This document shows, piece after piece, positions 1 to 64,000 of a stretch of DNA of 64,000 bases. Every line of letters starts with the position of its first letter. The stretch's first letter is position 1. The DNA comes from a virus: IMG/VR virus record IMGVR_UViG_3300049432_000151, positions 1-64,000 of that record; one strand, written 5' to 3'. Below the pieces are notes generated by a model. The model did no database searches. It was not told the origin of the DNA and saw only the letters and a list, made by a program, of their open reading frames with translations. A program made the translations under genes and the position numbers.

Positions 1-255
1 CACCTTCACACCGCTGAGTCGTGGCCAGCAAGCGCGGACCGCTTCCCGCTGTTTCGCGAATCGTGCGGCGCGCGCCTTCCACCCGTCACGAGTGTTCATC
101 TCTGGCTCGATCGCTATCGGCACAGTGAACTCGATACGAGCAGCGTCGCACCTCAGCACCTGCGGAGCGAGCGTACGGATCAGCCTCCGCTGTCGCCGCT
201 TCGGCCGACCGTTCACGAGGTGTTGATAGTCGGCTGCTGACACGCGTTCGCTCAT
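1..255 (-). CDS. Partial RusA-like phage protein (3' end outside window)
   Basis: The frame is open from an ATG at 255 to the window edge (85 codons, no stop). Residues about 42-70 read as a strand, then an N..R..W..RA.R...QR pattern. I know this pattern from a widespread phage family often labelled RusA-like (Holliday-junction endonuclease related). The catalytic part would lie beyond the edge, so nuclease activity cannot be judged. Its ATG overlaps the stop of the upstream gene (ATGA), which makes it the most distal visible gene of the leftward operon. The call rests on pattern memory only. Confidence 0.55.
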   Translation of the reverse strand, partial: MSERVSAADYQHLVNGRPKRRQRRLIRTLAPQVLRCDAARIEFTVPIAIEPEMNTRDGWKARAARFAKQREAVRACWPRLSGVKV

Positions 256-560
256 CCCTGTGCCGCCCGTTCTTGTGACCACGTCCGCATAGATCCGCCT
301 GGCGCCCACCGCAGTCGGTGCTCGCAGGACTTGCAGCGCGTCGACTTCAGCGTGACCGGAGCGCCGCAGTCGCTGCACGGTTTCTGGCCTTCAGGCAGCA
401 GAGCGATCCTCCGCTCCAGCGCCTTCATCTCAGCGGTCTTCGCCTCCATCCGCGCTGTCAGTATCGTGAGCTCGGCAGACGTGTCAGCGACGCGCGCTTT
501 GTACGCTTCAACCTCTTCGCGGACGAGCTTCAGCCGCTCGACGACGGTCACCGTGACCAC
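252..560 (-). CDS. Coiled-coil zinc-ribbon protein
   Basis: A 102-residue protein of unknown function. Residues 5-55 are a heptad-rich helix, probably a coiled coil, with many Glu, Arg and Ala. Residues 60-85 hold CSDCG...CKSCE, a four-cysteine zinc ribbon. It starts at GTG 560, inside the end of the Fis-like gene (13-nt overlap), and its stop overlaps the next gene. This suggests translational coupling in the early operon. A small DNA- or RNA-binding accessory protein is likely, but no family was recognised. Confidence 0.65.
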   Translation of the reverse strand: MVTVTVVERLKLVREEVEAYKARVADTSAELTILTARMEAKTAEMKALERRIALLPEGQKPCSDCGAPVTLKSTRCKSCEHRLRWAPGGSMRTWSQERAAQG

Positions 561-808
561 CTCGACTTCGGTCCGCGCGTCGCCATCGCCGCGCGGTGTT
601 GCGTCAGCGGCCGCAGCTTGTTGTGCAGTGTGTTCCGGTGCACTCCGAGCTTCTTCGACGCCTGTGTGACGTTGCCGTTCGACTTTGCGAGCGCGGTCTT
701 GACGTAGCGTTCCTCGATCGCATCCATCAGCTGCGGCAGCGTGATGCCGCTCGAAAGGAGTTCGTCGACCAGCGACTGCAGCTGAGCGTCGATGTTCGGC
801 TCAGTCAT
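548..808 (-). CDS. Fis-type helix-turn-helix protein
   Basis: An 86-residue protein. Residues 38-66 (ALAKSNGNVTQASKKLGVHR, then NTLHNKL) match the Fis/NtrC-type HTH_8 fold: a helix ending in GN, a turn, and a recognition helix beginning HRNTL. The N-terminus is helical and may dimerise. In phages, Fis-like small proteins can regulate late transcription or bend DNA at replication or recombination sites. The gene overlaps the end of the DnaC-like gene by 4 nt. The DNA target is unknown. Confidence 0.75.
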   Translation of the reverse strand: MTEPNIDAQLQSLVDELLSSGITLPQLMDAIEERYVKTALAKSNGNVTQASKKLGVHRNTLHNKLRPLTQHRAAMATRGPKSRWSR

Positions 809-1632
809 GCCGCCTCCATCGGAAGCGCCAGCGTCAGTTCAGACAACCGGCGCCGGATCGGATCCGCTAACTCCTCGCCCGGGAATCGATCGCAAAGCGC
901 ATCGAGATCGAAGTTGCTCGTCACGATCGTCCAGTCGCCCTTCCGCGCATTTCGGTACCGGCCGTCGAGAATCTCGAAGATGACGCCGGCGGCGTGCTCG
1001 CTTGCCTTCTCTTTCCCGAGGTCGTCGAGGACAAGCATCCGAGCTGCGACGCACTTCGACACGATCGCGTCGCGGGACTCTGCGTCGTTCGAGCGGTAGC
1101 TCGCGTGAACCTCGGACATCAGGTCCGGCACAAACACGTAGCGCCCCGTCGCACCCGCGACAATCCGATCAGCGAGGTACGCCGCGGCGACGGACGTCTT
1201 GAACGAGCCAGCCGGGCCCCACAGGAAGAGCCCGCGAGCTCCGTCGCCGAGAAGGTCGCAGGATGTTACGGCCTGACGCGCCACGGTCGGCAGGTGCTGG
1301 AGTGCGCGCGATCGGATGCGGTAGTCGATGGGCAAACCGCTGTGCCGCAGACGATTCCGGAGCTGCTCTTCCGAGTCGCGCGCTTCGCGCTTTGCGATCT
1401 CTGCGGCGACGGTCATGTCGCAGTCAGCGCACTGGATCATCCGGTCCTCCGGTAGTTCCACTCGACACCGGATGCACGCCCCGGTTCGCGAGAACGTCGG
1501 CAGCGGAACGGTGCTCGAAACGCTTTCGACCGCTGCCGCTCTGCGCGCTTCGTCCTGAATCTGGCGCAGCCGTTCGTGCATCAGCTCGGTCGGCTGTTCC
1601 TTTGGCTCCGCTACTACTTGGGCTTCTTCCAT
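805..1632 (-). CDS. dnaC-like: DnaC-like helicase loader (AAA+ ATPase)
   Basis: The start is taken at ATG 1632; an upstream in-frame start at 1737 lies deeper inside the preceding gene. The N-terminus is helical and carries a four-cysteine site (CIRC...CADC, about residues 54-73), as in phage DnaC/DnaI-type loaders. The AAA+ core has a P-loop (GPAGSFKTS, near residue 140), Walker B (LVLDDLG, near 200), sensor 1 (TIVTSNFD) and an arginine-finger region (IRRRLSE). The expected role is loading the replicative helicase at the phage origin. The P-loop is odd: Phe stands where the Gly before Lys normally is. The first 209 nt overlap the replication initiator gene in another frame. Confidence 0.85.
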   Translation of the reverse strand: MEEAQVVAEPKEQPTELMHERLRQIQDEARRAAAVESVSSTVPLPTFSRTGACIRCRVELPEDRMIQCADCDMTVAAEIAKREARDSEEQLRNRLRHSGLPIDYRIRSRALQHLPTVARQAVTSCDLLGDGARGLFLWGPAGSFKTSVAAAYLADRIVAGATGRYVFVPDLMSEVHASYRSNDAESRDAIVSKCVAARMLVLDDLGKEKASEHAAGVIFEILDGRYRNARKGDWTIVTSNFDLDALCDRFPGEELADPIRRRLSELTLALPMEAA

Positions 1633-2287
1633 TGCCTCGGCTCCACTTCGCAGAATTGCGAATCCACGTGCGCAGCGCTGCATCCCAGTCCTTGAATGAC
1701 GACCCTTTTGCCGTGTGGTGATCCACGAACGCTCCAACCTCTTCCTCGAAGTCGAGCATCGGAAACTTCTCAGCGGTCCATCGCTTCACTGAGTCACCTG
1801 GACTGAAGGAACCCGCATTCGCGCCCGCGCGCGGTTTATTGGACTTGTCTTCTTCTTCTCTTCTCTTCTCTTCTCTTCTAGGGGAAAGCGCGGGAGAATC
1901 CGGCGCTTTCCCGCAGCCGAGAGCCGAGACCACCTGAACGGCGGAGAGCGGCGCACCGCTCACCGCGGGGTAGCGACTCTCGGTGCGACGATCGATCCGC
2001 TGGTGCTCGTCATGCTTCGCGACCTGAAGGAGCACGCGGTCGTCTGCGATGTACGCGATGACGACACCAACGCTGACCATCTCTGCAACCGCGGTGGCGA
2101 AATCGGCGAGCTTTCGTTTCGAGAGCGGCTTCGTCTTGGCCTTGAGGACGGCCGGCGCCGCCTCAATGCGGCCGAAGTCGTCAACGTGAATGACGATGCG
2201 GTCGAACAGAAGCTGAGCCCACTCTGACATCCACTCGATCGATTCCGAGTAGCTGATGCTTTGGCTCAGCAGTCGACCTCTCGGCAT
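1424..2287 (-). CDS. Phage replication initiator (DnaD/DnaT-like)
   Basis: A 287-residue protein. The N-terminal 110 residues match the phage replisome organiser type: MPRGRLLSQSISYSESIEWM, then AQLLFDRIVIHVDDFGRIEA, a winged-helix-like region seen next to DnaC genes. A low-complexity Arg/Glu linker (about residues 137-148) follows, then a DnaD/DnaT-like short helical segment with WDAALRTWIRN. The C-terminal ~70 residues are Ser/Gly/Arg rich and lie over the start of the DnaC-like gene. It probably binds the origin and hands over to the loader. ATG 2287 overlaps the upstream stop. Confidence 0.75.
   Translation of the reverse strand: MPRGRLLSQSISYSESIEWMSEWAQLLFDRIVIHVDDFGRIEAAPAVLKAKTKPLSKRKLADFATAVAEMVSVGVVIAYIADDRVLLQVAKHDEHQRIDRRTESRYPAVSGAPLSAVQVVSALGCGKAPDSPALSPRREEKRREEEDKSNKPRAGANAGSFSPGDSVKRWTAEKFPMLDFEEEVGAFVDHHTAKGSSFKDWDAALRTWIRNSAKWSRGNGRSPSSSGAKGTADRADARTAAPDSGRSAQSGSGRKRFEHRSAADVLANRGVHPVSSGTTGGPDDPVR
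1856..1879. repeat. TTCTC pentanucleotide tandem repeat inside a gene
   Basis: Four tandem TTCTC units plus TTCT (GAGAA/AGAAG on the coding strand) lie in the replication initiator gene and encode its Arg/Glu linker. A gain or loss of one unit would shift the frame and remove the C-terminal DnaD/DnaT-like segment. I see the repeat directly; variability is not shown. Confidence 0.7.
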
Positions 2288-3072
2288 CAGTTTTCCTTCC
2301 GTGTGACGTCGTCGGTAGCGGTGACTGCAGAAATGAGTTCATTCGCGCACCGAAGTGGGTCCGCGTGAATCTCTGACCCGGCAAAACGAATAGGCGTGTA
2401 GCCGAGTGATACGAGCATTCGGTCACGAGACCTGTCGGACGCGAATTTCGCTCGATCGCTGTGGTAATCGAAGCCGTCGCACTCGACGACCCACAGCCGG
2501 TCACTCCGCTGCGAATACACCACCGAGTCGGGACGGATGTGCTCATCTGTGAACGCGGGCTGAACAGCGACATGGATGCCGTAGCGACCACCGAGCACGA
2601 CATCGCTCAGGTAGTCTTTGGCGGCCGATCGCGCTTCGGTATCAGACTGACGAGCCGCCTCGCGCATAAGTTCGTCGTGATCGGGAAGTTGAAGAAACTC
2701 CTCGAGAGTCCTTTCCCATCTCCGCAGATCAGCGTGGTGGGCGCGTATCATCGTGCTGTTGCTCGGGCTGTGAAGTTGGCAGCCGAAAGGACCCAGTCGC
2801 CACACGCCGAGGGCGACAACGGAAAGGAAGAATGCGCGCTCGATCGGCGACTCGCAATGATCGAACACGCGGTCAACCAGGGCGCTATAACGCGTGTGCA
2901 GCGCACTCGCATACACCGCGGCCGAACTGGCGAGATCTGCCGCGGCGAACCACCTCTTTGCAGTCTGGTCAACGAAGTATCCGATGACTCGCCCTGCGGC
3001 CTGGCGATCATCGGAAGCACTGCGGATCATTTGTGCCGAATCCTGCGGAAACGATGGGTGACTGGGTCGCAT
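2287..3072 (-). CDS. DUF559/Vsr-like PD-(D/E)XK endonuclease
   Basis: The start is ATG 3072, because AGGAGG lies 4 nt upstream; a 10-residue longer start at 3102 lacks this site. The protein is 261 residues. The C-terminal half shows the Vsr/DUF559 pattern: SPIE near residue 75, then RPDSVVY and VVECDGFDYHSD, which supply the acidic metal-binding residues, then a basic helix (RDRMLVSLGY). It probably nicks or cleaves DNA, perhaps for mismatch repair linked to the nearby methyltransferase or for host DNA attack. It is the first gene after the plus-strand insert at 3287-3658. Specificity cannot be inferred. Confidence 0.7.
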   Translation of the reverse strand: MRPSHPSFPQDSAQMIRSASDDRQAAGRVIGYFVDQTAKRWFAAADLASSAAVYASALHTRYSALVDRVFDHCESPIERAFFLSVVALGVWRLGPFGCQLHSPSNSTMIRAHHADLRRWERTLEEFLQLPDHDELMREAARQSDTEARSAAKDYLSDVVLGGRYGIHVAVQPAFTDEHIRPDSVVYSQRSDRLWVVECDGFDYHSDRAKFASDRSRDRMLVSLGYTPIRFAGSEIHADPLRCANELISAVTATDDVTRKEN

Positions 3073-3286
3073 GAGTCCTCCTATGGCGATTGTGCTCGTC
3101 ACTGGGCTCCCTCCTCTACAACCGGCAGTGAAGACGCAGCGCCGCTCTCCCGGAAGGTGTCGGCGCCGCGGGTCTCACGGTCTCCCGGGACGCGTGAGGA
3201 CCTGCCTTTCTCACTGGCGCCTCTTTGCACCGGAAGATGGAAGAGAGGGAGCTTCATGCGAACCTCCGGGAGTAGAATCCGCGGCC

Positions 3287-3658
3287 ATGCCGACGCCGCC
3301 GCGTACTGTCCTCGTAGAGCGCCTCCGAAGTTACGCCGACGACCTGACGGCGACCACTCAGCTCTGGGCTGCCGACGAGAGTGTCTCCGACACGCTGGCT
3401 GACACCGCGGGCGTCGCAAAATCGGCGAACAACCTCGGCGACGTGATCGAGAAACAATCGTTCGAGCACGTTGAGCCGATAACGGCGAACTACGTCGTCG
3501 ACTTCAACGCATCGATGAAGAAAATCGCGCAGAGCGCACCCAACGAAGAGCTGAAGGCTCAGCTGCTGGCGACGGTCGCAATGATGACGGCCTTCGTCGG
3601 AACGGAGCACGTCAGACTTACAGACGACGGATGGGAATTCGTCTCCGCTGATACGTAG
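3287..3658 (+). CDS. Hypothetical protein on the opposite strand of the early operon
   Basis: About 123 residues from ATG 3287. It is acidic and helical, with no membrane segment or motif that I know (it contains ITANYVVDFNASMKKIAQ). It is the only plus-strand gene in the first 16 kb and ends 5 nt before the DpdA-like gene stop, so the two are convergent. The 215 nt upstream (3073-3286) could hold promoters in both directions. The Shine-Dalgarno is weak (CGGGAG, rather distant). The antisense frame is Arg/Cys-rich and looks like a shadow. Confidence 0.5.
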   Translation: MPTPPRTVLVERLRSYADDLTATTQLWAADESVSDTLADTAGVAKSANNLGDVIEKQSFEHVEPITANYVVDFNASMKKIAQSAPNEELKAQLLATVAMMTAFVGTEHVRLTDDGWEFVSADT

Positions 3659-3663
3659 ACGCC

Positions 3664-4404
3664 TCACGCGGCCACCTCGCCGAAGAGCGACCGCTGCGTC
3701 GGCATCCGCTCAATCCAGTCAGCGAATCGCGCCGCCTCGCGCCAGTCGTTTGCACTGCGACCGTTCTTCCGGGCGTTGAAGCTCCACGCCATTGAGTCTG
3801 CGGAGTGAAGGCAGTCGCGCACCGTCTGGCTGGCAAGCGCCGTCATTTTCAGGCCGAAGCCGTGAAGCCGAAGATCAGGACGCAGCGTTCTGATTGCGAG
3901 GAGGATCGATTCGATCTCGCGAACGTTCGCGTTGCGCTTGCAGACTGATCCGACGCCGACCCACGTCCCAGGCGTGAGCCGCGACCCATACGCACGCAGA
4001 TGCAGAACGTAATCGTCGATCGTGTAGCCCTGCAGCACCGGCATCACATGAATGTCGAATCGGACAGCCGCGCGCATTGCGTCGTACCTCTCGATCGTCA
4101 GTCGCTGATGCTCGAGCACCGATAGTCCTGTCTTGGCCACGATCCACGGTTCGCACATGTAGTCCTGCGAAACCGCCGCGAGCATGCGACCACACCTGGC
4201 CCAGCGGTGAACCTGCTCCACGTACTCCTCCACGGACGCGCGATACCGCCCGTGAGTTGCGATTTCGCTGAACGCACCGGAGTCCATGATCCAGTCGCCG
4301 ACCGAGAAATCGGATCGCCGAGAGCGCAGACGGCTGACGCTGACGAACGAACGGCCGAAATGTCTCGCGTCCGAAGGTTGATGGAGGCCGACGAAGAACT
4401 TCAC
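3664..4404 (-). CDS. dpdA-like: DpdA-like deazapurine DNA base-exchange enzyme
   Basis: A 246-residue protein related to tRNA-guanine transglycosylase. Visible anchors are MDSGAFSEI (Asp41, the TGT DSG(G/A)F nucleophile region), MPVLQGYTIDDYV (compare the TGT VQG loop), WVGVGSVCKRN, LRLHGFGLK and CLHSADSMAWSF. These match the phage DpdA family, which replaces guanine in DNA with 7-deazaguanine derivatives and so blocks restriction. TGT-type zinc cysteines are not evident, as in other short DpdA proteins. It starts at GTG 4404, overlapping the small gene upstream, downstream of a cytosine methyltransferase. No preQ0 synthesis genes (FolE, QueC, QueD, QueE) are in the window, so the substrate would come from the host or another part of the phage. 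Confidence 0.75.
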   Translation of the reverse strand: MKFFVGLHQPSDARHFGRSFVSVSRLRSRRSDFSVGDWIMDSGAFSEIATHGRYRASVEEYVEQVHRWARCGRMLAAVSQDYMCEPWIVAKTGLSVLEHQRLTIERYDAMRAAVRFDIHVMPVLQGYTIDDYVLHLRAYGSRLTPGTWVGVGSVCKRNANVREIESILLAIRTLRPDLRLHGFGLKMTALASQTVRDCLHSADSMAWSFNARKNGRSANDWREAARFADWIERMPTQRSLFGEVAA

Positions 4405-4574
4405 GCCGCCACCCCCAATCGTCGAGCCTTGTACTCAAGCGCGCGCGCCGCGTAGCGGTTACGACTCGCCGCGTTGTTGCAGGCTCGGCAGCCTCCACGG
4501 TTGAGACGGTTAGCCTTCGTCATCCGGTGTAGACCGCCGATACAGATGACGAGACGGGGACGACCGCGTTTCAT
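4401..4574 (-). CDS. Small HNH-associated-type zinc protein
   Basis: 57 residues from ATG 4574, overlapping both neighbours by 4 nt. It has the pattern C-x-G-L-H...N...C-x-x-C, reminiscent of short phage proteins annotated as HNH-like or zinc-finger. It is very basic (Arg-rich C-terminal helix) and so probably binds nucleic acid. It sits between the methyltransferase and the DpdA-like gene, suggesting a role in DNA modification. No catalytic His-Asn-His set is complete. Confidence 0.6.
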   Translation of the reverse strand: MKRGRPRLVICIGGLHRMTKANRLNRGGCRACNNAASRNRYAARALEYKARRLGVAA

Positions 4575-5806
4575 GCGATCACCTCGCCTCTCCGCACTCG
4601 GTTGATCCGCGCAAAGATCCATTCCGCGACAACTGGAACAATGGCGTTTCCGATACCGCGGTAGCGTGCGCCATCCGGCCCTTCGATGCAGATCGGACAC
4701 AAGTCCAGTGATCGGGGTAACCCTGCAGGCGTTCGCACTCCAGCGGCGTCAACCGTCGCACCGAGGACGAGGTTGACGGGGCCGATGCCAGCGCTTCCGG
4801 CGGAGTCGTAGGTGCGCCCAGCGTTGCTGAGGATCGGGCGCGCGACGATGTAGTTTTCGCGCGACTCGTCAAACTTGTCGTTGCCGCCTGCGGTGAGAGG
4901 TTTGGCGACGACGAGTCGATTTCCCGCCGCTTCATCGACGCTGTAGCTACGGCCGCCGGTTCGTACGTCGACGCTGCCGGCGACGAGGAGATTGTGATGC
5001 TCGTCGCCGGCAGGTCCGCTGCTGCCCTTCGCCCACTTCGCGCTGATCGCCTGCTGGACGATCGCATGGTCACACTGCTGGTCGAGTGTGAAGCAGACGC
5101 CGCTCTCGGAGACTCCGAGCCCGTTCTGCTTTCGCACGGCTCCTCGAGTTGCGTTCTGGATGACGAAGGGCGTGTTGAGATCGGTCGTTCGCTGACCGCC
5201 CTGAGTGTTGCTTCCAAGCGTGCCGGCAACTTCCGTCCCCGCTTCGCCGCCCGACGCAGGATCCCGATCGCTGCGCGCTGGCTCAAAAAGAACCGCAGCG
5301 GCACGTTCCCACTCTCCAGAGTGATGTCCGACAAGGAACACGCGCTCGCGTCGTTGGGCGACGCCGAAAAATTGAGCGTTGAGAATCCGGTACGCGACGC
5401 CGTACCCGCACTGGACCAGCGAATCGAGGACGATCGCCATGTCGCGTCCGCGGTTCGAGGAAAGTAGCCCAGGGACGTTCTCAAAAACGAACCACTCAGG
5501 CCGAGACGCCTGAAGTATTCGTACAAGCTGGAAGAAAAGCCCGCTCCGCGAAGCCGCAAGTCCTCCTCGACGCCCGGCGACGCTGAGGTCCTGACACGGG
5601 AAACCGCCGGTGAGGATGTTGATGTGGGGCAGGTCTCGAGAGTCGCGGATGTCTCGATCGAAGGTGAGTCCCGGGTTTCCGAGTCGAGCGGCGTAAACAG
5701 CCCGCGCTGCATCGTTGATCTCGGCTGCCCAGACGGTCGACCAGCCGACTCGGCGAGCTGCAAGTCCGAACCCGCCGATGCCGCAGAACGCGTCGCCATG
5801 CTTCAC
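4571..5806 (-). CDS. DNA cytosine-C5 methyltransferase
   Basis: A 411-residue protein with the standard motifs. Motif I is AFCGIGGFGLA. Motif IV is GGFPCQDLS, with the catalytic Cys near residue 70. Motif VI is ENVPGLL, motif VIII is QRRERVFLVG, and a long variable region (about residues 180-350) leads to motif X RYRGIGNAIVP. It methylates cytosine in a specific DNA site, most likely to protect phage DNA from restriction; no cognate restriction enzyme is adjacent. GTG 5806 is used, overlapping the upstream stop. Its coupling to a DpdA-like gene suggests layered DNA protection. Confidence 0.93.
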   Translation of the reverse strand: MKHGDAFCGIGGFGLAARRVGWSTVWAAEINDAARAVYAARLGNPGLTFDRDIRDSRDLPHINILTGGFPCQDLSVAGRRGGLAASRSGLFFQLVRILQASRPEWFVFENVPGLLSSNRGRDMAIVLDSLVQCGYGVAYRILNAQFFGVAQRRERVFLVGHHSGEWERAAAVLFEPARSDRDPASGGEAGTEVAGTLGSNTQGGQRTTDLNTPFVIQNATRGAVRKQNGLGVSESGVCFTLDQQCDHAIVQQAISAKWAKGSSGPAGDEHHNLLVAGSVDVRTGGRSYSVDEAAGNRLVVAKPLTAGGNDKFDESRENYIVARPILSNAGRTYDSAGSAGIGPVNLVLGATVDAAGVRTPAGLPRSLDLCPICIEGPDGARYRGIGNAIVPVVAEWIFARINRVRRGEVIA

Positions 5807-5970
5807 GCCACCTCCGCGACTGGTGCGCAGGAGGGAATCGCGTCATTCGGCAGGCAATGGCAGTTCGGCACGCCACACCGCTGGCACTGCTCATCGCGGA
5901 ACACGCTCGGCTGCGTGCACCCAACGAAGGCATGCGGTTGAAGCTCAACAAGTTCTTCGGTCTGGTCCAT
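5803..5970 (-). CDS. Small cysteine-rich protein
   Basis: 55 residues from ATG 5970. Six cysteines and two histidines (GCTQP, CQRCG, NCHCL, SCAP) suggest one zinc site. The stop overlaps the GTG of the methyltransferase (GTGA), so the two are translated together. No family was recognised; phage early operons often carry such small zinc proteins. Confidence 0.6.
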   Translation of the reverse strand: MDQTEELVELQPHAFVGCTQPSVFRDEQCQRCGVPNCHCLPNDAIPSCAPVAEVA

Positions 5971-5976
5971 TCGAGG

Positions 5977-6001
5977 GAGCTGCCGACGTCGTCGGCAGCT
6001 C
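5977..6001. terminator. Perfect 11-bp hairpin
   Basis: GAGCTGCCGAC, a 3-nt loop and GTCGGCAGCTC form a perfect stem between the DUF2303 gene stop (6013) and the small cysteine-rich gene start (5970). There is no U-tract on either strand, so it may be a processing site, attenuator or operator rather than an intrinsic terminator. Confidence 0.5.
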
Positions 6002-6012
6002 GGACGACGGGA

Positions 6013-6834
6013 TCAGAAGCTGACGACGACGAGCAATTCCTTGAGACCGGTGCGCTCCATCGCCTCGTGGAAGGACTTCATCTCGTCCATCACCGCCTGG
6101 TCAGCAATCGCATCGATGAGCGGCGCGAAGAGCGTGACGATCGGGATGCCTTCCTTCTCAGTGAGGTCCACCTCGACGGGGATCTCGTAAGTCGCCTCAC
6201 TGCCTCGCGCGTACTGCACCTTCACGGTGATCGAAGACGGCAGCGTGGTTTCGGTTGTGCCGCCCTTCAGCGACAGGTTCACGTTGTAGCCGTTGGTGCT
6301 GTCGCCGCTGTCGTTGAGGATTGGCTCCGACGTCATCCGAATGTCCTTCGACACGACGAGCCGGCGGAACGACGCCATGACGAGCGGGTAATCGACGATC
6401 GACGGCGAGAGCGTCTGCAGCGCCCGGATGAGATCCTTGTGGCTCATCGGCTTGCCGAGCGCTGTCTTCAGCGCGAGCCACTGCTGCGACAGAACACGCT
6501 TGTAGGTGAACAGGTGCCGGCGATCGTCATCGTCAGGCGAGTACGTCGCACCGACACCAGTGAAGGTGACCGTCTGCTTCGCACCGTCTGCACGCTTGAA
6601 GCGTTTCGCGTACTCCGCGACGAGCTCCGCGAAAGACTCGACGGTGGAGACCGCGCCTTCGAACTTCACGAAGCGATCGATCTCGGTGTACTTCTGGTCG
6701 CGGTCGTCGTAGAGGAAGACGCGCCCGTCGGCGAGCGTGATCGTGGCTTCGCGCTTCGCGGCTGTGGCCGTGTTCTGGATGTGGGCGATTGCCTGCGTGA
6801 GGTTTTCGTAACCCTCAATGTCTTCGGTCTGCAT
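6013..6834 (-). CDS. DUF2303 family phage protein
   Basis: A 273-residue protein that I recognise as the phage DUF2303 type from its overall layout: ATITLADGRVF near the N-terminus, FAELVAEYAKRF, then a C-terminal domain with LIDAIADQAVMDEMKSF. The molecular function is unknown; homologues lie in early recombination/replication regions of temperate phages. It precedes a small partner gene (6862-7248) with a 27-nt gap. Start ATG 6834. Confidence 0.7.
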   Translation of the reverse strand: MQTEDIEGYENLTQAIAHIQNTATAAKREATITLADGRVFLYDDRDQKYTEIDRFVKFEGAVSTVESFAELVAEYAKRFKRADGAKQTVTFTGVGATYSPDDDDRRHLFTYKRVLSQQWLALKTALGKPMSHKDLIRALQTLSPSIVDYPLVMASFRRLVVSKDIRMTSEPILNDSGDSTNGYNVNLSLKGGTTETTLPSSITVKVQYARGSEATYEIPVEVDLTEKEGIPIVTLFAPLIDAIADQAVMDEMKSFHEAMERTGLKELLVVVSF

Positions 6835-6861
6835 CGTTGCTCCTGTGGCCGTGACGGCCCG

Positions 6862-7248
6862 TTACTTGGTGGTTGTGGCGGCGGGATCGGTGACGGGCTG
6901 CGGCTTCGTGCGGCCGCCAAACATGCCGGTCGGCTGCACGAAGTCCGGATCGTCCGTGAATAGCTCGCCGCGCTTCGTGCCGTAGAGGCGTACCGGCATC
7001 GGCTTCGGCTTGGGCAACTTCACGTCGACATCCGCGAAGATGTCGATCTGCCCCTCGTCCTCGGGGTTGAAGTCGATCTTGATCGTGAGCGACGCGCCTT
7101 TCGAGTGGCGTGACACCGCGGCGACGCACACCTGGACCGCGTTCTCGATCGTGTCTTTGAGAGTGGTAGTGGTCCCTTCGAAGCGGGTCTGGATCATCTG
7201 CTCCAGCAGTTCGAAGGTGATGGTCTGGGCTTCAGCTGTTTGCTGCAT
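6862..7248 (-). CDS. Hypothetical early protein next to DUF2303
   Basis: 128 residues. The N-terminal half is helical (about residues 8-45). The middle is a strand pair rich in Asp (IDFNPEDEGQIDIFADVDVK), followed by a Pro/Thr-rich tail. No catalytic motif is visible. Its position directly upstream of the DUF2303 gene suggests that the two products work together. The 141 nt between 7249 and 7389 show no gene that I can support. Confidence 0.55.
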   Translation of the reverse strand: MQQTAEAQTITFELLEQMIQTRFEGTTTTLKDTIENAVQVCVAAVSRHSKGASLTIKIDFNPEDEGQIDIFADVDVKLPKPKPMPVRLYGTKRGELFTDDPDFVQPTGMFGGRTKPQPVTDPAATTTK

Positions 7249-7389
7249 GGCTCTCCTCTGCTGCTGGTGCAGCGACTCAGTTCCGTGGTTGTCGATCGGC
7301 CGATCGATCGCGACGCCCGTCCTTTGCAGCAGCCCGCGCTCCTCAGGAGACCGAGCACTCGCACCGGGCGGCGCGACTCATCTGCCGAG

Positions 7390-7863
7390 CTAGGTCTTCC
7401 TCATGCGCCCCTCCTTCGTGATCGTCATGCCGGCATGTGGATGTGACCGGCGATTCGAGATCGGATGCAGGCGGTACCGCTCACCGGAGAGCGAGCAGTT
7501 CCCGAAGTAGTCGAGCGAAACCGATTGGCCGCAGGACGAGCAGTCGCCGACTCTCTGGTAGCGACAGATCTCACCGAGATCGTGGATGTCTCCGCATCGC
7601 AGCCGGCATCGTTCGACGCGATGACGATCGACGATCGAAGCTACGAACACGCGACCGTCAAGCGGCTCGACTCCGTAGAAGTCGCGGAGGAAATCAATTG
7701 GCCAAGTGACCACTGAGCCGGCGAAGGAAAGGACGCTACGCAGCGTGGCGACCAGTGACGCTGCGTAGCGGACAACGGAATGATGACTCAGGAGGGGAAC
7801 TGCGTTGGCAGCCTGAGTGGAAGAACCGGTCGCCGCAGGTGTGCGGAAGTTGATTACGGTCAT
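7390..7863 (-). CDS. Hypothetical cysteine-containing early protein
   Basis: 157 residues from ATG 7863, which overlaps the stop of the ASCH gene; the longer frame to 7935 lacks support. A hydrophobic stretch (about residues 25-55, ending SFAGSVVTWPIDFL) could be one membrane segment. It is followed by C-x3-C...C...CSSCG in the middle, probably a zinc site. Function unknown. Confidence 0.5.
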   Translation of the reverse strand: MTVINFRTPAATGSSTQAANAVPLLSHHSVVRYAASLVATLRSVLSFAGSVVTWPIDFLRDFYGVEPLDGRVFVASIVDRHRVERCRLRCGDIHDLGEICRYQRVGDCSSCGQSVSLDYFGNCSLSGERYRLHPISNRRSHPHAGMTITKEGRMRKT

Positions 7864-8339
7864 ACGTCGAGCTCCTCTCGGATCTGCAGCTCGACCGCGT
7901 CGGGGAGACGCCAGAAGTTCAGCGCTCCGCGGCAACGGATCGGCGTCACGCGGCGGACGTTCTCGAACTTGAAAGCGAAGCGGCCTTCATCAAAGTTGCC
8001 GAACGCGAACTCCTCGGCGGAGATGATCACGCCGCGCTTGCGCGCTTCGCCGGCTGATCCGACACTGAAGAACTCTTCCGTCGGCCGGCACTCGGTCAAG
8101 TCAGCGATTGCGAGCACCGAACCGGCGACGTCGAACGGATGCAGAAATGGCAGGTTGCTGAGCGCTTCGCGGTACAGAGGGTGATCCGTGGAAATCCGCC
8201 GATCGTCGGCTGTGAATCCCTTCGCCGCATGAATCGCCAGCTGCCCGCGGAACTTCGCCGGCCAGCTGCGGGTCTCCCACTGCTTCGCGCCGATCGCGAC
8301 GAGCGACGCCCACGGCTGCGTGAGGGTGAGCGCCATCAT
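7860..8339 (-). CDS. ASCH domain protein
   Basis: 159 residues beginning LTLTQPWASLVAIGAKQWE, the signature start of ASCH/PUA-like domains (QPWA..I..G.K..E.R.W). It then has the strand FRGQLAIHAAKG and the turn GSVLAIADL. ASCH domains bind RNA or modified bases, and some are nucleases or m4C amidohydrolases. In a phage with a methyltransferase and a DpdA-like enzyme it might read or process modified nucleotides, but that is inference. Start ATG 8339 or 8336. Confidence 0.8.
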   Translation of the reverse strand: MMALTLTQPWASLVAIGAKQWETRSWPAKFRGQLAIHAAKGFTADDRRISTDHPLYREALSNLPFLHPFDVAGSVLAIADLTECRPTEEFFSVGSAGEARKRGVIISAEEFAFGNFDEGRFAFKFENVRRVTPIRCRGALNFWRLPDAVELQIREELDV

Positions 8340-8554
8340 CAGAAGGCCTCCTCTTCGCTCTCATCGCGGTCGTCCGGCAGTCCGAGTAGGACGGCGCCGC
8401 GGCCGCCAGGAGCCCACCAAGCGGCTTCAGCCGCGGCCTCACGTTCGATCTCTTGGCGCCGCAGGTCCGCCCGCTGCTCTGCGAGGTGGTCGCAGTACGT
8501 CGAGCCGCACTCCTCGCAGGGCTCTTCCGGCTCGTCGCGTTCGTACGTGCTCAT
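8339..8554 (-). CDS. Small acidic zinc-site protein
   Basis: 71 residues from ATG 8554, which overlaps the stop of the upstream gene (ATGA). Residues 10-22 hold EECGSTYCDH, a possible C-x2-C...C-x-H zinc site counting the preceding PC. The remainder is a charged helix and a Gly-rich segment. No function assigned. Confidence 0.5.
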   Translation of the reverse strand: MSTYERDEPEEPCEECGSTYCDHLAEQRADLRRQEIEREAAAEAAWWAPGGRGAVLLGLPDDRDESEEEAF

Positions 8555-8886
8555 GAGCGGAACTCCGTAGCGATCCACACGACCGCGTTGCGGCCGCGGC
8601 GCGTCTTTCGCTTCACACCGGCGTCACAGATCAGCGCGAGATCGACGAGCTCAGTGACGCGCCCGTTCGCAGTGGGCGAGCAGCCGAGGATCGCGACGCA
8701 CTCGTCCCAAGTTCGGCCGCCGTGCTTCGCCTTGCGGATGCACAGATAGACCTCGGTCCGCTGTTCCGAGGCGTGGTCAGCGATCGCCTGTGCAGCTTCG
8801 CGGGACGTTGACGATCCTGGCTGGTACGGCGCACCGACGTCGCCGGCGTTGCCGTAGCGGCGCTGCAGCTTGAGCTGCTCCGTCAC
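8551..8886 (-). CDS. Putative winged-helix DNA-binding protein
   Basis: 111 residues. The central part (helix, WDECVAILGCSPTANGRVTE, then a strand pair with KRKTRRGRNAVVW) looks like a winged helix with a basic wing, as in small phage regulators that read DNA. The N-terminal 40 residues are flexible. ATGA/GTGA-type overlaps join it to both neighbours. Target and role are unknown. Confidence 0.5.
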   Translation of the reverse strand: MTEQLKLQRRYGNAGDVGAPYQPGSSTSREAAQAIADHASEQRTEVYLCIRKAKHGGRTWDECVAILGCSPTANGRVTELVDLALICDAGVKRKTRRGRNAVVWIATEFRS

Positions 8887-9188
8887 GACCGGACCTCCGG
8901 CTCAGCAGGATCACTGAACGCGACCGCGTGCGCATTGCCTGTAGAACGGCCGTCCAGCTTCGCGCCCGAACTTTCAGGATGTGGTTCACCGTCATGACGG
9001 GCAAGGAACCGAGATACCTCGCGGTCCTTCTTCCGGCCGAGTTTTAGGAAGCCGTGTCCGTCGCCGTTCACGCAGTCACGGAGGGAAGACGAGAAGATCA
9101 TCATCCTGCCGTGAGTGTTCTTTCTACGTGCGCGTTCTGCCTTCCCCGGCCGTCGCGCCGATCGACGTTTGTCGCTCGGTCTGCCCAT
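8883..9188 (-). CDS. Hypothetical basic protein
   Basis: 101 residues from ATG 9188 (MGRPSDKRRSARRPGK). The first 30 residues are strongly basic and likely bind nucleic acid. The rest contains FSSSLRDCVNGDGHGFLKLG and has no recognised fold. The stop overlaps the next gene start. Longer in-frame starts reach 9302 but would overlap the small gene at 9205-9381. Confidence 0.45.
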   Translation of the reverse strand: MGRPSDKRRSARRPGKAERARRKNTHGRMMIFSSSLRDCVNGDGHGFLKLGRKKDREVSRFLARHDGEPHPESSGAKLDGRSTGNAHAVAFSDPAEPEVRS

Positions 9189-9204
9189 GTTCGGTTCTGC
9201 CTCC

Positions 9205-9381
9205 CTACTCGGTACGGTTGCGATCACGTTCAGTGGTCCTGCTTTCATTCGCTCTACCGGCTGCCGCGCATGTGTTGGAGAAGTACACGCGACAGTCGGC
9301 ACAACGCGCTCCGGCTCGGCTGGACCGGAGCGTTTCCTCAGTTGGCCTACGCGTACCTCCGCGTGCGCTGCTGTTGCTCAC
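9205..9381 (-). CDS. Possible small cysteine protein
   Basis: 58 residues from GTG 9381, overlapping the end of the 9347-9865 gene by 35 nt. It contains RCADCRVYFSNTC, three cysteines that could be a partial zinc site. It is too short to be sure and overlaps an alternative N-terminal extension of the next gene, so treat it as tentative. Confidence 0.3.
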   Translation of the reverse strand: MSNSSARGGTRRPTEETLRSSRAGARCADCRVYFSNTCAAAGRANESRTTERDRNRTE

Positions 9382-9865
9382 GACCTTCGAGGCGGAGACG
9401 CTCGAGCACGTACACGGCATCGGTGATCTCTTCGCGACTGAGTTCGCGCGCCTCGTGGCCATTGCGCGTGCGCAGTTCCGCGGTCAATGCGACTTCGAAG
9501 ACGATGTTCCCGTGGCGCGGACCCATGCCGTAGGCCGTGTCGCCTACGAACTGACCCGACCACCGGTCGTAGTCTTTGGTGGCGAAGAACGAGTGGCGCA
9601 GAACGACGGCGCCGGCGAGAAGGTCAGAGACCGCTGCATCGACGACACGTTCCCACTCGCCGTACAGTCGCTCGCGGCCGCGGACAACGATCACCTGCTC
9701 TCCGCGCTGGATCCGTTCGGGATCCGCGACAGCGACGATCTTGCGCACCATCTCCTGCGCCTGCTCAGCGTCACGCTTCGCCGCCTGCATTTCCTCTTCG
9801 TGCCGCTTCTGCATCTGAGTGATGGCGCCGAGCAGTTCGTTGCGACGCTGAACCGGAATGATCAT
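9347..9865 (-). CDS. Hypothetical early protein
   Basis: 172 residues. Residues 1-55 form a charged helix with coiled-coil character (ITQMQKRHEEEMQAAKRDAE). A globular part with many strands follows, and the C-terminal helix has TDAVYVLERLRLEG. I do not recognise the family. It sits directly downstream of the Cas4/RecB-type nuclease gene (4-nt overlap), so it may assist recombination. Confidence 0.5.
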   Translation of the reverse strand: MIIPVQRRNELLGAITQMQKRHEEEMQAAKRDAEQAQEMVRKIVAVADPERIQRGEQVIVVRGRERLYGEWERVVDAAVSDLLAGAVVLRHSFFATKDYDRWSGQFVGDTAYGMGPRHGNIVFEVALTAELRTRNGHEARELSREEITDAVYVLERLRLEGREQQQRTRRYA

Positions 9866-11247
9866 GAGAGCTCCTGAATGGTCGCGAGATCGATCTCGAT
9901 CGGACTGTCGCGCAGCGGCGGCCGACCATCGAAGAGATCCGCCACGTCACCGGCCGACGGTTCGTCGGGGCAGTTCGCGAGATCCCACGCGAGCTCGGCC
10001 ACCGTTCGATCCTTCATGCCGGTCTTGCCAGGCTTCTTCGTCGGGATCCCGCGCGCCTCAGCCAACGCGAGCAGGACTTCTTTCGGCTGGTGAACGTTGA
10101 ACCGGACCTCGATGTCTTTGTCGTAGGCGCGCTGCAGGAGGCGTTCGAAGATGTCCTTGTCGAGAATGCGCTTGGCATCAGTAGCGGACAGCTTCATGAC
10201 TGCCCACGGGTTCTCAACGCCGACGTCGAGCAGCTCCTCCCACACACGCTTCATGTCCGGTACTTCGGATTCGCCCTGCTCGAACGTAGGGCGCAGCGGG
10301 CCGAGCCCGCCGGTGTAGCCGTACTCCGCGACGTGCTCTTTCAACCGCGCTCGCCGCTCGTCCTGGAGAACTCGGTCAAGGAGGAACCGACGCATAAGTG
10401 AGGCTGGATCGGCGTCGGCGCGTTCGTTGATGATCGGGCACGCGGTCTCGCGGAATGAGCAGTTGGCGCAGTGATCGCCCGGCGTCGCGATGAAGTCCTG
10501 AGTCGCCTCGATGTACCGGGACTTCGCGAGCTGCAGCTCCTGAGTCTCGAGGCACTCGTCTTTGGTGAACGTCAGCGACCGGACGAGCGGGTTGCCGTAG
10601 GCGACGTACCGCATGAAGACGAAATCGACGCGGATGATCTCCGCCGGATAGATACCCCGCCACGCAGCCCACGCGTACTTCCGTGCCTGCTGATAGAAGC
10701 GAGACGACGGCTCGGCGATCGCGCTCTTCGACGGCGCGAAGATGTCGGACTTGTAGTCCTGAACGACCAGCGTGTGATCTTCGAGGTACAGCAGCGCGTG
10801 ATCGAGCTTGCAGCGCCAGAAGACGTTGCCTTTCGCTTCGACCGGAGTGCGCATCACGTCGTAGTCGATGGCGTCCGGCCATTCGACGACCTTCAGTTCG
10901 TCGTCAAACGCGATCCCGCCCTCGCGGGAGATCGAGTGCTCAACGTCGATCTCGTAGACGTTGAGAAAGCCGCGCACCACGAGCGCGAGCTCGTCGTAGT
11001 ACCTGAGCGACAGCGCGGTGCTGCGCACCGCCTGATCAATGAACTGTCCGATCACTGTGATGTCCGATCGACGCTCGTGATTCACGCAGTGATCGACGTA
11101 CAGCTCCATCACCACGTGTGCAGCGCGGCCGAAGAGGTAGTTTTGCGGCTCCGTTCCGCGCGGCGCGCCGTTCTGCCACAGGTAAAACTGCGCCGGGCAG
11201 CTGTCAAAGTACTTCTCGGCCGAGGTGCTGTGTAGGAAGCGGCTCAT
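9862..11247 (-). CDS. Cas4/RecB-type PD-(D/E)XK nuclease with Fe-S cysteines
   Basis: A 461-residue protein. The nuclease core shows KLDHALLYLEDHTLVVQDYK, the RecB/Cas4 D...(Q/E)xK motif. It is framed by cysteines in the Cas4/AddB layout: Cys17 (DSCPAQF) and CANCSFRETACP near residues 260-275, which would hold a 4Fe-4S cluster. The C-terminal 180 residues are unrelated and helical. Such enzymes process DNA ends as 5' or 3' exonucleases. With the SMC-like ATPase two genes upstream and the phage recombination genes around, a role in end resection is likely. Confidence 0.82.
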   Translation of the reverse strand: MSRFLHSTSAEKYFDSCPAQFYLWQNGAPRGTEPQNYLFGRAAHVVMELYVDHCVNHERRSDITVIGQFIDQAVRSTALSLRYYDELALVVRGFLNVYEIDVEHSISREGGIAFDDELKVVEWPDAIDYDVMRTPVEAKGNVFWRCKLDHALLYLEDHTLVVQDYKSDIFAPSKSAIAEPSSRFYQQARKYAWAAWRGIYPAEIIRVDFVFMRYVAYGNPLVRSLTFTKDECLETQELQLAKSRYIEATQDFIATPGDHCANCSFRETACPIINERADADPASLMRRFLLDRVLQDERRARLKEHVAEYGYTGGLGPLRPTFEQGESEVPDMKRVWEELLDVGVENPWAVMKLSATDAKRILDKDIFERLLQRAYDKDIEVRFNVHQPKEVLLALAEARGIPTKKPGKTGMKDRTVAELAWDLANCPDEPSAGDVADLFDGRPPLRDSPIEIDLATIQELS

Positions 11248-12236
11248 GATGCTTTCGCCTCCTTCTGTTTCCGGTCGGCGACGCGCTTGTTGATGCTGTC
11301 CAGCAGCACCTGCTCACGGCCCTTGTACGTGTGCAGCGCTGTCGCGCGATCGACGTCCTTCGTACCGAGCGCGTCGAAACCCAGCTTGATCTTCGCGAGG
11401 ACCTCCGGATCGGCTGGTTCCTCCTGGACTGAGTCCGCGACGATCTCTTCAGGCACATCGACGTCCGGCTCCTCGAGGTCGATGTCCGCCGGCGGCAGCG
11501 ACAGCTGGTTGCGGGAGACGAGCGTCCGGAACTCCTGCAGGTCGAGGTTCGGAGCGCGCAGGTGGAGGATGTAGTGAGTGGTCGTCTTACCTTCGAAGGT
11601 GATCGGCTCCGGCTCACGCGACAGCACGAGTGGGATCGAAGTCAGCTGACCGAACATCGTCATCATGTGATTGACCACGTCGAGGATGTTGCCAACGCCG
11701 TACTGCGAGCTGGTGTCGACCTGCCAGTAGCCGGAGACGGTGACGTTCGGAATGAAGATGCGCAGCCTGGCCTTCAGGCCGCACTTACCGGCGTTCCACT
11801 CGGCGCACTCCGCGACTTGGTTGCAATGACGTGTTTGCCAATCGCCCGTCTCGATGTTCAGACGCGTGGCTTCCACGCCGTCGCCCTGGCACATGAGCTT
11901 TGCGCCGTTCTTGCCCTGCGCCCACCACTCAATCGGATGCGGGATGACGAACGACTTGTCATCGTTCGGAAAGAAGACGTTGCTGAGAACGGTCGGCCGG
12001 TCGCCGTAGACGGCGGCGAACTTCTCGAGGATCTTCTTCCGCTCCTCAGGGTTGATGTGCGGGTCAGGGTCGCACCTGAAGTAGTCGATCTCCTTCGGGA
12101 ACTCGTTGCCACTGCGGGCAACGTCTTTGATTCCGAGCCGCAGCTTCCCGATGCGCGGCATCGAGACGCGCTTCGCGAACCCTTCGACGGATGAAAAGCG
12201 GCGGCGGGATACGCCGATCGGAGGACGCGCCGACAT
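11244..12236 (-). CDS. phiC31 gp3-like (recombination directionality factor-like) protein
   Basis: A 330-residue protein with the pattern that I associate with the Gp3-like/RDF-like family: PRIGKLRLGIK, FPKEIDYFR, AVYGDRPTVLSNVFFPNDD, MCQGDG and cysteines CNQVAECAEW...CGLKARL. In phiC31, gp3 turns the serine integrase towards excision, but many homologues in other phages probably have other early roles. The C-terminal third is acidic and rich in Glu/Pro. It is coupled by ATGA overlaps to both the nuclease and SMC-like genes. No serine integrase is in the window. Confidence 0.6.
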   Translation of the reverse strand: MSARPPIGVSRRRFSSVEGFAKRVSMPRIGKLRLGIKDVARSGNEFPKEIDYFRCDPDPHINPEERKKILEKFAAVYGDRPTVLSNVFFPNDDKSFVIPHPIEWWAQGKNGAKLMCQGDGVEATRLNIETGDWQTRHCNQVAECAEWNAGKCGLKARLRIFIPNVTVSGYWQVDTSSQYGVGNILDVVNHMMTMFGQLTSIPLVLSREPEPITFEGKTTTHYILHLRAPNLDLQEFRTLVSRNQLSLPPADIDLEEPDVDVPEEIVADSVQEEPADPEVLAKIKLGFDALGTKDVDRATALHTYKGREQVLLDSINKRVADRKQKEAKAS

Positions 12237-13693
12237 CAGGCGACCTCCTGCTGTTCAACGATGGCCGTCGCGGTTTCGCTGAAGCGGATGATCTCGAGCG
12301 CTCCGCCATCGCGGTCCACTTCGGTCGCGAAGTAGGTGAAGCCGTCGCCGCGGATCTCCTCGAGGAAGATCGCGAAGGTGTTCGCGTCGAGGCGCTCGGC
12401 GCCGTCGAGGACAATGACGCGCAGCGCCGGCCGCAGGGCTCGCGCGATTGCGAGCGCAACCCGGATCTGCTGACTCTCAGCGACGTGCTGCAGTTCGTGT
12501 CCGTCGACGAGGATCCGGTCTCCGTCAATCGCTAGCGACCCCACGGGCAGCGCGGCCTTCGCGAGCAACTGCTGGCGCAACTCGCCGCTCACGACCTTGA
12601 CGGTCTGATCGAGGATGGACGCCTGGGCGGCTGCGTTCGCCGCGTCGCTCTCCATGCGCTCGACGTCCTCGAAGCGAGCGAGCACCTTCTCGTCAGACTG
12701 AATCGCCACGGAGAGTTCGTTCGCTCGGCGGATAGCGAGATTGACGTCCTCAACTTCCGCCGGCGTGGGAGGGGCGGACGTCGCGAGCGTGGCGAGCTCT
12801 GACTCGATCTCCGCTTGGCGTCTGACGGACTCGGCCTGCTGCTCATGCTTCCGTACGATGCGCCGTTTGATCTCCTCGATCTCGGCTTCGAGCGTGGCGA
12901 CGTCCTTCGCGATTCGGCTCTGCTCATCGCGCTCGCGCTGAACGTCCCGGCCAAGTCGCTCGACAGCTGCCGCGTGTTCTTTGGCCGCGAGCTGACGCGC
13001 CTCGACGCTCCCCTTCTTCTGCCGCGCCTCCGAGAGCGTCCGCGCGGCTTCCTCGCGCCGGGCGTCGGTGATCACCGGCTTCGCTGGCGGCAGCTGCTCT
13101 CGCGCTTCGGCCGCGGCCTTCTTCTTCTGGTCGGCGATCTTGTTCTGAGTCTTGCGCTCGTCGGCGTAGTAGTCGCGAAGCGTGTCGATGACGAGCAATC
13201 CGTGGCGGTCGAAGTCCACGCCGATCGGCGGCTCGAGCGCAGTTGCTGCGGTGAACCCCTCCTCCGTGAGCCGGACGTCGATCGCCTGGAGAAGGATTCG
13301 GACCTGTTCCTTCGCCGGCATCGCGAGCCAGGCGAGCGGATTGAAGTCGCGGTACTCGCCGAGGATCCGATCGATCTGCTCCTGCGGCTTCGGCACTTCA
13401 TGGCCGCGTTCATCGATCAGCTTGAAGTACTGGCCCTTCTCAGTGAACGAGCGGCGCAGAGTGAAGCCGTTGCTGAGCTCCAGTGACACGCTCGCCTTTG
13501 AGGCGCCGTCGTGAATCACGGACTTCGGGTTGTCCGTGCCCTTCACGCACAGCGACAGCAACTTCAGCGCAGTCGTCTTCCCTTGATTGTTCGCGCCGCG
13601 GTACAGGGTGAGCTTCGTTAGGTTGTCGAGAGAGAACTGGTCAAACTTCAGAATGTTCTCGGCCGAGATCTTAGTAACGGTGAGGCCGGTCAT
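12236..13693 (-). CDS. SbcC/SMC-like AAA ATPase
   Basis: A 485-residue protein. The N-terminal P-loop is RGANNQGKTTALKLLSL, preceded by NILKFDQFSLDNLTKL, as in RecF/SbcC heads. Residues about 180-330 are a long charged coiled coil. The C-terminal head has AESQQIRVALAIARALRP (signature/ABC-like) and VIVLDGAERLD (Walker B). At under 500 residues it is a short phage version of SbcC/RecN-type ATPases. It probably works with the Cas4/RecB-like nuclease encoded two genes downstream. Confidence 0.83.
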   Translation of the reverse strand: MTGLTVTKISAENILKFDQFSLDNLTKLTLYRGANNQGKTTALKLLSLCVKGTDNPKSVIHDGASKASVSLELSNGFTLRRSFTEKGQYFKLIDERGHEVPKPQEQIDRILGEYRDFNPLAWLAMPAKEQVRILLQAIDVRLTEEGFTAATALEPPIGVDFDRHGLLVIDTLRDYYADERKTQNKIADQKKKAAAEAREQLPPAKPVITDARREEAARTLSEARQKKGSVEARQLAAKEHAAAVERLGRDVQRERDEQSRIAKDVATLEAEIEEIKRRIVRKHEQQAESVRRQAEIESELATLATSAPPTPAEVEDVNLAIRRANELSVAIQSDEKVLARFEDVERMESDAANAAAQASILDQTVKVVSGELRQQLLAKAALPVGSLAIDGDRILVDGHELQHVAESQQIRVALAIARALRPALRVIVLDGAERLDANTFAIFLEEIRGDGFTYFATEVDRDGGALEIIRFSETATAIVEQQEVA

Positions 13694-14016
13694 CGGGAAA
13701 CTCCTCTCAACGCCTTCCGGCGGTTCTGCAGTTGATCAAGTGATTGGCGAAGCTCAGCACGTTGACGTTCGCGCTGTTCGTCGCGCTCGTGATCCCGCCG
13801 GTATGCAGCGAGTGCCTGCGTGTTCTCAGTCGTCTGCCGCTTCACGACCGGCTTCGTCGTGCGCCGTTGCTTCAGGCCGGTGAAGTCGATGACGATGCTT
13901 GCGAATAGCAACGCGGCAATGAAGGCGCAGAACAGATCGAGCGCCCGATTCGCCGGCGGAATGAGTGACACAGCGACAAGGCCGAGGCATGCGACGGCAC
14001 GCTGGCTGACCGTCAT
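13690..14016 (-). CDS. Small membrane protein with coiled-coil tail
   Basis: 108 residues from ATG 14016 (overlap with the upstream stop). Residues about 3-45 contain two hydrophobic segments (VACLGLVAVSLIP and LDLFCAFIAALLFASIVI). The remainder is a basic, heptad-like helix rich in Arg and Gln. It could be a membrane-anchored early protein. No family recognised. Confidence 0.55.
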   Translation of the reverse strand: MTVSQRAVACLGLVAVSLIPPANRALDLFCAFIAALLFASIVIDFTGLKQRRTTKPVVKRQTTENTQALAAYRRDHERDEQRERQRAELRQSLDQLQNRRKALRGVSR

Positions 14017-14375
14017 CGGCTCGCCTCCCACCTGCGGCGAATCTCAGCGGCGCGACGGCGGACGATCTCTCGCGCTTCTTTCGGCAGTTCGTATGTGTCG
14101 AACTTCCGGTGATGACCATCAGGTCCGCCGCACAGTGGCGCGCACCTGGAGTCGTCGTGTTTGATTTGCAGACCGCCGGTCGCTGTATGTGCAGCCTCGA
14201 CCTTCGAAGTCGAGCAGTTGCCGAAGCCTTTGCCTTTCAGTGCGCACGGATAGCCGCGGACCCACTTCCGATAGCCGGCGTCTCGGTTGAAGTGTCGCTT
14301 CGCAAATCGCAGCTTCGACGTGTCGACGTTAGCCGGTTCGCGGTCGTACTTCTTCGGCTTCGGGAGCGCCGTCAC
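14013..14375 (-). CDS. HNH-like / Ref-type nuclease domain protein
   Basis: 120 residues from GTG 14375. The core reads YPCALKGKGFGNCSTSKVE, then AAHTATGGLQIKHDDS, then PLCGGPDGHHRKFD. This cysteine-histidine layout (C..C...H...C..HH) resembles DUF968 and RecA-dependent nuclease Ref domains found in phages. It probably cuts DNA during recombination or packaging. Both ends overlap neighbours by 4 nt. Confidence 0.65.
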   Translation of the reverse strand: MTALPKPKKYDREPANVDTSKLRFAKRHFNRDAGYRKWVRGYPCALKGKGFGNCSTSKVEAAHTATGGLQIKHDDSRCAPLCGGPDGHHRKFDTYELPKEAREIVRRRAAEIRRRWEASR

Positions 14376-14899
14376 GAGAGCCTCACCTCGTTGCCGCACT
14401 TGCACTCGCTGTTCAACGCGCTGCAGTTTTCACAGCGCAGGTTGATCGGCGCGCCCTGCATGTAGACGACGAGAGCAGCGGCCAGCATCAGCTCGTCCCC
14501 AGGCTCGATGTGCTCAAGAGCTGTAGCGAGCGGGATCAGCCGCTTGTACTCGACGCGACGCCACACAACGGGGCCGCAGTGACCACACGGCAGCGTGTAC
14601 GGCGTTGTCCGAGAGAGGACTTCGAAACCGGCGCTGCACCTTGGGCAGATGACCTTGAACGCGGTAGACGGTGCGAGGACGTTCTCCCGCTCAGCAAGCA
14701 CCGCCGCGAGCCGCGTGATGAACAGCTCGCTATCTTTTACGATCTGCCGCTTGAGCGCGAAGTTCTCATTCTCCGCAGCGCGAAGCGCCTGGCTTAGCTC
14801 CACCGCTTGCTCGCGATTGACGCCCGCCGCTGTGATCGCATGATCAGCGGTGAGCGTCGCTGTCTTGACTTCACTCGCTACGCTGTGGACACTGGACAT
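14372..14899 (-). CDS. Multi-zinc-ribbon hypothetical protein
   Basis: 175 residues. The N-terminal 80 residues are helical (QAVELSQALRAAENENFALK, coiled-coil-like). The second half has two cysteine clusters, CPRCSAGF...CGHC and CENCSALNSECKCG, so probably two zinc ribbons. Function unknown; nucleic-acid or protein binding is plausible. A 59-nt gap separates it from the upstream gene, one of few gaps in this operon. Confidence 0.55.
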   Translation of the reverse strand: MSSVHSVASEVKTATLTADHAITAAGVNREQAVELSQALRAAENENFALKRQIVKDSELFITRLAAVLAERENVLAPSTAFKVICPRCSAGFEVLSRTTPYTLPCGHCGPVVWRRVEYKRLIPLATALEHIEPGDELMLAAALVVYMQGAPINLRCENCSALNSECKCGNEVRLS

Positions 14900-14958
14900 G
14901 GACAGTTCTTCCTCTCTGCGGTCGTTCCGGGTACCAGCCGGACGGCCGCTTTTCCTTT

Positions 14959-15498
14959 TCAGGCCGTGGCTGCTCTCCGCGATTCGATGAAGCGCGGCGC
15001 GCGCTTCGGGCCGATGCGCAGGCGTGTCTGTTGATCCTCAGCGCGCGCGATGAAGGTCAGCAATGCGCAGCGCTCGCGTTCCACCACCCGGGCGACATCA
15101 GTCAGCTGAGCCTCGATGCGGATGGCATCGACGAGAGACATTTCGCCGTCGGCGACTAGCTGCCCGTGCTCGCCGAGGTACTCCCCTACTTCCTTCATCA
15201 GCACGCCGGCAGAAGTGAGCGAGGCCGGCTCACCGACCTCGTCGAAGCGCACGCCGGGCGTGTAGCCGAGCTCTTTCAGCAGGTACTGAACTTGGACTTC
15301 AGCGGTCCTCGCGCCTGCGGCACGGAGCGCACGCACGCCTTCGATGACGCGCTCGAGCGGCGAGTACTCGCCGTCGCCAGTCGGCTTCGGCTCGGCGCAG
15401 TACTTGTCCACAAGCGAGACGCTGACGCCCATTCCCGCGGCGACTGCCTTGCGATAGCCGGCGAACGCTTCGTGATTCGCTTCCCAGGGCATCGTCAC
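14959..15498 (-). CDS. Phage early HTH-like regulatory protein
   Basis: 179 residues from GTG 15498 (GTGA overlap); ATG 15492 is an alternative. The N-terminus (HEAFAGYRKAVAAGMGVSVS, then LVDKYCAEP) resembles a helix-turn-helix segment of phage CII/Cro-like proteins, and GDGEYSPLERV is a typical continuation in this unnamed phage family. The C-terminal half is helical, with IRIEAQLTDVARVVERERCA. It could act in the lysis-lysogeny decision or replication control. Confidence 0.5.
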   Translation of the reverse strand: MTMPWEANHEAFAGYRKAVAAGMGVSVSLVDKYCAEPKPTGDGEYSPLERVIEGVRALRAAGARTAEVQVQYLLKELGYTPGVRFDEVGEPASLTSAGVLMKEVGEYLGEHGQLVADGEMSLVDAIRIEAQLTDVARVVERERCALLTFIARAEDQQTRLRIGPKRAPRFIESRRAATA

Positions 15499-15854
15499 GG
15501 GATCACCTCGGGGGTGGGTTCGGAGTCGCTCGATCCCTCCTCGTTGCGGGAGTCACGCGATGGCGATGACGCAGGAGCAAAAGAAGGAGATCCTGGAGAA
15601 GGCGGCGGAGTCCGCAAGCTTGGTTCAGGATCGGATTCTTGCGGCTGGCCTTCTCCTGGTCCTTGAAGAGCTGCGGCAGATTCGAGAGAAACTTCAGGGG
15701 AAGCGGACGATCTGACGCCGTACTTGATCGCCAGCGCGTCATAGACGCGGCGCCGGATCACATCACCCACAGGGTCGCCGTCCGCCAGCATCGACATGTT
15801 CGTGAGAGCGCCGAGGTCGGCGATCATTTCGTGGAGCGGGATGGCCGTCGTCAT
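15495..15854 (-). CDS. Hypothetical early protein with Pro/Ser-rich tail
   Basis: 119 residues. The first 55 residues look folded (DPVGDVIRRRVYDALAIKYG). The remainder is Ser/Pro/Glu-rich and disordered. Start ATG 15854; the stop overlaps the next GTG. I do not recognise it. Confidence 0.5.
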   Translation of the reverse strand: MTTAIPLHEMIADLGALTNMSMLADGDPVGDVIRRRVYDALAIKYGVRSSASPEVSLESAAALQGPGEGQPQESDPEPSLRTPPPSPGSPSFAPASSPSRDSRNEEGSSDSEPTPEVIP

Positions 15855-15857
15855 GAA

Positions 15858-16118
15858 CTACACCACCTCCGCCGCGAGGCGAAGTTCAGACACGCATCCG
15901 ACGAAGCCCGCGATCACATGGCGACCGCGGTTCTGAAGGTGTCGCGTGACGCGTGCAATCTCATCGGTTTCAAGTTGGTTCGCAGCGATGAACTCGCTCA
16001 GCGAACCGCGCCACACCTTGCGAGCGTCGTCTTCGCCGTCGAGATCGAAGAGGATGACGTCCGTCGATGCATCAACGACCGTGGCGGGCTCTGTTTTTCG
16101 TGCCGCTCTGCAGTTCAC
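15858..16118 (-). CDS. Hypothetical early protein
   Basis: 86 residues from GTG 16118, overlapping the stop of the upstream gene. It mixes strands (TVVDASTDVILFDLDGEDDA) and a helix with SLSEFIAANQLETDEIARV, which looks like a small phage regulator. Function unknown. Confidence 0.5.
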   Translation of the reverse strand: MNCRAARKTEPATVVDASTDVILFDLDGEDDARKVWRGSLSEFIAANQLETDEIARVTRHLQNRGRHVIAGFVGCVSELRLAAEVV

Positions 16119-16360
16119 GCGACACCTCGCTGCGCGCGAAGCTGATGGAGTGAGAGAGGCTGAGAGACGAAGCGAGTCTCGCCGTCACATCCGATGAGCG
16201 TGACGACCGACCCAGCTCCAGAGCCCAGAGCGCTGTCGTACGCCGCGACCGCAGCGCACTGGTCGTCCTGGAACGCCACAACCGTGAACGCTCTGTCGGC
16301 GAACCGCGCCATCCGGAGAGGCAGCGGATTGAAGATCGTGACGTGGGCTTTCCGCTCCAT
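16115..16360 (-). CDS. Hypothetical early protein
   Basis: 81 residues, mainly strands (AHVTIFNPLPLRMARF, SVVTLIGCDGETRF). Second gene of the leftward operon, coupled by ATGA overlap to the Cro-like gene. No function assigned. Confidence 0.5.
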   Translation of the reverse strand: MERKAHVTIFNPLPLRMARFADRAFTVVAFQDDQCAAVAAYDSALGSGAGSVVTLIGCDGETRFVSQPLSLHQLRAQRGVA

Positions 16361-16626
16361 CAGACGGCCGCCTTTCGAAGCATTTCAGCGGGAGTGCGCG
16401 GGAAAATCCGACGGACGTAGCTCTCCGGCTGGTTCCACATTTCAGCCGTCACGGCGACTTCTTCCTCGCTCACGGGGGGCTGGTACCGGCGCGGTGCGAG
16501 GCGCTGGGAAAACTGGGCTGGCGTCAGCCCTAGCTTCTCAGCAATCTCGGATTTGAGCGGACGGGGTGTGTCGTCACTGTGTAGATAGAACCAGTGGTTC
16601 CAGTCCTTGGCGCGAGCTTGTCTCAT
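16360..16626 (-). CDS. Cro-like HTH regulator, first leftward gene
   Basis: 88 residues. Residues 25-45 (KSEIAEKLGLTPAQFSQRLA) form a helix-turn-helix of the XRE/Cro class. It is divergent from the S24 repressor gene and is the first gene after the consensus leftward promoter, so by analogy with lambda it is the Cro-type switch protein. ATG 16626 directly abuts the operator, which implies a very short leader. Alternatively it could be an accessory activator. Confidence 0.65.
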   Translation of the reverse strand: MRQARAKDWNHWFYLHSDDTPRPLKSEIAEKLGLTPAQFSQRLAPRRYQPPVSEEEVAVTAEMWNQPESYVRRIFPRTPAEMLRKAAV

Positions 16627-16666
16627 AAACGAGACTCAATTTAGGCAACGTGTCTCGTTTTGTCAA
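16627..16666 (-). promoter_or_regulatory. Leftward early promoter with repressor operator
   Basis: Read on the minus strand: TTGACA (16666-16661), a 17-nt spacer, then TAAATT, a near-consensus sigma-70 promoter about 10 nt from the Cro-like ATG. A perfect 9-bp inverted repeat, AAACGAGAC (16627-16635) and GTCTCGTTT (16652-16660), places one half-site in the spacer and the other downstream of the -10. A further GTCTCG half-site lies at about 16684-16689. This is very likely the operator bound by the divergent repressor. Confidence 0.85.
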
Positions 16667-16715
16667 TAGAAACTTCTTACGAAGTCTCGAATACGCGACT
16701 ACCGTGCGGGAAGGA

Positions 16716-17696
16716 ATGCCGAAAAGATCGTCGGGAACGTCGCCGCGCGGCAGTGGCGGAGCCGTGGCTACGAGACAAATTGCGCTCCGGCAACTGGCTG
16801 CTAAGCTCGCAGCGCTGATCCCATCCGGCGCGGTCGACGCAGCCGCTCACGAAACAGGATTGAACCGGTCGACGATCTATAAATGGGCGCGTGGTCAACA
16901 GCAACCCGGCGCTATCGACTTGGCCGTGCTGGCGAACTACCTCGGAGTGATGGTCTCGGACCTTCTCGAAGACAAGCCGCTTCCTCGTGAGGCGACGCCG
17001 TACGAACGGAACGCAGCGTACAGACACCTCATTAACAGTCTCGAGCAAGTATCAGAAGCCGACCGCGAAGAAGTGATTCGGCAAGCCCTGTGGGTAGTGG
17101 CGCGGATCCGAGTTTCAGCTCTGCCGACCATCGTGCCGCTCGCCGAGAACGTGATCGCGTTCCCGACGCAACCGGACGATAGTGGCGATTTTCCCCCGCC
17201 GCCGATCGAGCCCTCCGATTTCATCGAGAAAGACACGGACTACCCGCGGCCGCTGCACACGTGGGTTCTGGAAGTGCCGGAGGTGGCTGCAGGCCCGCCG
17301 CGCCATGACGACGTTCTCCTCCCTACCTCGGAAGCTGAAGTGCTGAACACGTTTCGAGAAGCCGTTCCGAGCACAGCTCGCGAAGTCCGCGACGACCGCG
17401 TCCGCGTCATCAAGATCTACGGGAACTCAATGCATCCGGTGTTGCGCAACGGTTGGAAGGTTCGGATCGACCCCGCGCGATCGCTGTTCAGGCCCGGCAA
17501 AGCGATCGTTATGGTCTACATCAAGGACGAAGGATCGACGATCGGCCTCCTAGCCGAAGATGGCAAAGGAGGACTGAAGATCGTTAAGAGGAACCCCGAT
17601 TACGGTGGACCCGTGGAGATCCCGTTACGTGCCGGCGAGTGGTACCCGGTCGGCACGGTGACCACGATCGTCGAGGCGCCGGTGGACATCGAATGA
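16716..17696 (+). CDS. Phage repressor, XRE HTH with S24/LexA-type peptidase
   Basis: 326 residues from ATG 16716; the start is uncertain because the purine run AAGGA is close to the ATG and a GTG lies further in. An XRE helix-turn-helix is near residues 42-75 (AAHETGLNRSTIYKW). A Pro-rich linker follows, then a C-terminal S24 domain with GNSMHPVLRNGWKV (Ser238) and IVKRN (Lys291), the autocleavage dyad. RecA-stimulated self-cleavage would induce the prophage. It faces the Cro-like gene across the operator, and its stop overlaps the start of the FG-GAP gene (ATGA). Confidence 0.92.
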   Translation: MPKRSSGTSPRGSGGAVATRQIALRQLAAKLAALIPSGAVDAAAHETGLNRSTIYKWARGQQQPGAIDLAVLANYLGVMVSDLLEDKPLPREATPYERNAAYRHLINSLEQVSEADREEVIRQALWVVARIRVSALPTIVPLAENVIAFPTQPDDSGDFPPPPIEPSDFIEKDTDYPRPLHTWVLEVPEVAAGPPRHDDVLLPTSEAEVLNTFREAVPSTAREVRDDRVRVIKIYGNSMHPVLRNGWKVRIDPARSLFRPGKAIVMVYIKDEGSTIGLLAEDGKGGLKIVKRNPDYGGPVEIPLRAGEWYPVGTVTTIVEAPVDIE

Positions 17697-18880
17697 AAGT
17701 CATCGCCGTCATGCTCGGCCTCATGCTGGCCGCGTCCACGCTGGCCGCTGAAGTGGCGTTCCGCGAGCCGGCGCTGCAAACCCCCAGCACGATCGATCTC
17801 GAAGCGCTGCAAGTGATCGACTTTGACTCGGACGGGGACCAGGACGTCTTGGCGATTGGCCGATGGCCGACTGGGTCCGGTCTTCTTCTGTACCAAAGCA
17901 ACAACGGTGTCTTGAACTGGTCTGCTCCGGCTCGGATGATCAATGTTCAGGGCCGAGTTACGCGGCTTCTGCCGGGCCGTGACGTCACTGGCGACGGCCG
18001 CATCGATCTCGTCGGAATCGTGGAGCAAGGCACGTTCTCGTTTCTTACTTCATGGCCGAACCCGGGAAACATCGGGTTCTCGTTCAGTTCGGGTTTCGAG
18101 CTGCCGACCGGCTACCGAGACGCAATAGTCACCGACATTACTGGGGATGAGGTTCCGGATGCGGTCGTGCTCACACCGCAGCAGGTGATTGTCCGAGCTG
18201 GTCTCCGCGACGGTGGTTATGCGGCCGAGGTGCGTTCCAACGTAACGACGAATGCGCGAGACTTCTTACCAACGGCGCTTGCCGCCGGCGACTTCAACGG
18301 CGACGGCAACGCCGACGTCGTCATCGCGTCGTCTGAGGCGCCAACGCAGAACGGATCCACGCGCGGAGACGTAACGATCTTGGCTGGCAGCCGCTCCGGC
18401 GCGCTCTCGCGGTTCGCCTCGTCGAATATCGCGGCCTCGCCGATCGCCGCGGCGAGTATGCGCAGCGCGCGAGGTCAAGTCGCGATTGTGACCTCTCATG
18501 CGCGCGGTATCGTTTCCACGGCGTTATTCACGACATCAGGGCTGATTTCGGCGAGCGGAACACACCACATGAATAGCTCTTCGGACTTGCGCCTGTTCGC
18601 TGTCGATGACGCGAATCTCGACGGGCAACCCGATGTCTGGTTGAGATCGCCCGACGCCGTTCTGGTCATTCCCGGCGCAAAGGATTTCCCAAGCGGCGAC
18701 GATCCTGTGGAGGTTCGCATTGGCGGCCTTGTGCTGACCGCTACCGCCGCGGACGTGAATGGGGACCGGCGCCCTGATCTCATCTTTGTAATCCGCGTCG
18801 GTTCTGTCGGCCGGGTTGCCGTCTATCTCAACACCTCGACCGTACCGGAACCGCCGCGCCGCAGAGCCATTCGGAAATGA
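17693..18880 (+). CDS. Secreted FG-GAP/VCBS repeat protein
   Basis: 395 residues. A Sec signal peptide is visible (KVIAVMLGLMLAASTLAAEV, cleavage near Ala19). Six calcium-loop repeats follow: DFDSDGDQD, DVTGDGRID, DITGDEVPD, DFNGDGNAD, DANLDGQPD and DVNGDRRPD. They are spaced as in FG-GAP beta-propellers, so the mature protein is an extracytoplasmic propeller, probably a binding or adhesion protein. It overlaps the repressor stop by 4 nt, implying expression in the lysogen. It may alter the host surface or block receptors; that is inference. Confidence 0.8.
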   Translation: MKVIAVMLGLMLAASTLAAEVAFREPALQTPSTIDLEALQVIDFDSDGDQDVLAIGRWPTGSGLLLYQSNNGVLNWSAPARMINVQGRVTRLLPGRDVTGDGRIDLVGIVEQGTFSFLTSWPNPGNIGFSFSSGFELPTGYRDAIVTDITGDEVPDAVVLTPQQVIVRAGLRDGGYAAEVRSNVTTNARDFLPTALAAGDFNGDGNADVVIASSEAPTQNGSTRGDVTILAGSRSGALSRFASSNIAASPIAAASMRSARGQVAIVTSHARGIVSTALFTTSGLISASGTHHMNSSSDLRLFAVDDANLDGQPDVWLRSPDAVLVIPGAKDFPSGDDPVEVRIGGLVLTATAADVNGDRRPDLIFVIRVGSVGRVAVYLNTSTVPEPPRRRAIRK

Positions 18881-18920
18881 CACGGCAGGCAACGCCGTCA
18901 ACGAGCGATAAAGGCCGCGC

Positions 18921-19622
18921 ATGACGCTTACCTGGGTAACGTTCAAGCAGTTCCGCGACTGGTTCGAGATCGCGTACTTCGTAGCCACGGTCCTGATGGC
19001 GCTCGCCGCGTGGGTTGCGTTGAAACACCTGAAGATCGCGAAGGCGACGCTCGAGCAGGCGCAGCGTGATCTGCAGGTCCGATCAAAACGTGAAGCGGTC
19101 TCTCTCGCTATCGAACTCTGCCGCGAGTATGGCACTGACTTCGGGAAGCGCTACGAGGCAGAAATGGTGGACCTGCACAAGAACGGTTTCGTCTTTTTCC
19201 GGTGGCCGATGAGCGACTTAGAGTTCGCGCATAGCTCAATCGTCAATCGTCAAGAGGCGGATCAGTGGGTGCTTCAGTTCACAAAGAATCGCGCCCTCGC
19301 GCTTCGAGCAGTGGCGATCCTCAACGAACTAGAAGCGTTCGCGCTGCCCTTCGCAGGCGGAGTCGCCGACGAAGAAGTGGCCTACCCTGTCATTGGGAAG
19401 TTGTTCATAGACGCCGTCCTCGGCTTCGCACCGTATCTGATCACGTTACGGGATGACAAAGACCGGAACATCATTTCCGGTAAGTTCCCCAACACCGTCG
19501 CTCTCTTCCGCCTGTGGTACGCGAGGTCTGGGCGCGCCGAGCTCGACGAAAAGCAAAAGCAGCTCGCTGCGGAGCAAAACAAGTTGCCCAAGCTCGAGCC
19601 AATCAAACCGATCGGGACATAG
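18921..19622 (+). CDS. Membrane-anchored coiled-coil protein (DUF4760-like)
   Basis: 233 residues. One transmembrane segment lies at about residues 15-35 (FEIAYFVATVLMALAAWVAL), then a coiled coil (IAKATLEQAQRDLQVRSKRE). A helical domain follows with AVAILNELEAFALPFAGGV, resembling DUF4760-type proteins. The C-terminus is a charged Lys/Gln helix. The gene lies 40 nt after the FG-GAP gene and 11 nt before the TIR gene, so it is probably the partner of the TIR protein. A membrane tether or sensor role is inferred. Confidence 0.6.
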   Translation: MTLTWVTFKQFRDWFEIAYFVATVLMALAAWVALKHLKIAKATLEQAQRDLQVRSKREAVSLAIELCREYGTDFGKRYEAEMVDLHKNGFVFFRWPMSDLEFAHSSIVNRQEADQWVLQFTKNRALALRAVAILNELEAFALPFAGGVADEEVAYPVIGKLFIDAVLGFAPYLITLRDDKDRNIISGKFPNTVALFRLWYARSGRAELDEKQKQLAAEQNKLPKLEPIKPIGT

Positions 19623-19633
19623 CGGAGTCCGAA

Positions 19634-20542
19634 GTGAAGATCTTCATAAGCTGGTCAGGTGATTCGTCGCGGCGCATCGCGGAGGCTCTCGACAAATGGC
19701 TACGCCGCGTCATTCAGGCCGTTAAGCCGTTCGTCTCTTTCGATCTCGAGAAGGGGAAGCGATGGAGCTCTGAGATCGCTGCCGAACTTGAGCAATCCAC
19801 GTTCGGCATCATCATTCTTACTCCGGACAATATCGGGCAGGAATGGCTCCTTTTTGAGTCCGGAGCGCTATCGAAGCGCATCGCGGACGCCCGCGTGTTC
19901 ACCTATCTCTGCGGCGGTTTGAAGCCACCCGACATCTCTGGTCCCCTCGCTCAATTTCAACATACGGTTTCGACCAAGGATGACACGCTTCGACTCGTGG
20001 GAAATATCAACGCGCTGCTGGGCGCGGCCGCGCTTCGGGAAGAGGACCTTGCCGAGACATTCGAGCGATGGTGGCCTGAACTTGAGGCCGCCCTTGTGGA
20101 GGCGCTGAGGACCACTCCAAAACCTCAAAAGCGCTCGTCCGACGATCTGCTATCAGAAGTGCTCACCATCGTTCGCGACCTTCAGCGCCGGGCCGGACCG
20201 CGACGCGGCGCGAGCATATTGATCGACAGCGCTTTATCCGCCCCGCCAGCGCCGGTTCTGGGCATCGCAACAATTAAGATCGAGGCACAAGTTAGCAATA
20301 GACGCGAAGCGATCCTCTCCTGTGGTCTTTGCCACGGGCAAGTCGGAATTCACTTCTACGAAGGAGACGGTGAGCCGAAGCTGAACGACGTGCTCGGACT
20401 GTTCCACTACGACAAATGTCCAGGAGTGCCCATCGCTGGCGGACACATCGGAATAGTCGTGATTCGTGAGGAAGACAAGCCAGAGTACGGTATGTACGCG
20501 GCGCCGCGGCGAGACACGTCCGAGTACGCTTCAACTCATTGA
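19634..20542 (+). CDS. TIR-domain protein (putative NADase defence effector)
   Basis: 302 residues from GTG 19634. Residues 1-150 are a TIR fold: KIFISWSGDSSRRIAEALDK (betaA and helix), FVSFDLEKGKRW, FGIIILTPDNIGQEW and LLFESGAL, where Glu75 fits the catalytic Glu of NAD-hydrolysing TIRs. Residues 190-302 are a separate domain with CGLCHGQVGIHFYEGDG and FHYDKCPG, perhaps a ligand or zinc site. Bacterial TIR proteins deplete NAD or make signal nucleotides during phage infection. Its place in the repressor transcription unit suggests defence of the lysogen against other phages. Confidence 0.8.
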   Translation: MKIFISWSGDSSRRIAEALDKWLRRVIQAVKPFVSFDLEKGKRWSSEIAAELEQSTFGIIILTPDNIGQEWLLFESGALSKRIADARVFTYLCGGLKPPDISGPLAQFQHTVSTKDDTLRLVGNINALLGAAALREEDLAETFERWWPELEAALVEALRTTPKPQKRSSDDLLSEVLTIVRDLQRRAGPRRGASILIDSALSAPPAPVLGIATIKIEAQVSNRREAILSCGLCHGQVGIHFYEGDGEPKLNDVLGLFHYDKCPGVPIAGGHIGIVVIREEDKPEYGMYAAPRRDTSEYASTH

Positions 20543-20551
20543 GATGAGTTG
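20532..20551. terminator. Hairpin over the TIR gene stop codon
   Basis: CAACTCAT, loop TGAG, ATGAGTTG: a perfect 8-bp stem that includes the TIR stop codon. No T-run follows, so it may be a weak terminator or mRNA-stabilising stem at the end of the repressor-TIR unit. Confidence 0.45.
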
Positions 20552-20617
20552 CGAACGCTGCGTAGCTCGGCACGCGCCGCAGTGTCGCCCTGATTCCGCA
20601 GCCGGTAGTGTCCAGTC

Positions 20618-20660
20618 GTGCGTCGCCGCTTCGTCTTCTGCGCCGGCACCGCGACCGAAG
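20618..20660 (+). pseudogene. Truncated copy A of the repeated small ORF
   Basis: From GTG 20618 the sequence encodes RRRFVFCAGTAT, the same start as the intact copy at 25110 and the broken copy at 22198. It then departs from the family and stops at 20701. The match ends about 15 nt before the 3' end of the convergent hydrolase gene, as if the hydrolase had been inserted into or recombined with this ORF. Confidence 0.6.
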
Positions 20661-20675
20661 GCCCCCGACTTACTC

Positions 20676-21905
20676 TTAGCGTCCTTCACAAACTCTTTTG
20701 AACCGAAGGATAGCGGACTGCTCGCCGACGATTCCGAGCGTGGCTGCCCACTTGTTCCGCCTGAACTCAAAAACGCACGGCTGCCCAGACGACACGTTCA
20801 AACACTGAAAGAAATTGCCGTCGGCGGTGATCCGTATGTAACCCACCAAGCCGAGCCGAACATCTATCGGCTGGGCGTAAGCGATGATGTCGTCTCCGCA
20901 TGTCGCAATCGAAGCACCGGCGATCGACGTTTCGAGAGCGCCGCTGCACCGGCTGTCTTCCGGCGCGGGGCAAGGGCGGGGCGGCTGAATTGGTACCGCG
21001 ACAGGTTGCGCCACCGCCGGTGATGCCGCGGGTTGGATAAGCGGCTCGAATCTTTGCTGATAAAAATCGACCAAAAGATCGTGTGTGGGATGATCTGGCG
21101 TGGTTGGTTTGACCACAGAGGAGTGATTCGTTCCGGGAAGCAACGTAGCCGGGCCGAAGTAGCGCCCCGCCGATTCGGCTGTCACAACTCGTTGCTTGGT
21201 GAGGAAGGGAATATACCGATAGTGAAGGATGAAATGATGTTCGTATGCTTCCATCCCCGTCAATCGCGGTATTCGCTTCAGATCAACCAAGCGTTTGAAT
21301 CGCGCGTCCAAATCCTTCAACAAATCACTACCCCATTGAAGATCCTGACCGGCCTCGTTCTCATACATCTCGGCGAGCCATTTCAACGAGTCCGCATTGT
21401 TCGATCCGTATGAGGGCGACGCGATCAGTAAAAGTCCTACCGTTTTGTCTTTGAAGTCCGGCCAATCTTCCGTTAGAAGGTAGCGCACAACCACGCCGCC
21501 GAGGCTGTGCGCCACGAACAAAATGTTGCGCGCATCCATCACTCTTCGGCCGAGCTGATCACGACGCTGTAGGCTGCGACTTACGGCATCGGCAGCGGCG
21601 CGGACACTGAAGTCAGAAGAGTCGGCCGCCGTGTAGTACCCGGCCAGAAAGATTCCGCTCTCTTTAAAACGCAGGTCTTTTTGTACGAGCTGCGGCCAGT
21701 ACGCTGGCGTCTTCCCTTCAGCGTACCAGGCATCTCCACTGTCCGACAGCAACCCGTGTACGTAGACGATCACGGTGTTCTTGCTTCGAGCCTCGAACCA
21801 CACGTTGTTCGGACGTGGTACTGCTTTCGAATAAACATCTCCTGCGGTCACTATCATCAGGAGAATCAGCGCGGATACGAATCGGTACGGTCTCGCGTAA
21901 GTCAC
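20676..21905 (-). CDS. Exported or anchored alpha/beta hydrolase (DUF676/PGAP1-like)
   Basis: 409 residues if started at GTG 21905, which has GGGTGAG upstream; an in-frame start at 21953 is also possible. A signal peptide or anchor (VSALILLMIVTAGDVYS) opens the protein. The lipase core has VIVYVHGLLSDSGDAW (oxyanion region), FVAHSLGGVVVRYLL (nucleophile Ser134) and the His region TNHSSVVKP. These match esterases of the DUF676/SesB type, used as membrane-attacking effectors in some defence systems. The C-terminal 100 residues hold cysteine pairs and strands of unknown function. It is flanked by broken copies of one small ORF. Confidence 0.78.
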   Translation of the reverse strand: MTYARPYRFVSALILLMIVTAGDVYSKAVPRPNNVWFEARSKNTVIVYVHGLLSDSGDAWYAEGKTPAYWPQLVQKDLRFKESGIFLAGYYTAADSSDFSVRAAADAVSRSLQRRDQLGRRVMDARNILFVAHSLGGVVVRYLLTEDWPDFKDKTVGLLLIASPSYGSNNADSLKWLAEMYENEAGQDLQWGSDLLKDLDARFKRLVDLKRIPRLTGMEAYEHHFILHYRYIPFLTKQRVVTAESAGRYFGPATLLPGTNHSSVVKPTTPDHPTHDLLVDFYQQRFEPLIQPAASPAVAQPVAVPIQPPRPCPAPEDSRCSGALETSIAGASIATCGDDIIAYAQPIDVRLGLVGYIRITADGNFFQCLNVSSGQPCVFEFRRNKWAATLGIVGEQSAILRFKRVCEGR

Positions 21906-22197
21906 AATCTCACCCTCAGACGAGCGTGGCTTGACGCGTCTCGATCGAGACATTCATGCCGGAACATCTCGACCGAAGCTTCACTCCTTCGACTGGGGAT
22001 ACTTTGGAGTGTGCGTCCGACGCTAAATCCCTACCCTAGTCAGTGACATTGTCCACCACTTCGACGCCGAGCGGACGCCGTGGACCTGGGAGCCCCGTCT
22101 GAGTTACGCCAACGGTGTGCCCTCCGGCCGATCTGCCCTGCGAAGAACGTCACCGAGCGCAGTGTCCGCGAGCGCGACGCCGTCGTAGCCTTTCGCG

Positions 22198-22426
22198 ATG
22201 CTTCGACGCTATGTCTTCTGCGCGGGTACCGCGACGTTGAGCGCAGCCGGTGGGCAACATCGTCGAGAACTGTGGATTGGCGTCGAGCTCGAGTCTCCGC
22301 GTGGGCGTCGACGTGCGAGCCTTCTCACGAGAGCATGGCTATGACCTCGTTCCCGCGGAGGCCTTCAGCGCCGAGGAGTTGGCCTCGATCGGTGTCGGCA
22401 CCTTCGCTCACCTTCAAATCGTGTAG
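22198..22426 (+). pseudogene. Frameshifted copy B of the repeated small ORF
   Basis: ATG 22198 opens LRRYVFCAGTAT...HRRELWIGVE, then a small insertion near 22285-22300 shifts the frame. The continuation from 22301 reads VDVRAFSREHGYDLVP and ELASIGVGTFA, which aligns along its length with the intact copy at 25110-25358. The rest of the gap 21906-22515 shows no other supportable gene. Confidence 0.7.
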
Positions 22427-22515
22427 CGACTCCTTAGGAGGAAGCAACCGACCCTGACGACAGGTAAATACTGCACCGCCTAGTATCACCGCGGCCGTTG
22501 TTGATCGCCCCGTAC

Positions 22516-24783
22516 TTACTGAGCCGCCTGACTGCCGGCTTCGACCGTAGCGGTGACGGTGTAGGTAACCGGCCCCGGATAACCCTGTACGACGATCCAC
22601 CAAAGTCCGGCCGCCGGGTTGCGGTGGATACACTGCTCCGTTCGCGCACGTCCGCTTGCGGCACAGACGCGGCGATTACCTTTTGGTGGCTCGGCAAAGT
22701 TGGTATACAGGTCAACGTCCGATGAGCCTTGAACGTCGACGCGCAGGGTCTTTGCTTGGTTTGGGACTGTGATCGCATAGCTGCGCGCGCTATTGCGCGG
22801 CAGGGTTTCGCCAACTCTCGCTACGCCGCTCGTGAGGTCGAGGTACGGACATGACGAGGTGAAGTCGACCGTCTTCGTAGTCGGGATACTCACCGTCTGC
22901 GTCGTCGGCGAGAACTCGCAGAACGGCTTTGTCAGCGTTACTCCGTAGGTGCCCGCGACAAGGTCCGTCACGGTGTACACGCCAGTATCACCATTCGCCG
23001 TGAAGCTTAGCGGCGTGGCGCCTTTAGTCAAAGTAATGCTTGTATATGGCGACGGAACGCGAATTTGCAAGGAGTACGTCAAGCGCGCGGTCACCGTTGG
23101 ACTGACATCCGCCGCGGCTGCGTGTAGCGCGATCCACCAGCGACCGGGACGCGGAACCTCTGCTTCGCACATCCTTTCCCCGACGCCGGACACCCGGCAA
23201 GGAGTGGAAGCGCCTGTTGCTTTGGAGCCGAAAGTTGCAAACAGCTCTCCGCCAGCGGCGTCGCTACTTGTGACATTCAACCCTTGAGTTCCCGGAGGCA
23301 CATCGATCCAATAATATCGCCACCGACCGCGTTCGAGCCGCTGGCCTGCGGCTGGGTTTCCATCGAAGAGTGGAGTATCCACTTCCGCTCTAATTTCTTT
23401 CGGCGCCGGTGCAGGCAACTCCGCCGGCGCTGGGCTGAACCAGTTAGTGAAGGCCGTGCGGAACATGCCGTCGCGACGGTCGGAGAGCAGTAACACGGCG
23501 ATGACCAGCGCGCCTGCGATTGCGATCGGCAGGCCCCCTGCCCAATTGACTTTGGCGCCCGCGGATGGCGGGATCGCGGTCTCTGGTGCCGGCGCAGATT
23601 CAGCCAACTTCGAGCGAAAAAGCCACATGACAGCGACAAGCGCGAGAACAGCCCAAGAGACGATTCCGACCGTCGAGAAACCCGGGATGTCGAACCACGC
23701 TGCAGCAAGCCGGACGAGCCAGCCGGTCAAAGCACACGGCACCGCTGCGGCTACCGCTATTTGATACGAGCGCTGCAGCGTTCGCTGTCCAGTCATATCG
23801 GTACGCCACATCTTCGCGAGTGCCGCCGTCCCCAACGGCAGGATCAGGAAAAGGAGGAAGCCGACAAGCACTGTTCCAGCGACGAACGGTGCTCGAGCTG
23901 GGTCGATGAGGGTTGTCGGTGCAGTCGACGTGCGTAGATATTCAACGAGCTTCGGCGCGAAAGCTCGCGCGCCCAGAAGCAAGGTGCCGGCGGCAACCGC
24001 CGTCAGAAGGTACTGAAGGAGATATTTCGCTTGAGATCTAAATCCGCGTAAGAAGTCGTCATAGATGCGCTGGGCAACGATGGCGATCACGGCACCGACA
24101 GCTGCGGGAAAACGCACCGGTACCTGGGCAAGCGCGCTAGGAACCGCGATGGTGGTCATCCACACATCAGGGACCGCATCAAATGAACCCTGCGCGCGAC
24201 TTCGGACGATTGCAATGATGACCCAGGTGATGACTATCGGCAAGAGGAGGAGTAGGCGGATGTCTGCGAATCGATGAAGCGCTGCGATTAGTTTGACATC
24301 AGCGGCCGGGTACAGCGTTCTAGGCAAGGCGCGCCCGAGACTATCGAGTAACAGGATAACCAAGTAGGCGACCTGAGCGCTCGCGAGCCATCGCGGGATT
24401 GTGGAGTTGTTCTTCTCGTCGCTTGTATGGACGTCCACTACATATGCAGCGATAGTCGCGTGAGCCATCAGATACGCGAAGTAAACCTCCGGTCGCGTCG
24501 GCCGGTGGAGCACTAGTAGCGCCGTGGGAAAAGCGAGGAAAGCGACACCCAGAAGGGAGCCGACGCTGGATGCGAATGACGTGGCTGTACTCGCAACCAC
24601 GTGCAACACAACTGCGACTAGAAGAGTGGCGGTAGTAACGTCAACGCCAATCGCGTCGGCACGATCGCGTGAAAATCCGGAGATATAGACCGCCAGCGTG
24701 ATCCACAGTACCGCGTACACACAGATCACTGCGACGGTGTAGTCGCTGCGGAGCCAGGTGCTGGACTTCGGTTTCGCTGCCAC
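22516..24783 (-). CDS. Polytopic membrane protein with C-terminal pre-peptidase-like domains
   Basis: 755 residues from GTG 24783. Residues 1-440 contain about ten to twelve hydrophobic segments with no transporter signature that I know. Residues 480-755 are extracytoplasmic and beta-rich. Two copies of a PPC-like unit are visible, around RGRWRYYWIDVPPGTQGLNV and SARSYAITVPNQAKTLRV, each ending in GRWWIALHA or GLWWIVVQG. A carboxypeptidase-regulatory-like unit (YTSITLTKGATPLSF) lies between them. Function unknown. Its place in the moron region between repeated ORF copies suggests lysogenic conversion or defence at the envelope. Confidence 0.7.
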   Translation of the reverse strand: MAAKPKSSTWLRSDYTVAVICVYAVLWITLAVYISGFSRDRADAIGVDVTTATLLVAVVLHVVASTATSFASSVGSLLGVAFLAFPTALLVLHRPTRPEVYFAYLMAHATIAAYVVDVHTSDEKNNSTIPRWLASAQVAYLVILLLDSLGRALPRTLYPAADVKLIAALHRFADIRLLLLLPIVITWVIIAIVRSRAQGSFDAVPDVWMTTIAVPSALAQVPVRFPAAVGAVIAIVAQRIYDDFLRGFRSQAKYLLQYLLTAVAAGTLLLGARAFAPKLVEYLRTSTAPTTLIDPARAPFVAGTVLVGFLLFLILPLGTAALAKMWRTDMTGQRTLQRSYQIAVAAAVPCALTGWLVRLAAAWFDIPGFSTVGIVSWAVLALVAVMWLFRSKLAESAPAPETAIPPSAGAKVNWAGGLPIAIAGALVIAVLLLSDRRDGMFRTAFTNWFSPAPAELPAPAPKEIRAEVDTPLFDGNPAAGQRLERGRWRYYWIDVPPGTQGLNVTSSDAAGGELFATFGSKATGASTPCRVSGVGERMCEAEVPRPGRWWIALHAAAADVSPTVTARLTYSLQIRVPSPYTSITLTKGATPLSFTANGDTGVYTVTDLVAGTYGVTLTKPFCEFSPTTQTVSIPTTKTVDFTSSCPYLDLTSGVARVGETLPRNSARSYAITVPNQAKTLRVDVQGSSDVDLYTNFAEPPKGNRRVCAASGRARTEQCIHRNPAAGLWWIVVQGYPGPVTYTVTATVEAGSQAAQ

Positions 24784-24849
24784 GGATTTTTTCCGTCATC
24801 ATACGCCACCGTCTGGTCAGACAGCGACGGTTCCGAATCGGCTTCGCAA

Positions 24850-24868
24850 ACCGGTCGTGTCGACCGGT
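24850..24868. repeat. 8-bp hairpin upstream of the membrane protein gene
   Basis: ACCGGTCG, loop TGT, CGACCGGT is a perfect inverted repeat 67 nt upstream of the GTG of the minus-strand membrane protein gene. It could be an operator or a terminator for the opposite strand. The wider stretch 24784-24935 shows no gene. Confidence 0.4.
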
Positions 24869-24935
24869 GTCACTGGCGCCACTGGCGCGGTCCTTCAATG
24901 GGGCAGAAGGCACTGGACTGACCGTGGCCTTCGAA

Positions 24936-25014
24936 TGCTACGATGATCCCCGAATCGTGGATGGGCTGAGCGACTAACCTTCCCGAGCTTTCGGTCAGCT
25001 CATTGCGTAGATTC
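24936..25014 (+). repeat. Direct repeat R1 with extended -10 and inverted arms
   Basis: This 79-nt block is closely matched by R2 (25753-25828). It opens with TGCTACGAT (extended -10-like), followed by CGAATCGTGGATGGGCTGA, and closes with TTTCGGTCAGCTCAT. The arms ATGGGCTGAGC (24961) and GGTCAGCTCAT (24993) form an imperfect hairpin. It may provide a promoter with a structured leader for the small ORF at 25110, or be a recombination site. Confidence 0.65.
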
Positions 25015-25109
25015 GTGTCAGCTAACTCCTGGCTTTACCCGGCCGAAGCCTCTGATTTCCGGCGCGTACCGCAGTTCAACCGCGCAATGGTCCATCGCAT
25101 GATCGCTTC

Positions 25110-25358
25110 GTGCACCGCCGCTTCGTCTTCTGCGCCGGCACGGCCACCATCAGAGCCGGTGGCCACGAACACCGCCGAGAATTATGGATCGGAGTGGAAG
25201 TTCGGCGTGACGTCGATGTCCGCGCATTCTCGCGAGATCACGGTTATGACCTGGTGCCGGCGGACGACTTCACCGCTGACGAGCTGGCGTCGATCGGCGT
25301 CCGGACGTTCGCTCTCCTGCACATCGACGGGGACTGCGGAAATACTTCCTCACCGTAG
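25110..25358 (+). CDS. Intact copy C of the repeated small ORF
   Basis: 82 residues from GTG 25110. It reads HRRFVFCAGTATIRAGGHEH, then RRELWIGVEV and DVDVRAFSRDHGYDLVPADD. I do not recognise the family. The strand-rich, polar sequence with one Cys looks folded. Two decayed relatives lie at 20618 and 22198, which shows that the family has spread or been duplicated within this region. It lies about 95 nt downstream of R1, which may carry its promoter. Confidence 0.55.
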   Translation: MHRRFVFCAGTATIRAGGHEHRRELWIGVEVRRDVDVRAFSRDHGYDLVPADDFTADELASIGVRTFALLHIDGDCGNTSSP

Positions 25359-25408
25359 TAGACTTGCAGCAGACGCAACGGTAGCTCGGCCCTACTCGCG
25401 CCCACCTA

Positions 25409-25750
25409 ATGCCAGTCTGCGGCACTGTCGTTGCGCCATCGGCGGACACGAACACTCCTCGTGTGCCGATCGGCGGGACGCGACTAGAACTCGCAATCAA
25501 ACGCGCGATCGCCGACATCGAAGCCTCGGGGCGCATGGTGCTGATGCCGGCGGACTTCGGCATCCCGGAACGCCGCTGCTTCACCCCGACCGAGCTCGCG
25601 CCGTTCCTCTACATCTGCCCGAAGACGGTGCAGCGGATGATTGATGACGAGATCCTGCTCGCGCTTCCGATGCGCGAGCGCGGTGAGCCGAAGATTCCCT
25701 ACTCCGCGGTCGTGTACTACTTCCTGCGGCAGCAGGGAGCGATGAACTGA
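25409..25750 (+). CDS. Excisionase-like HTH (MerR/HTH_17 type) DNA-binding protein
   Basis: 113 residues. Residues 57-85 (FTPTELAPFLYICPKTVQRM, then IDDEILLALPM) are an HTH_17-type winged helix as in excisionases and small phage regulators. IPYSAVVYYFLRQQG is the usual C-terminal helix in this class. Residues 1-50 are a variable helical lead. It lies between direct repeats R1 and R2, so it might bind them. No integrase is nearby, so an excisionase role is unproven. Confidence 0.7.
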   Translation: MPVCGTVVAPSADTNTPRVPIGGTRLELAIKRAIADIEASGRMVLMPADFGIPERRCFTPTELAPFLYICPKTVQRMIDDEILLALPMRERGEPKIPYSAVVYYFLRQQGAMN

Positions 25751-25752
25751 TC

Positions 25753-25828
25753 TGTTACGATTGCCGCGAATCGTGGATGGGCTGACCTACTGACCCTGCC
25801 CGAGTTTTCGGTCAGCTCATCCAGATTC
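25753..25828 (+). repeat. Direct repeat R2
   Basis: Second copy of R1, beginning TGTTACGAT near the HTH gene stop. The arms ATGGGCTGACC (25777-25787) and GGTCAGCTCAT (25810-25820) match at 10 of 11 positions around a 22-nt loop. The repeat sits just before the stop of a convergent small gene, where no plus-strand gene needs a promoter, so it looks like a duplication footprint or a binding site. Confidence 0.65.
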
Positions 25829-25833
25829 ACTTC

Positions 25834-26007
25834 CTACTTCTCCTTCCGAACTCCCTTGAACGGCTTGTCATCGGACGTCTTCCGGTCCAAGAACTTGCCG
25901 GTCTCCGTGTCGCGCTTCGTCCAGTCGTCCGTCTTCGGGTTGTGAACCTGAGAACGGTCACGAACTGCGCCGACGCGACCGGGGCCCTTCGGTGGGTTTG
26001 TTGCCAT
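25834..26007 (-). CDS. Small conserved basic protein (57 residues)
   Basis: 57 residues from ATG 26007, with AGGAGGT 8 nt upstream. The sequence begins ATNPPKGPGRVGAVRDRSQV and ends DDKPFKGVRKEK. I recall this as a widespread small protein of unknown function in bacteria and mobile elements (GAVR.RSQ.yNP...RD..TG.F...K). It is polar and lysine-rich, and probably disordered or nucleic-acid binding. It lies 29 nt after the ImmA/IrrE gene on the same strand, so it may be the third gene of that unit. Confidence 0.75.
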   Translation of the reverse strand: MATNPPKGPGRVGAVRDRSQVHNPKTDDWTKRDTETGKFLDRKTSDDKPFKGVRKEK

Positions 26008-26035
26008 TGTCTCTCACCTCCTCTCTATTGAGATT

Positions 26036-27124
26036 TCAGCGCACAACGCGCAGCGCCGTCTGATCTTTGAAATAGATGTCTCGCAGCCTTGACTCGACCG
26101 TCATGAGGTTGTGCTCGAAGTCGTCGGCGGCCCAGCCGAGGTCCGTCTCGCACGTCGTGATCACCTTCTGCATCAGCGACGGCTGCTCGAGCGTTATGTC
26201 GAGTTCACGCGGTTCCCTCTTCCGGAATCCAAGAGCGGAAAACTTTGACCACATGTAGCGCTGCTGGTTTGCGGTCAGTTTGCCCAGATCACCGGCACGT
26301 TTCAGCAGCGATGCCATGGATACCTTCCAGTACGGTTTCAAGCGGGCAAGCTGCGGCAACGTGATGTTGTTCAGGCTCGTGCGAATGTCGACCGCAGGCA
26401 TCAAGAACTCCGCTGCGAACGCGTCTGCCTGCGCCTCCATCTCCGGGTTTGGGTGCGTGTGCATGACCAAGTGGCCGACCTCATGCGCAAGCGAATAGCG
26501 GTACCGGTCTCCCGGGAGACAGGAGTTCAGAAAGAACATCGGCGGCAAGCCTGGGTACCAGCGGCTAACCGCATCGAGGAGCGTCGTCTCAAAATCGAGC
26601 ACGAACACCAGGCCACCTGCGCCCTCAACAAGTTGAGTGAGGTTGCTCACCGGGCCCGACGGCACGCGCCACATGGCGCGGACGTGGCGTGCTATCTCAA
26701 CGGCGTCCCGCGATTCGAGCGGGTCGTCGACGTCGATCAGCGGAAAGACATAGTCGCTCTCGAAGTCGATCGATTTGAGAATCTCTTCGAGGTGAATCCG
26801 AATGGTGTCAATGAGCGCGTGAAGGCGCGCGAGCTGCCTCTTCGGCATGATCGCGCGCTTACGGTGGTAAATCTCCGTCACCCCTGTGCCGCTGTGCCGC
26901 CGGCCTGGCCGAGTAAAAAAGGCGGGTGTCCGCCCAAGCTGTGCGCTCAGCCGCTCGAGGAAAGCGTTATCAACGCCAGTCTCCTGAGCTTCCATCCTCG
27001 ACAGCTTTCCTTGAGCGATCTCCAACCGCGCAGCGAGCTCCGTCTGCGTCAAGCCATCGGCTTCGCGCGCGAGCACGAGCATTTCTGGATTGATCGAGAT
27101 GCGATCGCCGAACAAGTCAGCCAT
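26036..27124 (-). CDS. XRE HTH - ImmA/IrrE metallopeptidase (antitoxin-like)
   Basis: 362 residues from ATG 27124. Residues 8-60 are an XRE helix-turn-helix (LTQTELAARLEIAQGKLSRM). The M78/ImmA-IrrE domain has LAHEVGHLVMH (His214, Glu215, His218) and AQADAFAAEFLMP (third metal ligand and AxxFA-type helix). Such proteins repress their own operon and cleave partners or repressors. The gene overlaps the upstream partner by 8 nt (ATGGCTGA). The layout matches HTH-IrrE toxin-antitoxin or defence pairs such as RosmerTA, although identity with that system is unproven. Confidence 0.83.
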   Translation of the reverse strand: MADLFGDRISINPEMLVLAREADGLTQTELAARLEIAQGKLSRMEAQETGVDNAFLERLSAQLGRTPAFFTRPGRRHSGTGVTEIYHRKRAIMPKRQLARLHALIDTIRIHLEEILKSIDFESDYVFPLIDVDDPLESRDAVEIARHVRAMWRVPSGPVSNLTQLVEGAGGLVFVLDFETTLLDAVSRWYPGLPPMFFLNSCLPGDRYRYSLAHEVGHLVMHTHPNPEMEAQADAFAAEFLMPAVDIRTSLNNITLPQLARLKPYWKVSMASLLKRAGDLGKLTANQQRYMWSKFSALGFRKREPRELDITLEQPSLMQKVITTCETDLGWAADDFEHNLMTVESRLRDIYFKDQTALRVVR

Positions 27125-27773
27125 TCTTCTTCTCGTCTGATTTGGATTTGAAGGGCACAACCTTCGCTGCGTCCTTCTTTACTCTTACGGTCGTCTGCGG
27201 CGCTGAATGCCGGGGTGGCATCGCGGAGATCGGCTGCGTGCGCGCGTTCGGGTAAGGAAGATCGATCGAGTAGGCGACGCTGTCGACGCCAACCTGCTTC
27301 GGGAAGACGACGTGAGCGGATGAGATCGCGGTACCGAAACGATCCAGGATGTAGCCAGCATCTAGACAAGCTGTGCTTTCAAGGAAGCCAGCCATGTCGC
27401 CATTTGCGAATTGCAGCGACTGCTGAGTCTCAATGTTCCGCGACCGCTTGTGAGAATCGAGCTTTTTGAAACGTACGCAAGCCGCGCCGTCGATGACCAA
27501 CAGGAACATACCGCGCCGTTCCACAAATTGAATCCCGGCGACACCGTCGAACCGGCGCTTCACAGCGGCGACGATAAAATCGCGAATGTCAGAAGCCTGA
27601 CTGCGAGCGTGAAGCTTGATCCTCTGCTCCTCCGGCAGGCGAAAATACTCGTCGAACCCTTCATGAACGCAGTTGGCGATCTCCTGAAGATGCGGCCGGA
27701 GGTGCCGTTTGACCTTCTCTCTCGGTATCCAGACTTTGACGTCACCCTTCACTTTTACCTCTCTCTCTAACAT
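27117..27773 (-). CDS. Partner of the XRE-ImmA/IrrE protein (toxin candidate)
   Basis: 218 residues. Strand/helix fold with RRFDGVAGIQFVERRGMFLL and VIDGAACVRFKKLDS in the middle. The C-terminal 60 residues are a Lys/Pro-rich disordered tail (SAMPPRHSAPQ, then VVPFKSKSDEKK). No catalytic motif was recognised. It is the first gene of a two- or three-gene unit and overlaps the ImmA/IrrE gene by 8 nt. This organisation, with an autoregulatory-looking promoter, is that of a toxin-antitoxin module; which gene is the toxin is an inference. Confidence 0.6.
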   Translation of the reverse strand: MLEREVKVKGDVKVWIPREKVKRHLRPHLQEIANCVHEGFDEYFRLPEEQRIKLHARSQASDIRDFIVAAVKRRFDGVAGIQFVERRGMFLLVIDGAACVRFKKLDSHKRSRNIETQQSLQFANGDMAGFLESTACLDAGYILDRFGTAISSAHVVFPKQVGVDSVAYSIDLPYPNARTQPISAMPPRHSAPQTTVRVKKDAAKVVPFKSKSDEKKNG

Positions 27774-27832
27774 GTTGAATTTGCTGCTTGTGGGCGAGCG
27801 GACACGAAAGAGATTTGCTTTTGATCCTCTCG

Positions 27833-27860
27833 ATTATACAGGGCGATTGACCCCTGTCAA
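27833..27860 (-). promoter_or_regulatory. Consensus promoter/operator of the ImmA/IrrE unit
   Basis: On the minus strand: TTGACA (27860-27855), 16-nt spacer, TATAAT (27838-27833), an almost perfect sigma-70 promoter. The -35 box is part of the palindrome TTGAC-CCCT-GTCAA (27847-27860), a likely site for autorepression by the XRE domain. Transcription would start about 50 nt before ATG 27773. Confidence 0.85.
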
Positions 27861-27979
27861 CGCCAAAAGTCGGCCTTTCCTGGAATCGTCGCGGGGACAG
27901 GTCCGGACAAATTCGACTCCCTGATCACCCCGGCCTAACTCGCCTCATCGGACAGGCCGGGTCTAGCACCCTGCGCGGC

Positions 27980-28189
27980 ATGAAGATGCCCTGCACTGAT
28001 CCGAACTGCTCCGAAGGCAAGCTCACCGTCATCCGCTCGCGCCATTACCCCGAGGCATCGCAGACGCGGCGTGTCTACCGTTGCGACCGATGCGGCCGGC
28101 TCGCTTCGTCCAGTGAAAAGCTGACGAACGGCAACCGGGCGTCGACCTACCTGCCGCCCGCGAAAAAGTTCTCGCCATCCACCTGCTAG
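27980..28189 (+). CDS. Small zinc-ribbon protein (NrdR/Ogr-like)
   Basis: 69 residues. The core reads MPCTDPNCSEGKLTVIRSRH, then TRRVYRCDRCGRLASS, a Cys4 ribbon with the spacing C-x4-C...C-x2-C. The RRVYRCDRCG part resembles the NrdR N-terminal zinc ribbon and phage Ogr/Delta-like activators. It may regulate transcription. The gene lies divergent from the ImmA/IrrE unit and 24 nt before the next plus-strand gene. Confidence 0.6.
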   Translation: MKMPCTDPNCSEGKLTVIRSRHYPEASQTRRVYRCDRCGRLASSSEKLTNGNRASTYLPPAKKFSPSTC

Positions 28190-28213
28190 ACGCGGCTCAG
28201 AAAGTGAGGAGTT

Positions 28214-29071
28214 ATGCAGCTCGTTATCGAAACTGCTACCTGTAGCACGTTCGCGGTTGCTCGTGAACCAGGAAAACCGCATCATTTCGCTACGGTGCCG
28301 ATGGTGCGACAAGCACTCAGCACCCCCGCCGAAGCAGCGCAATCCGACACGGACAATGTGATGGGCGAACAGCGGACGGTAGTCCGTTCGGCCGTGGTCC
28401 GGATGGTCGCGCGGTACGTTGCTCTTCGTCAGCGCGGACGGATTCGTTCCGCCGCCGGCCAAATAGCCATCGATGAGAGCCGCACCGGGCGCCTCCGGAT
28501 CACGGACGCGGACCTTGACGGGCTCACCGATGTCCAAACACTCGACCTGATCGCGCTGGCATCGCTGCGACGAGCGATCTACGCGGCACCTGAGAAGCGG
28601 ACCGACGTCCGCTACGCCAGCGGAAACCTGATGCGGTCAGTCGCGCCGCTCCGCGTCATCGCGCAGATCGTCAGGTCAAGGCCGGCTCGCCACTCGGCGT
28701 CGTCTCCCGAAGATAGTGAGCTCAACCTCTGGCTGACGACAGTCGCCTCGAAGCTCCATCACATTCCGCGCGAGAACGCGTTGGCAATACTCGAGGCGGA
28801 GACGCGACGCTTCCGCCTGGTCGAGATTCGGAACGAGCTGCAGGCGGCGCGGTCTGCCGTACAGCGGTTTCGCAGCGGCGGCAAGAACGCAAAGAACCTG
28901 AGGCGCCTCGCTGATGAGCGCGTCGCGGAGATCCGCTCTCGCGAGGCGTTCGAGTCGGACCGCCTCACCCGGCTCGTTCGGACCCGGCTCTACAAAGACG
29001 GGCTTGAGCTGCTGTGGCGCGTCTGCACCGAGACGCCGGAGATCGAAGCCTACTGCTTCGGAGAAGAATGA
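28214..29071 (+). CDS. Hypothetical Arg-rich helical protein
   Basis: 285 residues with GAGGAG before ATG 28214. It is almost wholly helical. Residues 60-110 include RQRGRIRSAAGQIAIDESRT and LTDVQTLDLIALASLRRAIY. Residues 190-285 are charged and coiled-coil-like. No family was recognised. Its stop overlaps the next gene (ATGA), and that gene overlaps a metallopeptidase, so the three form one operon. Confidence 0.55.
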   Translation: MQLVIETATCSTFAVAREPGKPHHFATVPMVRQALSTPAEAAQSDTDNVMGEQRTVVRSAVVRMVARYVALRQRGRIRSAAGQIAIDESRTGRLRITDADLDGLTDVQTLDLIALASLRRAIYAAPEKRTDVRYASGNLMRSVAPLRVIAQIVRSRPARHSASSPEDSELNLWLTTVASKLHHIPRENALAILEAETRRFRLVEIRNELQAARSAVQRFRSGGKNAKNLRRLADERVAEIRSREAFESDRLTRLVRTRLYKDGLELLWRVCTETPEIEAYCFGEE

Positions 29072-29283
29072 ACCTTGTCGTCAGTCACCCCACATCGCGC
29101 GGCGGCGGAAGGCTGCTCCTGCCGGTCTGGGGGACTGCGCACATCGCACTTGGCGGGCGCGTCTATGACGTCCCGCTGCTGGGCGAAAGCGTTGAAACAC
29201 TCGTTGGGCTCGAAGTGGATGGCATGTCGCTCGACAAGGGCGAGGTCTGGTTCGAAGACATCCGCGAGGCGCACTCCCATTGA
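29068..29283 (+). CDS. Hypothetical small beta-rich protein
   Basis: 71 residues from ATG 29068 (ATGA overlap). Mostly strands: RLLLPVWGTAHIALGG and VYDVPLLGESVETLVGLEVD. It is joined to the metallopeptidase gene by a TTGA overlap. Function unknown. Confidence 0.55.
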   Translation: MNLVVSHPTSRGGGRLLLPVWGTAHIALGGRVYDVPLLGESVETLVGLEVDGMSLDKGEVWFEDIREAHSH

Positions 29284-29855
29284 AGTCCGCATTCGATGAG
29301 ATCCGTGCGGATGAGTACTCTGTCGCGAACGAAGCGGCGCAGCTCGGCCTGCTGCTGATCAACAAGGTCGAAGAACACGAGCACCTGCAGCCAGCGAACA
29401 TCGGGTACGTCTTTCGAGATGACGAGATCCGGCGCCGCGGCAAGGTGGTTGGTGCCGAGGCAATCCTCGTCGAACGCATTCTGCAAAGCGACCCGCGATA
29501 CGCGCGGCTCGTAAAGTGGGCGTTTCTCCGGGTCTTGGGCGCCGCCGAGCTGCCCGACTTCATCGTCCTCATCGACCACAACATCTGGGAAGGGCTCGAC
29601 GTAGAGCAGCGCCTCGCGCTCGTGGACCACGAGTTGTCGCATTGCTCTTACCAGACCGAGGACGACGGCGCGACCCAGAAGTTCCGCAAAGATGGATCGC
29701 CCCTCTGGGCCGTGCGCGGGCACGACGTTGAGGAGTTTGCGTCAGTGGTCCAGCGCAACGGCCTATGGAACGCCGAGCTGGTAACGTTCGCGCGCGCAAT
29801 CGTCGATTCCTTGGCGACCCGCGGCACACCGGCTTACCTCGACGGAGCGCAGTAG
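29280..29855 (+). CDS. Putative phage metallopeptidase
   Basis: 191 residues from TTG 29280. A zinc site LVDHELSHCSY (His117, Glu118, His121) matches the small phage metallopeptidase family (HELxHC), and FIVLIDHNIWEGL precedes it as usual. RGHDVEEFASVVQRNGLWN, after it, is the typical downstream helix carrying a further ligand. Homologues lie in phage and mobile-element operons with unknown substrates. The TTG start and overlap suggest translation coupled to the gene before it. Confidence 0.78.
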   Translation: MKSAFDEIRADEYSVANEAAQLGLLLINKVEEHEHLQPANIGYVFRDDEIRRRGKVVGAEAILVERILQSDPRYARLVKWAFLRVLGAAELPDFIVLIDHNIWEGLDVEQRLALVDHELSHCSYQTEDDGATQKFRKDGSPLWAVRGHDVEEFASVVQRNGLWNAELVTFARAIVDSLATRGTPAYLDGAQ

Positions 29856-29858
29856 CAA

Positions 29859-30167
29859 CTATTTGATCGTGCCCGCGTCCTTGCTGCACGATGTCCAATC
29901 GTTGAGGCAGTTTTGATGGCATTTGTCCTGGATCGCGCCATTCTCTTCCTTCGATAGCTCCGCGCGGCGGCCCCGATGTAGAGCGTTGCACTTCTTCAGG
30001 CAGTTGCCGATCGCGAGGTTGCATCGGCCCTGTTTGTCATCAGGTTTTTTCGCGACGACCTTCGGCTTCTTAGTCTTCGATACCGTGGTGGTGGTCTGAG
30101 ATTGCGTCGCGGGCAAAAGCGCGACGAAGGCGAACATAACCGCAAGCGCTAACGCTGATCTCACCAT
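29859..30167 (-). CDS. Secreted protein with twin CX3C motifs
   Basis: 102 residues from ATG 30167, with AGGAG upstream. A Sec signal peptide (SALALAVMFAFVALLPATQS) is followed by a Lys/Thr linker. The helical core has C-x5-CLKKC and CHQNC-x7-C, two CX3C pairs about 25 residues apart plus flanking cysteines. This is the layout of a disulphide-stapled helical hairpin. It would fold in the periplasm with DsbA-like help. I do not know a bacterial family for it. Confidence 0.65.
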   Translation of the reverse strand: MVRSALALAVMFAFVALLPATQSQTTTTVSKTKKPKVVAKKPDDKQGRCNLAIGNCLKKCNALHRGRRAELSKEENGAIQDKCHQNCLNDWTSCSKDAGTIK

Positions 30168-30242
30168 GATTGATCTCCTGTTTCCGCTTCATGGAAGGAG
30201 AGCCATCCGGCTGCAAACCCCTACCCGCAAAATGGAACCGAC

Positions 30243-30572
30243 ATGACTGAACGAGGAGAGGGCTTCGTCGCGTCGAACCTGGCGAGCATGGCCGCAGAGA
30301 TCGCTGCTCTCGACGCTGCTCCCGCTCCGCTCGTTGATCAGATCGTGGTGGACGCATCCGCACAGGGCTCACCCGCCGTCGTGTCGCTTCGGTGCGGTGA
30401 TGAGGAGTTCGGGTGGCATGAGGTCCCCGGCGGACTTGCCGCCGTCTTCCAGCACGTGATGACACTCACCCATGAGTACGGCACGCGAATTGTCGAGGTC
30501 CACGGGAAGCATGAAGCCGTTGATCGATGGCTCGTACAACCCCTGAAGGACTACGGCCACGCTGTTCGGTAG
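30243..30572 (+). CDS. Hypothetical protein
   Basis: 109 residues. An N-terminal helix (ASNLASMAAEIAALDAAPAP) is followed by a compact alpha/beta part with DQIVVDASAQGSPAVVSLRC and VFQHVMTLTHEYGTRIVEVH. No motif known. It lies between two minus-strand genes with no clear partner. Confidence 0.5.
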   Translation: MTERGEGFVASNLASMAAEIAALDAAPAPLVDQIVVDASAQGSPAVVSLRCGDEEFGWHEVPGGLAAVFQHVMTLTHEYGTRIVEVHGKHEAVDRWLVQPLKDYGHAVR

Positions 30573-30683
30573 CGCTGATTGTCGAACGGCCAAAGTCCAG
30601 TACCGAACGTGCGTCACTGACGGTCTTCACTCCGCCGACCTATGCGAACAGAGTAGGACGATTACAGTCACGAAATCAGGCGA

Positions 30684-31718
30684 CTACCCTGCAACGCCGG
30701 AGAGCACGGCCTTCACCGTGGTTGCCGGCACATCCATTTGGAAGCTCTTGGACGATTGCCTGAGGATTGGACCGATAGGTTCACTGAAATCGCCGAGGTA
30801 CGTATTCGCAGCGTCGAAAACACTAAAGTAGACACTGATGCTCAACTCTTTATCGGAAGCGTTGAAAGCTGATCCAACGATAGATGTTCTGCTTCCAGAC
30901 TTAACGACACGCCACCCGGATATGCTCCAACGTTTATCGGCACCGCTGAAATCACCGCCGACGGGAGTCGCAAACTCGGCGCTGAAAGCCTTCTGAACTT
31001 CGCCGACCTCCTTAATACGTTGTTCGAGACGACGTCGCTCTTCATGAGGCAACCCGCTAGTTTGGCTCTTTGCGTACAACGCCGAAAAGAGTAGGGAAAC
31101 GAGGTTACGATCGGCGTTCGTAGCGACCGCCCCCTCGAGTAGGACTATCGCTTCATCCCATCGTTGCGTGCTCGTCAGCGAATCTGCGAGTGCGGCAACG
31201 CGCTGGGGATCATTTGGCAGTTCCTTTAGCAGCGCACGGCGAACATTGATCGCCGACTGCCAATCGGATGAGGCTTCGAAGTACCACGCCATCAGGTTTC
31301 TGGCTCGCACATCACGTGGATCACGAATGAGTACGTCGCGCAAGAGACGGCGAGCCTTCTCGCGCTGCTCCGGCGTGGCCGTTCGCGGCAATCGCGTAGG
31401 CGCTGATTCAGGGACTCTCACAACTGCAGGACCAAGACTAGTACCCGCGAGCAAGTCCCAAGCAGCGTCTAGGTCGCGTTCTGCCTCTAGCTGTGTCGTG
31501 CGCTCCGACGTGCGAGCCGTGGTGAGGTAGTTCGATACAACAATGACGCTATTAGTCACGCCGATAGTCAGACCCAATGCGGCAATCACTAACGTGACGC
31601 GATCCTTTGTTGCCATCCGGTCGGCCGCCGTAGGCGCCCGGGCTCCCTTGGGCGCTGGCGCGTTTGAGGCGTCGTCAGTTGAGGTTTCTGATTTAGTGGT
31701 GATGTCGCTCTCGGACAT
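30684..31718 (-). CDS. Membrane-anchored TPR protein
   Basis: 344 residues from ATG 31718 (GGGAG upstream). The cytoplasmic N-terminus is Thr/Ala-rich. A transmembrane segment follows at about residues 42-63 (RVTLVIAALGLTIGVTNSVI), then TPR-like helical pairs (RARNLMAWYFEASSDWQSAI and RVAALADSLTSTQRWDEAIV). The C-terminal beta-domain has SGSRTSIVGSAFNASDKELS, an FxLYD-like pattern. It may assemble envelope complexes. It is the last moron gene before the terminase genes. Function unknown. Confidence 0.62.
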   Translation of the reverse strand: MSESDITTKSETSTDDASNAPAPKGARAPTAADRMATKDRVTLVIAALGLTIGVTNSVIVVSNYLTTARTSERTTQLEAERDLDAAWDLLAGTSLGPAVVRVPESAPTRLPRTATPEQREKARRLLRDVLIRDPRDVRARNLMAWYFEASSDWQSAINVRRALLKELPNDPQRVAALADSLTSTQRWDEAIVLLEGAVATNADRNLVSLLFSALYAKSQTSGLPHEERRRLEQRIKEVGEVQKAFSAEFATPVGGDFSGADKRWSISGWRVVKSGSRTSIVGSAFNASDKELSISVYFSVFDAANTYLGDFSEPIGPILRQSSKSFQMDVPATTVKAVLSGVAG

Positions 31719-31884
31719 TTGCCCTACTCCCTGCACCGCGGTGCTACGCGTGTTGCCGGCTGTCTCTCTGACGACTAATGATTCCCATCGGTGAGGCCTC
31801 CACCGGCAAACATGCGCATTCCACAGGTAGTGAACTGGTTTTCTGAATTTGTGGCGTGCGGATTCACGTTCCGTCCGTAAGCAT

Positions 31885-32514
31885 ATGCTTCCCTACGTCC
31901 AGTCGTACAACGACCCGAAGATCGAGAAGGCGTATCACCGCTACCTGAAGGGTGACTCTCAGCGGGCCATCGCCAAGGCGCTGAACATCCCGCCGCGGAC
32001 GGTCGCTCGGTACTGCAAGAAGGACGGCTGGCAATCGGAGCGTGAAGCCCGTCACGTGGCAGCAGAGGCCCCAAACGTGGCAGCAGTGGCAGCAACCGTC
32101 CAGACGCCTGCTGCCACCGAGGGACCTGTTCCGGAGAGTCGGATGGTCGGCATGGAGCGGATGCTCGGCGCACAGCAGCAGCTCACCGGGCTACTCGTCG
32201 AGGCGTTCAAGAAGGACGTCGAGAAGACGATCGCCGACGCGGCCACTGTCGGCAAGCCGATGAGCCGGTCGCAAATCGCGCAGCTCACGTCGCTCGGCAA
32301 CAACCTGCTAACGATGCAGCGCAAGGCGTGGTGTGTACCGGACAAGATCGAGACGAAGGACACCACGCCAACCGCGCCTGATCGCGTGCGCACCCTGAAG
32401 GATGACGAACTCCAGAACCGCCTCACCGAGGCCCGTCGAGCTCGAGAAGAGGCCGATCGAAGAAGAGGAGCTGCTGCTCCTCGAGGAGGATCTGCGACGC
32501 CGAGCGTCAACTAG
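31885..32514 (+). CDS. terS: Terminase small subunit
   Basis: 209 residues from ATG 31885. Residues 10-45 (YNDPKIEKAYHRYLKGDSQR, then AIAKALNIPPRTVARYCKK) form the DNA-binding HTH of small terminases, which recognises the packaging site. A central helical oligomerisation region and a disordered Arg/Glu C-terminus follow. It is the first late gene and overlaps the large subunit by 113 nt. The start is uncertain because no strong Shine-Dalgarno is visible. Confidence 0.78.
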   Translation: MLPYVQSYNDPKIEKAYHRYLKGDSQRAIAKALNIPPRTVARYCKKDGWQSEREARHVAAEAPNVAAVAATVQTPAATEGPVPESRMVGMERMLGAQQQLTGLLVEAFKKDVEKTIADAATVGKPMSRSQIAQLTSLGNNLLTMQRKAWCVPDKIETKDTTPTAPDRVRTLKDDELQNRLTEARRAREEADRRRGAAAPRGGSATPSVN

Positions 32515-33958
32515 CCTGCACGAGTTCGTTGCGCAGGCGTGGCACGTCGTCGAGCCCGCAGTACCGTTCAAAGACAACTGGCACGTCGGCGCGATCTGCG
32601 AGCACCTCGAGGCCATCTACCGGGGCGAGATCCTGCGGCTGCTCATCAACGTTCCATTCCGCACGGCGAAGTCCACGATTGTCAGCGTCATGTCACCGGC
32701 GTGGCAGTGGATTCATCGGCCGGCTCACAAGTTCCTCTGCGGGTCGTACGCGGCGAAGCTGGCGATCCGCGACAACCTCAAGATGCGGCGGCTGATCCAG
32801 TCGCCGTGGTACCAGGAGCGCTGGGGCCGCGGCTTCAACCTCGTCGACAACAGCGACTGGGGCGACCCTGACGGCTTCAAGCTCACGGACGACCAGAACC
32901 AGAAGGTCCGGTTCGAGAACGACCGCACCGGATACCGCATCGCGTTCGGGTTCGACGGCGGCGTGATGGGCGATGGCGGCAACACCGTCATCATCGACGA
33001 CCCTCACGATCGCAACCAGGCACACTCCGAGAAAGAGCGCGACAGGCATCTCACCACGTTCGACGAGGCGGTTACGACTCGTCTCAATGACCCAACGCGA
33101 GATTCGATCGTGATCATCATGCAGCGACTGCATGAGAGCGATCTCTCAGGTCATGTGCTCGCGAAGGGCGGCTACGAACACGTCCTGATCCCGATGCACT
33201 ACGACCCGAAGCGGTCGCGTGTGACGGTAACCGGGTGGGAAGATCCGCGCACGGAAGAGGGCCAGTTGATGCACCCCGATCGGTTCCCTGAGCCGGTCGT
33301 CGCGCAGATCGAAAAGGACATCGGCCCGTACGCGGCGGCCGGGCAGCTCGAGCAGCGACCCGCGCCATCGGAAGGCGGCATCCTCAAAAAGCAATGGTGG
33401 CGGTTCTACAACGACGACGAGCTGCCGGAGACGTTCGATCGCGAGTGCCAGATGTGGGATCTCGCGTTCAAGAAGACAAAGACGTCGAACTTCATCGCTG
33501 GCCAGGCGTGGGGCAAGAAGGGAGCGAACTGCTACCTGAAGCCCGACGAGGTCTACGCGCGGCTCGACTTCCCCGAAACGATCAAAGCAATGAAGGCGTT
33601 CTCGGTCCGGTATCCGCGCGGAGCTAAGCTGGTCGAGGACAAGGCCAACGGGCCCGCGGCGATCTCGACGCTGAAAAATGACATCGCGGGCCTCATGCCC
33701 GTGGGCGAGGACGGCGGAGCCGAGGGCGTTGCGCATTCAGTCGCTCCATACATAGCCGCTGGCAACGTCTTCCTGCCGAACCCATACGACCGCCAGGGCA
33801 ATCAGCGGCCTGACCGCGCTTGGGTATTGAGGCTCATCGCAAACGCGGCAACGTTTCCGAACGGGTCCATTCCGGCCGGGTCGCACGGTGACGACATCGT
33901 CGCGATGGTTTACGCAATTCACTACCTGATGCACCGACCGAAGGCGAGGGTGATCTGA
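32402..33958 (+). CDS. terL: Terminase large subunit
   Basis: 518 residues. The ATPase has the region NVPFRTAKSTIVSVM (about residues 83-97) in the Walker A position and VIIDDPHDRNQA (about 196) as Walker B. The RNase H-type nuclease has CQMWDLAFKKTKTSN (Asp near 352), LVEDKANGPAA and SHGDDIVAMVYA. It powers DNA packaging and cuts the concatemer. The P-loop is unusual (Thr-Ala instead of the usual Gly before Lys-Ser). The 113-nt overlap with the small subunit is long for this genome. Confidence 0.93.
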   Translation: MTNSRTASPRPVELEKRPIEEEELLLLEEDLRRRASTSLHEFVAQAWHVVEPAVPFKDNWHVGAICEHLEAIYRGEILRLLINVPFRTAKSTIVSVMSPAWQWIHRPAHKFLCGSYAAKLAIRDNLKMRRLIQSPWYQERWGRGFNLVDNSDWGDPDGFKLTDDQNQKVRFENDRTGYRIAFGFDGGVMGDGGNTVIIDDPHDRNQAHSEKERDRHLTTFDEAVTTRLNDPTRDSIVIIMQRLHESDLSGHVLAKGGYEHVLIPMHYDPKRSRVTVTGWEDPRTEEGQLMHPDRFPEPVVAQIEKDIGPYAAAGQLEQRPAPSEGGILKKQWWRFYNDDELPETFDRECQMWDLAFKKTKTSNFIAGQAWGKKGANCYLKPDEVYARLDFPETIKAMKAFSVRYPRGAKLVEDKANGPAAISTLKNDIAGLMPVGEDGGAEGVAHSVAPYIAAGNVFLPNPYDRQGNQRPDRAWVLRLIANAATFPNGSIPAGSHGDDIVAMVYAIHYLMHRPKARVI

Positions 33959-34242
33959 TGCTCATGACGATCATTACGATTTTCGTCGTCACGCAGCTCG
34001 CGATCGCCGCCGTTGTGCTGCCGATCGCCTACATCCGGCGCCACGTTTACCGCCGAAAGATGCTGTCGTTCTGCATGCGCGACTCGAATGGCGAGATCTA
34101 CATCGTTGATCCGCAGACCGGCACGGCCCACAACTTCTCCAAGCTGCTCACGGAACGGATGACGCCGTACAAACCGCGTTCTCCTCGGCAATCGAAGCGA
34201 GCACGCAGTCGCTTCCGTCGCCATCTCGCCGGGGCGCAATAG
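33958..34242 (+). CDS. Small membrane protein between terminase and portal
   Basis: 94 residues. An N-terminal transmembrane segment (IITIFVVTQLAIAAVVLPIA) is followed by a basic tail with RDSNGEIYIVDPQTGTAHNF. TGATG overlap with the terminase gene. It could be a head-gene-linked holin-like or assembly protein, but nothing is specific. Confidence 0.6.
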   Translation: MLMTIITIFVVTQLAIAAVVLPIAYIRRHVYRRKMLSFCMRDSNGEIYIVDPQTGTAHNFSKLLTERMTPYKPRSPRQSKRARSRFRRHLAGAQ

Positions 34243-34245
34243 CGG

Positions 34246-36684
34246 ATGAGGAACTTTCTTTCACTCCGCGGAGCCGGCGTTCTGCCTGGTATTCCGCGCA
34301 GTGACTCGTCTCCTCTCGCCGGCTTGCCCGTCCTGTTTCCGAACGGCACTCAGTCGCGTGACGGTGCTGTGTTCACTCGCGACCAGCCACCCGGAACGCA
34401 GCGACGCACGCACGACGAGATCGCATGGGAGGCGGTCAACCGTCTCTTCAGCTCGTCGCAGATGACGGGAACGTACGCGCCGAAGGAGGCATACGCGCTG
34501 TCGCCATGGATGGCGCCGGCGATCAACGCATTCGCAGGGACCGTGGCAGCTCGGACCTTCCGCGTCATGGAGCGGAAGAAGGTGCTCGACGAGCACTGGC
34601 TCCTCGACCTGATCGCACGCCCCAACAGGATGCTCCGCACGAGCGAATACGCGCTGCTGTACTACACCGCCGCGCTGTGGCGCTACGACGGCGAAGTGTT
34701 CTGGGAGCTTGAGTACGGCAGTGACCCAAAGAAGAAGCCGGGTGACCGCCGAAGCGTCAAGGCGCAACCCACAGCGATCTGGCTCTGGCACCGCGGCTGC
34801 GTGACGCCGGCGCTCGACTCGCGGACCCGCGAGTTCCTCGGATGGGAGATCAATTTCGAAGGCGCTCGGAAGTTCGTTGATCGCCTCGACATGCTGCACC
34901 TCCCGCAGTTCGACCCAACGAAATTCAATCCGCTCGGCCCATCGCGCGGCACGTCGATCTGGCAGGCGAAGCGTCTCGCGATGACAAACGAGATCCGCGC
35001 GCAGCGTTGGAATACCGAATGGTGGAGTCGCGGTATCGCGCCGTCAGTCGCGTTCGTGAACAAAGATGGCAACGCCGTCGGCGACTCGCCGGAAGCGGAA
35101 GAGCAGTTCTTGGCCAAAGTGAAAGCGAAGGTCGCCGGAAAGAACGGCGAGCCGATGCTATTCCTCGGTGACTGGGTCATCCAGCAGCTCGAGGCCTCGC
35201 AGCGCGACGCTCAGTTCATCGAGGGCATGGACCAGAACCGTAAGGCGATCCTAGCCGGCAACACGCCGCCGATTGCGATGGGTGACAACGAAGCAAACTA
35301 CGCGAACGCCAATGCGCAGATCAAGGCGTGGCTGTCGTTCGACGTCATTCCTGCTCTTTCGTTCTTCGCATCGTGCATCGACGTCACGTTCATTTACGAC
35401 GAGCCGCGGATCTGGACGGACTTCTCGACCGACGACATCGATGAGCTGCAGGAGGGCAAGGCAGCCCGTGTCGAACGGTATGTGAGCCTCATCCAGGCGC
35501 GTCACTCGCCGAAAGTCGCGGCACAGATCGCCGGCATCGACGTTGACCCGAGCATGCCCGGCTACGACCAGGTGTTCCTCTCGTTCTCGCAAATCCCGTA
35601 CGAGTACGCCGTCGAAGGCCAGAGCGTCAGCGTGTCAAAGGATGACGACCCAATGGGCGCCGACGCCGTACCAGCACAACAGGCCGCGGCTCGACCGAAA
35701 CCCGTCGGGCAGGCAGCCGCAGACGAACCGACACCGCCAGCGGCCGCCGCCAAGAACGTCGAGCCAGCGCAGCGGACCCTCCGCATCGCGGTGCCGACCG
35801 ATCCAACTCCGACACGAATTGTGAAGCCTATGTCATCCCGAGCCGCAGACAGGGCTGACGACAAGATTCTCCGCGTCATTCTCGAGATCGTCGGCAAGGA
35901 CACGAAGAAGCTCCGAGACAAGTCGCGTACATACCAGCTCCGCGCGTTCCAGGTCGGAACGGAGCAGGTCGGGAACGCTCTCGGTTTGGAGAAGTTCCTG
36001 CCGATCGACAACCCGCGTGTGATCGCGTTCCTTGAGGAGCGCGGCAACCTCATAACGTCGGTCCCGGAAGGCGTGGCGAACCGCATCTTCGCGAAGACGA
36101 CAGGCCTGATTGAGAAGGGCACTACGCCGGAAGACATCGGGACCATCATCCGCAAAGACTTCAACGTCCTCTCCGACTTCAAGGCGAGGCAGATCGGCCG
36201 GCAGGAAGTCGGCTCAGCGCTCAACGGCGGCCGTCACCTGCAGATGGTCGAAGAGGGCGTCGACGGTCGCGAGTGGCTATCGTCGAAAGACGCGCGCGTC
36301 CGGGACTCTCATGTCAGCGTCGACGGTGAAGTTGTCGAGGGCGTCGACGCGAAGTACTCGAACGGATTGCGCTACCCGCAGGATCCGGAAGGCGACGCAT
36401 CAGAGACGATCAACTGCCGATGCATTGAACTGCCTGCTGTCGGCGGCGGGCAGCGCGCAGCTCGTTGCGCCGCACACCTGCGCGCGATCGGCGCGCTGGC
36501 CATTCGTGAGGCTGCAGCACAGAACGAAACGATCGACGAGCGCGCCGGGTACTGGCGTGCAGTCGTGCTGGCGAAGGATGTTCGGGCGATCGAGCGGCAG
36601 ATGGCCAGTGCCATCAGCTCGGTCATCAACGGCTGGCGCGCGCCGATTCTGAAGGCGCTCGCTGAACTCGGCGTCGCGAAGTAG
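34246..36684 (+). CDS. Portal protein fused to a MuF (SPP1 gp7-like) domain
   Basis: 812 residues. Residues about 60-470 are an HK97-type portal: YALSPWMAPAINAFAGTVAA, MLHLPQFDPTKFNPLGPSRG, and AILAGNTPPIAMGDNEANYA in the stem/wing region. A Pro/Ala linker (about 490-530) leads to a helical part and a MuF-type domain. This has FKARQIGRQEVGSALNGGRH, DARVRDSHVSVDGEVVEG and ETINCRCIELP, the conserved end of Phage_Mu_F/SPP1 gp7. In most phages these are separate proteins. The MuF part probably enters the head with DNA. Confidence 0.9.
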   Translation: MRNFLSLRGAGVLPGIPRSDSSPLAGLPVLFPNGTQSRDGAVFTRDQPPGTQRRTHDEIAWEAVNRLFSSSQMTGTYAPKEAYALSPWMAPAINAFAGTVAARTFRVMERKKVLDEHWLLDLIARPNRMLRTSEYALLYYTAALWRYDGEVFWELEYGSDPKKKPGDRRSVKAQPTAIWLWHRGCVTPALDSRTREFLGWEINFEGARKFVDRLDMLHLPQFDPTKFNPLGPSRGTSIWQAKRLAMTNEIRAQRWNTEWWSRGIAPSVAFVNKDGNAVGDSPEAEEQFLAKVKAKVAGKNGEPMLFLGDWVIQQLEASQRDAQFIEGMDQNRKAILAGNTPPIAMGDNEANYANANAQIKAWLSFDVIPALSFFASCIDVTFIYDEPRIWTDFSTDDIDELQEGKAARVERYVSLIQARHSPKVAAQIAGIDVDPSMPGYDQVFLSFSQIPYEYAVEGQSVSVSKDDDPMGADAVPAQQAAARPKPVGQAAADEPTPPAAAAKNVEPAQRTLRIAVPTDPTPTRIVKPMSSRAADRADDKILRVILEIVGKDTKKLRDKSRTYQLRAFQVGTEQVGNALGLEKFLPIDNPRVIAFLEERGNLITSVPEGVANRIFAKTTGLIEKGTTPEDIGTIIRKDFNVLSDFKARQIGRQEVGSALNGGRHLQMVEEGVDGREWLSSKDARVRDSHVSVDGEVVEGVDAKYSNGLRYPQDPEGDASETINCRCIELPAVGGGQRAARCAAHLRAIGALAIREAAAQNETIDERAGYWRAVVLAKDVRAIERQMASAISSVINGWRAPILKALAELGVAK

Positions 36685-36712
36685 CGCGCTTCCACGACGA
36701 AGGAGAACGAAC

Positions 36713-39073
36713 ATGCCGGACATCATCACGCCGTTCGAGATCGCGCGGCACCCACTCCGCGGCACGAAAGAGATCAGCTCTGAACGGATCGTGCTCGTCG
36801 CCGCCGAGATGCGCGCGGCCGATGGCGCGAGCGACGAGCGGCCGATCGTCGAGATCACTTCGACGTCGACCGGTGAGGATCGCCACGGCTCGACGATCAT
36901 CGAGTGGGACGACGCCACGTTCATGCGCACCGGTCACGTGTTGTGGGCGCACGACATCGTTCCGGCATACCCGTTCGTGGGCAAGAAGCTGTCGTCTCGG
37001 AAGGTGGGAAACAAGTCGGTCTCCGAGGTCGAGCTGCTCGTCAACCTGTGGCGCCACATGAACTGCAATCTCGCCGCGTTCCTCTGGGAGGCGTACCGCG
37101 ATCACGGGATGGGCGCCATGTCCCGGGCGTTCATTCCTAAGGTGTGGAAGAACCGGACAGCGACCACGATCCCGACCGAGCTCGCGGAGAACATCGAGTA
37201 CCTGAAGGTCGAGCAGACCGAAGAGAGCTTCGTCAACGTGCCTTCGAACCGCGACTCTTTGGCACGCGCCATCGAACGTAAGCGCACTGCCGGCACATTC
37301 AACGACCAGCTCGCCCGGATGCTCGGATACGAGTTCACGCCGATCATCCTCCGAACTGAAAAGGAACCGTCAATGCCGACACGTACCCTCGAGTCTTTCC
37401 GATCCGATCTCGCGGGAGTTCTCACCCGCTGTGGATGTGAGCCGTACCGCGAGCCGAAACCCGAATCGCTGACGGACGAAGAGAAGACCACAGAGCTCGC
37501 GCTAATGACGGAGATGGCGGTCGCGATCCTCGCCACCATGGATGTCGCGCTGCGCGGCTGGAAGGCGACCCTCGAGAACTTTCAAAGGAACATCTACACG
37601 AACGTGGTCGTCGACGCGATGTATCGCATCGAGGGCCTGATCTGGCGCGCGAAGGAATGGTACGGGGCAGACCTCGTTCTCGCGATTCCGGAGCTCAGTG
37701 CCGACGATATGGAGAGGATTGCTTCCGCGGCGCCTGGCGCTGCAACTCGAGGTATCCGCTACGTCCAGCGCACGGTTCTGCCGACGACCGAGCGAGCTGC
37801 AACGCGCGCGAAGGTGACGGAACTCCTCCGCTGCTGCGGCTGCGGTCCTTACGAGGAACCGAAGCCCACGCTTCCGTCAGACGACGCGACGCGCGCTGCC
37901 GAAGTGACGATCCTCCGTGAACTCGCAGATCTCGCGATGCAATTGGCGGAAGCAGGCATGAGAGGCTGGAAGGGCGCCGAGACGGAGCAGTTGCGCGGCA
38001 TGTCGTCGAGCCGCGTTTACGACGGCATGTGGCTCTTCGACTGGTGCGCCCGCTCACTGAGTGAGTGGTACGGCGAAGAGATTGACGCGATGCCTACCGT
38101 CGATCTCGTCGAGGTGGAGCGCGCATTGAAGGGCAGCGTGGCTGGGATCCGCGCCGGCGCCGTATTCGCGAAGAAGAACCTCGAGAAGATCGACCAGGTC
38201 ATCGAGATCATGACCGAGCTCCGTGCGGCCGCGAACAAGCCGACCGCGGACGACATCCCGGCGGAGGAGCGCAAGCGTCAGGCTCGAGCTGTTCAGTTCA
38301 TCCGAATGGCCGGGCCGTTTGAGTTCGCGTCAACGCAGGTGAATCTTGAAGGCGAGGCGGCCGAGAAGATCCTCGCCCTGGCCGCGACGATTCCTGATGA
38401 CGCGCTTGCAGAGAAGGGTCGCGAGACCGAACCGCACGTGACGGTGAAGTTCGGGATAGATCCAGAAGTCGGCGCGGTGTCGCTCGCCGAGACAATCGAA
38501 AACTCCGACTCCGCGAAGGAGATGGCAGAGCGCGGCGCAACGATGACACTCGGTGCGACCGCAATCTTCGAAGCTGACGAATATGACGTCGTCTTTGTCA
38601 CGGTCGACTCCCCCGACCTCCTCCTGCTGAACAAGATCATCTCCGAAGACGTGCCGGTCACGGACACGCATCCTGAGTACATCCCGCACGTGACGCTCGC
38701 CTATGTGAAGAAGGGCGAGGGTCAGAAGTTCGCCGGCGACGAGACTCTCGCCGGCACGATCGTCACGTTCGACGCGATCACCTACTCCGACGTCGACGGG
38801 AACACTACGGACATTCAGTTCGCCGCCGAAGCTGCCCGAGCCGAAACGGAGACCGGTGAACGCAGCGGCATCCGGATCAACGGCGTGCCGATCGAACAGA
38901 TCGCCGGCGTGACCTCATTCATCAGAATCAAAGACACCGGCAGCGTGGCGCGCGAGCACGTCACGACCAGCCAACCCATTCGTGTGCTCGCACCGGACGC
39001 TTCGCGAGATCGCCGCGAGGAGAGTCCCGCCACCGGGCGATCAGGTCTTTACGTGAAGCTGCTCAGCGACTGA
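36713..39073 (+). CDS. Prohead protease fused to a 2H phosphoesterase domain
   Basis: 786 residues, with AAGGAG before ATG. Residues 1-165 look like a prohead protease: STSTGEDRHGSTIIEWDDAT, LWAHD supplying the His, and GAMSRAFIPKVW the Ser region. Two similar helical units follow near residues 225-345 and 360-475, each opening with CGC(E/G)PY(R/E)EPKP. Residues about 515-700 form a 2H phosphoesterase domain with EPHVTVKFG (His575) and IPHVTLAYV (His659), the paired HxT motifs of the 2'-5' RNA ligase/cyclic-nucleotide phosphodiesterase fold. A Ser-rich tail ends the protein. The protease would mature the capsid; the 2H part could cleave 2'-5' or cyclic oligonucleotides. Confidence 0.8.
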   Translation: MPDIITPFEIARHPLRGTKEISSERIVLVAAEMRAADGASDERPIVEITSTSTGEDRHGSTIIEWDDATFMRTGHVLWAHDIVPAYPFVGKKLSSRKVGNKSVSEVELLVNLWRHMNCNLAAFLWEAYRDHGMGAMSRAFIPKVWKNRTATTIPTELAENIEYLKVEQTEESFVNVPSNRDSLARAIERKRTAGTFNDQLARMLGYEFTPIILRTEKEPSMPTRTLESFRSDLAGVLTRCGCEPYREPKPESLTDEEKTTELALMTEMAVAILATMDVALRGWKATLENFQRNIYTNVVVDAMYRIEGLIWRAKEWYGADLVLAIPELSADDMERIASAAPGAATRGIRYVQRTVLPTTERAATRAKVTELLRCCGCGPYEEPKPTLPSDDATRAAEVTILRELADLAMQLAEAGMRGWKGAETEQLRGMSSSRVYDGMWLFDWCARSLSEWYGEEIDAMPTVDLVEVERALKGSVAGIRAGAVFAKKNLEKIDQVIEIMTELRAAANKPTADDIPAEERKRQARAVQFIRMAGPFEFASTQVNLEGEAAEKILALAATIPDDALAEKGRETEPHVTVKFGIDPEVGAVSLAETIENSDSAKEMAERGATMTLGATAIFEADEYDVVFVTVDSPDLLLLNKIISEDVPVTDTHPEYIPHVTLAYVKKGEGQKFAGDETLAGTIVTFDAITYSDVDGNTTDIQFAAEAARAETETGERSGIRINGVPIEQIAGVTSFIRIKDTGSVAREHVTTSQPIRVLAPDASRDRREESPATGRSGLYVKLLSD

Positions 39074-39130
39074 GACGTCGGGAGCTAACGCAGCCGCAAC
39101 CGTTCCACTCATTCACCCTTCAACCGCACG

Positions 39131-39159
39131 AGGCCGCCGCGAGGCGGTCTTTGTCTTTT
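39131..39159 (+). terminator. Intrinsic terminator-like hairpin before the capsid gene
   Basis: AGGCCGCC, loop GCGA, GGCGGTCT (one G-T pair), followed by TTTGTCTTTT. It ends directly before the AGGAG of the capsid gene. It could end the protease transcript or act as an attenuator or RNA-processing site controlling capsid supply. Confidence 0.6.
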
Positions 39160-39170
39160 CAGGAGAAAAG

Positions 39171-40448
39171 ATGGCTACCAAAGATGTGACGCTCAATGAC
39201 GTTGCCAATTTCGTCTTCGAGCAGATGTTCAACGACCCGAAGCTCCGTGAGGTTCCGGAGAACGAGCGCGCGGCATACGTCGCCAAGCGCTTCAATGCTC
39301 TCGCCGAGGAAGTCGCTGAGGCTCGCGCCGAGGCGAAGGTCACCGGCATCCGCACGCAGATGACCGAGCTGCAGTCGGCGATGACCGAGATGCAGGAGCG
39401 CGCGACGCGCGCCGAGAAGTTCCGCGCCAACGACCACGGCTTCCACCGCGGCATCGATGGCAAGCTCCAGCCGAACGTCTCCCGCGAGACGGCGGAGACG
39501 CTCGTCACGATGATCCGCGCCATGAAGGACAAGGAGTTCGAAAAAGCACGCGCCGTTTCGAGCGGCGTGGGCGCTGAAGGCGGATTCCTCCTCCAGACCG
39601 ATGTCGCTGCCGACATCCTTCGCCTCGTCCCTGACACCGGTCTGTATCCGCAGATTGCGCGTCCGTGGCCGATGGGAACGAAGAAGGTCGACATCGGCAG
39701 CGTGCTCTCTCAGATGGGTGCGTACTGGCCCGAAGAGAACAACGCGATCACGCCGAGCTTCCCTGGCTTCGGAAAGGTCTCGCTCGAGGCGAAGTTGCTC
39801 GGCGCGCTGATCCCAGTTCCTCTGACACTCATCGAGGATTCCACCCCCGAGCTCGGCCAGCTCTTCGCTGATCTGATCCGGGAGTGCATCGCACTCGAGA
39901 TTGACCGCGTCGCCATCGTAGGCAAGTCGGCCGCGAACGGCGGAACGGATCCGTTTGACGGTCTGCTCAACTCCACGGGCATCAAGGTGAAGGTCATGGA
40001 CAATGGCCACACCTCGTTCAAGAACATCGGCTGGGAGTATCTGCAGGACCTGCAGGACACCGTGCCGGAAGGTGCTCGCGACGACAACTCGTACCTCATC
40101 AACCAGTCGGTGTTCAACTTCCTGCGCAAGCAGAAGGACGCCGACGGTCAGCCGATCTGGCAGCGTCCTGCTGACGGTGAGCCGGGCACGTTGTGCGGTA
40201 AGCCGTACTTCAAGACCGAGCGGATGCCGGCGTACAGCGCGGCCGCTCAGCCTTCCAAGCGCAGCGCGCTGTACGGCAACTGGAAGAAGTGGGCAATCTT
40301 CGGCAACCGCAAGGAGCTGACGATCGCCACCTCTGACGTTGCGGGTGACGCATTCAAGAACGTGCAGCTGATCCTGCGCGGAATCACGCGGGTCGGCTTT
40401 GCTTCGTTCGGGCCAGCGATCTCCACGCTCGAGACTGCGGCGAACTAG
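39171..40448 (+). CDS. Major capsid protein (HK97 fold)
   Basis: 425 residues. Residues 1-85 are a charged coiled coil (delta/scaffold domain: RFNALAEEVAEARAEAKVTG). A protease site is likely shortly before SSGVGAEGGFLLQTDVAADI. The body has the HK97 capsid pattern: LKLVPDTG-like LRLVPDTGLYPQIARPWPMG, a core with LGALIPVPLTLIEDSTPELG, and the C-terminal GITRVGFASFGPAISTLE. A strong AGGAG precedes the ATG. Its product is probably cut by the upstream protease during head maturation. Confidence 0.92.
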   Translation: MATKDVTLNDVANFVFEQMFNDPKLREVPENERAAYVAKRFNALAEEVAEARAEAKVTGIRTQMTELQSAMTEMQERATRAEKFRANDHGFHRGIDGKLQPNVSRETAETLVTMIRAMKDKEFEKARAVSSGVGAEGGFLLQTDVAADILRLVPDTGLYPQIARPWPMGTKKVDIGSVLSQMGAYWPEENNAITPSFPGFGKVSLEAKLLGALIPVPLTLIEDSTPELGQLFADLIRECIALEIDRVAIVGKSAANGGTDPFDGLLNSTGIKVKVMDNGHTSFKNIGWEYLQDLQDTVPEGARDDNSYLINQSVFNFLRKQKDADGQPIWQRPADGEPGTLCGKPYFKTERMPAYSAAAQPSKRSALYGNWKKWAIFGNRKELTIATSDVAGDAFKNVQLILRGITRVGFASFGPAISTLETAAN

Positions 40449-40498
40449 TTCGCGTCAGCCTCCCCTCGTCTCTTCTCCCATCATCAACCATCTGATCG

Positions 40499-40531
40499 GT
40501 GCGGCGCGCTCCAGCCTGGGGCGCGTCGCAC
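40499..40531 (+). promoter_or_regulatory. GC-rich hairpin before the putative decoration gene
   Basis: GTGCGGCGCGCTCC and GGGGCGCGTCGCAC pair around AGCCT in the gap between capsid and decoration genes, 16 nt before ATG 40547. There is no T-run, so mRNA stabilisation or processing fits better than termination. Confidence 0.5.
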
Positions 40532-40546
40532 TCAGGAGACACGGCT

Positions 40547-41242
40547 ATGCCGTTCAACGAAAACAACGTGTTCTACCAGGACCCAGTCCTGCTGCCGGGC
40601 GCGCAGGTCACGCCTCGCATCGTCAACGCGGACGTCAGCCTTCCGGCGACACCGTTCGACTTTGCGGATGCTCAGACGCTCTTCGCGAATCTGAACATTC
40701 ACGAGTTCCTCGTCACCGCCCTCGCTGGCGCGAACAACGACCTCGCGTTCATCGCGCGGACGCCGGGCACCACGCCGACGGTTCGCGTAACGTTCACCGT
40801 CGCTGGCAACAACACCCCCCTCTCGATCGCAGTGGTCGGTGAGGACATCACCGTCAACGTCGCAACCGGCGCCGGTGGTGCTGCTACGTCGACGGCTGCG
40901 CAGGTGAAGGCGGCGATCGAAGCGCACGCTGCGGCGAGCGCTCTGGTCGTCGTCGAGCTCGCGCCGGCCAATGATGGCACCGGTGTCGTCACTGCCCTGG
41001 CTCAGACCCCGCTCGCTGGGCCCACGGGCACCACGCCGACGATGGACGTCAAACTCCAGCACGGCATCACCGCGACCACTCTCGCGGACCATTCCGCCTT
41101 CGCACAGAAGACCGCCGCGTCCGTCGAGTTCAAGACGTTCGCGAACGTCGCGTCGAAGGGTCAGTGGGTCCTCGACCGCGGCGCCGACGCTGACGAAGTG
41201 TTCGCCGTCAGCATCGTCGCGCAGTACCGCCCGAAAGCGTAA
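40547..41242 (+). CDS. Putative head decoration protein
   Basis: 231 residues from ATG 40547 (AGGAG upstream). It is beta-rich, with a Thr/Ala-rich middle (TPTVRVTFTVAGNNTPLSIA), and has a C-terminal part with VASKGQWVLDRGADADEVFA. The family is not known to me. Its position directly after the capsid gene, its high-expression features and its composition point to a capsid decoration or stabilising protein. Confidence 0.55.
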   Translation: MPFNENNVFYQDPVLLPGAQVTPRIVNADVSLPATPFDFADAQTLFANLNIHEFLVTALAGANNDLAFIARTPGTTPTVRVTFTVAGNNTPLSIAVVGEDITVNVATGAGGAATSTAAQVKAAIEAHAAASALVVVELAPANDGTGVVTALAQTPLAGPTGTTPTMDVKLQHGITATTLADHSAFAQKTAASVEFKTFANVASKGQWVLDRGADADEVFAVSIVAQYRPKA

Positions 41243-41275
41243 CCGCGCAACCCAACCATCATCAACGCATTCCGA

Positions 41276-41303
41276 GTGAGGGGCGGCTTCCGCCGCCTCT
41301 CAC
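41276..41303 (+). terminator. Strong 12-bp hairpin
   Basis: GTGAGGGGCGGC, loop TTCC, GCCGCCTCTCAC with one G-T pair. No T-run follows. It lies between the decoration gene and the next late gene, probably ending or protecting the abundant capsid/decoration mRNA. Confidence 0.6.
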
Positions 41304-41315
41304 GCTGGAGAATCG

Positions 41316-41714
41316 ATGCGATTCGAGATCACAACCGCGGTCCACTTCGGCTACATGCGGACGCCGGGTGTCTATGACGACATGACCGAAGCTGATGCGG
41401 CGAACCTGTCGGCACCGCGGGCAGGGCTGCCACACGGGTACGGGCGTGCCGTTGCTGAAGAGAACTCGCCAGTGGTGGCGCCCGTTGTCGCACCGCTTCA
41501 GCCGGCAGTCGAGGACACAAATGATGAAACCACCGCAGAGAAATCCGAGCCGCCCTCCAGCGGAACGGGATCGAATGATCCGGCAACAGGATCATCGAAC
41601 ACGGATCCGAAACAACCTGCCGAGTTCACCTGCCCCACCTGCAGCAAGTCCTTCACCGAGTCCGCAGACCCGGCAGTCTCCCTCTCCGGACACAGACGTT
41701 CGAAGAAACACTGA
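41316..41714 (+). CDS. Small late protein with C-terminal C2H2-like zinc finger
   Basis: 132 residues. The N-terminal 55 residues look folded (MRFEITTAVHFGYMRTPGVY). The middle is a disordered Asp/Ser/Thr/Pro linker. Residues 104-132 read FTCPTCSKSFTES...LSGHRRSKKH, matching Cys2-His2 spacing (C-x2-C-x3-F...L-x2-H-x4-H) with a longer finger loop. C2H2 fingers are rare in phage virion genes. It may bind DNA or another structural protein near the head. Confidence 0.6.
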   Translation: MRFEITTAVHFGYMRTPGVYDDMTEADAANLSAPRAGLPHGYGRAVAEENSPVVAPVVAPLQPAVEDTNDETTAEKSEPPSSGTGSNDPATGSSNTDPKQPAEFTCPTCSKSFTESADPAVSLSGHRRSKKH

Positions 41715-41724
41715 GGAGTGACGC

Positions 41725-41898
41725 GTGCCAGGCGGCTACTCACACAGCAACGTCGAGGACTTCGAGCGGAACGAGGGTGATCGCAAGGCTTCGAACCTGC
41801 GGATCGCGTTGCTCGTGATGCTCTGGGACCTGCTGCTTCACCTCATCGACGTTCGATACGGGTCACTTTTCCGCGCGTTGTTTGAGTACAGGTTCTAA
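41725..41898 (+). CDS. Small late protein (57 residues)
   Basis: 57 residues from GTG 41725, with GAGGAG upstream. It starts PGGYSHSNVEDFERNEGDRK. A hydrophobic helix follows (NLRIALLVMLWDLLLHLIDV) that could be a membrane segment or packed helix. It sits between the C2H2 gene and the next small gene. Function unknown. Confidence 0.6.
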   Translation: MPGGYSHSNVEDFERNEGDRKASNLRIALLVMLWDLLLHLIDVRYGSLFRALFEYRF

Positions 41899-41901
41899 CC
41901 G

Positions 41902-42204
41902 ATGGCGAAGAACGGGCCCGACCAGTACGACGTGATCATCACTAATCCGAGCGAGGTCATACCTCTCGGCGATGAATTGCCGATCAGGGGAACAGTTCTG
42001 ATCGTGGCTCGAGAGGAGAACGTCGGGCGGCCAAAGTTCGGCGTTGTCGGCGTGCTCTCTCCCGTGAGCTCCGGTAAGCGGCTGCGTCGAGAAGACGTCG
42101 TAACGCTTGACCATCCTGGCGGCATACGCCTCAGCCAGTACGGCATAACCGGTGGCAACGTCGGCGACGGTGTGACGATCATCCATGGAGGCTGGTCACT
42201 GTGA
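41902..42204 (+). CDS. Small late structural protein
   Basis: 100 residues, strand-rich (DQYDVIITNPSEVIPLGDEL, PIRGTVLIVAREENVGRPKF). No family known. Its stop overlaps the GTG of the first exported fibre-like gene (GTGA). Confidence 0.55.
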   Translation: MAKNGPDQYDVIITNPSEVIPLGDELPIRGTVLIVAREENVGRPKFGVVGVLSPVSSGKRLRREDVVTLDHPGGIRLSQYGITGGNVGDGVTIIHGGWSL

Positions 42205-43925
42205 AGTTACTTGCCTCACTGGTTGCCGTGTCGCTCCTTGCGGGACCGGTATTCGCGCAGAACCGCGAGGTCGACGCGAACATCTACGTCAACGGCCAGC
42301 CGGTGACCGCGCTGAACCCGTTGCCGATTACGGGCCTCGCCGGCGGTGGCGGCGGCGGTTCGGTGCAGCTGCAATTGAGGAGCGCGCTGAGCGTCTGGAC
42401 GGATCTCGGCTACTGCGCCGGCTGTCTCAACATGCCGATCCAAGGCACAGTTTCAATCACCGGATCCGTAGCGGTTACAGGAGGCCTCACCGACGCTCAG
42501 CTTCGGGCGAGCGGTGTAGCCGTGACCGGCACTTTCTGGCAGGCGACACAACCGGTGAGCGGCACGCTCGGCCGGTCGTGGACTCTTGCCAGCGGCACAG
42601 ACAGCGTCGCTATCTCAGGTTCGATCTCGAACACGTCGTTCAACGTCGGCAACTTCCCGTCCACATACGACACCAGCGATCGCGCCGCGCGTCTGCTGGG
42701 CATCGTGTACGGCGAACAGGGCCAGCTCGCGCAGCGCACGACGACGCGCGACCTGTTCATGCAACTGCGGACCGGAGGCGCTGAGTACGACGCACGGCAG
42801 ATCCGGACCATTACCGAAACTCTCGTCACCAAGGGCGCCGGAGCCGTCGTCGCCGAATCGTTGGCCGTCCGTTGCGTCAACGCTGCCGGCAACGCCTTTG
42901 AGTCGTGCGCAGGCGCAGGCGGTCCGGGCGGTGGAACCGTGGCGATCGACCAGACCGGAACAGCAAACGACGTCGAAGTCACGAACTCCTCGATCGCCGT
43001 CACGGGAACATTCTGGCAGGCTACCCAACCCGTGAGCGGCACCTTCTGGCAGGCGACGCAGCCTGTCAGCGGTCCTGTGACAGACGCGCAGCTCCGCGCG
43101 ACCGCGGTTCCGGTCTCCGGTACGTTCTGGCAAGCAACGCAACCAGTCAGCGGGCCGCTCACGGACGCGCAGTTGCGCGCGACGGCGGTGCCGGTCAGCG
43201 GCTTCCCGACGACCGCGGCGTCCACCGCTGTGGCGGTCCGGTGCGTGAACACAGCCGGCAACGCGTTCGAAGCGTGCGGCGGCTCGAGCTCGGGCGGAGG
43301 TGCGACGGCAACAGCAGCCGCGCCGACGTATCTGGAAGGTGCAGCCGCAGCTCTTTCGGTTGACCTCAGTGGGGGCTTGCGCGTCGAGACGAAGTACGGT
43401 GGCGCTCACAGTTCAGTGACGCCAGCCGACGCAGCGATGACGGGCGGCTACGCCGAGGCAGAGGCAGCAGCGCTAGACTCGAGCGGCGTGGTCGAAGGCG
43501 ACATCACGCGCAACAAATCGGACATTGAAGGCCGGCAGTTCATGCGGACCGATCATCCGAACAGCTTCTTCTGTGCGATGACGTCGACGGCTGTCGCGGC
43601 CACGGTCATCACCGGGTGCGTCGGTGCCGGCGGCGCAACGATGGCGTCACCTGGAGCTGGGCTGCGGCGCTACATCACGGACATTTCATACAACTCCTCG
43701 ATCATCTCCACGACGGCGAACTTTATGCAGCTCAGCTACGGCACCGGCGCTACCTGCGCGACCGGCAACGTGCCGTTCTATCGTGGCAGCAACTCGGTGG
43801 CGTTTCTCACTGTCACAGAGCCGATCGTCACTCCGATCCGCACCGGCGTGGCCACAGACGTTTGCTTCATTCACCCTGGCGCCGGCACGAGGCAGATCAA
43901 CATCCGCGGCTACGTCGCGCCGTAA
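42201..43925 (+). CDS. Fibre-like repeat protein with a Sec signal peptide
   Basis: 574 residues from GTG 42201 (GGAGG 9 nt upstream). A signal peptide is plain: KLLASLVAVSLLAGPVFAQ, cut after Ala19. Repeats follow, of the type TGTFWQATQPVSG and LTDAQLRATAVPVSG (about residues 95-350), known from phage tail or adhesin-like proteins. The C-terminal 200 residues are a beta-rich globular part with HPNSFFCAMTSTAVAATVIT. Virion proteins normally assemble in the cytoplasm, so a cleavable export signal on a fibre-like protein is unexpected. It could be surface-displayed or a decoy. Confidence 0.75.
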   Translation: MKLLASLVAVSLLAGPVFAQNREVDANIYVNGQPVTALNPLPITGLAGGGGGGSVQLQLRSALSVWTDLGYCAGCLNMPIQGTVSITGSVAVTGGLTDAQLRASGVAVTGTFWQATQPVSGTLGRSWTLASGTDSVAISGSISNTSFNVGNFPSTYDTSDRAARLLGIVYGEQGQLAQRTTTRDLFMQLRTGGAEYDARQIRTITETLVTKGAGAVVAESLAVRCVNAAGNAFESCAGAGGPGGGTVAIDQTGTANDVEVTNSSIAVTGTFWQATQPVSGTFWQATQPVSGPVTDAQLRATAVPVSGTFWQATQPVSGPLTDAQLRATAVPVSGFPTTAASTAVAVRCVNTAGNAFEACGGSSSGGGATATAAAPTYLEGAAAALSVDLSGGLRVETKYGGAHSSVTPADAAMTGGYAEAEAAALDSSGVVEGDITRNKSDIEGRQFMRTDHPNSFFCAMTSTAVAATVITGCVGAGGATMASPGAGLRRYITDISYNSSIISTTANFMQLSYGTGATCATGNVPFYRGSNSVAFLTVTEPIVTPIRTGVATDVCFIHPGAGTRQINIRGYVAP

Positions 43926-43949
43926 TCCACCAACCAACAAAGGAGCAAC

Positions 43950-44405
43950 ATGAAACGAGCACTCGTCCTCGTCCTGGCACTGGTGTGCCTCTTCACCCTC
44001 ACGTCGTGCGTCGGCAATCCTCCACCGCATTCGGGAGCGACACTCGACGCGCCGGAGCGGATCCTGCTCCCTGCAGCGAAGTCGGCCTGCGCCATCTACA
44101 CGAAAGCGCGGCCGCAGGTTGCCGCATTCAAAGCGTGGGCGACTGTGAACTGGAACGCGACGGTTCCAGGGACGAACACTCCGATCATTGCGGCCGAGAT
44201 GAAAGCGACACTCCTCGAGTTCGACGCATACGTGCCCGCGCTGAAGATCGTAGGCAACGCGTCGTGCTCGGCCAGCCTCGTCGAATACGAGTCAGCACTC
44301 TCTCCTCTTCCATCTGAGCGGCATTTCGATTGGGACCGCGTGCTCAACATCACCGCGAAGGTCGCCGGCGTCGCACTCGACCTCCATCAGCAGGGGGCGT
44401 TCTAG
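43950..44405 (+). CDS. Lipoprotein
   Basis: 151 residues. A type II signal peptide (RALVLVLALVCLFTLTSC) has the lipobox LTSC at about residue 20. The mature protein is helical, with PAAKSACAIYTKARPQVAAF and LNITAKVAGVALDLHQQG. It is probably anchored in the inner or outer membrane. It lies between two exported fibre-like genes. Not recognised; a spanin-like role is possible but the usual context is absent. Confidence 0.68.
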   Translation: MKRALVLVLALVCLFTLTSCVGNPPPHSGATLDAPERILLPAAKSACAIYTKARPQVAAFKAWATVNWNATVPGTNTPIIAAEMKATLLEFDAYVPALKIVGNASCSASLVEYESALSPLPSERHFDWDRVLNITAKVAGVALDLHQQGAF

Positions 44406-44407
44406 CC

Positions 44408-44758
44408 ATGGCGCTAAAGACAGGTGATAAGGCCACACCGCCTGCCGTGAGCGCGAGCCCAGAATCCGTTGAGACGGCAACGGCAACTGCACCAACTCCC
44501 GGACCGAAGCCGGATGGAATCGTCATCAATCCCGCTCGCGAGAGCCGGAAGCTCACCATCCTGACGATTGAGGAAGGTCCCGAGGTCCTCGCCGAGACGA
44601 CCGTCGACGGTGACGCATCCGCAGTGATTGGCCGTGTACTCGAGGCGGTCAAGAAGCACGGGGTCACCGTCATCCGCGTCTGGCAGCACGGCGAGGGGAA
44701 GCTGATCGCCGAAGCGCTTCGGCAGGTCGCGGGGCTCAAAGTTCTCGAGCTGAAGTGA
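44408..44758 (+). CDS. Hypothetical late protein
   Basis: 116 residues from ATG 44408. A Pro/Thr-rich N-terminus (about 1-40) precedes an alpha/beta fold: RKLTILTIEEGPEVLAETTV, then VGRVL-like AVIGRVLEAVKKHGVTVIRV. No signal peptide. The function is unknown. Confidence 0.5.
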   Translation: MALKTGDKATPPAVSASPESVETATATAPTPGPKPDGIVINPARESRKLTILTIEEGPEVLAETTVDGDASAVIGRVLEAVKKHGVTVIRVWQHGEGKLIAEALRQVAGLKVLELK

Positions 44759-44766
44759 GGTACCCC

Positions 44767-46194
44767 ATGAAACGCACTCTCTCAGCGGCGATCGTCGCGG
44801 CAACGCTCGTGGTCTATCCAGCCTGCGCGCAGTTCGACTTTCGCGGCATCGGCACGCACACGATGACCTATCAGGTCTTCAAGAACGCTCCAACGTTGCC
44901 ATCGGTCTCAAAGCTCGGCGAGACGCTCATCGTCATGGACCCGTTGTGCAACTGCCTGAAGATCTCGATGAACGGCACGGCGTTCCAAACGCTCGTTCAG
45001 ACACCGGGCGCGGGCGGTACCGTTCTCAGTGTCTTCGGCCGTGGCGGCGCGGTCGTGGCGAACTTCGGCGACTACACGGGTGCGCAGGTCCAGGCGACGC
45101 CATTCAACACGATTGCCGGTACGAACGTTCAGACGCAGCTGCAGCAGATCGACGCACGGATCACCGCGTCCGCGATCACGACCGTGTTCGGCCGGGCCGG
45201 AGCTGTTGCTGGCCTCGCTGGCGACTACACCGCCGTAAAGATCACCTCGACCGCTTCAGGCTCGATCGGATCCACCGACGTGCAGGCAGCGATTGCTGAG
45301 ATCGCGAGTGAGAAGTTGGACGGCACCGTCGCCAACACCTATACCGCGCTCCAGACCTACAACTCACCAACCGCTGCGGTGAGGATCAAGCCGTCGTCGG
45401 CTCCGGGCGCAAACGCGAAGCTCTTCGAGCTGCGGTCTAACCTCGATGCGTCACTCGCATGGTGGGATGCCGAAGGCGACGAGACCGTCAACAGCAGCTA
45501 CCTCACTTCCGGATCGATCGACACACTCACCGCCCTGACTCTCAAGACTGCGGGCGTCACGCGCGCTACGATCAATTCGACTGGGGCTACGTTCGCAGGC
45601 GTACTGGCGGCGCCGCAGGCAGTCTTTAATTACACGAACGGCGGAGCAGTCATCGGAACCACGATCGTGGTGACGAACGCTCTGGGTAGTAACGGCATCG
45701 GCGTGGACTCTACGGCCACTGCAACTGGCGCAATCGGCTTGAAGGGCACGGCCACCAACACGTCCGGCATCGGTGTCAGCGGTACCTGTTCGGCCGCTGC
45801 GAACTGTATCGGCGTGCGTGCCGAAACTACCAGCACAAACGTGAACGCGACCGCCATCACCGCGGCGGCGGCGCGCGGAACGACTGTGTTCGCTCAAGCG
45901 AATGACGCCCTGAACACCAAGTCGACAATCGTCGCTCGTGACTTCGGTCAGGCAGCGGACACCAAGATGATCGATGCGCAGAGCTCGGGCGGCACTTCGG
46001 TGGGCTGGATTGATCGCGAGGGTGACGCCGGGTTCAAGACGATCACCATCACGGCCACGGCGTTCGCCTCACTTGGGACGCCTACGAACGGGTCGATCTA
46101 CTACTGCAACGACTGCACGATCGCAAACCCGTGTGCGGGCAGCGGGACCGGTGCACTCGCGAAACGCTTGAACGGCGTGTGGGTCTGCAACTGA
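44767..46194 (+). CDS. Exported fibre-like protein with Cys-rich C-terminus
   Basis: 475 residues from ATG 44767 (GAGG upstream). Signal peptide KRTLSAAIVAATLVVYPACA, cut near AQ. An N-terminal unit has MDPLCNCLKISMNG, shared with the next protein (LDPTCGCLKWSYSG). Tail-fibre-like units follow, with VFGRAGAVAGLAGDYTAVKI and STDVQAAIAEIASEK. A Gly/Thr beta region leads to a C-terminus with IYYCNDCTIANPCAGSGTGA and LAKRLNGVWVCN, an ending that I have seen in exported proteins of soil bacteria. It was probably assembled as a trimer outside the cytoplasm. Confidence 0.72.
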   Translation: MKRTLSAAIVAATLVVYPACAQFDFRGIGTHTMTYQVFKNAPTLPSVSKLGETLIVMDPLCNCLKISMNGTAFQTLVQTPGAGGTVLSVFGRGGAVVANFGDYTGAQVQATPFNTIAGTNVQTQLQQIDARITASAITTVFGRAGAVAGLAGDYTAVKITSTASGSIGSTDVQAAIAEIASEKLDGTVANTYTALQTYNSPTAAVRIKPSSAPGANAKLFELRSNLDASLAWWDAEGDETVNSSYLTSGSIDTLTALTLKTAGVTRATINSTGATFAGVLAAPQAVFNYTNGGAVIGTTIVVTNALGSNGIGVDSTATATGAIGLKGTATNTSGIGVSGTCSAAANCIGVRAETTSTNVNATAITAAAARGTTVFAQANDALNTKSTIVARDFGQAADTKMIDAQSSGGTSVGWIDREGDAGFKTITITATAFASLGTPTNGSIYYCNDCTIANPCAGSGTGALAKRLNGVWVCN

Positions 46195-46244
46195 TCAGGC
46201 CCGTCCCCCGCTCATTCCCACAGATCGACCGTCAAGGAGTTCTG

Positions 46245-49200
46245 ATGATGAAGAGACTCGCAATCGCGGTTCTGCTGATGCTGACGCTGCCCGCGTCCGC
46301 ACAGTACAACCGCCCTTCAACGTCGACATCGACGTACATCTGGGCGTTCAAGCCGACCGCTGTGGCGCCTCCTGTCGCCGAGACTGGCGTGGGTAAGATC
46401 TATCTCGATCCGACCTGCGGCTGCCTGAAGTGGAGTTACAGCGGGTCCGTCTGGGCAAACCTCTACACGCCTGGGCTTGTCTACGTCGCCACCTTCAACG
46501 GCCGGACGCAGGCGGTCGTCCCAGCAAACGGGGACTACACCGCGACACAGGTGACAAACACGCCGGCCGGGGCGGTAGCCGGCACGACGGTGCAGAGCGC
46601 ACTGAATGAACTTGACACTGAGAAGGCGCCGCTCGCCTCGCCTACCTTCACGGGCACCGTTACGGTGCCCTCGCCGTTCACCCTGGGCGCCACGTCGATC
46701 ACGGTCACCGGGACGGAGATCAATCGACTCGCCGGGGTCGCGTCGAACGTTCAGACACAGATCGATGCGAAAGCGCCTCTCGCGTCGCCGGCATTGACCG
46801 GAACGCCATCCGCACCGACAGCAGCGGTGGACACGAACACGACGCAGATCGCAACGACTGCGTACGTCGTCGGTCAGGCGTACCTGAAAAGTGCGACTGC
46901 AGCGTCGACATACGAGACGCAGGCGGCACATGCGGCCGACGTCTCTACGATCAACGCCGCCATCGCGCTGAAGGCGCCACTCGCATCTCCGACGTTCACA
47001 GGAACGGTCACAGCTCCGTCAATCACCGGCGGCATCACGCCCGGCACCGCTTCGACGTCCACGACAATCGCAAAGAGTGGCATCGGCAGCAGCGTCGCCG
47101 TTCAGGTGCAAGCCTCAGCCGCAGCTGACCGAGCGCTGATGTCGCTGTCAGCTGGCGACGGCACGACGTCCGGACGATTCTCCTTCGTTGACTACATTGC
47201 CAACGAGACGACACCTCAGAGGTGGCGCGCGGGTATGAATGGGACGAAGGACTTTGTCGTCCGTGATGAAACGGGGACGCGGACCCCGATCAGCATCGCG
47301 CAGTCAGACGGGACGATCATTCTCACCGCCCCGAGTGCGGCGGCTGTCTTTATGAACACGGGCTACGCGCGGCTGAGGCATGCCGCGGCTGGAAACACGA
47401 CGTTCGACGTTCAATCCAACGGAGCAGCAAACAACGCGTCGATCGGCATCATGAGCGGCGATGGGACAACGTCTAGCCGCTTCGCTGTTGTCAGCTTCGC
47501 TTCCTCTGAGACGGTTCCTCAGTCTTGGGCAACGGGCATGTATTCCAGCAAGAACTGGGTCGTCAGGGACGACACGGCTGGGCGCACACCAATCTCCATC
47601 GCTCAGACCGACGGCCTCGTCTCAATCGCGAACGGCTTGAGCGTCACCTCCGCAAGCGGCAACACCTTCGTAGCGATCACAACGGTCGCCGATGCGGTTG
47701 CTCGAGTCCACGCCAATTCGGCGACTCACGCGGCGCAGGTTGACGTCGTTTCAGGTAACGCAACGACCTCATCTCGAAACTCGTTCATTCGTATTCGGTC
47801 GAGTGAAACAGCGACGCAAGAGTGGCGCATCGGAATGGAGGCTAGCAAGAACTTCTCAATCAACGACACGACGGCGGGTAAGTCGCGCATCGTTTTGCGG
47901 CAGGACGTGCCGGGCCTCGTCGGTATCAATGGCTCACCGTCCGCTGGCACGCTCGATGTTCGACCCGCGGACGGCTCGGTTGCAGCGTCAGTGGCAGCGA
48001 CGGCGCCAAACACAACCGGTGCTGCAACAGTTCGGGTGTCCAGCGGAGACGGTACAACGTCCGCGCGGGCTGCGTACCTCGACGTGGTCTCAAGCGAAAC
48101 GTCGACTCAGCGATGGATCGCGGGCATGAACGGCACTAAGAACTTCGTCGTGACCGACATTACCGGCTCTCGAACGCCGATCAGCGTTGCTCAGACCGAC
48201 GGTGGCGTCACCTTTTCTGCTCGCATCGGAGTCGGCGTCGCGGCGGCGACCGGGTTGGAGCGCATTAAAGGCTACGGCACTGATGCTTCCGAATACCTGA
48301 CCATCGAAAACGCAAGCACGACAGGTGCTTCGATCATGAACTCCGTGGCCGGGAACGGAACGACGTCGAGTCGCAACTCCTACCTCCGCCTTTTTTCGAA
48401 TGAGACGATTACGCAAGAGTGGCGAGCTGGGATGCAGGGCGACAAGACCTACAGAATTCGCAACCAGACCGCATCCCGAGATCAGATGGTGTTTCGCGAC
48501 GATCTCGCGTACGTAGGTATCAATGCCACACCGTCCTATCACCTCGATGTTCAGGACGCGACAGCGAGTGCAACAGTTCGGGTCCGCTCTTCTGCCGCTG
48601 CCACCAATGCGATCTTTCGCGCTGAAGGCGGAAGTGGAACGAGCGTAGCTGGCGTCATTCTCTCGGCGGGCGACGGCACCACCTCTAACCGTAACGCGTA
48701 CACGCAATTCGTAGCCAACGAAACGTCCTCGCAAACGTGGAACGCGGGAATGGTTGGTTCAAAAGATTGGCGCATCTCGGATGCAACGGGTGCGCGCGTT
48801 CCGCTCAGCATCGCGCAGACCGACGGCCTCGTCACGTTCGCTAATGGCCTCGACGCCAGCACGGGTGATCAGCGGGTGAAGGGCTACAAGTTGCAGGCTT
48901 TCACACTGCGCATCGTGAACACGGCCGGGGTGATTCAGCACTCGATCTTCGCCACGTCCACGGCGTTCGCGACCACGATCACTGGAGCCACAGCGACGCT
49001 AGCGAACACACCGACCGTCGACGCGGCGACGCCGTTCGTGTCAGGCGGCGGGCTGATGTCGGGAGCGACTGAGAACTTCGTGTTCGACACAGCTACCGCA
49101 CAGGGAGTCGAGATTATCGGGGTCGCAAGCGTGGAGTTCTATTCCGCTGGCGCGACTGGCACAGCAGCGCCGCCGCTTCCACTCTTTCACTTGCGCAACA

Positions 49201-49337
49201 TCAACGTAAACGGCACCACGATCACGCGACCCGCAATCGGGTTTTACAACTCACTCTCGGCGGCGTGGAATCTCACGACGGCGAACCTCGCAGCCGGCAA
49301 GGAAATCCGGGTCAAATTCCTCGGCTACATCAAATGA
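46245..49337 (+). CDS. Large exported repeat fibre-like protein
   Basis: 1030 residues from ATG 46245 (AAGGAG 5 nt upstream). Signal peptide KRLAIAVLLMLTLPASAQ. Then LDPTCGCLKWSYSG (shared with the previous protein), a fibre unit (GRTQAVVPANGDYTATQVTN), ASPTFTGTVT collagen-like fibre units, and at least six ~90-residue repeats. Each has the pattern (S)GDGTTSxR...ETxxQxWxxGMxxxKxxxxxD.T...(R)TPIS(I/V)AQTDG, between residues about 290 and 880. The C-terminal 150 residues form a globular end. The fold is that of a long trimeric beta fibre, but it carries a Sec signal. Confidence 0.78.
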   Translation: MMKRLAIAVLLMLTLPASAQYNRPSTSTSTYIWAFKPTAVAPPVAETGVGKIYLDPTCGCLKWSYSGSVWANLYTPGLVYVATFNGRTQAVVPANGDYTATQVTNTPAGAVAGTTVQSALNELDTEKAPLASPTFTGTVTVPSPFTLGATSITVTGTEINRLAGVASNVQTQIDAKAPLASPALTGTPSAPTAAVDTNTTQIATTAYVVGQAYLKSATAASTYETQAAHAADVSTINAAIALKAPLASPTFTGTVTAPSITGGITPGTASTSTTIAKSGIGSSVAVQVQASAAADRALMSLSAGDGTTSGRFSFVDYIANETTPQRWRAGMNGTKDFVVRDETGTRTPISIAQSDGTIILTAPSAAAVFMNTGYARLRHAAAGNTTFDVQSNGAANNASIGIMSGDGTTSSRFAVVSFASSETVPQSWATGMYSSKNWVVRDDTAGRTPISIAQTDGLVSIANGLSVTSASGNTFVAITTVADAVARVHANSATHAAQVDVVSGNATTSSRNSFIRIRSSETATQEWRIGMEASKNFSINDTTAGKSRIVLRQDVPGLVGINGSPSAGTLDVRPADGSVAASVAATAPNTTGAATVRVSSGDGTTSARAAYLDVVSSETSTQRWIAGMNGTKNFVVTDITGSRTPISVAQTDGGVTFSARIGVGVAAATGLERIKGYGTDASEYLTIENASTTGASIMNSVAGNGTTSSRNSYLRLFSNETITQEWRAGMQGDKTYRIRNQTASRDQMVFRDDLAYVGINATPSYHLDVQDATASATVRVRSSAAATNAIFRAEGGSGTSVAGVILSAGDGTTSNRNAYTQFVANETSSQTWNAGMVGSKDWRISDATGARVPLSIAQTDGLVTFANGLDASTGDQRVKGYKLQAFTLRIVNTAGVIQHSIFATSTAFATTITGATATLANTPTVDAATPFVSGGGLMSGATENFVFDTATAQGVEIIGVASVEFYSAGATGTAAPPLPLFHLRNINVNGTTITRPAIGFYNSLSAAWNLTTANLAAGKEIRVKFLGYIK

Positions 49338-49747
49338 GCATGCGTAACCGCATCGCCTCTGTCGTCGTGACCATTGGCCTCATCGCGGCCACGCTGGGCA
49401 ACGCGCTACTCCTCGTGAGCTGCGCGAGCGAGCGGACGGTGCGACGCGAGTCCGCGTACCTCCTCGCGGCGACGACCGCTGACATGGAAACGACGTTCGC
49501 CGTAGTACGCCGCGGAGGCGCCGAGGCCAACCCGGTCATGAAGCCCTTTGTAGACCGCGGCAGGCCTGCAACCTACGCGCTGCAGCTCGCGATCGACGGA
49601 GCACTCATCTGGTACGCGATGCGACTGAAAGAACGTGGCGACCCGCGATGGCACTGGCCACTCCGGATCGTCGCATTCGGCCATCTCGGCGCAGCAACTT
49701 GGAACGCGACACAGATCCGCAAAGCGGAGAAGGATAAAGATCGATGA
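49334..49747 (+). CDS. Small membrane protein (DUF5658-like)
   Basis: 137 residues from ATG 49334 (ATGA overlap). The N-terminus has a hydrophobic segment ending ALLLVSCASE, a possible lipobox. The middle has TADMETTFAVVRRGGAEANP and VMKPFVDRG, a pattern that I associate with DUF5658 membrane proteins, then hydrophobic segments near LQLAIDGALIWYAM and LRIVAFGHLGAATW. Function unknown. Confidence 0.6.
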   Translation: MSMRNRIASVVVTIGLIAATLGNALLLVSCASERTVRRESAYLLAATTADMETTFAVVRRGGAEANPVMKPFVDRGRPATYALQLAIDGALIWYAMRLKERGDPRWHWPLRIVAFGHLGAATWNATQIRKAEKDKDR

Positions 49748-50175
49748 AACGATTCACTCTCGCAGCACTCCTCCTGCTCGTCTCGCTCTCAGCATTCGGC
49801 GACGGCAAGGTCGTCACGCCTGCGCCGGAGGATCCGGTCGAGGCATGGCGCTTCCTCGACGTTCGCAACGCGATCGCTGATCCGGCCGCGCCTGTGGCCA
49901 TCATCGAGGTGGGCTACTTCACAAAGTCGGGTAAGTTTCATCACGCCTCGACGGTGAACCTGCAGGGCCCGGCGTATCACCAGTTCCTCGGCGCGATCGT
50001 CACCGTGGCCGATGCCGCCTACGAAGCGACCCTGACCATGATGGTGACCAAGGCCGACGGAACGACGGTGACCGTCCCCGACACTCAGTCGATCTTCCGC
50101 TTCCGCATCGCGAAATACCTTCTCGCTATCGGCGAGCTGCCCGCCAGCGTCACCGCCGAGAAGCTCCCGAAGTAA
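49744..50175 (+). CDS. Secreted hypothetical protein
   Basis: 143 residues. Signal peptide KRFTLAALLLLVSLSAFG, cut before DGK. The mature protein is strand-rich with AIIEVGYFTKSGKFHHASTV and YEATLTMMVTKADGTTVTVP, then a basic helix at the C-terminus (FRFRIAKYLLAIGE). Overlaps the previous gene (ATGA). Function unknown; part of the exported block. Confidence 0.6.
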   Translation: MKRFTLAALLLLVSLSAFGDGKVVTPAPEDPVEAWRFLDVRNAIADPAAPVAIIEVGYFTKSGKFHHASTVNLQGPAYHQFLGAIVTVADAAYEATLTMMVTKADGTTVTVPDTQSIFRFRIAKYLLAIGELPASVTAEKLPK

Positions 50176-50184
50176 GGAACTGAC

Positions 50185-50748
50185 ATGCTCGTCACTCCCG
50201 AAGAGGCGGCCTCCTTCATCGGAGGCGAAGCGAACGCCCAAGATCCGACTCTCGTGCGCCTGACGGCAGCCGTCTGCTCCGCCGTACAGAAATCGTGTGG
50301 CCGCTTCTTCGAGTACGCCGAGAGAACCGACTACGTGCGCGGCTTCGGGCTCGACTACGTCTTTCTCACGGACGCGCCGATCGCCGAGATTGTCGAGGTG
50401 CGCATTGATCCGACCGGCTTGTTCGCCGGCGGGACCGTGCCGATCGATCAATTCTTCTTCCGTCCGGGAGAGGATGACCGCCGGCTTTGGTGGCGAAACG
50501 GTAAGTTTCCCGAAGCCGACATCGTAGCGCGCGTCACTCGGCGCGCGGGGTATCAGGTAACCGGCGACACCCAGCCACAGCTGCCCGCCGACATCAAGAC
50601 GGTCATCCTCGATGAGATCGCGGCGCGGATACAGCGTGGTTCGGCCGAGGTGATGAAGTCGGAGACGATCGGCAGCTACAGCTACACCAGATTTGACGGT
50701 GCGTTCAATCCTCAGAACCTCGCGTGGCTGCGCCCTTACCGGCTATGA
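50185..50748 (+). CDS. Head-tail connector (gp6-like)
   Basis: 187 residues. Typical of phage head-tail connectors: MLVTPEEAASFIGGEANAQD, PTLVRLTAAVCSAVQKSCGR, and the C-terminal EVMKSETIGSYSYTRFDGAF. It would form the adaptor ring under the portal. It starts the tail-joining block; its stop overlaps the next gene. Confidence 0.85.
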   Translation: MLVTPEEAASFIGGEANAQDPTLVRLTAAVCSAVQKSCGRFFEYAERTDYVRGFGLDYVFLTDAPIAEIVEVRIDPTGLFAGGTVPIDQFFFRPGEDDRRLWWRNGKFPEADIVARVTRRAGYQVTGDTQPQLPADIKTVILDEIAARIQRGSAEVMKSETIGSYSYTRFDGAFNPQNLAWLRPYRL

Positions 50749-51065
50749 ACAATCTCCTTCGGCACCGCTGCGCGATCGAACGACGGGACGCAGTCCAGGC
50801 TAGCGCCTCCGGCGAAACCATTCAGAACTGGCAGACGATCGCGGATGGCGTTCCGTGCCTACTCGATGCGAAGGGCGGCTCCGCGCGGCAAGGCGAGTAC
50901 GGTCGTACGACGCCCGTCAACTTCGTCGGCTTCTTCCGGTGGATGACCGATCTCCAGGTGGACGATCGCATCGTGGTGAACGATCAACGCTACGCCGTCA
51001 CCTTTCTCGCGGACCGTAGCGGGCACCACATCGAGGCGGACCTAGCGCTCGTAATCGCACCGTGA
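50745..51065 (+). CDS. Head-tail joining / head closure protein
   Basis: 106 residues from ATG 50745. The layout (RCAIERRDAVQASASGETIQ, PCLLDAKGGSARQG, VNDQRYAVTFLADRSGHH) matches phage head-tail joining (gp16/FII-like) stoppers. ATGA overlaps on both sides couple it to its neighbours. Confidence 0.78.
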   Translation: MNNLLRHRCAIERRDAVQASASGETIQNWQTIADGVPCLLDAKGGSARQGEYGRTTPVNFVGFFRWMTDLQVDDRIVVNDQRYAVTFLADRSGHHIEADLALVIAP

Positions 51066-51472
51066 GCGTCGAGTGGGATCCGAAATTTGATGCGCAGCTC
51101 GATGACGTCATCCGGAAGAAGCTCACGAACATCGTCCGTCGAATAGCGCGAAAGGTTGACGACCTGTTTCGATTGCCGAAGTCGGGCCGCTTCTACGGTA
51201 AGCATCAAGCCTCCGCACCAGGCGAGGCTCCGGGCATTGAGACGGCCGCGCTGCGAAAAAGCGTGACAACGTCCGTACAGAAAGTGGGCGACTCCTGGGC
51301 GGGAGACGTCGGCCCCTCACTGCAATCAGGTCGGGCGGAGATCGCCAGCATGCTGGAGTTCGGAACGTCGAACATCGAGCCCCGACCAGCCTGGCGGCCG
51401 GCACTTGAAGCGGTCATCGCTGAAGAAGAGCGAGTTGGCAGCAACACAGTCACAATCACAACGGAGGCCTGA
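51062..51472 (+). CDS. HK97 gp10-like tail-joining protein
   Basis: 136 residues from GTG 51062. It has the gp10 pattern with SGRFYGKHQASAPGEAPGIE and MLEFGTSNIEPRPAWRPALE, which marks a neck or tail-completion protein. GTGA overlap with the previous gene. Confidence 0.82.
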   Translation: MSVEWDPKFDAQLDDVIRKKLTNIVRRIARKVDDLFRLPKSGRFYGKHQASAPGEAPGIETAALRKSVTTSVQKVGDSWAGDVGPSLQSGRAEIASMLEFGTSNIEPRPAWRPALEAVIAEEERVGSNTVTITTEA

Positions 51473-51885
51473 TGCAGAGTGTCAAGCAGAGTCTCCGCGC
51501 GCGAGCGATCGCGGACGCGACGCTCGTTGCCGCGTTGGGTGGGCAGTACTTCTATCACCGCAATCCCGCAACGTCGCTCAGTCAGCTGCTGACCGATGCG
51601 ACCAAAGCGGTCGTGACGTACTGGCTCGTCGTCGGAACGCCGGATGAGGAACTGCCGAGGTCCGACGAGTTGTATCAGATGGACATTTGGTCGAAGACCG
51701 CAGACAAGAACGACGCGGTCGCGGAGCTGCTCGTTGCACGCTTCGATCAGAAGCCGCTCGCTATGACAGGCCGCCGGCTCGGCCGCATCGTGCACGTCGC
51801 TCCAGTGCTCGAGTTCTATGAGCCCGAGACCGAGCTTCACCACAAAGCGATTCAGTTTCGAATCATCAGCTACGCCGCATCGTAA
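51472..51885 (+). CDS. Tail completion protein (DUF3168-like)
   Basis: 137 residues. ALRARAIADATLVAALGG-type start (SLRARAIADATLVAALGGQY), central ELYQMDIWSKTADKNDAVAE, strand-rich end. Matches gp17/DUF3168 tail terminators at the head-proximal tail end. Followed by a gap with a small hairpin. Confidence 0.78.
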   Translation: MQSVKQSLRARAIADATLVAALGGQYFYHRNPATSLSQLLTDATKAVVTYWLVVGTPDEELPRSDELYQMDIWSKTADKNDAVAELLVARFDQKPLAMTGRRLGRIVHVAPVLEFYEPETELHHKAIQFRIISYAAS

Positions 51886-51893
51886 CCAACTTT

Positions 51894-51907
51894 CGGCCGT
51901 TCGGCCG
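51894..51907 (+). repeat. Short CGGCCG hairpin before the tail tube gene
   Basis: Two CGGCCG motifs around TT form a stem in the 61-nt gap before the tail tube gene, one of few gaps in the late region. Confidence 0.4.
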
Positions 51908-51946
51908 GCTCACCACCAATCTCAAACCGCATAGAAGGAGATCACC

Positions 51947-52513
51947 ATGGGTGACGTAGCGAAACTTTTCAACGGGCCGGTGCAGATGCTTATCGACATC
52001 GCCGGCTCGCTCGCCGACATCGGCTTCACGAAGGGCGGCCTGAAGATCGATGTGACGCCGAAGGTGCAGGCGTTCACCGTTGATCAGCAGGGCGACACTG
52101 AAGTGAAGCGCGTGCTCAAAGGTGTCGACGTGAAGGTGATGTTCTCCTGCGCCGAGTACACGCTCGACAATCTGAAGCGTGCGCTGGTCAATGGCATCAC
52201 CCTTCAAGACGACGTTACGGCCACGAAGAAGAAGCTGTCCATCCGTCCTCTCGCTGGAAAGTCGTTGGCGGGGACGAAGTGGGTCTTTAAGCCGATCGAT
52301 CCGCTGACCGGCGTCGGCAGCATCGATGCGAACACGTGGGTCACGGTGCCGAAAGGCGTTCCGGATGAATCCACTGTGTCGCTCCTTCTGTCTCCGGACG
52401 ACCTGACGCTGATCCCGATCACGCTCGACTGTCTCCCGGATAGCGCGAACAAAGATGAGGTCATCTTCTTCGGCGACGGCTCCGTCGTCGACGCGAACGA
52501 GTCCGGCTTCTAA
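51947..52513 (+). CDS. Major tail tube protein
   Basis: 188 residues with a strong AAGGAG before ATG. It is strand-rich (LKIDVTPKVQAFTVDQQGDT, VKVMFSCAEYTLDNLKRALV) with ESTVSLLLSPDDLTLIPITL in the second half, as in siphophage tail tubes. It sits directly before the frameshifted chaperone genes, as is standard. Confidence 0.85.
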   Translation: MGDVAKLFNGPVQMLIDIAGSLADIGFTKGGLKIDVTPKVQAFTVDQQGDTEVKRVLKGVDVKVMFSCAEYTLDNLKRALVNGITLQDDVTATKKKLSIRPLAGKSLAGTKWVFKPIDPLTGVGSIDANTWVTVPKGVPDESTVSLLLSPDDLTLIPITLDCLPDSANKDEVIFFGDGSVVDANESGF

Positions 52514-52522
52514 ACGAAAGGA

Positions 52523-52543
52523 CGGGGAGGCTTGCCCTCCCCG
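52523..52543 (+). terminator. Perfect 8-bp hairpin after the tail tube gene
   Basis: CGGGGAGG, loop CTTGC, CCTCCCCG, with no T-run. It may stabilise the abundant tail tube mRNA end or reduce downstream expression of the chaperones. Confidence 0.55.
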
Positions 52544-52553
52544 CCTCAATTCA

Positions 52554-52904
52554 ATGTCAGAAACGAAACCGACCGAAGTTATCGATGCGGACGCGTTCGA
52601 TCCGCTCCCGACCCGCCAGGTCAAAATCGGCAGCAGCGCGTACGGCGCTCTCTCGGTCCTCGACGTGGACCAGCTGACGCTCATGAAGCTGAAGCGATTC
52701 GATGACCACCTGAAGCTGCTCGAGCTGAATGAGCAGATCGCGTTCATCTCCGGCCTGATCATGAAGTTCGTTCCGACGCTGCCGTCCGAAGTCCTTTCCG
52801 ACTGGCCTGCGAACAAGCTGATCTGGCTCCTCGGCAAGGTGACGGCTCCGCCCAAAGGCGAGGTGGCCGACCCTTTAGCGATGAGCCCAGCCGCATCGAA
52901 TTAG
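52554..52904 (+). CDS. Tail assembly chaperone G
   Basis: 116 residues in the zero frame from ATG 52554. Helical, with YGALSVLDVDQLTLMKLKRF and ELNEQIAFISGLIMKFVPTL, as in lambda gpG-type chaperones that coat the tape measure. It ends at TAG 52902-52904 shortly after a slippery site. A ribosome fraction would shift to the -1 frame to make the longer GT form. Confidence 0.85.
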   Translation: MSETKPTEVIDADAFDPLPTRQVKIGSSAYGALSVLDVDQLTLMKLKRFDDHLKLLELNEQIAFISGLIMKFVPTLPSEVLSDWPANKLIWLLGKVTAPPKGEVADPLAMSPAASN

Positions 52905-53182
52905 CGCAGCAGTTTGCGGCTCTCGCTGCGTTCTACGGCTGGGATCACGATTCGATGATGGGACTGTCGTCGCGTCAGGTGCAGGCGTATCACCGGCAGA
53001 TCGGCCGCCTCCGAGCCGCGAACGACATGCGTCTGCTGAGGATCATCCGAGCGCCTCATCTGAAGCCGGACGCGCAGAACGATCTGTGGCGTGAGCTGCA
53101 GCAGGAAGCGCGCGGCACCCCTGAGAAGACGATCACAGTTTCCAACAACGAAGAACTGAAGCATCTGCTACGCAGACAGTGA
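52554..53182 (+). CDS. Tail assembly chaperone G-T fusion by -1 frameshift
   Basis: The fused product reads 52554-52877 in frame 0 and continues from 52877 in the -1 frame to 53182, giving 209 residues. The T part starts SDEPSRIELAQQFAALAAFY and contains GLSSRQVQAYHRQIGRLRAA. The -1 frame has no own ATG before 52955 and no Shine-Dalgarno, which supports frameshifting rather than a separate gene. GT forms in other phages link the tape measure to the tail tube. Confidence 0.8.
52871..52877 (+). promoter_or_regulatory. Programmed -1 frameshift site CCCTTTA
   Basis: In the zero frame the codons are GAC CCT TTA, so the heptamer C CCT TTA fits X XXY YYZ exactly. After slippage the reading is CCC TTT AGC, entering the T frame. 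It lies 27 nt before the zero-frame stop. Confidence 0.85.
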
Positions 53183-53190
53183 GGTAATCG

Positions 53191-54693
53191 ATGGGTCTAC
53201 TCGGCAAATGGTTTGTCCGCGTCGAAGTCGACAAGGGCAAGGCGACGCGTGACGTCCGCCAATTTGAAGCCGACGTAGATCGTTCAGCAAAGGCGGTTCA
53301 GCGTTCTACCAAGCAGCTGGGTGGCGAATCGTTCAACCAGCTGAAGCGCGCGACGATGGGTTTCGACAACGTCGCGGAATCACTCGGCGACGTTGGCGGG
53401 AAAGCCGGCTCTCTCGTCGGAAAGATCACCCTCGTTACCCTCGCGCTGCAGCAGGGCTGGAGGGTCGGCCGATCGTTCGGGCAGGCGATCGGCGTCAACT
53501 ACGCAGCGTGGGACGGTCTGATTGGCAGCATCAAGACCCACACAAAAAGCGTCGTCGACAACATCGGCGACATCGAGCTCGCGCTGCTGCGAATCGCCAC
53601 ACTGCAGAACGTCGACGTCAACCAGGGCAACCTTCTCGCTCCGATCAAAGCCGGCAGCAGTCTTCGCGGAGCGCGCATGGGAATGTACATGGCGGATCCC
53701 GGTGCCGAGCTGGCGAAGCAGTTCCGGACCGAGCAGGAGAAGCTGGCCGACGTTATGGGCACCCGCCTGCTTCAGATGGACATTGAGGCCGCGCAGGTGA
53801 CGAACAACACGGTCCGTCTTCGCGACCTGACGCTCCAGATGATCGAGCGACAGGCCTACGAACTGAAGCAGCAGGGCTTCGATGAAACCGCGATTAAGTA
53901 CCTCACCGATCGCGCCAAGGCCGTGGAGCGGCTCAGAGCAGCGGAGGAAGACCGGCTCCCCACGTCCGGTGGTCCCGGCTTCTTGTCGGCGAAGCTGATG
54001 ACCCCGCAAACCGACGAAGAGGGACGACTCGCTGCAGCGGCGCAGTCGAACGACTTTGCCGCGGCGGTGGCCTCAGGAGCGCGCTCCTTCGCCGGGGCTA
54101 ACCTGACGGCCGCTCGCACGACACTTGGCAAGCTTTCCGACGAGTACCGTCGCAACGCCGAGACTATGGTGAACGTCTACCGCGATGCGACGATGGCGGT
54201 TGAGGGGCTGTTCACGGACGTTCTGTACGCCGGAATCACCGGCAACCTCGATCAGATCGATGACGCATTCAAAGCGACACTGAAAAGCATCGCGCGCGAG
54301 ATCTCGAGCTTCCTGGCGCAGAAAGCGGTGATGAAGCTCTTCGGTATGGCGCTCGGTGCCGGCGGCGGATTCGTGGCCGCGGCGGACGGCGGCGTGTTCA
54401 AGGGCGGCATCTCAACGCCGATGCGCGCATTCGCGTCAGGCGGCGTCGTGACTCAGCCCACCGTCGGCCTCGTCGGGGAGGGTCGATACAACGAAGCCGT
54501 CGTGCCTCTGCCTGACGGCAACTCGATACCGGTGGTTATGAGCGGCGACCGCGAGGTCGTGGTTCGCATCACGAACATGCTGGTCAATGATCCTGCCGCC
54601 GCTCGCGTGTCATCGGAGGAGATTATCAACACCGTTCAGACAGACATCCTCCGCGGCGGTCCGACCTACCGCGCGATCCGGTCGAGGAAATAG
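53191..54693 (+). CDS. Tail tape measure protein
   Basis: 500 residues. The N-terminal RVEVDKGKATRDVRQFEADV and SAKAVQRSTKQLG are typical of TMPs. Long helices and a hydrophobic part (SLVGKITLVTLALQQGW) follow. The C-terminus is Gly-rich (FGMALGAGGGFVAAADGGVF) with the TMP motif GLVGEGRYNEAVVPLPDG. It is short for a TMP, suggesting a tail of modest length. Confidence 0.88.
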   Translation: MGLLGKWFVRVEVDKGKATRDVRQFEADVDRSAKAVQRSTKQLGGESFNQLKRATMGFDNVAESLGDVGGKAGSLVGKITLVTLALQQGWRVGRSFGQAIGVNYAAWDGLIGSIKTHTKSVVDNIGDIELALLRIATLQNVDVNQGNLLAPIKAGSSLRGARMGMYMADPGAELAKQFRTEQEKLADVMGTRLLQMDIEAAQVTNNTVRLRDLTLQMIERQAYELKQQGFDETAIKYLTDRAKAVERLRAAEEDRLPTSGGPGFLSAKLMTPQTDEEGRLAAAAQSNDFAAAVASGARSFAGANLTAARTTLGKLSDEYRRNAETMVNVYRDATMAVEGLFTDVLYAGITGNLDQIDDAFKATLKSIAREISSFLAQKAVMKLFGMALGAGGGFVAAADGGVFKGGISTPMRAFASGGVVTQPTVGLVGEGRYNEAVVPLPDGNSIPVVMSGDREVVVRITNMLVNDPAAARVSSEEIINTVQTDILRGGPTYRAIRSRK

Positions 54694-54696
54694 CCA

Positions 54697-55071
54697 GTGC
54701 CGGCATACGAGGAGTTCCCGGTACTGTCGGACGAAGCGGTCATCCGTCACGGCAGGTTCAAGTACCAGCGGCCGAACGTGAAGACCGACTACGAGGCCGG
54801 GCCCGAAGAGGTTCGGCTCCTGACGAGTCAGGGTCGGTACAGCGAGATACCAGTCACGATGGTGCTCCGCGCTGACACGGACTTTCAAACTGTGATGACG
54901 TTCCTGGAAGCGCGCGGCATGGAAGCGGAGCCGTTCTACTACACGCATCCGTTCCTCGGTCGCGGGCTCGTTCGCTACAACTCCAGCGAGCTGGAAATCG
55001 ATCCGATCATCAACGGCAACCCGGCTTGGTTCCAAATCGAACTGGTCTTCCGAGGTCAGTGGAATGCTTAG
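54697..55071 (+). CDS. Minor tail protein (gpM-like position)
   Basis: 124 residues from GTG 54697. Contains EEFPVLSDEAVIRHGRFKYQ and VTMVLRADTDFQTVMTFLEA, and ends IELVFRGQWNA, a pattern of distal tail or tail-tip adaptor proteins. It is the first gene after the tape measure, as gpM in lambda, and overlaps the next by 8 nt. Confidence 0.7.
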   Translation: MPAYEEFPVLSDEAVIRHGRFKYQRPNVKTDYEAGPEEVRLLTSQGRYSEIPVTMVLRADTDFQTVMTFLEARGMEAEPFYYTHPFLGRGLVRYNSSELEIDPIINGNPAWFQIELVFRGQWNA

Positions 55072-55624
55072 CATCCCAGCGTTCGTCGCAGAGAAGGAGA
55101 AGCGCTCCGGGAAGGCGTTTCTCCACCTGCTCGAGATCGAATACTCGGACGGACAGTTCGTGAGGTACGTCCGGTACGACAAGCCGAACAGCGGCTGGGA
55201 AACTGAGCCGGGACAATGGCAGTCGTCGATCGCGCCCGACGGCTCACCACTCCTCTTCGAGGGTGTCTTCTGGTCGCCATTCCCGATGTCAAAGCCGACA
55301 CGGTCAGAGTCAGCGAACGGAGAGATTCCGGTACTCGACATCTCAATCTCCGGCGTAGGCCGAGAGATCGCTTCAATACTCGAGTTCTACGATATAGAGC
55401 AGCGGCCCGGGCGCACCGTCCGCGTTCACCCGGATCATCTCGCGGATCCGACAGCGAAGCGGGAATCGAAGTTCATCGTGAAGTCCGCGCGCGTGCTCGC
55501 CAACACCGCGATCATCACGGTGACACCGCTCATCTTCGACCCGCTGGCGACGTACCTCCCGCGGCAACGCGTCAGCTCGGCGAAGTTCCCCGGGATCCTC
55601 GGCGCCGGTCACTCCATTCGATAA
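55064..55624 (+). CDS. Minor tail protein (lambda L-like/DUF1833-type)
   Basis: 186 residues. Strand-rich with HLLEIEYSDGQFVRYVRYDK and IPVLDISISGVGREIASILE, ending VTPLIFDPLATYLPRQ. The position between gpM-like and NlpC/P60 genes matches lambda gpL, a tail-tip protein. No Fe-S cysteines are seen. Confidence 0.65.
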   Translation: MLSIPAFVAEKEKRSGKAFLHLLEIEYSDGQFVRYVRYDKPNSGWETEPGQWQSSIAPDGSPLLFEGVFWSPFPMSKPTRSESANGEIPVLDISISGVGREIASILEFYDIEQRPGRTVRVHPDHLADPTAKRESKFIVKSARVLANTAIITVTPLIFDPLATYLPRQRVSSAKFPGILGAGHSIR

Positions 55625-55627
55625 CAC

Positions 55628-55969
55628 ATGCGATTCTCACAGCAGGCCGCGCAGGCTCTCACCAGCCTGGTCGGGATGAAGTACGCCCGGATGAATTGCT
55701 GGCGTGTCGTCCAGTTCGCGTACAACGTGCAAGGCGTAAAGCTGCCCGACTACTGGTCAGCGCTTTCGCTGTTCCGAACGCTCGGTCCTACTGAGGAGCG
55801 TCAGCCGTTCGACGTGGCTGTCATTCGGAACCACTCGATCGTCACCAACCACGTCGGCCTCTACCTCGGCGACGGTCAGATCCTGCACTCCATGGAAGAC
55901 ACAGGCGTCGTCTGTCAGCCGCTCTCGCGCATCGAGCGAGTGGTCGGCTTCCTCCGCCTCCACACCTGA
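55628..55969 (+). CDS. NlpC/P60 tail-tip peptidase
   Basis: 113 residues. The catalytic set is MNCWRVVQFAY (Cys24), VTNHVGLYLGDG (His75) and ILHS (His87). It would cut peptidoglycan peptides during DNA entry, like lambda gpK, but is short and lacks the JAB-type first domain. Overlaps the J gene by 1 nt (TGATG). Confidence 0.85.
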   Translation: MRFSQQAAQALTSLVGMKYARMNCWRVVQFAYNVQGVKLPDYWSALSLFRTLGPTEERQPFDVAVIRNHSIVTNHVGLYLGDGQILHSMEDTGVVCQPLSRIERVVGFLRLHT

Positions 55970-58900
55970 TGATCAAAGTTCACGTACCCACTGGCCTGCC
56001 GACCTCTGGCGGGAAGCTGGAGTTCTGCTCGTACGAGCGCGACTTCCGTCCTGGCGCTTCGGTCGCGGACTACCTGATCGAGCTGGCCATCCTGCCGGAG
56101 CTCGTGTCACACGTCATCTACAACGGCGGATCGCTCTCACCGGAGAAGACTGTCCGGTATCGGACGAAGCCGAAGGGCTTCTGGCGCCGCATGCTCCGGC
56201 TGAGTCCCGCGAAAATCGCCGTCCTTCAGTCCGATCTCGAAGCAGCCACACCTCGCGACGGTGATGAGTTTCATGTCATCCCGAGCGTCGAAGGAAAGAA
56301 CGCCGCTCAGATCCTCGGAGCGGTAAGTGCCGCCGTCGTCATTGCCGCCGGCTTCTACGTTGGCGGTCCATCTGGAGCTCTGTTCGCGGCGAAGGCTTGG
56401 GGTCTCTACGCGTACGCCGCTGGATCGTTCGCCGGCTCGCTGCTCACACCGCGCGCGGACAACATCAAAGCGCCTGGCGACGACGGTCCGACAACTCACA
56501 CGTGGGGCGGTCTGCTGAATGAAGACCGAGAGGGCGTTCCCGTCCCCATTGTGTTCGGTAAGAACCGCACCGGCATCGTGCGTGTGGGCGCTTTCATCCG
56601 ACGCAGCAAAGGCATTCCAGGTTACACGAATGGCGTCGAGACGCTGCACATCCTCGGGCTCGTCTCAGTCGGTCCGGTGCACTCGATCGGCGACATTCGG
56701 GTGAACGACCAGCCGTACACGAACTTCCCCGGCGTGACCGTCGAGACGCGCCTGGGCACAACAGGCCAAGCGCCGCTGAAGGGTTTCAGCGTTGTAGCTA
56801 ACACGTTCCCGCTGAGTGTCGAGCTCACGCCGAGCGGCTACACCTATTCGACTCGCGCGAACTTTCCGGTTGATTCGCTTGAGGTGTTGCTCACGATCCC
56901 CGCTCTGTTCCACGTTGACGAGGATCGCGGCGAGCAGAAGACCAACGCGACGCGTTACCGGTACCGCCATCGCCTGAAGGGTGGAGCCTTCGGAGCGTGG
57001 ACGGATGTCGAGGTGAAACGCTCTTCGCGGAGCGCAGTGCTTGAGACCGTCCGCATCGAGAACCTCACACGCGGCGAGTACGACGTCGAGATCCAGTTTG
57101 TCAGCGCTGACCACGTCAATGACCAGCGTGATGCGTGGAAAATCTTCCTCACCGGTGTCACCGAGGAGCTGGAGGATCTACGCACGTATGACGGCTATGC
57201 AATGGTGGCTGTGCGCGCGATCGCGCGTGAGGACCTGAACGGGCAGATCCCGAACATCTCCGTACTCTGCGAAGGTCTCGAGCTGGAGACGTGGAACGGA
57301 TCCGGGTTCACAGCGCCGGCGTACCTTTCCGGTGCCGAGGAAATCGGCCGTTCCCCGGCGTGGATCATTCTGAAGCTGCTGCGCGACCGATCCGTCAGGG
57401 ATGCGGTAACAGGCGAATACACCTACGAGGCGTTCGGTCTCGGCGACTGGATCACGGACGATCAAATCGACCTCGACTCCTTCCTCACGCTCGCCGACCG
57501 CGCGAATGAGGCGGTAACCGCCAAGCGGATCGTGAAGGATTCGAACGGCGCTGAGAACGCCGAGGAGTTTCAGGAGCCGCGCTTCCTGCTCGACATCGTC
57601 GTCAACCAAGAGCAGCGCGCGCTCGAGCTCATTCGCACATTGTTGGCAACGTGCCGGGCATTCCTTGTCTTCTCTGGCAACCAGTGGCGAGTTGTCTGCG
57701 AGATGCCCAAGACGCCGGTTCAGCTCTTCACGATGGGCAACATCAAGAAGGGTTCCTTCTCGATCGCCTACAACGCAGACCGGACAATCAACGCCCTCGT
57801 CCCGCAGTTCATCGACGCGGATCGCGACTACGAATTCACGACACACGAGCCGATCGACGGCCCGGGTGTGACGCACTACAACCAGCCGCGACGTAGCGAA
57901 AACCAGCAGTTTGTGGGCATCACGCGCCGGACTCAGGTCATCCGCGAAGCGCTCTACAACCTGAACAAGCGGTGGTACATCCGTCGGTTGATCGGGTTCA
58001 CGGCCGGAACCGCCGGAATCCTTGCCGAAGCCGGAGATCTGATTCACGTACAGCACGACATCCCGCAGTGGGGCTTCGGCGGTTGCGCGCTTGCGAGTAC
58101 TCCCAACGGCCTCACCAGCTCGGACACTCTCGTCGTGCTCGGCCGCGAGGTCACCCTCGAGGCGGGTAAGACTTACCAGCTCGTCGTCCGATTCCAAGAT
58201 GGATCCCATGACGAAGGTGAGTCTCGCACCGTAGCGGACGGCCCTGGGACGTACAGTGCGCTCTACGTCACGACGCCGTTCTCACGCCCCGTACAGGAGA
58301 ACGACATCTGGTGGTTCGGCGAGGTCTCGCCGCAGCCGTGCACCGTCGTTGAGATCGCTGAGACGGACGGCGACGAGGATGAGCGGCAGCTTCTCGCCGT
58401 CGAGTACAACGAGTCGATCGAGAACGACGAGACGGTCGTCGTCGTACCGCAGTTGTCGAACCTGCCGAGGTTCCTCGCTCCCCCTCCTCCGATCACATCG
58501 GGCGAAGCGAAAGAGATCATCTCCGCGCGCAACGATGGCCGGTGGTCATCGACGATCGTCGTCCAGTGGACGCCACCGACAGCGCAGAGCGGCTACGGGG
58601 TTTACTCGCACGCCGATGTAGACATTTCGTTCGATGGCGGCACGTCGTGGGTGCCGGCGCCGAACGGCCAAGGGCTGGGCTCCGACTACCGCATCACGGA
58701 CGCAGAGCACGGCACTCCGTACAAGTTCCGCATCACACCTATCTCCACACGTGGTATCGCGAACCGGGCAGGCGCGTTCACGACAGCGTCACTGACGACA
58801 CAGGGCAAAACGACCGCACCGCCGACACCGACCGGTTTCGTTGGTGCGGTGGAGGATGGCGTATTCCTCTTCTCGTGGAACCCGGTTGCAATCGATGACC

Positions 58901-61308
58901 TGCAGCGTGAGGTGGAGTACGAGGTTCGCACTTCGAATCCCGCTAACTGGAAGACCGATCTCACCGGCCTGCTTTGGCGCGGGAAGACGATCCGCTTTCA
59001 GATTGACGACCCGACGCAGCGGTCGTACACGCTGTACCTCCGTGCGGTCGACAAGTTCTCGAACTACTCCGCTGGCGCCGCAACGACCACCCTGACCGAT
59101 ACAGCGCCTGCAGCTCCGTCGATCATCTCGATCACAAGATTCAAGAATCAGCTGAAGGTGAAGGTCGGGGCGGCCGCTGACAGCGACGTGTTCGCGCAAC
59201 GCCTGCATGCCTCGCAGTCAACAGGCTTCACGCCTGATGAGAGCAGCATTGTCAGCGGTATCGTCGGCCCGAACGGCGGCGAGTTCGTCGTCCCGATTAC
59301 CGCATCGGGCAACTGGTATTTCAGGCTCGCGGCTGAGGATTGGCTGTCCGATCGGCTGAACGACTGGATCTACTCGCCGCAGGCCTCGAGCTCAATCATC
59401 GTGGTCTCACCGGTTGATCCCACCGCTGTGACGCTGACGATCCTCGATCGCCCGGACAAGCCGATGGGGTCCGTGAGGAATCCGGACAACACGGTGATGC
59501 CGATCAAGCTGAAGGCAGCGAACGTCGGCTTCACTTTCAGCGACGTCGTCAATCCGGCGAACTCGCTCATTGGGTTTGACGTTCTCATATACGAGAGCGT
59601 CGATGGTCCGTCAACGCCGGCGGCGCAGCACTTCCTCACGAACGTCGCGGACCGCGCGCATTTGTTTCTGAACTTTCAGCCGAAAGGCGCGAGCACCTAC
59701 ATCGCGGCGGTGCGCGCCGTCTACGTCGACGGGCTGACGTCGAATCTTGTCACCCATACGGGAGTCGTGATTCCCCAGGAGACGAATCCGAACTTCCGCG
59801 ACGCTGATGATCGCAACGTCACCGCACTTGCGGAGAGCTTCGAAGGAGCCGGCGTTCCAACAGGCATCACTGTGCCAATTGGGACGATCATCACGGTGGC
59901 CAATGGGCTTCTAATCCTAGCAACGACGGCATCCGGCGCCAAGATCACGTGGAATCTAGCGACGTGGGTGGCGGCGTACCTTGACCGCCACTACGCGCTC
60001 TCCGAAGCGGTTGTTCTGCTGCGCGTCTTGTTCAGTGGCGCGTCGTACAACCAAGCGGCGCGTCCCTACATTGAAAAAGGCGCATCTACTTACAACCTCG
60101 ATCCTGTAGCGGTTGACGGCAACCTGCACACTTATCGTCTAAAAGTCGGCGGTGTAACAACCTCCGCGGAAATCATCTCCCTGGTTGTGCCGGCCGCGTT
60201 CATGCCGAGTGGCTCGGCAGTGGCCTTGTCTGCCATTGCCGTCGCGTACGAGAACTTCGATGAGTCGCTCGACGGCTACATGGACCGCGCGCAACGAGCG
60301 CGCGATCAGTTTGGAAAGGATCCGACAGGAGGAGGCTTCTTCCTCCAGTCGCCATTTCGAAACTCCGACGACAGCGGGCAGATCACTCTCATCGACGGTA
60401 ACGGGATGACGTGGCTGCGCACCGGCGGCGGTGCGGAGTTCGCGCTAAAGTATGCCCACAAGATTGTGCTGTCTGACGTTTACGACGGCCTCGTTCTCAA
60501 CTGGGACACGCTGTACGGCAGCAACCCCTCAGTCGATCCTCCGGTACGAAAACCGTCAGCCAGCAACAAAGCCCGCTTCATCGTGGAAGCGGTTGCGCCC
60601 GTTCAGCCTAACCCCGCCGCGTATCCGGTTCGCCGGTACGCGGAGATCACGATGGTCAACGACTCCAACTTCCAAGTGAACCTGATGGAGTCATACGGCG
60701 GAACAAAGGGTAGCTATCGCGACGTCGCGCCGGCGACTCCCGGGTGGAACGTTGCTGCGAAGAAGAGTCAGATTCTCAAACACGCGACGCATTCGCACAG
60801 CGCGAACGATGGCAGTGACGGATGGTACGACTTCACACCCCTAAGCCCAGCCACATTGCCGAACACCGGCGCCGCGTACTATCGCGTGGTCGCGTGGTTG
60901 AAGACCACGTTTCCAGTTCAGAAGAAAGCGAACGGTTCGTATTACTGGGTGAAGTTGCTGCTCGATGCCTGGGCGTCCGCACCCGTGGCCGCGTCGAACC
61001 CGCTCACTTTATCCAGCGCTGGACTGGCGAATCTGCAGCTCACATTCAAGGGAGTCACTGACGGTACCGAAGCCCGAATGCCGGTTGTGTTTGCCGCGTC
61101 GACGCTCGGGGCGATGCAGTCGTACGCCCACGCGTTGAAGTTCGACTGGTGGTCGACGGTGCTCGAATCCGGAGCGCCCGGCGGAGCTGAGCCGAGCGCC
61201 GTGTACCTTGACGCGGTCGAGGTCTACTGGATGAACAGCGCGGCTTACTCGCCCGTCACTTCGACGCAGGGCTACAACATCAATCTCATCGCCGGGGAGG
61301 CGTTCTAA
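55969..61308 (+). CDS. Tip attachment protein J with fused I-like N-terminus
   Basis: 1779 residues. Residues 1-160 hold a ubiquitin-like strand set and two hydrophobic helices (GAVSAAVVIAAGFYVGG and AKAWGLYAYAAGSFAGSLLTPR) resembling gpI, fused to the J core. The J part has PIVFGKNRTGIVRVGAFI and ITDDQIDLDSFLTLADRANE, and FN3-like domains near residues 840-1045 (TPYKFRITPISTRGIANRAG, RSYTLYLRAVDKFSNYSAG). The C-terminal 500 residues are a receptor-binding part without known motifs. It decides host range. Confidence 0.85.
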   Translation: MIKVHVPTGLPTSGGKLEFCSYERDFRPGASVADYLIELAILPELVSHVIYNGGSLSPEKTVRYRTKPKGFWRRMLRLSPAKIAVLQSDLEAATPRDGDEFHVIPSVEGKNAAQILGAVSAAVVIAAGFYVGGPSGALFAAKAWGLYAYAAGSFAGSLLTPRADNIKAPGDDGPTTHTWGGLLNEDREGVPVPIVFGKNRTGIVRVGAFIRRSKGIPGYTNGVETLHILGLVSVGPVHSIGDIRVNDQPYTNFPGVTVETRLGTTGQAPLKGFSVVANTFPLSVELTPSGYTYSTRANFPVDSLEVLLTIPALFHVDEDRGEQKTNATRYRYRHRLKGGAFGAWTDVEVKRSSRSAVLETVRIENLTRGEYDVEIQFVSADHVNDQRDAWKIFLTGVTEELEDLRTYDGYAMVAVRAIAREDLNGQIPNISVLCEGLELETWNGSGFTAPAYLSGAEEIGRSPAWIILKLLRDRSVRDAVTGEYTYEAFGLGDWITDDQIDLDSFLTLADRANEAVTAKRIVKDSNGAENAEEFQEPRFLLDIVVNQEQRALELIRTLLATCRAFLVFSGNQWRVVCEMPKTPVQLFTMGNIKKGSFSIAYNADRTINALVPQFIDADRDYEFTTHEPIDGPGVTHYNQPRRSENQQFVGITRRTQVIREALYNLNKRWYIRRLIGFTAGTAGILAEAGDLIHVQHDIPQWGFGGCALASTPNGLTSSDTLVVLGREVTLEAGKTYQLVVRFQDGSHDEGESRTVADGPGTYSALYVTTPFSRPVQENDIWWFGEVSPQPCTVVEIAETDGDEDERQLLAVEYNESIENDETVVVVPQLSNLPRFLAPPPPITSGEAKEIISARNDGRWSSTIVVQWTPPTAQSGYGVYSHADVDISFDGGTSWVPAPNGQGLGSDYRITDAEHGTPYKFRITPISTRGIANRAGAFTTASLTTQGKTTAPPTPTGFVGAVEDGVFLFSWNPVAIDDLQREVEYEVRTSNPANWKTDLTGLLWRGKTIRFQIDDPTQRSYTLYLRAVDKFSNYSAGAATTTLTDTAPAAPSIISITRFKNQLKVKVGAAADSDVFAQRLHASQSTGFTPDESSIVSGIVGPNGGEFVVPITASGNWYFRLAAEDWLSDRLNDWIYSPQASSSIIVVSPVDPTAVTLTILDRPDKPMGSVRNPDNTVMPIKLKAANVGFTFSDVVNPANSLIGFDVLIYESVDGPSTPAAQHFLTNVADRAHLFLNFQPKGASTYIAAVRAVYVDGLTSNLVTHTGVVIPQETNPNFRDADDRNVTALAESFEGAGVPTGITVPIGTIITVANGLLILATTASGAKITWNLATWVAAYLDRHYALSEAVVLLRVLFSGASYNQAARPYIEKGASTYNLDPVAVDGNLHTYRLKVGGVTTSAEIISLVVPAAFMPSGSAVALSAIAVAYENFDESLDGYMDRAQRARDQFGKDPTGGGFFLQSPFRNSDDSGQITLIDGNGMTWLRTGGGAEFALKYAHKIVLSDVYDGLVLNWDTLYGSNPSVDPPVRKPSASNKARFIVEAVAPVQPNPAAYPVRRYAEITMVNDSNFQVNLMESYGGTKGSYRDVAPATPGWNVAAKKSQILKHATHSHSANDGSDGWYDFTPLSPATLPNTGAAYYRVVAWLKTTFPVQKKANGSYYWVKLLLDAWASAPVAASNPLTLSSAGLANLQLTFKGVTDGTEARMPVVFAASTLGAMQSYAHALKFDWWSTVLESGAPGGAEPSAVYLDAVEVYWMNSAAYSPVTSTQGYNINLIAGEAF

Positions 61309-61769
61309 TGTTCAAGTCGATCACTGCTCTCCGAGCTGCTTCAGAGCAGCTCCTGAGTTCATTCATCAGTTTCCGCGACGGGGGCGAGCTCGACGCTGCG
61401 ACAGACGTCAGCGGCGGCCAGAAGAAAGTTCATGAAGCTCGCGGCGTGGGCAAACGCGCGAAGACCTTCCTCGAGCTTGCCGATCGTTACATCAGCGATC
61501 CCGGGTTCAATGCTCTTCCACCCGATCTCCAGGAGGACATGACAACGCTGAAGACGGAAGCCTCGCTCGTCGCGGCGGAATTGGGTGATGCCGTCGATCC
61601 GGACGCCATCTTCGCGAGACTTTCGCCCGAGCAGAAAGCGGCCATCACGGACGCCCTATTCGTGAATGACAGCGCGGTCCTCGAGCACGCGAAGGCGCGG
61701 CTCAAAGGACAGAAACGCGGGTTACCCGCCGGGGCGGCGCCGGTCGGCGACTCGAAACCCAAGAAGTAA
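61308..61769 (+). CDS. Hypothetical late protein after J
   Basis: 153 residues from ATG 61308 (TAATG overlap). Helical, with RAASEQLLSSFISFRDGGEL and FLELADRYISDPGFNALPPD. Basic Lys-rich C-terminus. No family known; possibly a tail-tip chaperone. Confidence 0.5.
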   Translation: MFKSITALRAASEQLLSSFISFRDGGELDAATDVSGGQKKVHEARGVGKRAKTFLELADRYISDPGFNALPPDLQEDMTTLKTEASLVAAELGDAVDPDAIFARLSPEQKAAITDALFVNDSAVLEHAKARLKGQKRGLPAGAAPVGDSKPKK

Positions 61770-61830
61770 CCCATCCGACAGAACCCAACGAAATCAGGCG
61801 AGCGATCTCGCCATGCCGGAGGTGTGCGCA

Positions 61831-62202
61831 ATGCCAGATATAGAGGAGGGGAGGTTGTCGATCAGGAAAAGATCAGAACCTCCTTCGCCGGACGACGAGA
61901 TGATCGACCTCTTTCAGTTTCAGGCGCGGACAGAGCAGCGCCTCGACGATCACGATGATGAGATCGAGCGCTCACGCTCGGCTCGCGAGGAGTACATCCC
62001 TCGATTTCAGAACATGGAGAAAGTGGTGCTCGAGTTGACGAACACGGTCGTACCGAAACTAACGAACGCGATTGACGCCATGACCACGGAGCTCGTCGCG
62101 CAACGCACATACCGAGCTGTGATGGTGAAGATCTTCAGCTGGGGCCTAGCCACCGCGACAGCGATCGCGATCGCTGTAATCAGCGCGAAGCTCGGCGCGT
62201 AG
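61831..62202 (+). CDS. Holin candidate with one transmembrane segment
   Basis: 123 residues from ATG 61831 (GGAGGTG upstream). A charged N-terminal half (LFQFQARTEQRLDDHDDEIE) with coiled-coil nature leads to one C-terminal transmembrane segment (FSWGLATATAIAIAVISAKL). Class III-type and phage holins can look like this. It directly precedes an endolysin candidate. Confidence 0.6.
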   Translation: MPDIEEGRLSIRKRSEPPSPDDEMIDLFQFQARTEQRLDDHDDEIERSRSAREEYIPRFQNMEKVVLELTNTVVPKLTNAIDAMTTELVAQRTYRAVMVKIFSWGLATATAIAIAVISAKLGA

Positions 62203-62239
62203 TCATCCCTCCTCGTACCCCCCAAAAGGCAGGCGACCC

Positions 62240-62761
62240 TTGTTCAAGATTGTCTTTGACAACGCTGCGCGCGACGCGGCTCGGATCAGCACGCTCGATC
62301 GACAAGTCATCACCGACCTAGCGACAGCTGCGGGTATCCCATTCGTAGTCATTACACGTACGGCCTCCACACCAGAAGAGCAGGCCTTGGCCATGTACCG
62401 CAACTGCGTGGTCGACGGTCCGCAGAACGACCTCGATATGTACAGCAAGTACGGAGATCTCGTCGTTCAGGTCTACATCGATCACGTTGAGAAGGGCGTG
62501 ACGGCGCAGGCCGTGGTCGTGGGGGCAATGACGCGGATGATCAAGCAGATCGGACCCGAGCGAGTCTCGCACCACTGCGTAACCGACTGGAGCAAGCTGC
62601 ACGTCCTCGACATCTCGAGCTCGCGCATCGAAGCAGCGAAGCGGGCCCCGTTCGAGGCTGCGATCGCAGCCGACAAGCGGATCAGCCGGCACTTCTCGCC
62701 GTTCACAAAACCAAAGGATCCAGCGTTCCACCTCGAGATCCTGCAGTCGGCGAACGCATGA
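62240..62761 (+). CDS. M15-like peptidase, endolysin candidate
   Basis: 173 residues from TTG 62240. Zinc-site-like residues are VSHHC (His111/His112), LHVLDISSSR (Asp124) and AFHLEIL (His164, Glu166), in the order of M15 D-Ala-D-Ala-type endopeptidases. The spacing between the first His and Asp (11-12 residues) is longer than the usual HxxxxxxD. ITRTASTPEEQALAMYRN at the N-terminus fits an M15 endolysin start. It would cleave peptidoglycan peptides at lysis. Confidence 0.6.
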   Translation: MFKIVFDNAARDAARISTLDRQVITDLATAAGIPFVVITRTASTPEEQALAMYRNCVVDGPQNDLDMYSKYGDLVVQVYIDHVEKGVTAQAVVVGAMTRMIKQIGPERVSHHCVTDWSKLHVLDISSSRIEAAKRAPFEAAIAADKRISRHFSPFTKPKDPAFHLEILQSANA

Positions 62762-63036
62762 GCCTGGTCGCGGTTGTGTCGCCGGCCGAGCGGTCGATGC
62801 GTGCTCTCTCTGACTACGCTCGAGCTGTATGTCCAGCCGAAGTGATGACGCTCGACCTCTCGCACCGCGACGTGCTCGAGGCGCTCATCGGAAAGCGGTA
62901 CCTCTGCGGCGACGACGGCACGGTGCTGCCGACGCGTCAAGGTCTCTGCCCGTCATGTGCTGGCCACGTCGAGCCTTTCGACGCGCACAGACGAGATGTC
63001 GTGGGCCGGCTGTGGAGCGAGCTGCAGGCAATGTGA
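62758..63036 (+). CDS. Hypothetical late protein with cysteine pairs
   Basis: 92 residues; ATGA overlap with the endolysin candidate gene. It has C-x-G-D-D-G and LCPSCAGH, a possible zinc site, between helices. No family known; an accessory of the lysis module by position. Confidence 0.5.
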   Translation: MSLVAVVSPAERSMRALSDYARAVCPAEVMTLDLSHRDVLEALIGKRYLCGDDGTVLPTRQGLCPSCAGHVEPFDAHRRDVVGRLWSELQAM

Positions 63037-63107
63037 GACCGCGTGGCGCGGGTCGCGTCGCGTCCTCGTAGTAGCCGGACAAATCCAACCAAACATCGAG
63101 GTGCGCA

Positions 63108-63536
63108 ATGATGAAGCGTGCCGTGCTCGCCGCCCTTGTGGCGGCGTTTTCATTTCAGTGCGCGTCGCGGCCACGGCCGAGTCCGACGCCAAGGAACCCG
63201 ATCGCCGCTTGCGTCGTGTCCTGTCCGGACGGATTCAGTTTTCGTCGGCAGCATCTCTGCCGCGCTGGCCGTCGGCACTTCGAGGAAGGCCGCGCCATCG
63301 GAGAAAACGTAACTCGCGGCGCCGACGGCGGGATCCTCTCCGCTTTCTGGATTTTCTGCATCGGCCAGTGGAAGCCGGACGGCACCTGCACCGAGACAGC
63401 TGACTACCCGAAAGAAGACGTCGAACTGCAGTCGTGCAGCTCGCTGATCCACTCCATCGACAGCAGCCGCGAGCCGTCTGAGCGCGGGCGCCGTGAAGGC
63501 GAACCGCTGCCGTGGAACCTGCCTGCGAACCCTTAG
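63108..63536 (+). CDS. Exported small protein, lysis-module position
   Basis: 142 residues, ATG 63108 or 63111 with GAGG upstream. N-terminal signal (MKRAVLAALVAAFSFQC) with a poor lipobox. The rest has a Pro/Arg-rich stretch, CVVSCPDGFSFRRQHLC and four more cysteines. Its place after the endolysin candidate suggests an outer-membrane spanin, but there is no overlapping inner-membrane spanin gene. Confidence 0.5.
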   Translation: MMKRAVLAALVAAFSFQCASRPRPSPTPRNPIAACVVSCPDGFSFRRQHLCRAGRRHFEEGRAIGENVTRGADGGILSAFWIFCIGQWKPDGTCTETADYPKEDVELQSCSSLIHSIDSSREPSERGRREGEPLPWNLPANP

Positions 63537-63568
63537 CCCTTAACCCACAACCCGAAAGGAATCACCTC

Positions 63569-64000
63569 ATGCGCTTCATCAGCGGTCAGCTCCGCATCAC
63601 CATCGGTATGCTCATTCTCCTCGTGTCGCTGCCCGCGGTCGCCGGCGACGTCGTCCTGCCGTTCTACAACGCTGACGGCTTCACGTCCGCGGTCGTGTAC
63701 TCGAATCGCACCGCTTCGGACATTGCTCTCCCGTCCGACAGTCGGGTCAGCCCTTCGGTCGCTGAGATCGTGAAGGCTCAGGCGGCGATCCGAAAGACCG
63801 TCACGCTTCCCAGCTTCGGCGTGCTCTCCGTCCCAGCGCCGGCGGGTTTGACGGTGTACGCGGAACTGACGTCTCCGTTCGGTGCGGTCATTCGCATCAA
63901 GCCGCTCCAGGCCGTTGCGAGTGCAAACCTCTACGAGCTGCTCACGAGCGACGGCTACAACTCGGCCATCTTCATCGGAGCTCTCTCGCCGACCGTCGCT
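63569..64000 (+). CDS. Partial exported protein (3' end outside window)
   Basis: Open from ATG 63569 to the window end (144 codons). AAAGGA precedes the ATG. A signal peptide is clear (ITIGMLILLVSLPAVA, cut before GDV). The mature part is strand-rich with LPFYNADGFTSAVVYSNRTA and KTVTLPSFGVLSVPAPAGLT. Family not known; it adds to the exported proteins of the late region. Confidence 0.6.
   Translation, partial: MRFISGQLRITIGMLILLVSLPAVAGDVVLPFYNADGFTSAVVYSNRTASDIALPSDSRVSPSVAEIVKAQAAIRKTVTLPSFGVLSVPAPAGLTVYAELTSPFGAVIRIKPLQAVASANLYELLTSDGYNSAIFIGALSPTVA

Follow-up and report, generated by a model that had tools for sequence, protein, structure and literature searches.

A short phage DpdA that probably uses a salvaged 7-deazaguanine base, and the linkage of its relatives to YhhQ-family transporter genes

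The 246-aa protein encoded near the left end of the window (the whole 64,000-nucleotide stretch of viral DNA that we analysed) is probably an active singleton DpdA, which would exchange guanines in DNA for a 7-deazaguanine base supplied by the host or by import, as a layer of protection against restriction. DpdA genes lacking a preQ0 pathway were the largest DpdA category in a 2019 survey, with 76 phages, and singleton DpdAs were already set out there as separate groups (PMC6884629). The window DpdA itself is thus a further example of a known category, and fits the third group of that survey (Hutinet 2019) in having no preQ0 synthesis genes in its possibly incomplete record. What is new here is the linkage of dpdA to a transporter gene in relatives and the occurrence of two DpdA types in one phage, which together open a direct test.

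The reading frame is present exactly as the preliminary description of this DNA had given it and is a conserved gene; the four motifs listed there (MDSGAF, VLQG, GVGSVCKRN and SADSMAWSF) were all found in the ORF at 4404..3664. Its GTG start lies at the same place as the start in relatives. The gene is the last of a tightly packed operon in the order C5 methyltransferase, Cys-rich protein, dpdA, in which each pair of neighbouring ORFs shares 4 bp. On the downstream side there are a small convergent gene and a nuclease gene.

2287-3072, minus strand: MTES_1575/DUF559 PD-(D/E)XK-type nuclease, near the methyltransferase-DpdA operon
3664..4404, minus strand: short singleton DpdA (PF23859), 246 aa, GTG start; PF23859 E=5.3e-47, phrog_1279 E=3.5e-69
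4401..4574, minus strand: 57-aa basic Cys-rich protein, weakly HNH-like, the operon's middle gene; phrog_826 E=2.9e-4
4571..5806, minus strand: C5-cytosine DNA methyltransferase, 411 aa; PF00145 E=7.9e-54, phrog_116/phrog_363

Motifs I, IV, VI, VIII and X can all be read in the methyltransferase translation. The middle gene had been called a small basic zinc protein; the ORF stands, while the zinc assignment does not, the protein having no Pfam match and a weak HNH-family match alone (phrog_826 E=3e-4).

Assignment to the TGT/DpdA superfamily, proposed earlier from motifs, is borne out by Pfam, by profile-profile comparison and by predicted structure. The protein scores 160.6 bits against PF23859, where the curated cut-off is 27, and phrog_1279 carries the label 'queuine tRNA-ribosyltransferase'. 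Against a profile built from three pathway DpdAs (Ares, CAjan and the long DpdA of G829, a 127-kb phage genome), the match reached 97.4% probability (E=1.5e-11), with the DSGAF, VGxGS/GGLVG loop, HGFG and DSxxW motifs aligned; the closest pathway-type DpdAs are only about 26% identical to the window DpdA, over part of the protein. An AlphaFold2 model computed from 14 aligned proteins of the window and of relative loci (pLDDT 90.8, pTM 0.88) allows the predicted fold to be called TGT-type with confidence. In a Foldseek search of the PDB it matched best the bacterial DNA preQ0 insertase DpdA (7ui4), followed by archaeal and bacterial TGTs. The window DpdA is much shorter than these enzymes and has no sequence-level match to them: no relevant chain was matched when the PDB was searched by sequence alone, and a single-sequence hhalign comparison with E. 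coli TGT returned nothing. Relatives are abundant, with tblastn matches in 399 phage records and 559 matching stretches in IMG/VR. Pfam, fold and conservation together rule out that the motifs arose by chance.

Residues D41, D81, Q125, G150, G152, C155 and D203 are invariant wherever the residue is present in 135 distinct sequences. Residue roles in PF23859 proteins are assigned from TGT by analogy. We take Asp41 to be at the position of the TGT general-acid/base Asp; by the same analogy Asp81 is the probable base-recognition Asp, Gln125 would be a TGT-like base-recognition Gln, at a position where pathway DpdAs have His or another residue, and Asp203 is the probable nucleophile.

4282..4284, minus strand: codon of Asp41 (MDSGAF), D in 133/133 distinct relatives, aligned with DSGAF of pathway DpdAs
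4162..4164, minus strand: codon of Asp81 (QDxMCEP), D in 133/133 distinct relatives
4030..4032, minus strand: codon of Gln125 (VLQG), Q in 135/135 distinct relatives
3796..3798, minus strand: codon of Asp203 (SADSMAW), D in 133/133, aligned with VDSSxW of pathway DpdAs

Compared with its closest relative, at locus L027 (75% protein identity), the window gene has a dN of 0.20, a dS of 1.02 and a dN/dS of 0.20. The invariance of the proposed active site and this low ratio therefore indicate that the gene is maintained, by purifying selection.

The absence of FolE and QueC/D/E, noted earlier for the window, extends to the whole source record of 85,049 bases, itself possibly incomplete. With positive controls in place, no PF06508 (QueC), PF01242 (QueD/PTPS), PF01227 (FolE), PF04055 (radical SAM), PF01702 (TGT) or PF02592 (YhhQ) domain was found in that record, and FolE, QueD, QueC, QueE and YhhQ of CAjan gave no tblastn match there at E<0.1. 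Of 39 records in which the window DpdA has relatives, 37 likewise contain no QueC; the exceptions are a marginal partial match in G797 and a full QueC in G829. Of DpdB and the restriction operon dpdD-K, which stand beside dpdA in the bacterial dpd island, nothing was seen among the annotated neighbouring proteins of the window gene.

In our sequence comparisons Ares (Rosebushvirus) stood in for Rosebush, and OSmaximus for Orion, which presumably carries the same B1 gene, given its cluster assignment. The singleton DpdAs of OSmaximus (B1) and Kratio match PF23859 with 467-567 bits; they share this family with the window DpdA at about 40-45% identity and come, like it, with no phage preQ0 genes. 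In contrast, the DpdAs of CAjan, Salmonella phage 7-11, Ares and G829 (long form) have no PF23859 match, and in the tree those of CAjan, Ares and G829 are separated from PF23859 by a long branch with full support, a placement to which the usual long-branch warning applies. The CAjan and Rosebush-type (Ares) enzymes are thus homologous to the window DpdA by profile-profile comparison, with DSGAF, HGxG and DSxxW aligned, but they stand outside PF23859 and have FolE, QueD, QueE and QueC alongside, whereas the window DpdA does neither.

The DNA of CAjan and Rosebush has been shown to contain dPreQ0; among mycobacteriophages with a singleton DpdA, Orion was assayed, and its DNA contained none of the five 7-deazaguanine bases looked for (PMC6884629; for singleton DpdAs of B1 mycobacteriophages, see PMC9584339). 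In the literature examined, no PF23859 member is known to modify DNA, and the assay of Orion is the only one reported for this group. Since PF23859 lies apart from the DNA-modifying pathway DpdAs and Orion DNA is unmodified, modified DNA is not deducible from family membership, and the earlier statement that 7-deazaguanine in the phage DNA is implied goes too far. Orion's host, however, has no preQ0 (PMC6884629), so that the negative assay comes from a host without the precursor and not from a preQ0-competent one.

The window further differs from these mycobacteriophages, whose host is a preQ0-free Mycobacterium, in its C5 methyltransferase operon. A C-terminal Cys/His motif is absent from the window's clade (0/61 clusters) and present in most of the other clade (54/73), where the Cys...NC motif at the C-terminus resembles a zinc site. 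Closer relatives are found in Sinorhizobium phage phiLM21 (p025/p026) and Rhizobium phage RHph_TM3_3_3 (EVB37_081), whose DpdAs are 54-56% identical to that of the window and which, like the window, have DNA methyltransferases nearby. In phiLM21 a YhhQ/PF02592 gene directly follows dpdA, whereas the window has none.

This arrangement recurs in relatives. A YhhQ-homologue profile was searched over 187 dpdA loci, equal to 134 after 90% clustering and drawn from the best 80 of each scan rather than at random. Among these 134 distinct loci a YhhQ gene adjoins dpdA on the same strand in 32, usually at a gap of tens of bases (755 at the largest), and the profile matched nowhere else in the flanks. 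All 8 of the dpdA-adjacent YhhQ proteins tested are PF02592 members above the curated cut-off, and from their family they are putative transporters. The gene lies downstream of dpdA in the window's clade (6/61) and upstream in the other clade (26/73), and the tree calls for about 16 gains or losses of the linkage, at least 3 of them forced by well-supported branches. Adjoining loci include L086, L088, L012, L020, L077, L101, L008, L009, L010, L011 and L017, as well as L116-L118, L120, L122-L124, L131 and others. The window phage itself does not carry this cassette, as its 85-kb record contains no PF02592 gene. YhhQ was uncorrelated with any phage group in the 2019 survey (PMC6884629), and in bacteria roughly 9% of dpd islands contain it (2025 preprint, PMC11888242). 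The principle of salvage is therefore already known, while a dpdA-yhhQ cassette in phages appears to be unreported in the literature that we searched.

DNA-modification genes are also concentrated beside dpdA. Counting C5, D12, N6/N4 and MT-A70 methyltransferases and Mom, and treating clusters of distinct loci as independent, 25 matches are at most 1 kb from dpdA and 27 are more distant, where 21% would be expected to be near (p=1.5e-5); all of the near matches are on the same strand as dpdA. For C5 methyltransferases alone, 11 of 20 matches are within 1 kb (p=9e-4). The coupling to a C5 methyltransferase that had been pointed out holds for the window, in the form of the operon, but not as a fixed partnership: homologues of the window's enzyme occur at only 6 of 102 relative loci, and an obligate partner was rejected. 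At L027 (864-5771) a D12 adenine methyltransferase, a Mom-family protein, dpdA and an N6/N4 methyltransferase follow each other in one run, upstream of which we observed a DUF5131 gene.

Both kinds of DpdA occur in G829. There a pathway-type DpdA stands beside QueC, QueD, QueE and FolE, and a second DpdA, of PF23859, lies about 8 kb away and 37 bp from a C5 methyltransferase. With both present in one genome, the two are thus probably not interchangeable.

L216 (G829:C1:30000-49900), 8.1-9.9 kb and 14.0-17.7 kb: the two DpdA regions of G829

With this in mind, one may propose how the window enzyme would work. A minimal TGT-fold enzyme would cut selected guanines out of DNA, with the phage genome as the likeliest target, and replace them by a 7-deazaguanine base such as preQ0, preQ1 or a close derivative. 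This base would be drawn ready-made from the host's queuosine pool, which would explain why the phage has no synthesis genes. Many relatives would enlarge the pool through their own YhhQ importer; the window phage has no importer, so its host would have to make or import the base, and the repeated linkage of its relatives to an import gene makes it probable that it borrows the base from the host. A 7-deazaguanine-type substrate is suggested by the adjacency of YhhQ/PF02592 genes to dpdA in relatives, and DNA as the target by the clustering of DNA methyltransferases beside dpdA and by the D12, Mom and N6/N4 genes at L027. Co-expressed with the C5 methyltransferase, the enzyme may act as one of the layers that shield phage DNA from restriction, a role that we infer by analogy with CAjan and from the methyltransferase neighbours. 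More tentatively, and as a suggestion that we would not yet call probable, PF23859 as a whole could be a distinct salvage-fed system of DNA base exchange, consisting of YhhQ plus a short DpdA or of a host-fed DpdA alone, placing a base other than dPreQ0 at restricted sites beside DNA methyltransferases and distinct in function from the pathway that places preQ0 genome-wide.

Other readings of the same data deserve weight. A diverged DpdA might no longer use preQ0 and replace guanine with some other base obtained by salvage, for instance preQ1, queuine or a purine that is not a deazaguanine, possibly only at a few sequence-specific sites and together with a methyltransferase. We think this rather unlikely, though not negligibly so. 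The distance of PF23859 from the pathway DpdAs speaks for it, as do the TGT-like Gln of VLQG and the unique QDxMCEP motif, at places where the pathway enzymes diverge, the presence in G829 of a separate short DpdA next to one in a preQ0 cluster, hence not redundant, and the lack of any of the five assayed bases in Orion; on the other hand, the YhhQ/PF02592 partners suggest a preQ0- or preQ1-like base, and the catalytic motifs can be aligned to their counterparts in pathway DpdAs.

It is considerably less likely that the protein is a tRNA-guanine transglycosylase by which the phage adjusts queuosine in the tRNA of its host. The name of phrog_1279 and the TGT fold would fit such an enzyme, and in bacteria YhhQ-family transporters do serve tRNA queuosine salvage (PMC11130926). 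However, the window DpdA has no PF01702 match, is only 246 aa long and belongs to a clade with no C-terminal Cys/His motif; the solved structure that its predicted fold matches best is that of a DNA enzyme, DNA methyltransferases and Mom are found beside members of its family, and the window has no tRNA genes. A tRNA TGT identity was set aside on the missing PF01702 match and the DNA-modification neighbours. That the gene is a functionless relic, kept in the window phage by hitch-hiking, seems very improbable: a record without a synthesis or transport gene and the unmodified DNA of Orion are what a relic would lead one to expect, but a proposed active site invariant over about 135 lineages, a dN/dS of 0.2, an intact overlapping operon and a very wide spread argue against it. 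For the reading that we favour, an active DpdA fed by the host or by import, the dpdA-yhhQ cassette points both to the type of small molecule to supply and to an isolated phage worth assaying, phiLM21.

The Paraburkholderia genome around one dpdA relative (L013) has QueC and is a preQ0-competent host, and the Planosporangium genome around another (L014) has no QueC. For the window phage, we tried to read the host from an M13 peptidase gene, and no assignment resulted, as identities plateau at about 55-58% within one Pseudomonadota order. This peptidase and a GGDEF response regulator lie beyond the window, at 78703-82965 of the record (L019), near its right end; both look bacterial, and the DNA there is probably that of the host, which suggests a provirus edge. 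A search for a tyrosine integrase (PF00589) found none. Two regulators in the window, an S24/HTH repressor at 16650-17696 and a second one with a metallo-protease-like part at 26036-27160, are consistent with a temperate phage. Also beyond the window, consecutive genes at record positions 73572-77036 (L018/L019) encode a Vsr endonuclease, another C5 methyltransferase and a HATPase_c_3 protein, resembling a restriction-modification island. Between 17639 and 24783 of the window, genes for an FG-GAP repeat protein, a protein resembling alpha/beta hydrolases and a PPC-domain protein of 755 aa stand amid phage modules and are possibly cargo.

What the first reader, a model, noticed from the sequence alone, without database searches (positions are those of the whole stretch)
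16716..20542. Repressor-linked FG-GAP / membrane protein / TIR unit: a lysogen defence candidate
The S24 repressor gene overlaps the FG-GAP gene (ATGA), and two further same-strand genes follow with short gaps, ending in a TIR protein with the catalytic Glu (Glu75). Prophage-state expression of a TIR effector plus a membrane partner suggests protection of the host against other phages. The pairing of a TIR protein with a DUF4760-like membrane protein is not a defence system that I can name.
Basis: partly seen in the sequence, partly recalled or inferred. Interest (0 to 1): 0.75.

Follow-up and report, generated by a model that had tools for sequence, protein, structure and literature searches.

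The report
Prophage immune gene behind its repressor
A dormant-phage genome, probably from an acidobacterium, carries an immune-type TIR enzyme and a small membrane protein in the gene string behind its own repressor, so it probably protects its host cell from other phages, as a related TIR-plus-membrane system does in E. coli, but with a different membrane partner.

Summary
Four same-strand genes run 16716-20542: S24/HTH repressor, secreted FG-GAP protein (ATGA overlap), a one-helix membrane protein (DUF4760-like, below Pfam's cut-off) and a TIR protein (GTG start 19634; Glu75 invariant in 155 of 155 relatives). No convincing terminator interrupts them. The only found relative of this repressor (L228) has the same ATGA overlap, but to a different secreted gene. 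Its interval up to the next, possibly equivalent small gene is 1.3 kb against 7.7 kb here, so the TIR lies in a variable cargo slot tied to the repressor. The TIR is the family used by the tested prophage system of P2-like phage AC1 (PADLOC 2TM-1TM-TIR), whose lysogens resist lambda; cousins also sit beside TM-macro Thoeris effectors. This locus has neither AC1 membrane protein and no ThsA. Pairing of its membrane protein with a TIR was seen nowhere else: none of about 160 TIR loci and none of 41 DUF4760-type loci. Membrane neighbours are no commoner beside these TIRs than beside other genes (15% against 13%). Most likely this is a TIR-based lysogen defence with a non-standard or incidental membrane partner: a new variant of a known kind.

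The parts
16360..16626 (-). Cro-position small gene, first gene of the divergent early operon
   Evidence: ORF, divergent from the repressor; no PHROG or Pfam match
16629..16776 (.). Operator-like array: four CGAGAC/GTCTCG sites (16630, 16652, 16684, 16771), two forming an inverted pair AACGAGAC..GTCTCGTT, over a minus-strand sigma-70-like promoter (16666-16638, TTGACA-17-TAAATT)
   Evidence: densest cluster in the 64-kb window: 4 sites in 150 bp, 0.15 expected; promoter match 10 of 12 (0.7 expected by chance)
16716..17696 (+). CI-like repressor, HTH plus S24 domain
   Evidence: Pfam and PHROG; 56% aligned identity to the L228 repressor
17693..18880 (+). Secreted FG-GAP repeat protein, ATGA overlap with the repressor
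   Evidence: FG-GAP_3 2.5e-17, five stretches; signal peptide MKVIAVMLGLMLAASTLAA
18921..19622 (+). One-helix membrane protein, helical, remotely DUF4760-like
   Evidence: hydrophobic helix residues 16-35; PF15956 19.5 bits, cut-off 25; one relative found, L171, 28%
19634..20542 (+). TIR protein, 302 aa, GTG start
   Evidence: PADLOC TIR-TM 1.4e-59, phrog_13899 7.1e-64, TIR_2 3.6e-7
19634..20203 (+). TIR domain and following helices, residues 1-190
   Evidence: mean pLDDT per 10-residue block 79-98; fold matches to SPARTA TIR-APAZ, RUN1 and RPP1 TIRs
19856..19858 (+). Codon of putative catalytic Glu75 in EWLLFESGALSK
   Evidence: E in 155 of 155 relatives
20204..20539 (+). C-terminal extension, residues 191-302, specific to this protein
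   Evidence: no relative in 169 TIR loci; pLDDT mostly under 50; reading frame open throughout
17693..25408 (.). Variable cargo slot: 7.7 kb here against 1.3 kb in L228 between the repressor and the next small gene
   Evidence: comparison with L228

Best explanation
This is a lysogen-expressed defence cargo of a temperate phage, probably of Acidobacteriota. Shown by sequence: the four genes form one directon led by the repressor, the second gene overlaps the repressor stop, and the slot holds different cargo in a related phage. Inferred: in the prophage state the repressor transcript reads on through FG-GAP, the membrane gene and the TIR gene, so TIR protein is present and idle. Inferred from the family: on infection by another phage the TIR assembles, its Glu75 site cleaves NAD+, and the cell stops or dies before the second phage matures. 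Inferred and least sure: the product acts on the one-helix membrane protein, whose cytosolic helical domain would sense it and disturb the membrane, as proposed for AC1 and shown in part for TM-macro Thoeris. The TIR's own C-terminal extension may be the infection sensor or brake. The FG-GAP protein is exported and is most likely separate cargo.
For: Family: PADLOC TIR-TM 1.4e-59; 42-43% identity over residues 1-176 to the AC1 TIR, whose three-gene locus is PADLOC 2TM-TIR, 1TM-TIR and TIR-TM; AC1 lysogens and plasmid carriers resist lambda and LF82_P8, and the cloned system also acts against P2 (PMC9122126). Glu75 and other core residues invariant in 155 relatives. Fold matches to the TIRs of SPARTA, RUN1 and RPP1. 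Three relatives sit beside ThsA_Macro genes. Expression logic: ATGA overlap repeated in L228 with a different gene, 40- and 11-nt gaps, no credible terminator, operator array over the divergent early promoter. At least 122 stretches of viral contigs encode TIRs of this family.
Against: No transcript data. The membrane protein is not related to AC1's partners or to ThsA. No other locus pairs it with a TIR. Membrane neighbours are not enriched beside this TIR family (23 of 155 against 41 of 308), and 68 of 155 have no close same-strand neighbour. The TIR branches outside the AC1 clade in the tree. Integrase and resolvase models found nothing in the record, so lysogeny rests on the repressor region and a chromosome-like right flank.
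Confidence: 0.47

Rival explanations
1. The TIR acts alone, as a solo NAD+-consuming abortive-infection protein, and the membrane gene is separate cargo that happens to lie before it.
For: 68 of 155 relatives have no close same-strand neighbour. Same-family TIRs stand as lone genes between Q and the holin genes in phage mEp390 and an E. coli prophage. The membrane partner is not found with other TIRs; membrane neighbours are at background.
Against: The 11-nt gap suggests translational coupling of the two genes; the one tested relative with a known phenotype (AC1) was tested as a three-gene unit.
Confidence: 0.3
2. The membrane protein is a brake or anchor of the TIR (antitoxin-like), holding it inactive at the membrane until infection.
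For: It precedes the TIR with an 11-nt gap, the order of many antitoxin-toxin pairs (general knowledge); one N-terminal helix then helical cytosolic part.
Against: No direct evidence; relatives of the TIR do without such a gene.
Confidence: 0.1
3. The cargo is not for defence. The four genes, with the neighbouring lipase and PPC-domain membrane protein, change the host surface or physiology, or are decaying passengers.
For: The slot in L228 holds only secreted and membrane proteins without PADLOC match; FG-GAP and lipase products are exported types; the cargo zone has degenerate repeats.
Against: TIR core residues are fully kept and its closest tested relative is a phage-defence protein; the reading frame is intact.
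Confidence: 0.13

Closest known systems
2TM-1TM-TIR of P2-like phage AC1 (Rousset et al. 2022, PMC9122126)
   Same: Prophage-carried cargo; same TIR family (42-43% identity over residues 1-176; PADLOC TIR-TM); TIR is the last gene after membrane protein(s); lysogen-protecting phenotype known for AC1
   Different: No 2TM gene; the single one-helix protein here is not related to the AC1 1TM or 2TM proteins; different C-terminal part of the TIR; sits behind the repressor, not in the P2 hotspot; outside the AC1 clade in the tree
Thoeris with TM-macro ThsA effector (PMC11204291)
   Same: TIR makes a nucleotide from NAD+ that acts on a membrane effector (model); three relatives of this TIR sit next to ThsA_Macro genes
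   Different: No macro domain and no ThsA here; the membrane protein has one helix and a DUF4760-like helical part; this TIR does not match the ThsB_TIR Pfam model
Solo phage TIR genes, e.g. phage mEp390 (phrog_13899)
   Same: Same family, carried as an extra gene in a temperate phage
   Different: Stand alone between Q and the holin genes; function not known to me from experiment
lambda cI-rexA-rexB (from general knowledge)
   Same: Exclusion genes, one a membrane protein, co-transcribed with the repressor in the lysogen
   Different: RexA and RexB are not TIR or DUF4760 proteins; comparison is of expression logic only, no sequence test made

Membership tests
2TM-1TM-TIR (PADLOC / Rousset) | TIR-TM protein present | tested here: met
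   PDLC03016 E 1.4e-59, but over residues 1-181 of 302 and model positions 1-189 of 293 only
2TM-1TM-TIR (PADLOC / Rousset) | 1TM-TIR protein present | tested here: not met
   P0003 has no PADLOC match at E <= 1; no similarity to the AC1 1TM protein by BLASTP or hhalign
2TM-1TM-TIR (PADLOC / Rousset) | 2TM-TIR protein present | tested here: not met
   the directon holds no two-helix gene, only repressor, FG-GAP, one-helix protein and TIR; P0003 not similar to the AC1 2TM protein
2TM-1TM-TIR (PADLOC / Rousset) | Protection of lysogens against other phages | not testable with these tools
   needs plaque assays
Thoeris, TM-macro type | ThsA with macro domain beside the TIR | tested here: not met
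   no ThsA_Macro match in P0001-P0003 nor in the neighbouring cargo genes scanned
Thoeris, TM-macro type | TIR with conserved catalytic Glu | tested here: met
   Glu75 in 155 of 155 relatives
DUF4760 (PF15956) | Match above the curated cut-off | tested here: not met
   19.5 bits, cut-off 25; hhalign against transmembrane DUF4760 proteins E 0.0028, probability 11%
NADase TIR domains | TIR fold with a conserved Trp-x-x-(x)-Glu helix motif | tested here: met
   EWLLFESGAL; confident model of residues 1-190, PDB matches to SPARTA, RUN1, RPP1
NADase TIR domains | NAD+ cleavage | not testable with these tools
   needs enzyme assay
Temperate phage with CI-type control | S24/HTH repressor divergent from early genes, with operator sites | tested here: met
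Temperate phage with CI-type control | Integrase or resolvase | tested here: not met
   PF00589 and PF00239 absent from the 85-kb record, which may be incomplete

The most novel reading that the evidence does not exclude
A two-gene TIR signalling system unlike those named so far: the TIR makes a nucleotide from NAD+ that is sensed by a one-helix DUF4760-like membrane effector, a new effector class for TIR immunity, switched on as part of the repressor transcript of a prophage.
Probability: 0.28. Interest if true: 0.62.

Novelty: new variant of a known kind. Interest (0 to 1): 0.42.

Why it matters
If the pair works together, it adds a new membrane partner to TIR immunity and shows that one TIR family is combined with several unrelated membrane proteins (AC1 2TM and 1TM, TM-macro ThsA, a 125-127 aa two-helix protein in four viral contigs, and this one). 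It would also give a repressor-coupled, rex-like defence slot in a phage of a poorly studied phylum. If the pair does not work together, it is another carrier of a widespread prophage TIR.

Tried and rejected
Looked for a second case of the pair: tblastn of P0003 over 169 TIR loci, no relative; TIR queries over 41 DUF4760-type loci, none; P0003 in plasmid and phage records, none; viral contigs by protein, alignment and two DNA patterns, none confirmed; P0003 or A4 in Acidobacteriota and Pseudomonadota genomes gave one relative, L171, with no TIR beside it. Empty genome searches may be lossy. Rejected that membrane neighbours are enriched beside this TIR family. Rejected remote homology of P0003 to the AC1 partners. 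The structure of P0003 from a single sequence was too poor to search (pLDDT 55). Profile of the TIR family found no PDB chain by sequence. TerL relatives were too distant to show the repressor slot. DUF4760 is nearly absent from the paper library (one paper).

Full report
Observation. Translation and ORF listing confirm the four genes and their coordinates. The repressor (16716-17696) and the FG-GAP gene (17693-18880) overlap as ATGA; gaps of 40 and 11 nt follow. The third protein has one hydrophobic helix near its N-terminus (residues 16-35) and reaches DUF4760 only at 19.5 bits against a cut-off of 25. The fourth is a TIR protein with a GTG start at 19634, preceded by GCGGAG. Glu75 lies in EWLLFESGALSK.

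Setting. The window is the first 64 kb of an 85,049-base virus record. Genes before 16.6 kb run leftwards and include a helicase loader, an exonuclease and a methyltransferase; large terminase, portal and other head genes run rightwards from about 32 kb. Between the repressor and the leftward genes lies the densest cluster of CGAGAC/GTCTCG sites in the window, over a good minus-strand promoter match. That is the layout of a CI-type immunity region. Past the window come endolysin, a C5-methyltransferase beside a GHKL-type restriction gene, and then chromosome-like genes: a GGDEF response regulator and an M13 peptidase that is 67% identical to one from an Acidobacteriota genome. Integrase and resolvase models found nothing. 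Lysogeny is therefore likely but not proven, and the host phylum is a fair guess.

The slot behind the repressor. Only one viral contig with a related repressor was found, L228. It has the same ATGA overlap, but to a different secreted protein, followed by a 95-aa protein with another overlap, and a small gene 1.3 kb on that may correspond to the one at 25409 here. The genes further right are shared (29280 with 11529; terminase with up to 76% identity over one segment). No TIR of this family was found in that record. So the stretch from 17.7 to about 25.4 kb here is replaceable cargo, and its first gene is tied to the repressor in both phages. With one comparator, this is suggestive rather than general.

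The TIR family. PADLOC names it TIR-TM (1.4e-59). 80 genome loci and 80 viral loci were fetched; 122 viral stretches had a confirmed relative. In 155 distinct proteins Glu75, Gly77, Trp7, Phe4 and others are invariant or nearly so. The confident model of residues 1-190 matches the TIRs of SPARTA, RUN1 and RPP1. Residues 191-302 are unlike any relative and are modelled poorly.

What the family does. The P2-like phage AC1 carries a TIR of this family after two membrane proteins; its lysogens, and cells with the three genes on a plasmid, resist lambda and LF82_P8, and the system also acts against P2 (PMC9122126). The authors suggest that the TIR makes a nucleotide that activates the membrane proteins. 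The AC1 genes match PADLOC 2TM-TIR, 1TM-TIR and TIR-TM. Three other relatives sit next to ThsA_Macro genes; TM-macro Thoeris effectors are reported to oligomerise on binding nucleotides (PMC11204291). Yet 68 of 155 family members have no same-strand neighbour within 150 nt, and membrane neighbours are no commoner (23 of 155) than beside other genes of the same loci (41 of 308). These counts rest on a simple ORF caller and a hydropathy threshold.

The membrane protein. It is not similar to either AC1 partner. Its one relative found, L171 in an Acidobacteriota genome, shares the helix and the motif LNxLEAFAxPFAxGVADEE and has no TIR beside it. Pfam DUF4760 proteins from Acidobacteriota that were read are mostly short and without a helix; none of 41 DUF4760-type loci has a TIR of this family within about 1.5 kb. 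So the partnership rests on gene order and an 11-nt gap alone.

Verdict. A TIR-based defence cargo expressed with the repressor is the best reading. Whether the membrane protein is effector, brake or bystander is open. It is not a member of 2TM-1TM-TIR or Thoeris, because defining genes were tested and not found, but it may work like them.

Noticed in passing
window 20616-20656, 22204-22421, 25108-25326: Dispersed repeat in the cargo zone: a 220-nt element in two copies (74% identical) and a 41-nt fragment (90%), each next to a cargo gene; it encodes a DVRAFSREHGYDLVPAEAFSAEELASIGV-type stretch. May mark past cassette exchange.
   Followed up: partly
window 24948-25003 and 25764-25820: 57-nt direct repeat, 88% identical, around the 25409 gene.
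   Followed up: partly
window 20676-21953 and 22516-24783: Two leftward cargo genes: an alpha/beta hydrolase with signal-like N-terminus and a 755-aa multi-helix protein with a PPC domain.
   Followed up: partly
window 26036-27160: Second regulator: XRE HTH plus Peptidase_M78 (ImmA/IrrE type), PADLOC RmrA 3.9e-58, so the phage may have two control circuits.
   Followed up: no
L172 10015-13036 (record 74.0-77.0 kb): C5-cytosine methyltransferase beside a GHKL-type type II restriction gene, close to the chromosome-like flank.
   Followed up: partly
L108, L135, L137, L154: Four viral contigs carry a conserved 125-127 aa two-helix protein (52-99% identical) upstream of a same-family TIR, with gaps of 60-73 nt where called (L135, L137, L154); L135's copy has no PADLOC or Pfam match. 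A better-supported new TIR-membrane pair than the one in the window.
   Followed up: partly
L009 (Gloeothece verrucosa plasmid) 4001-7842: Same-family TIR directly before cas10 of a type III-B CRISPR locus.
   Followed up: no
L132 (viral contig) 899-5807: Two ThsA_Macro genes, a ThsB-like TIR and a same-family TIR in one locus of a viral contig.
   Followed up: partly
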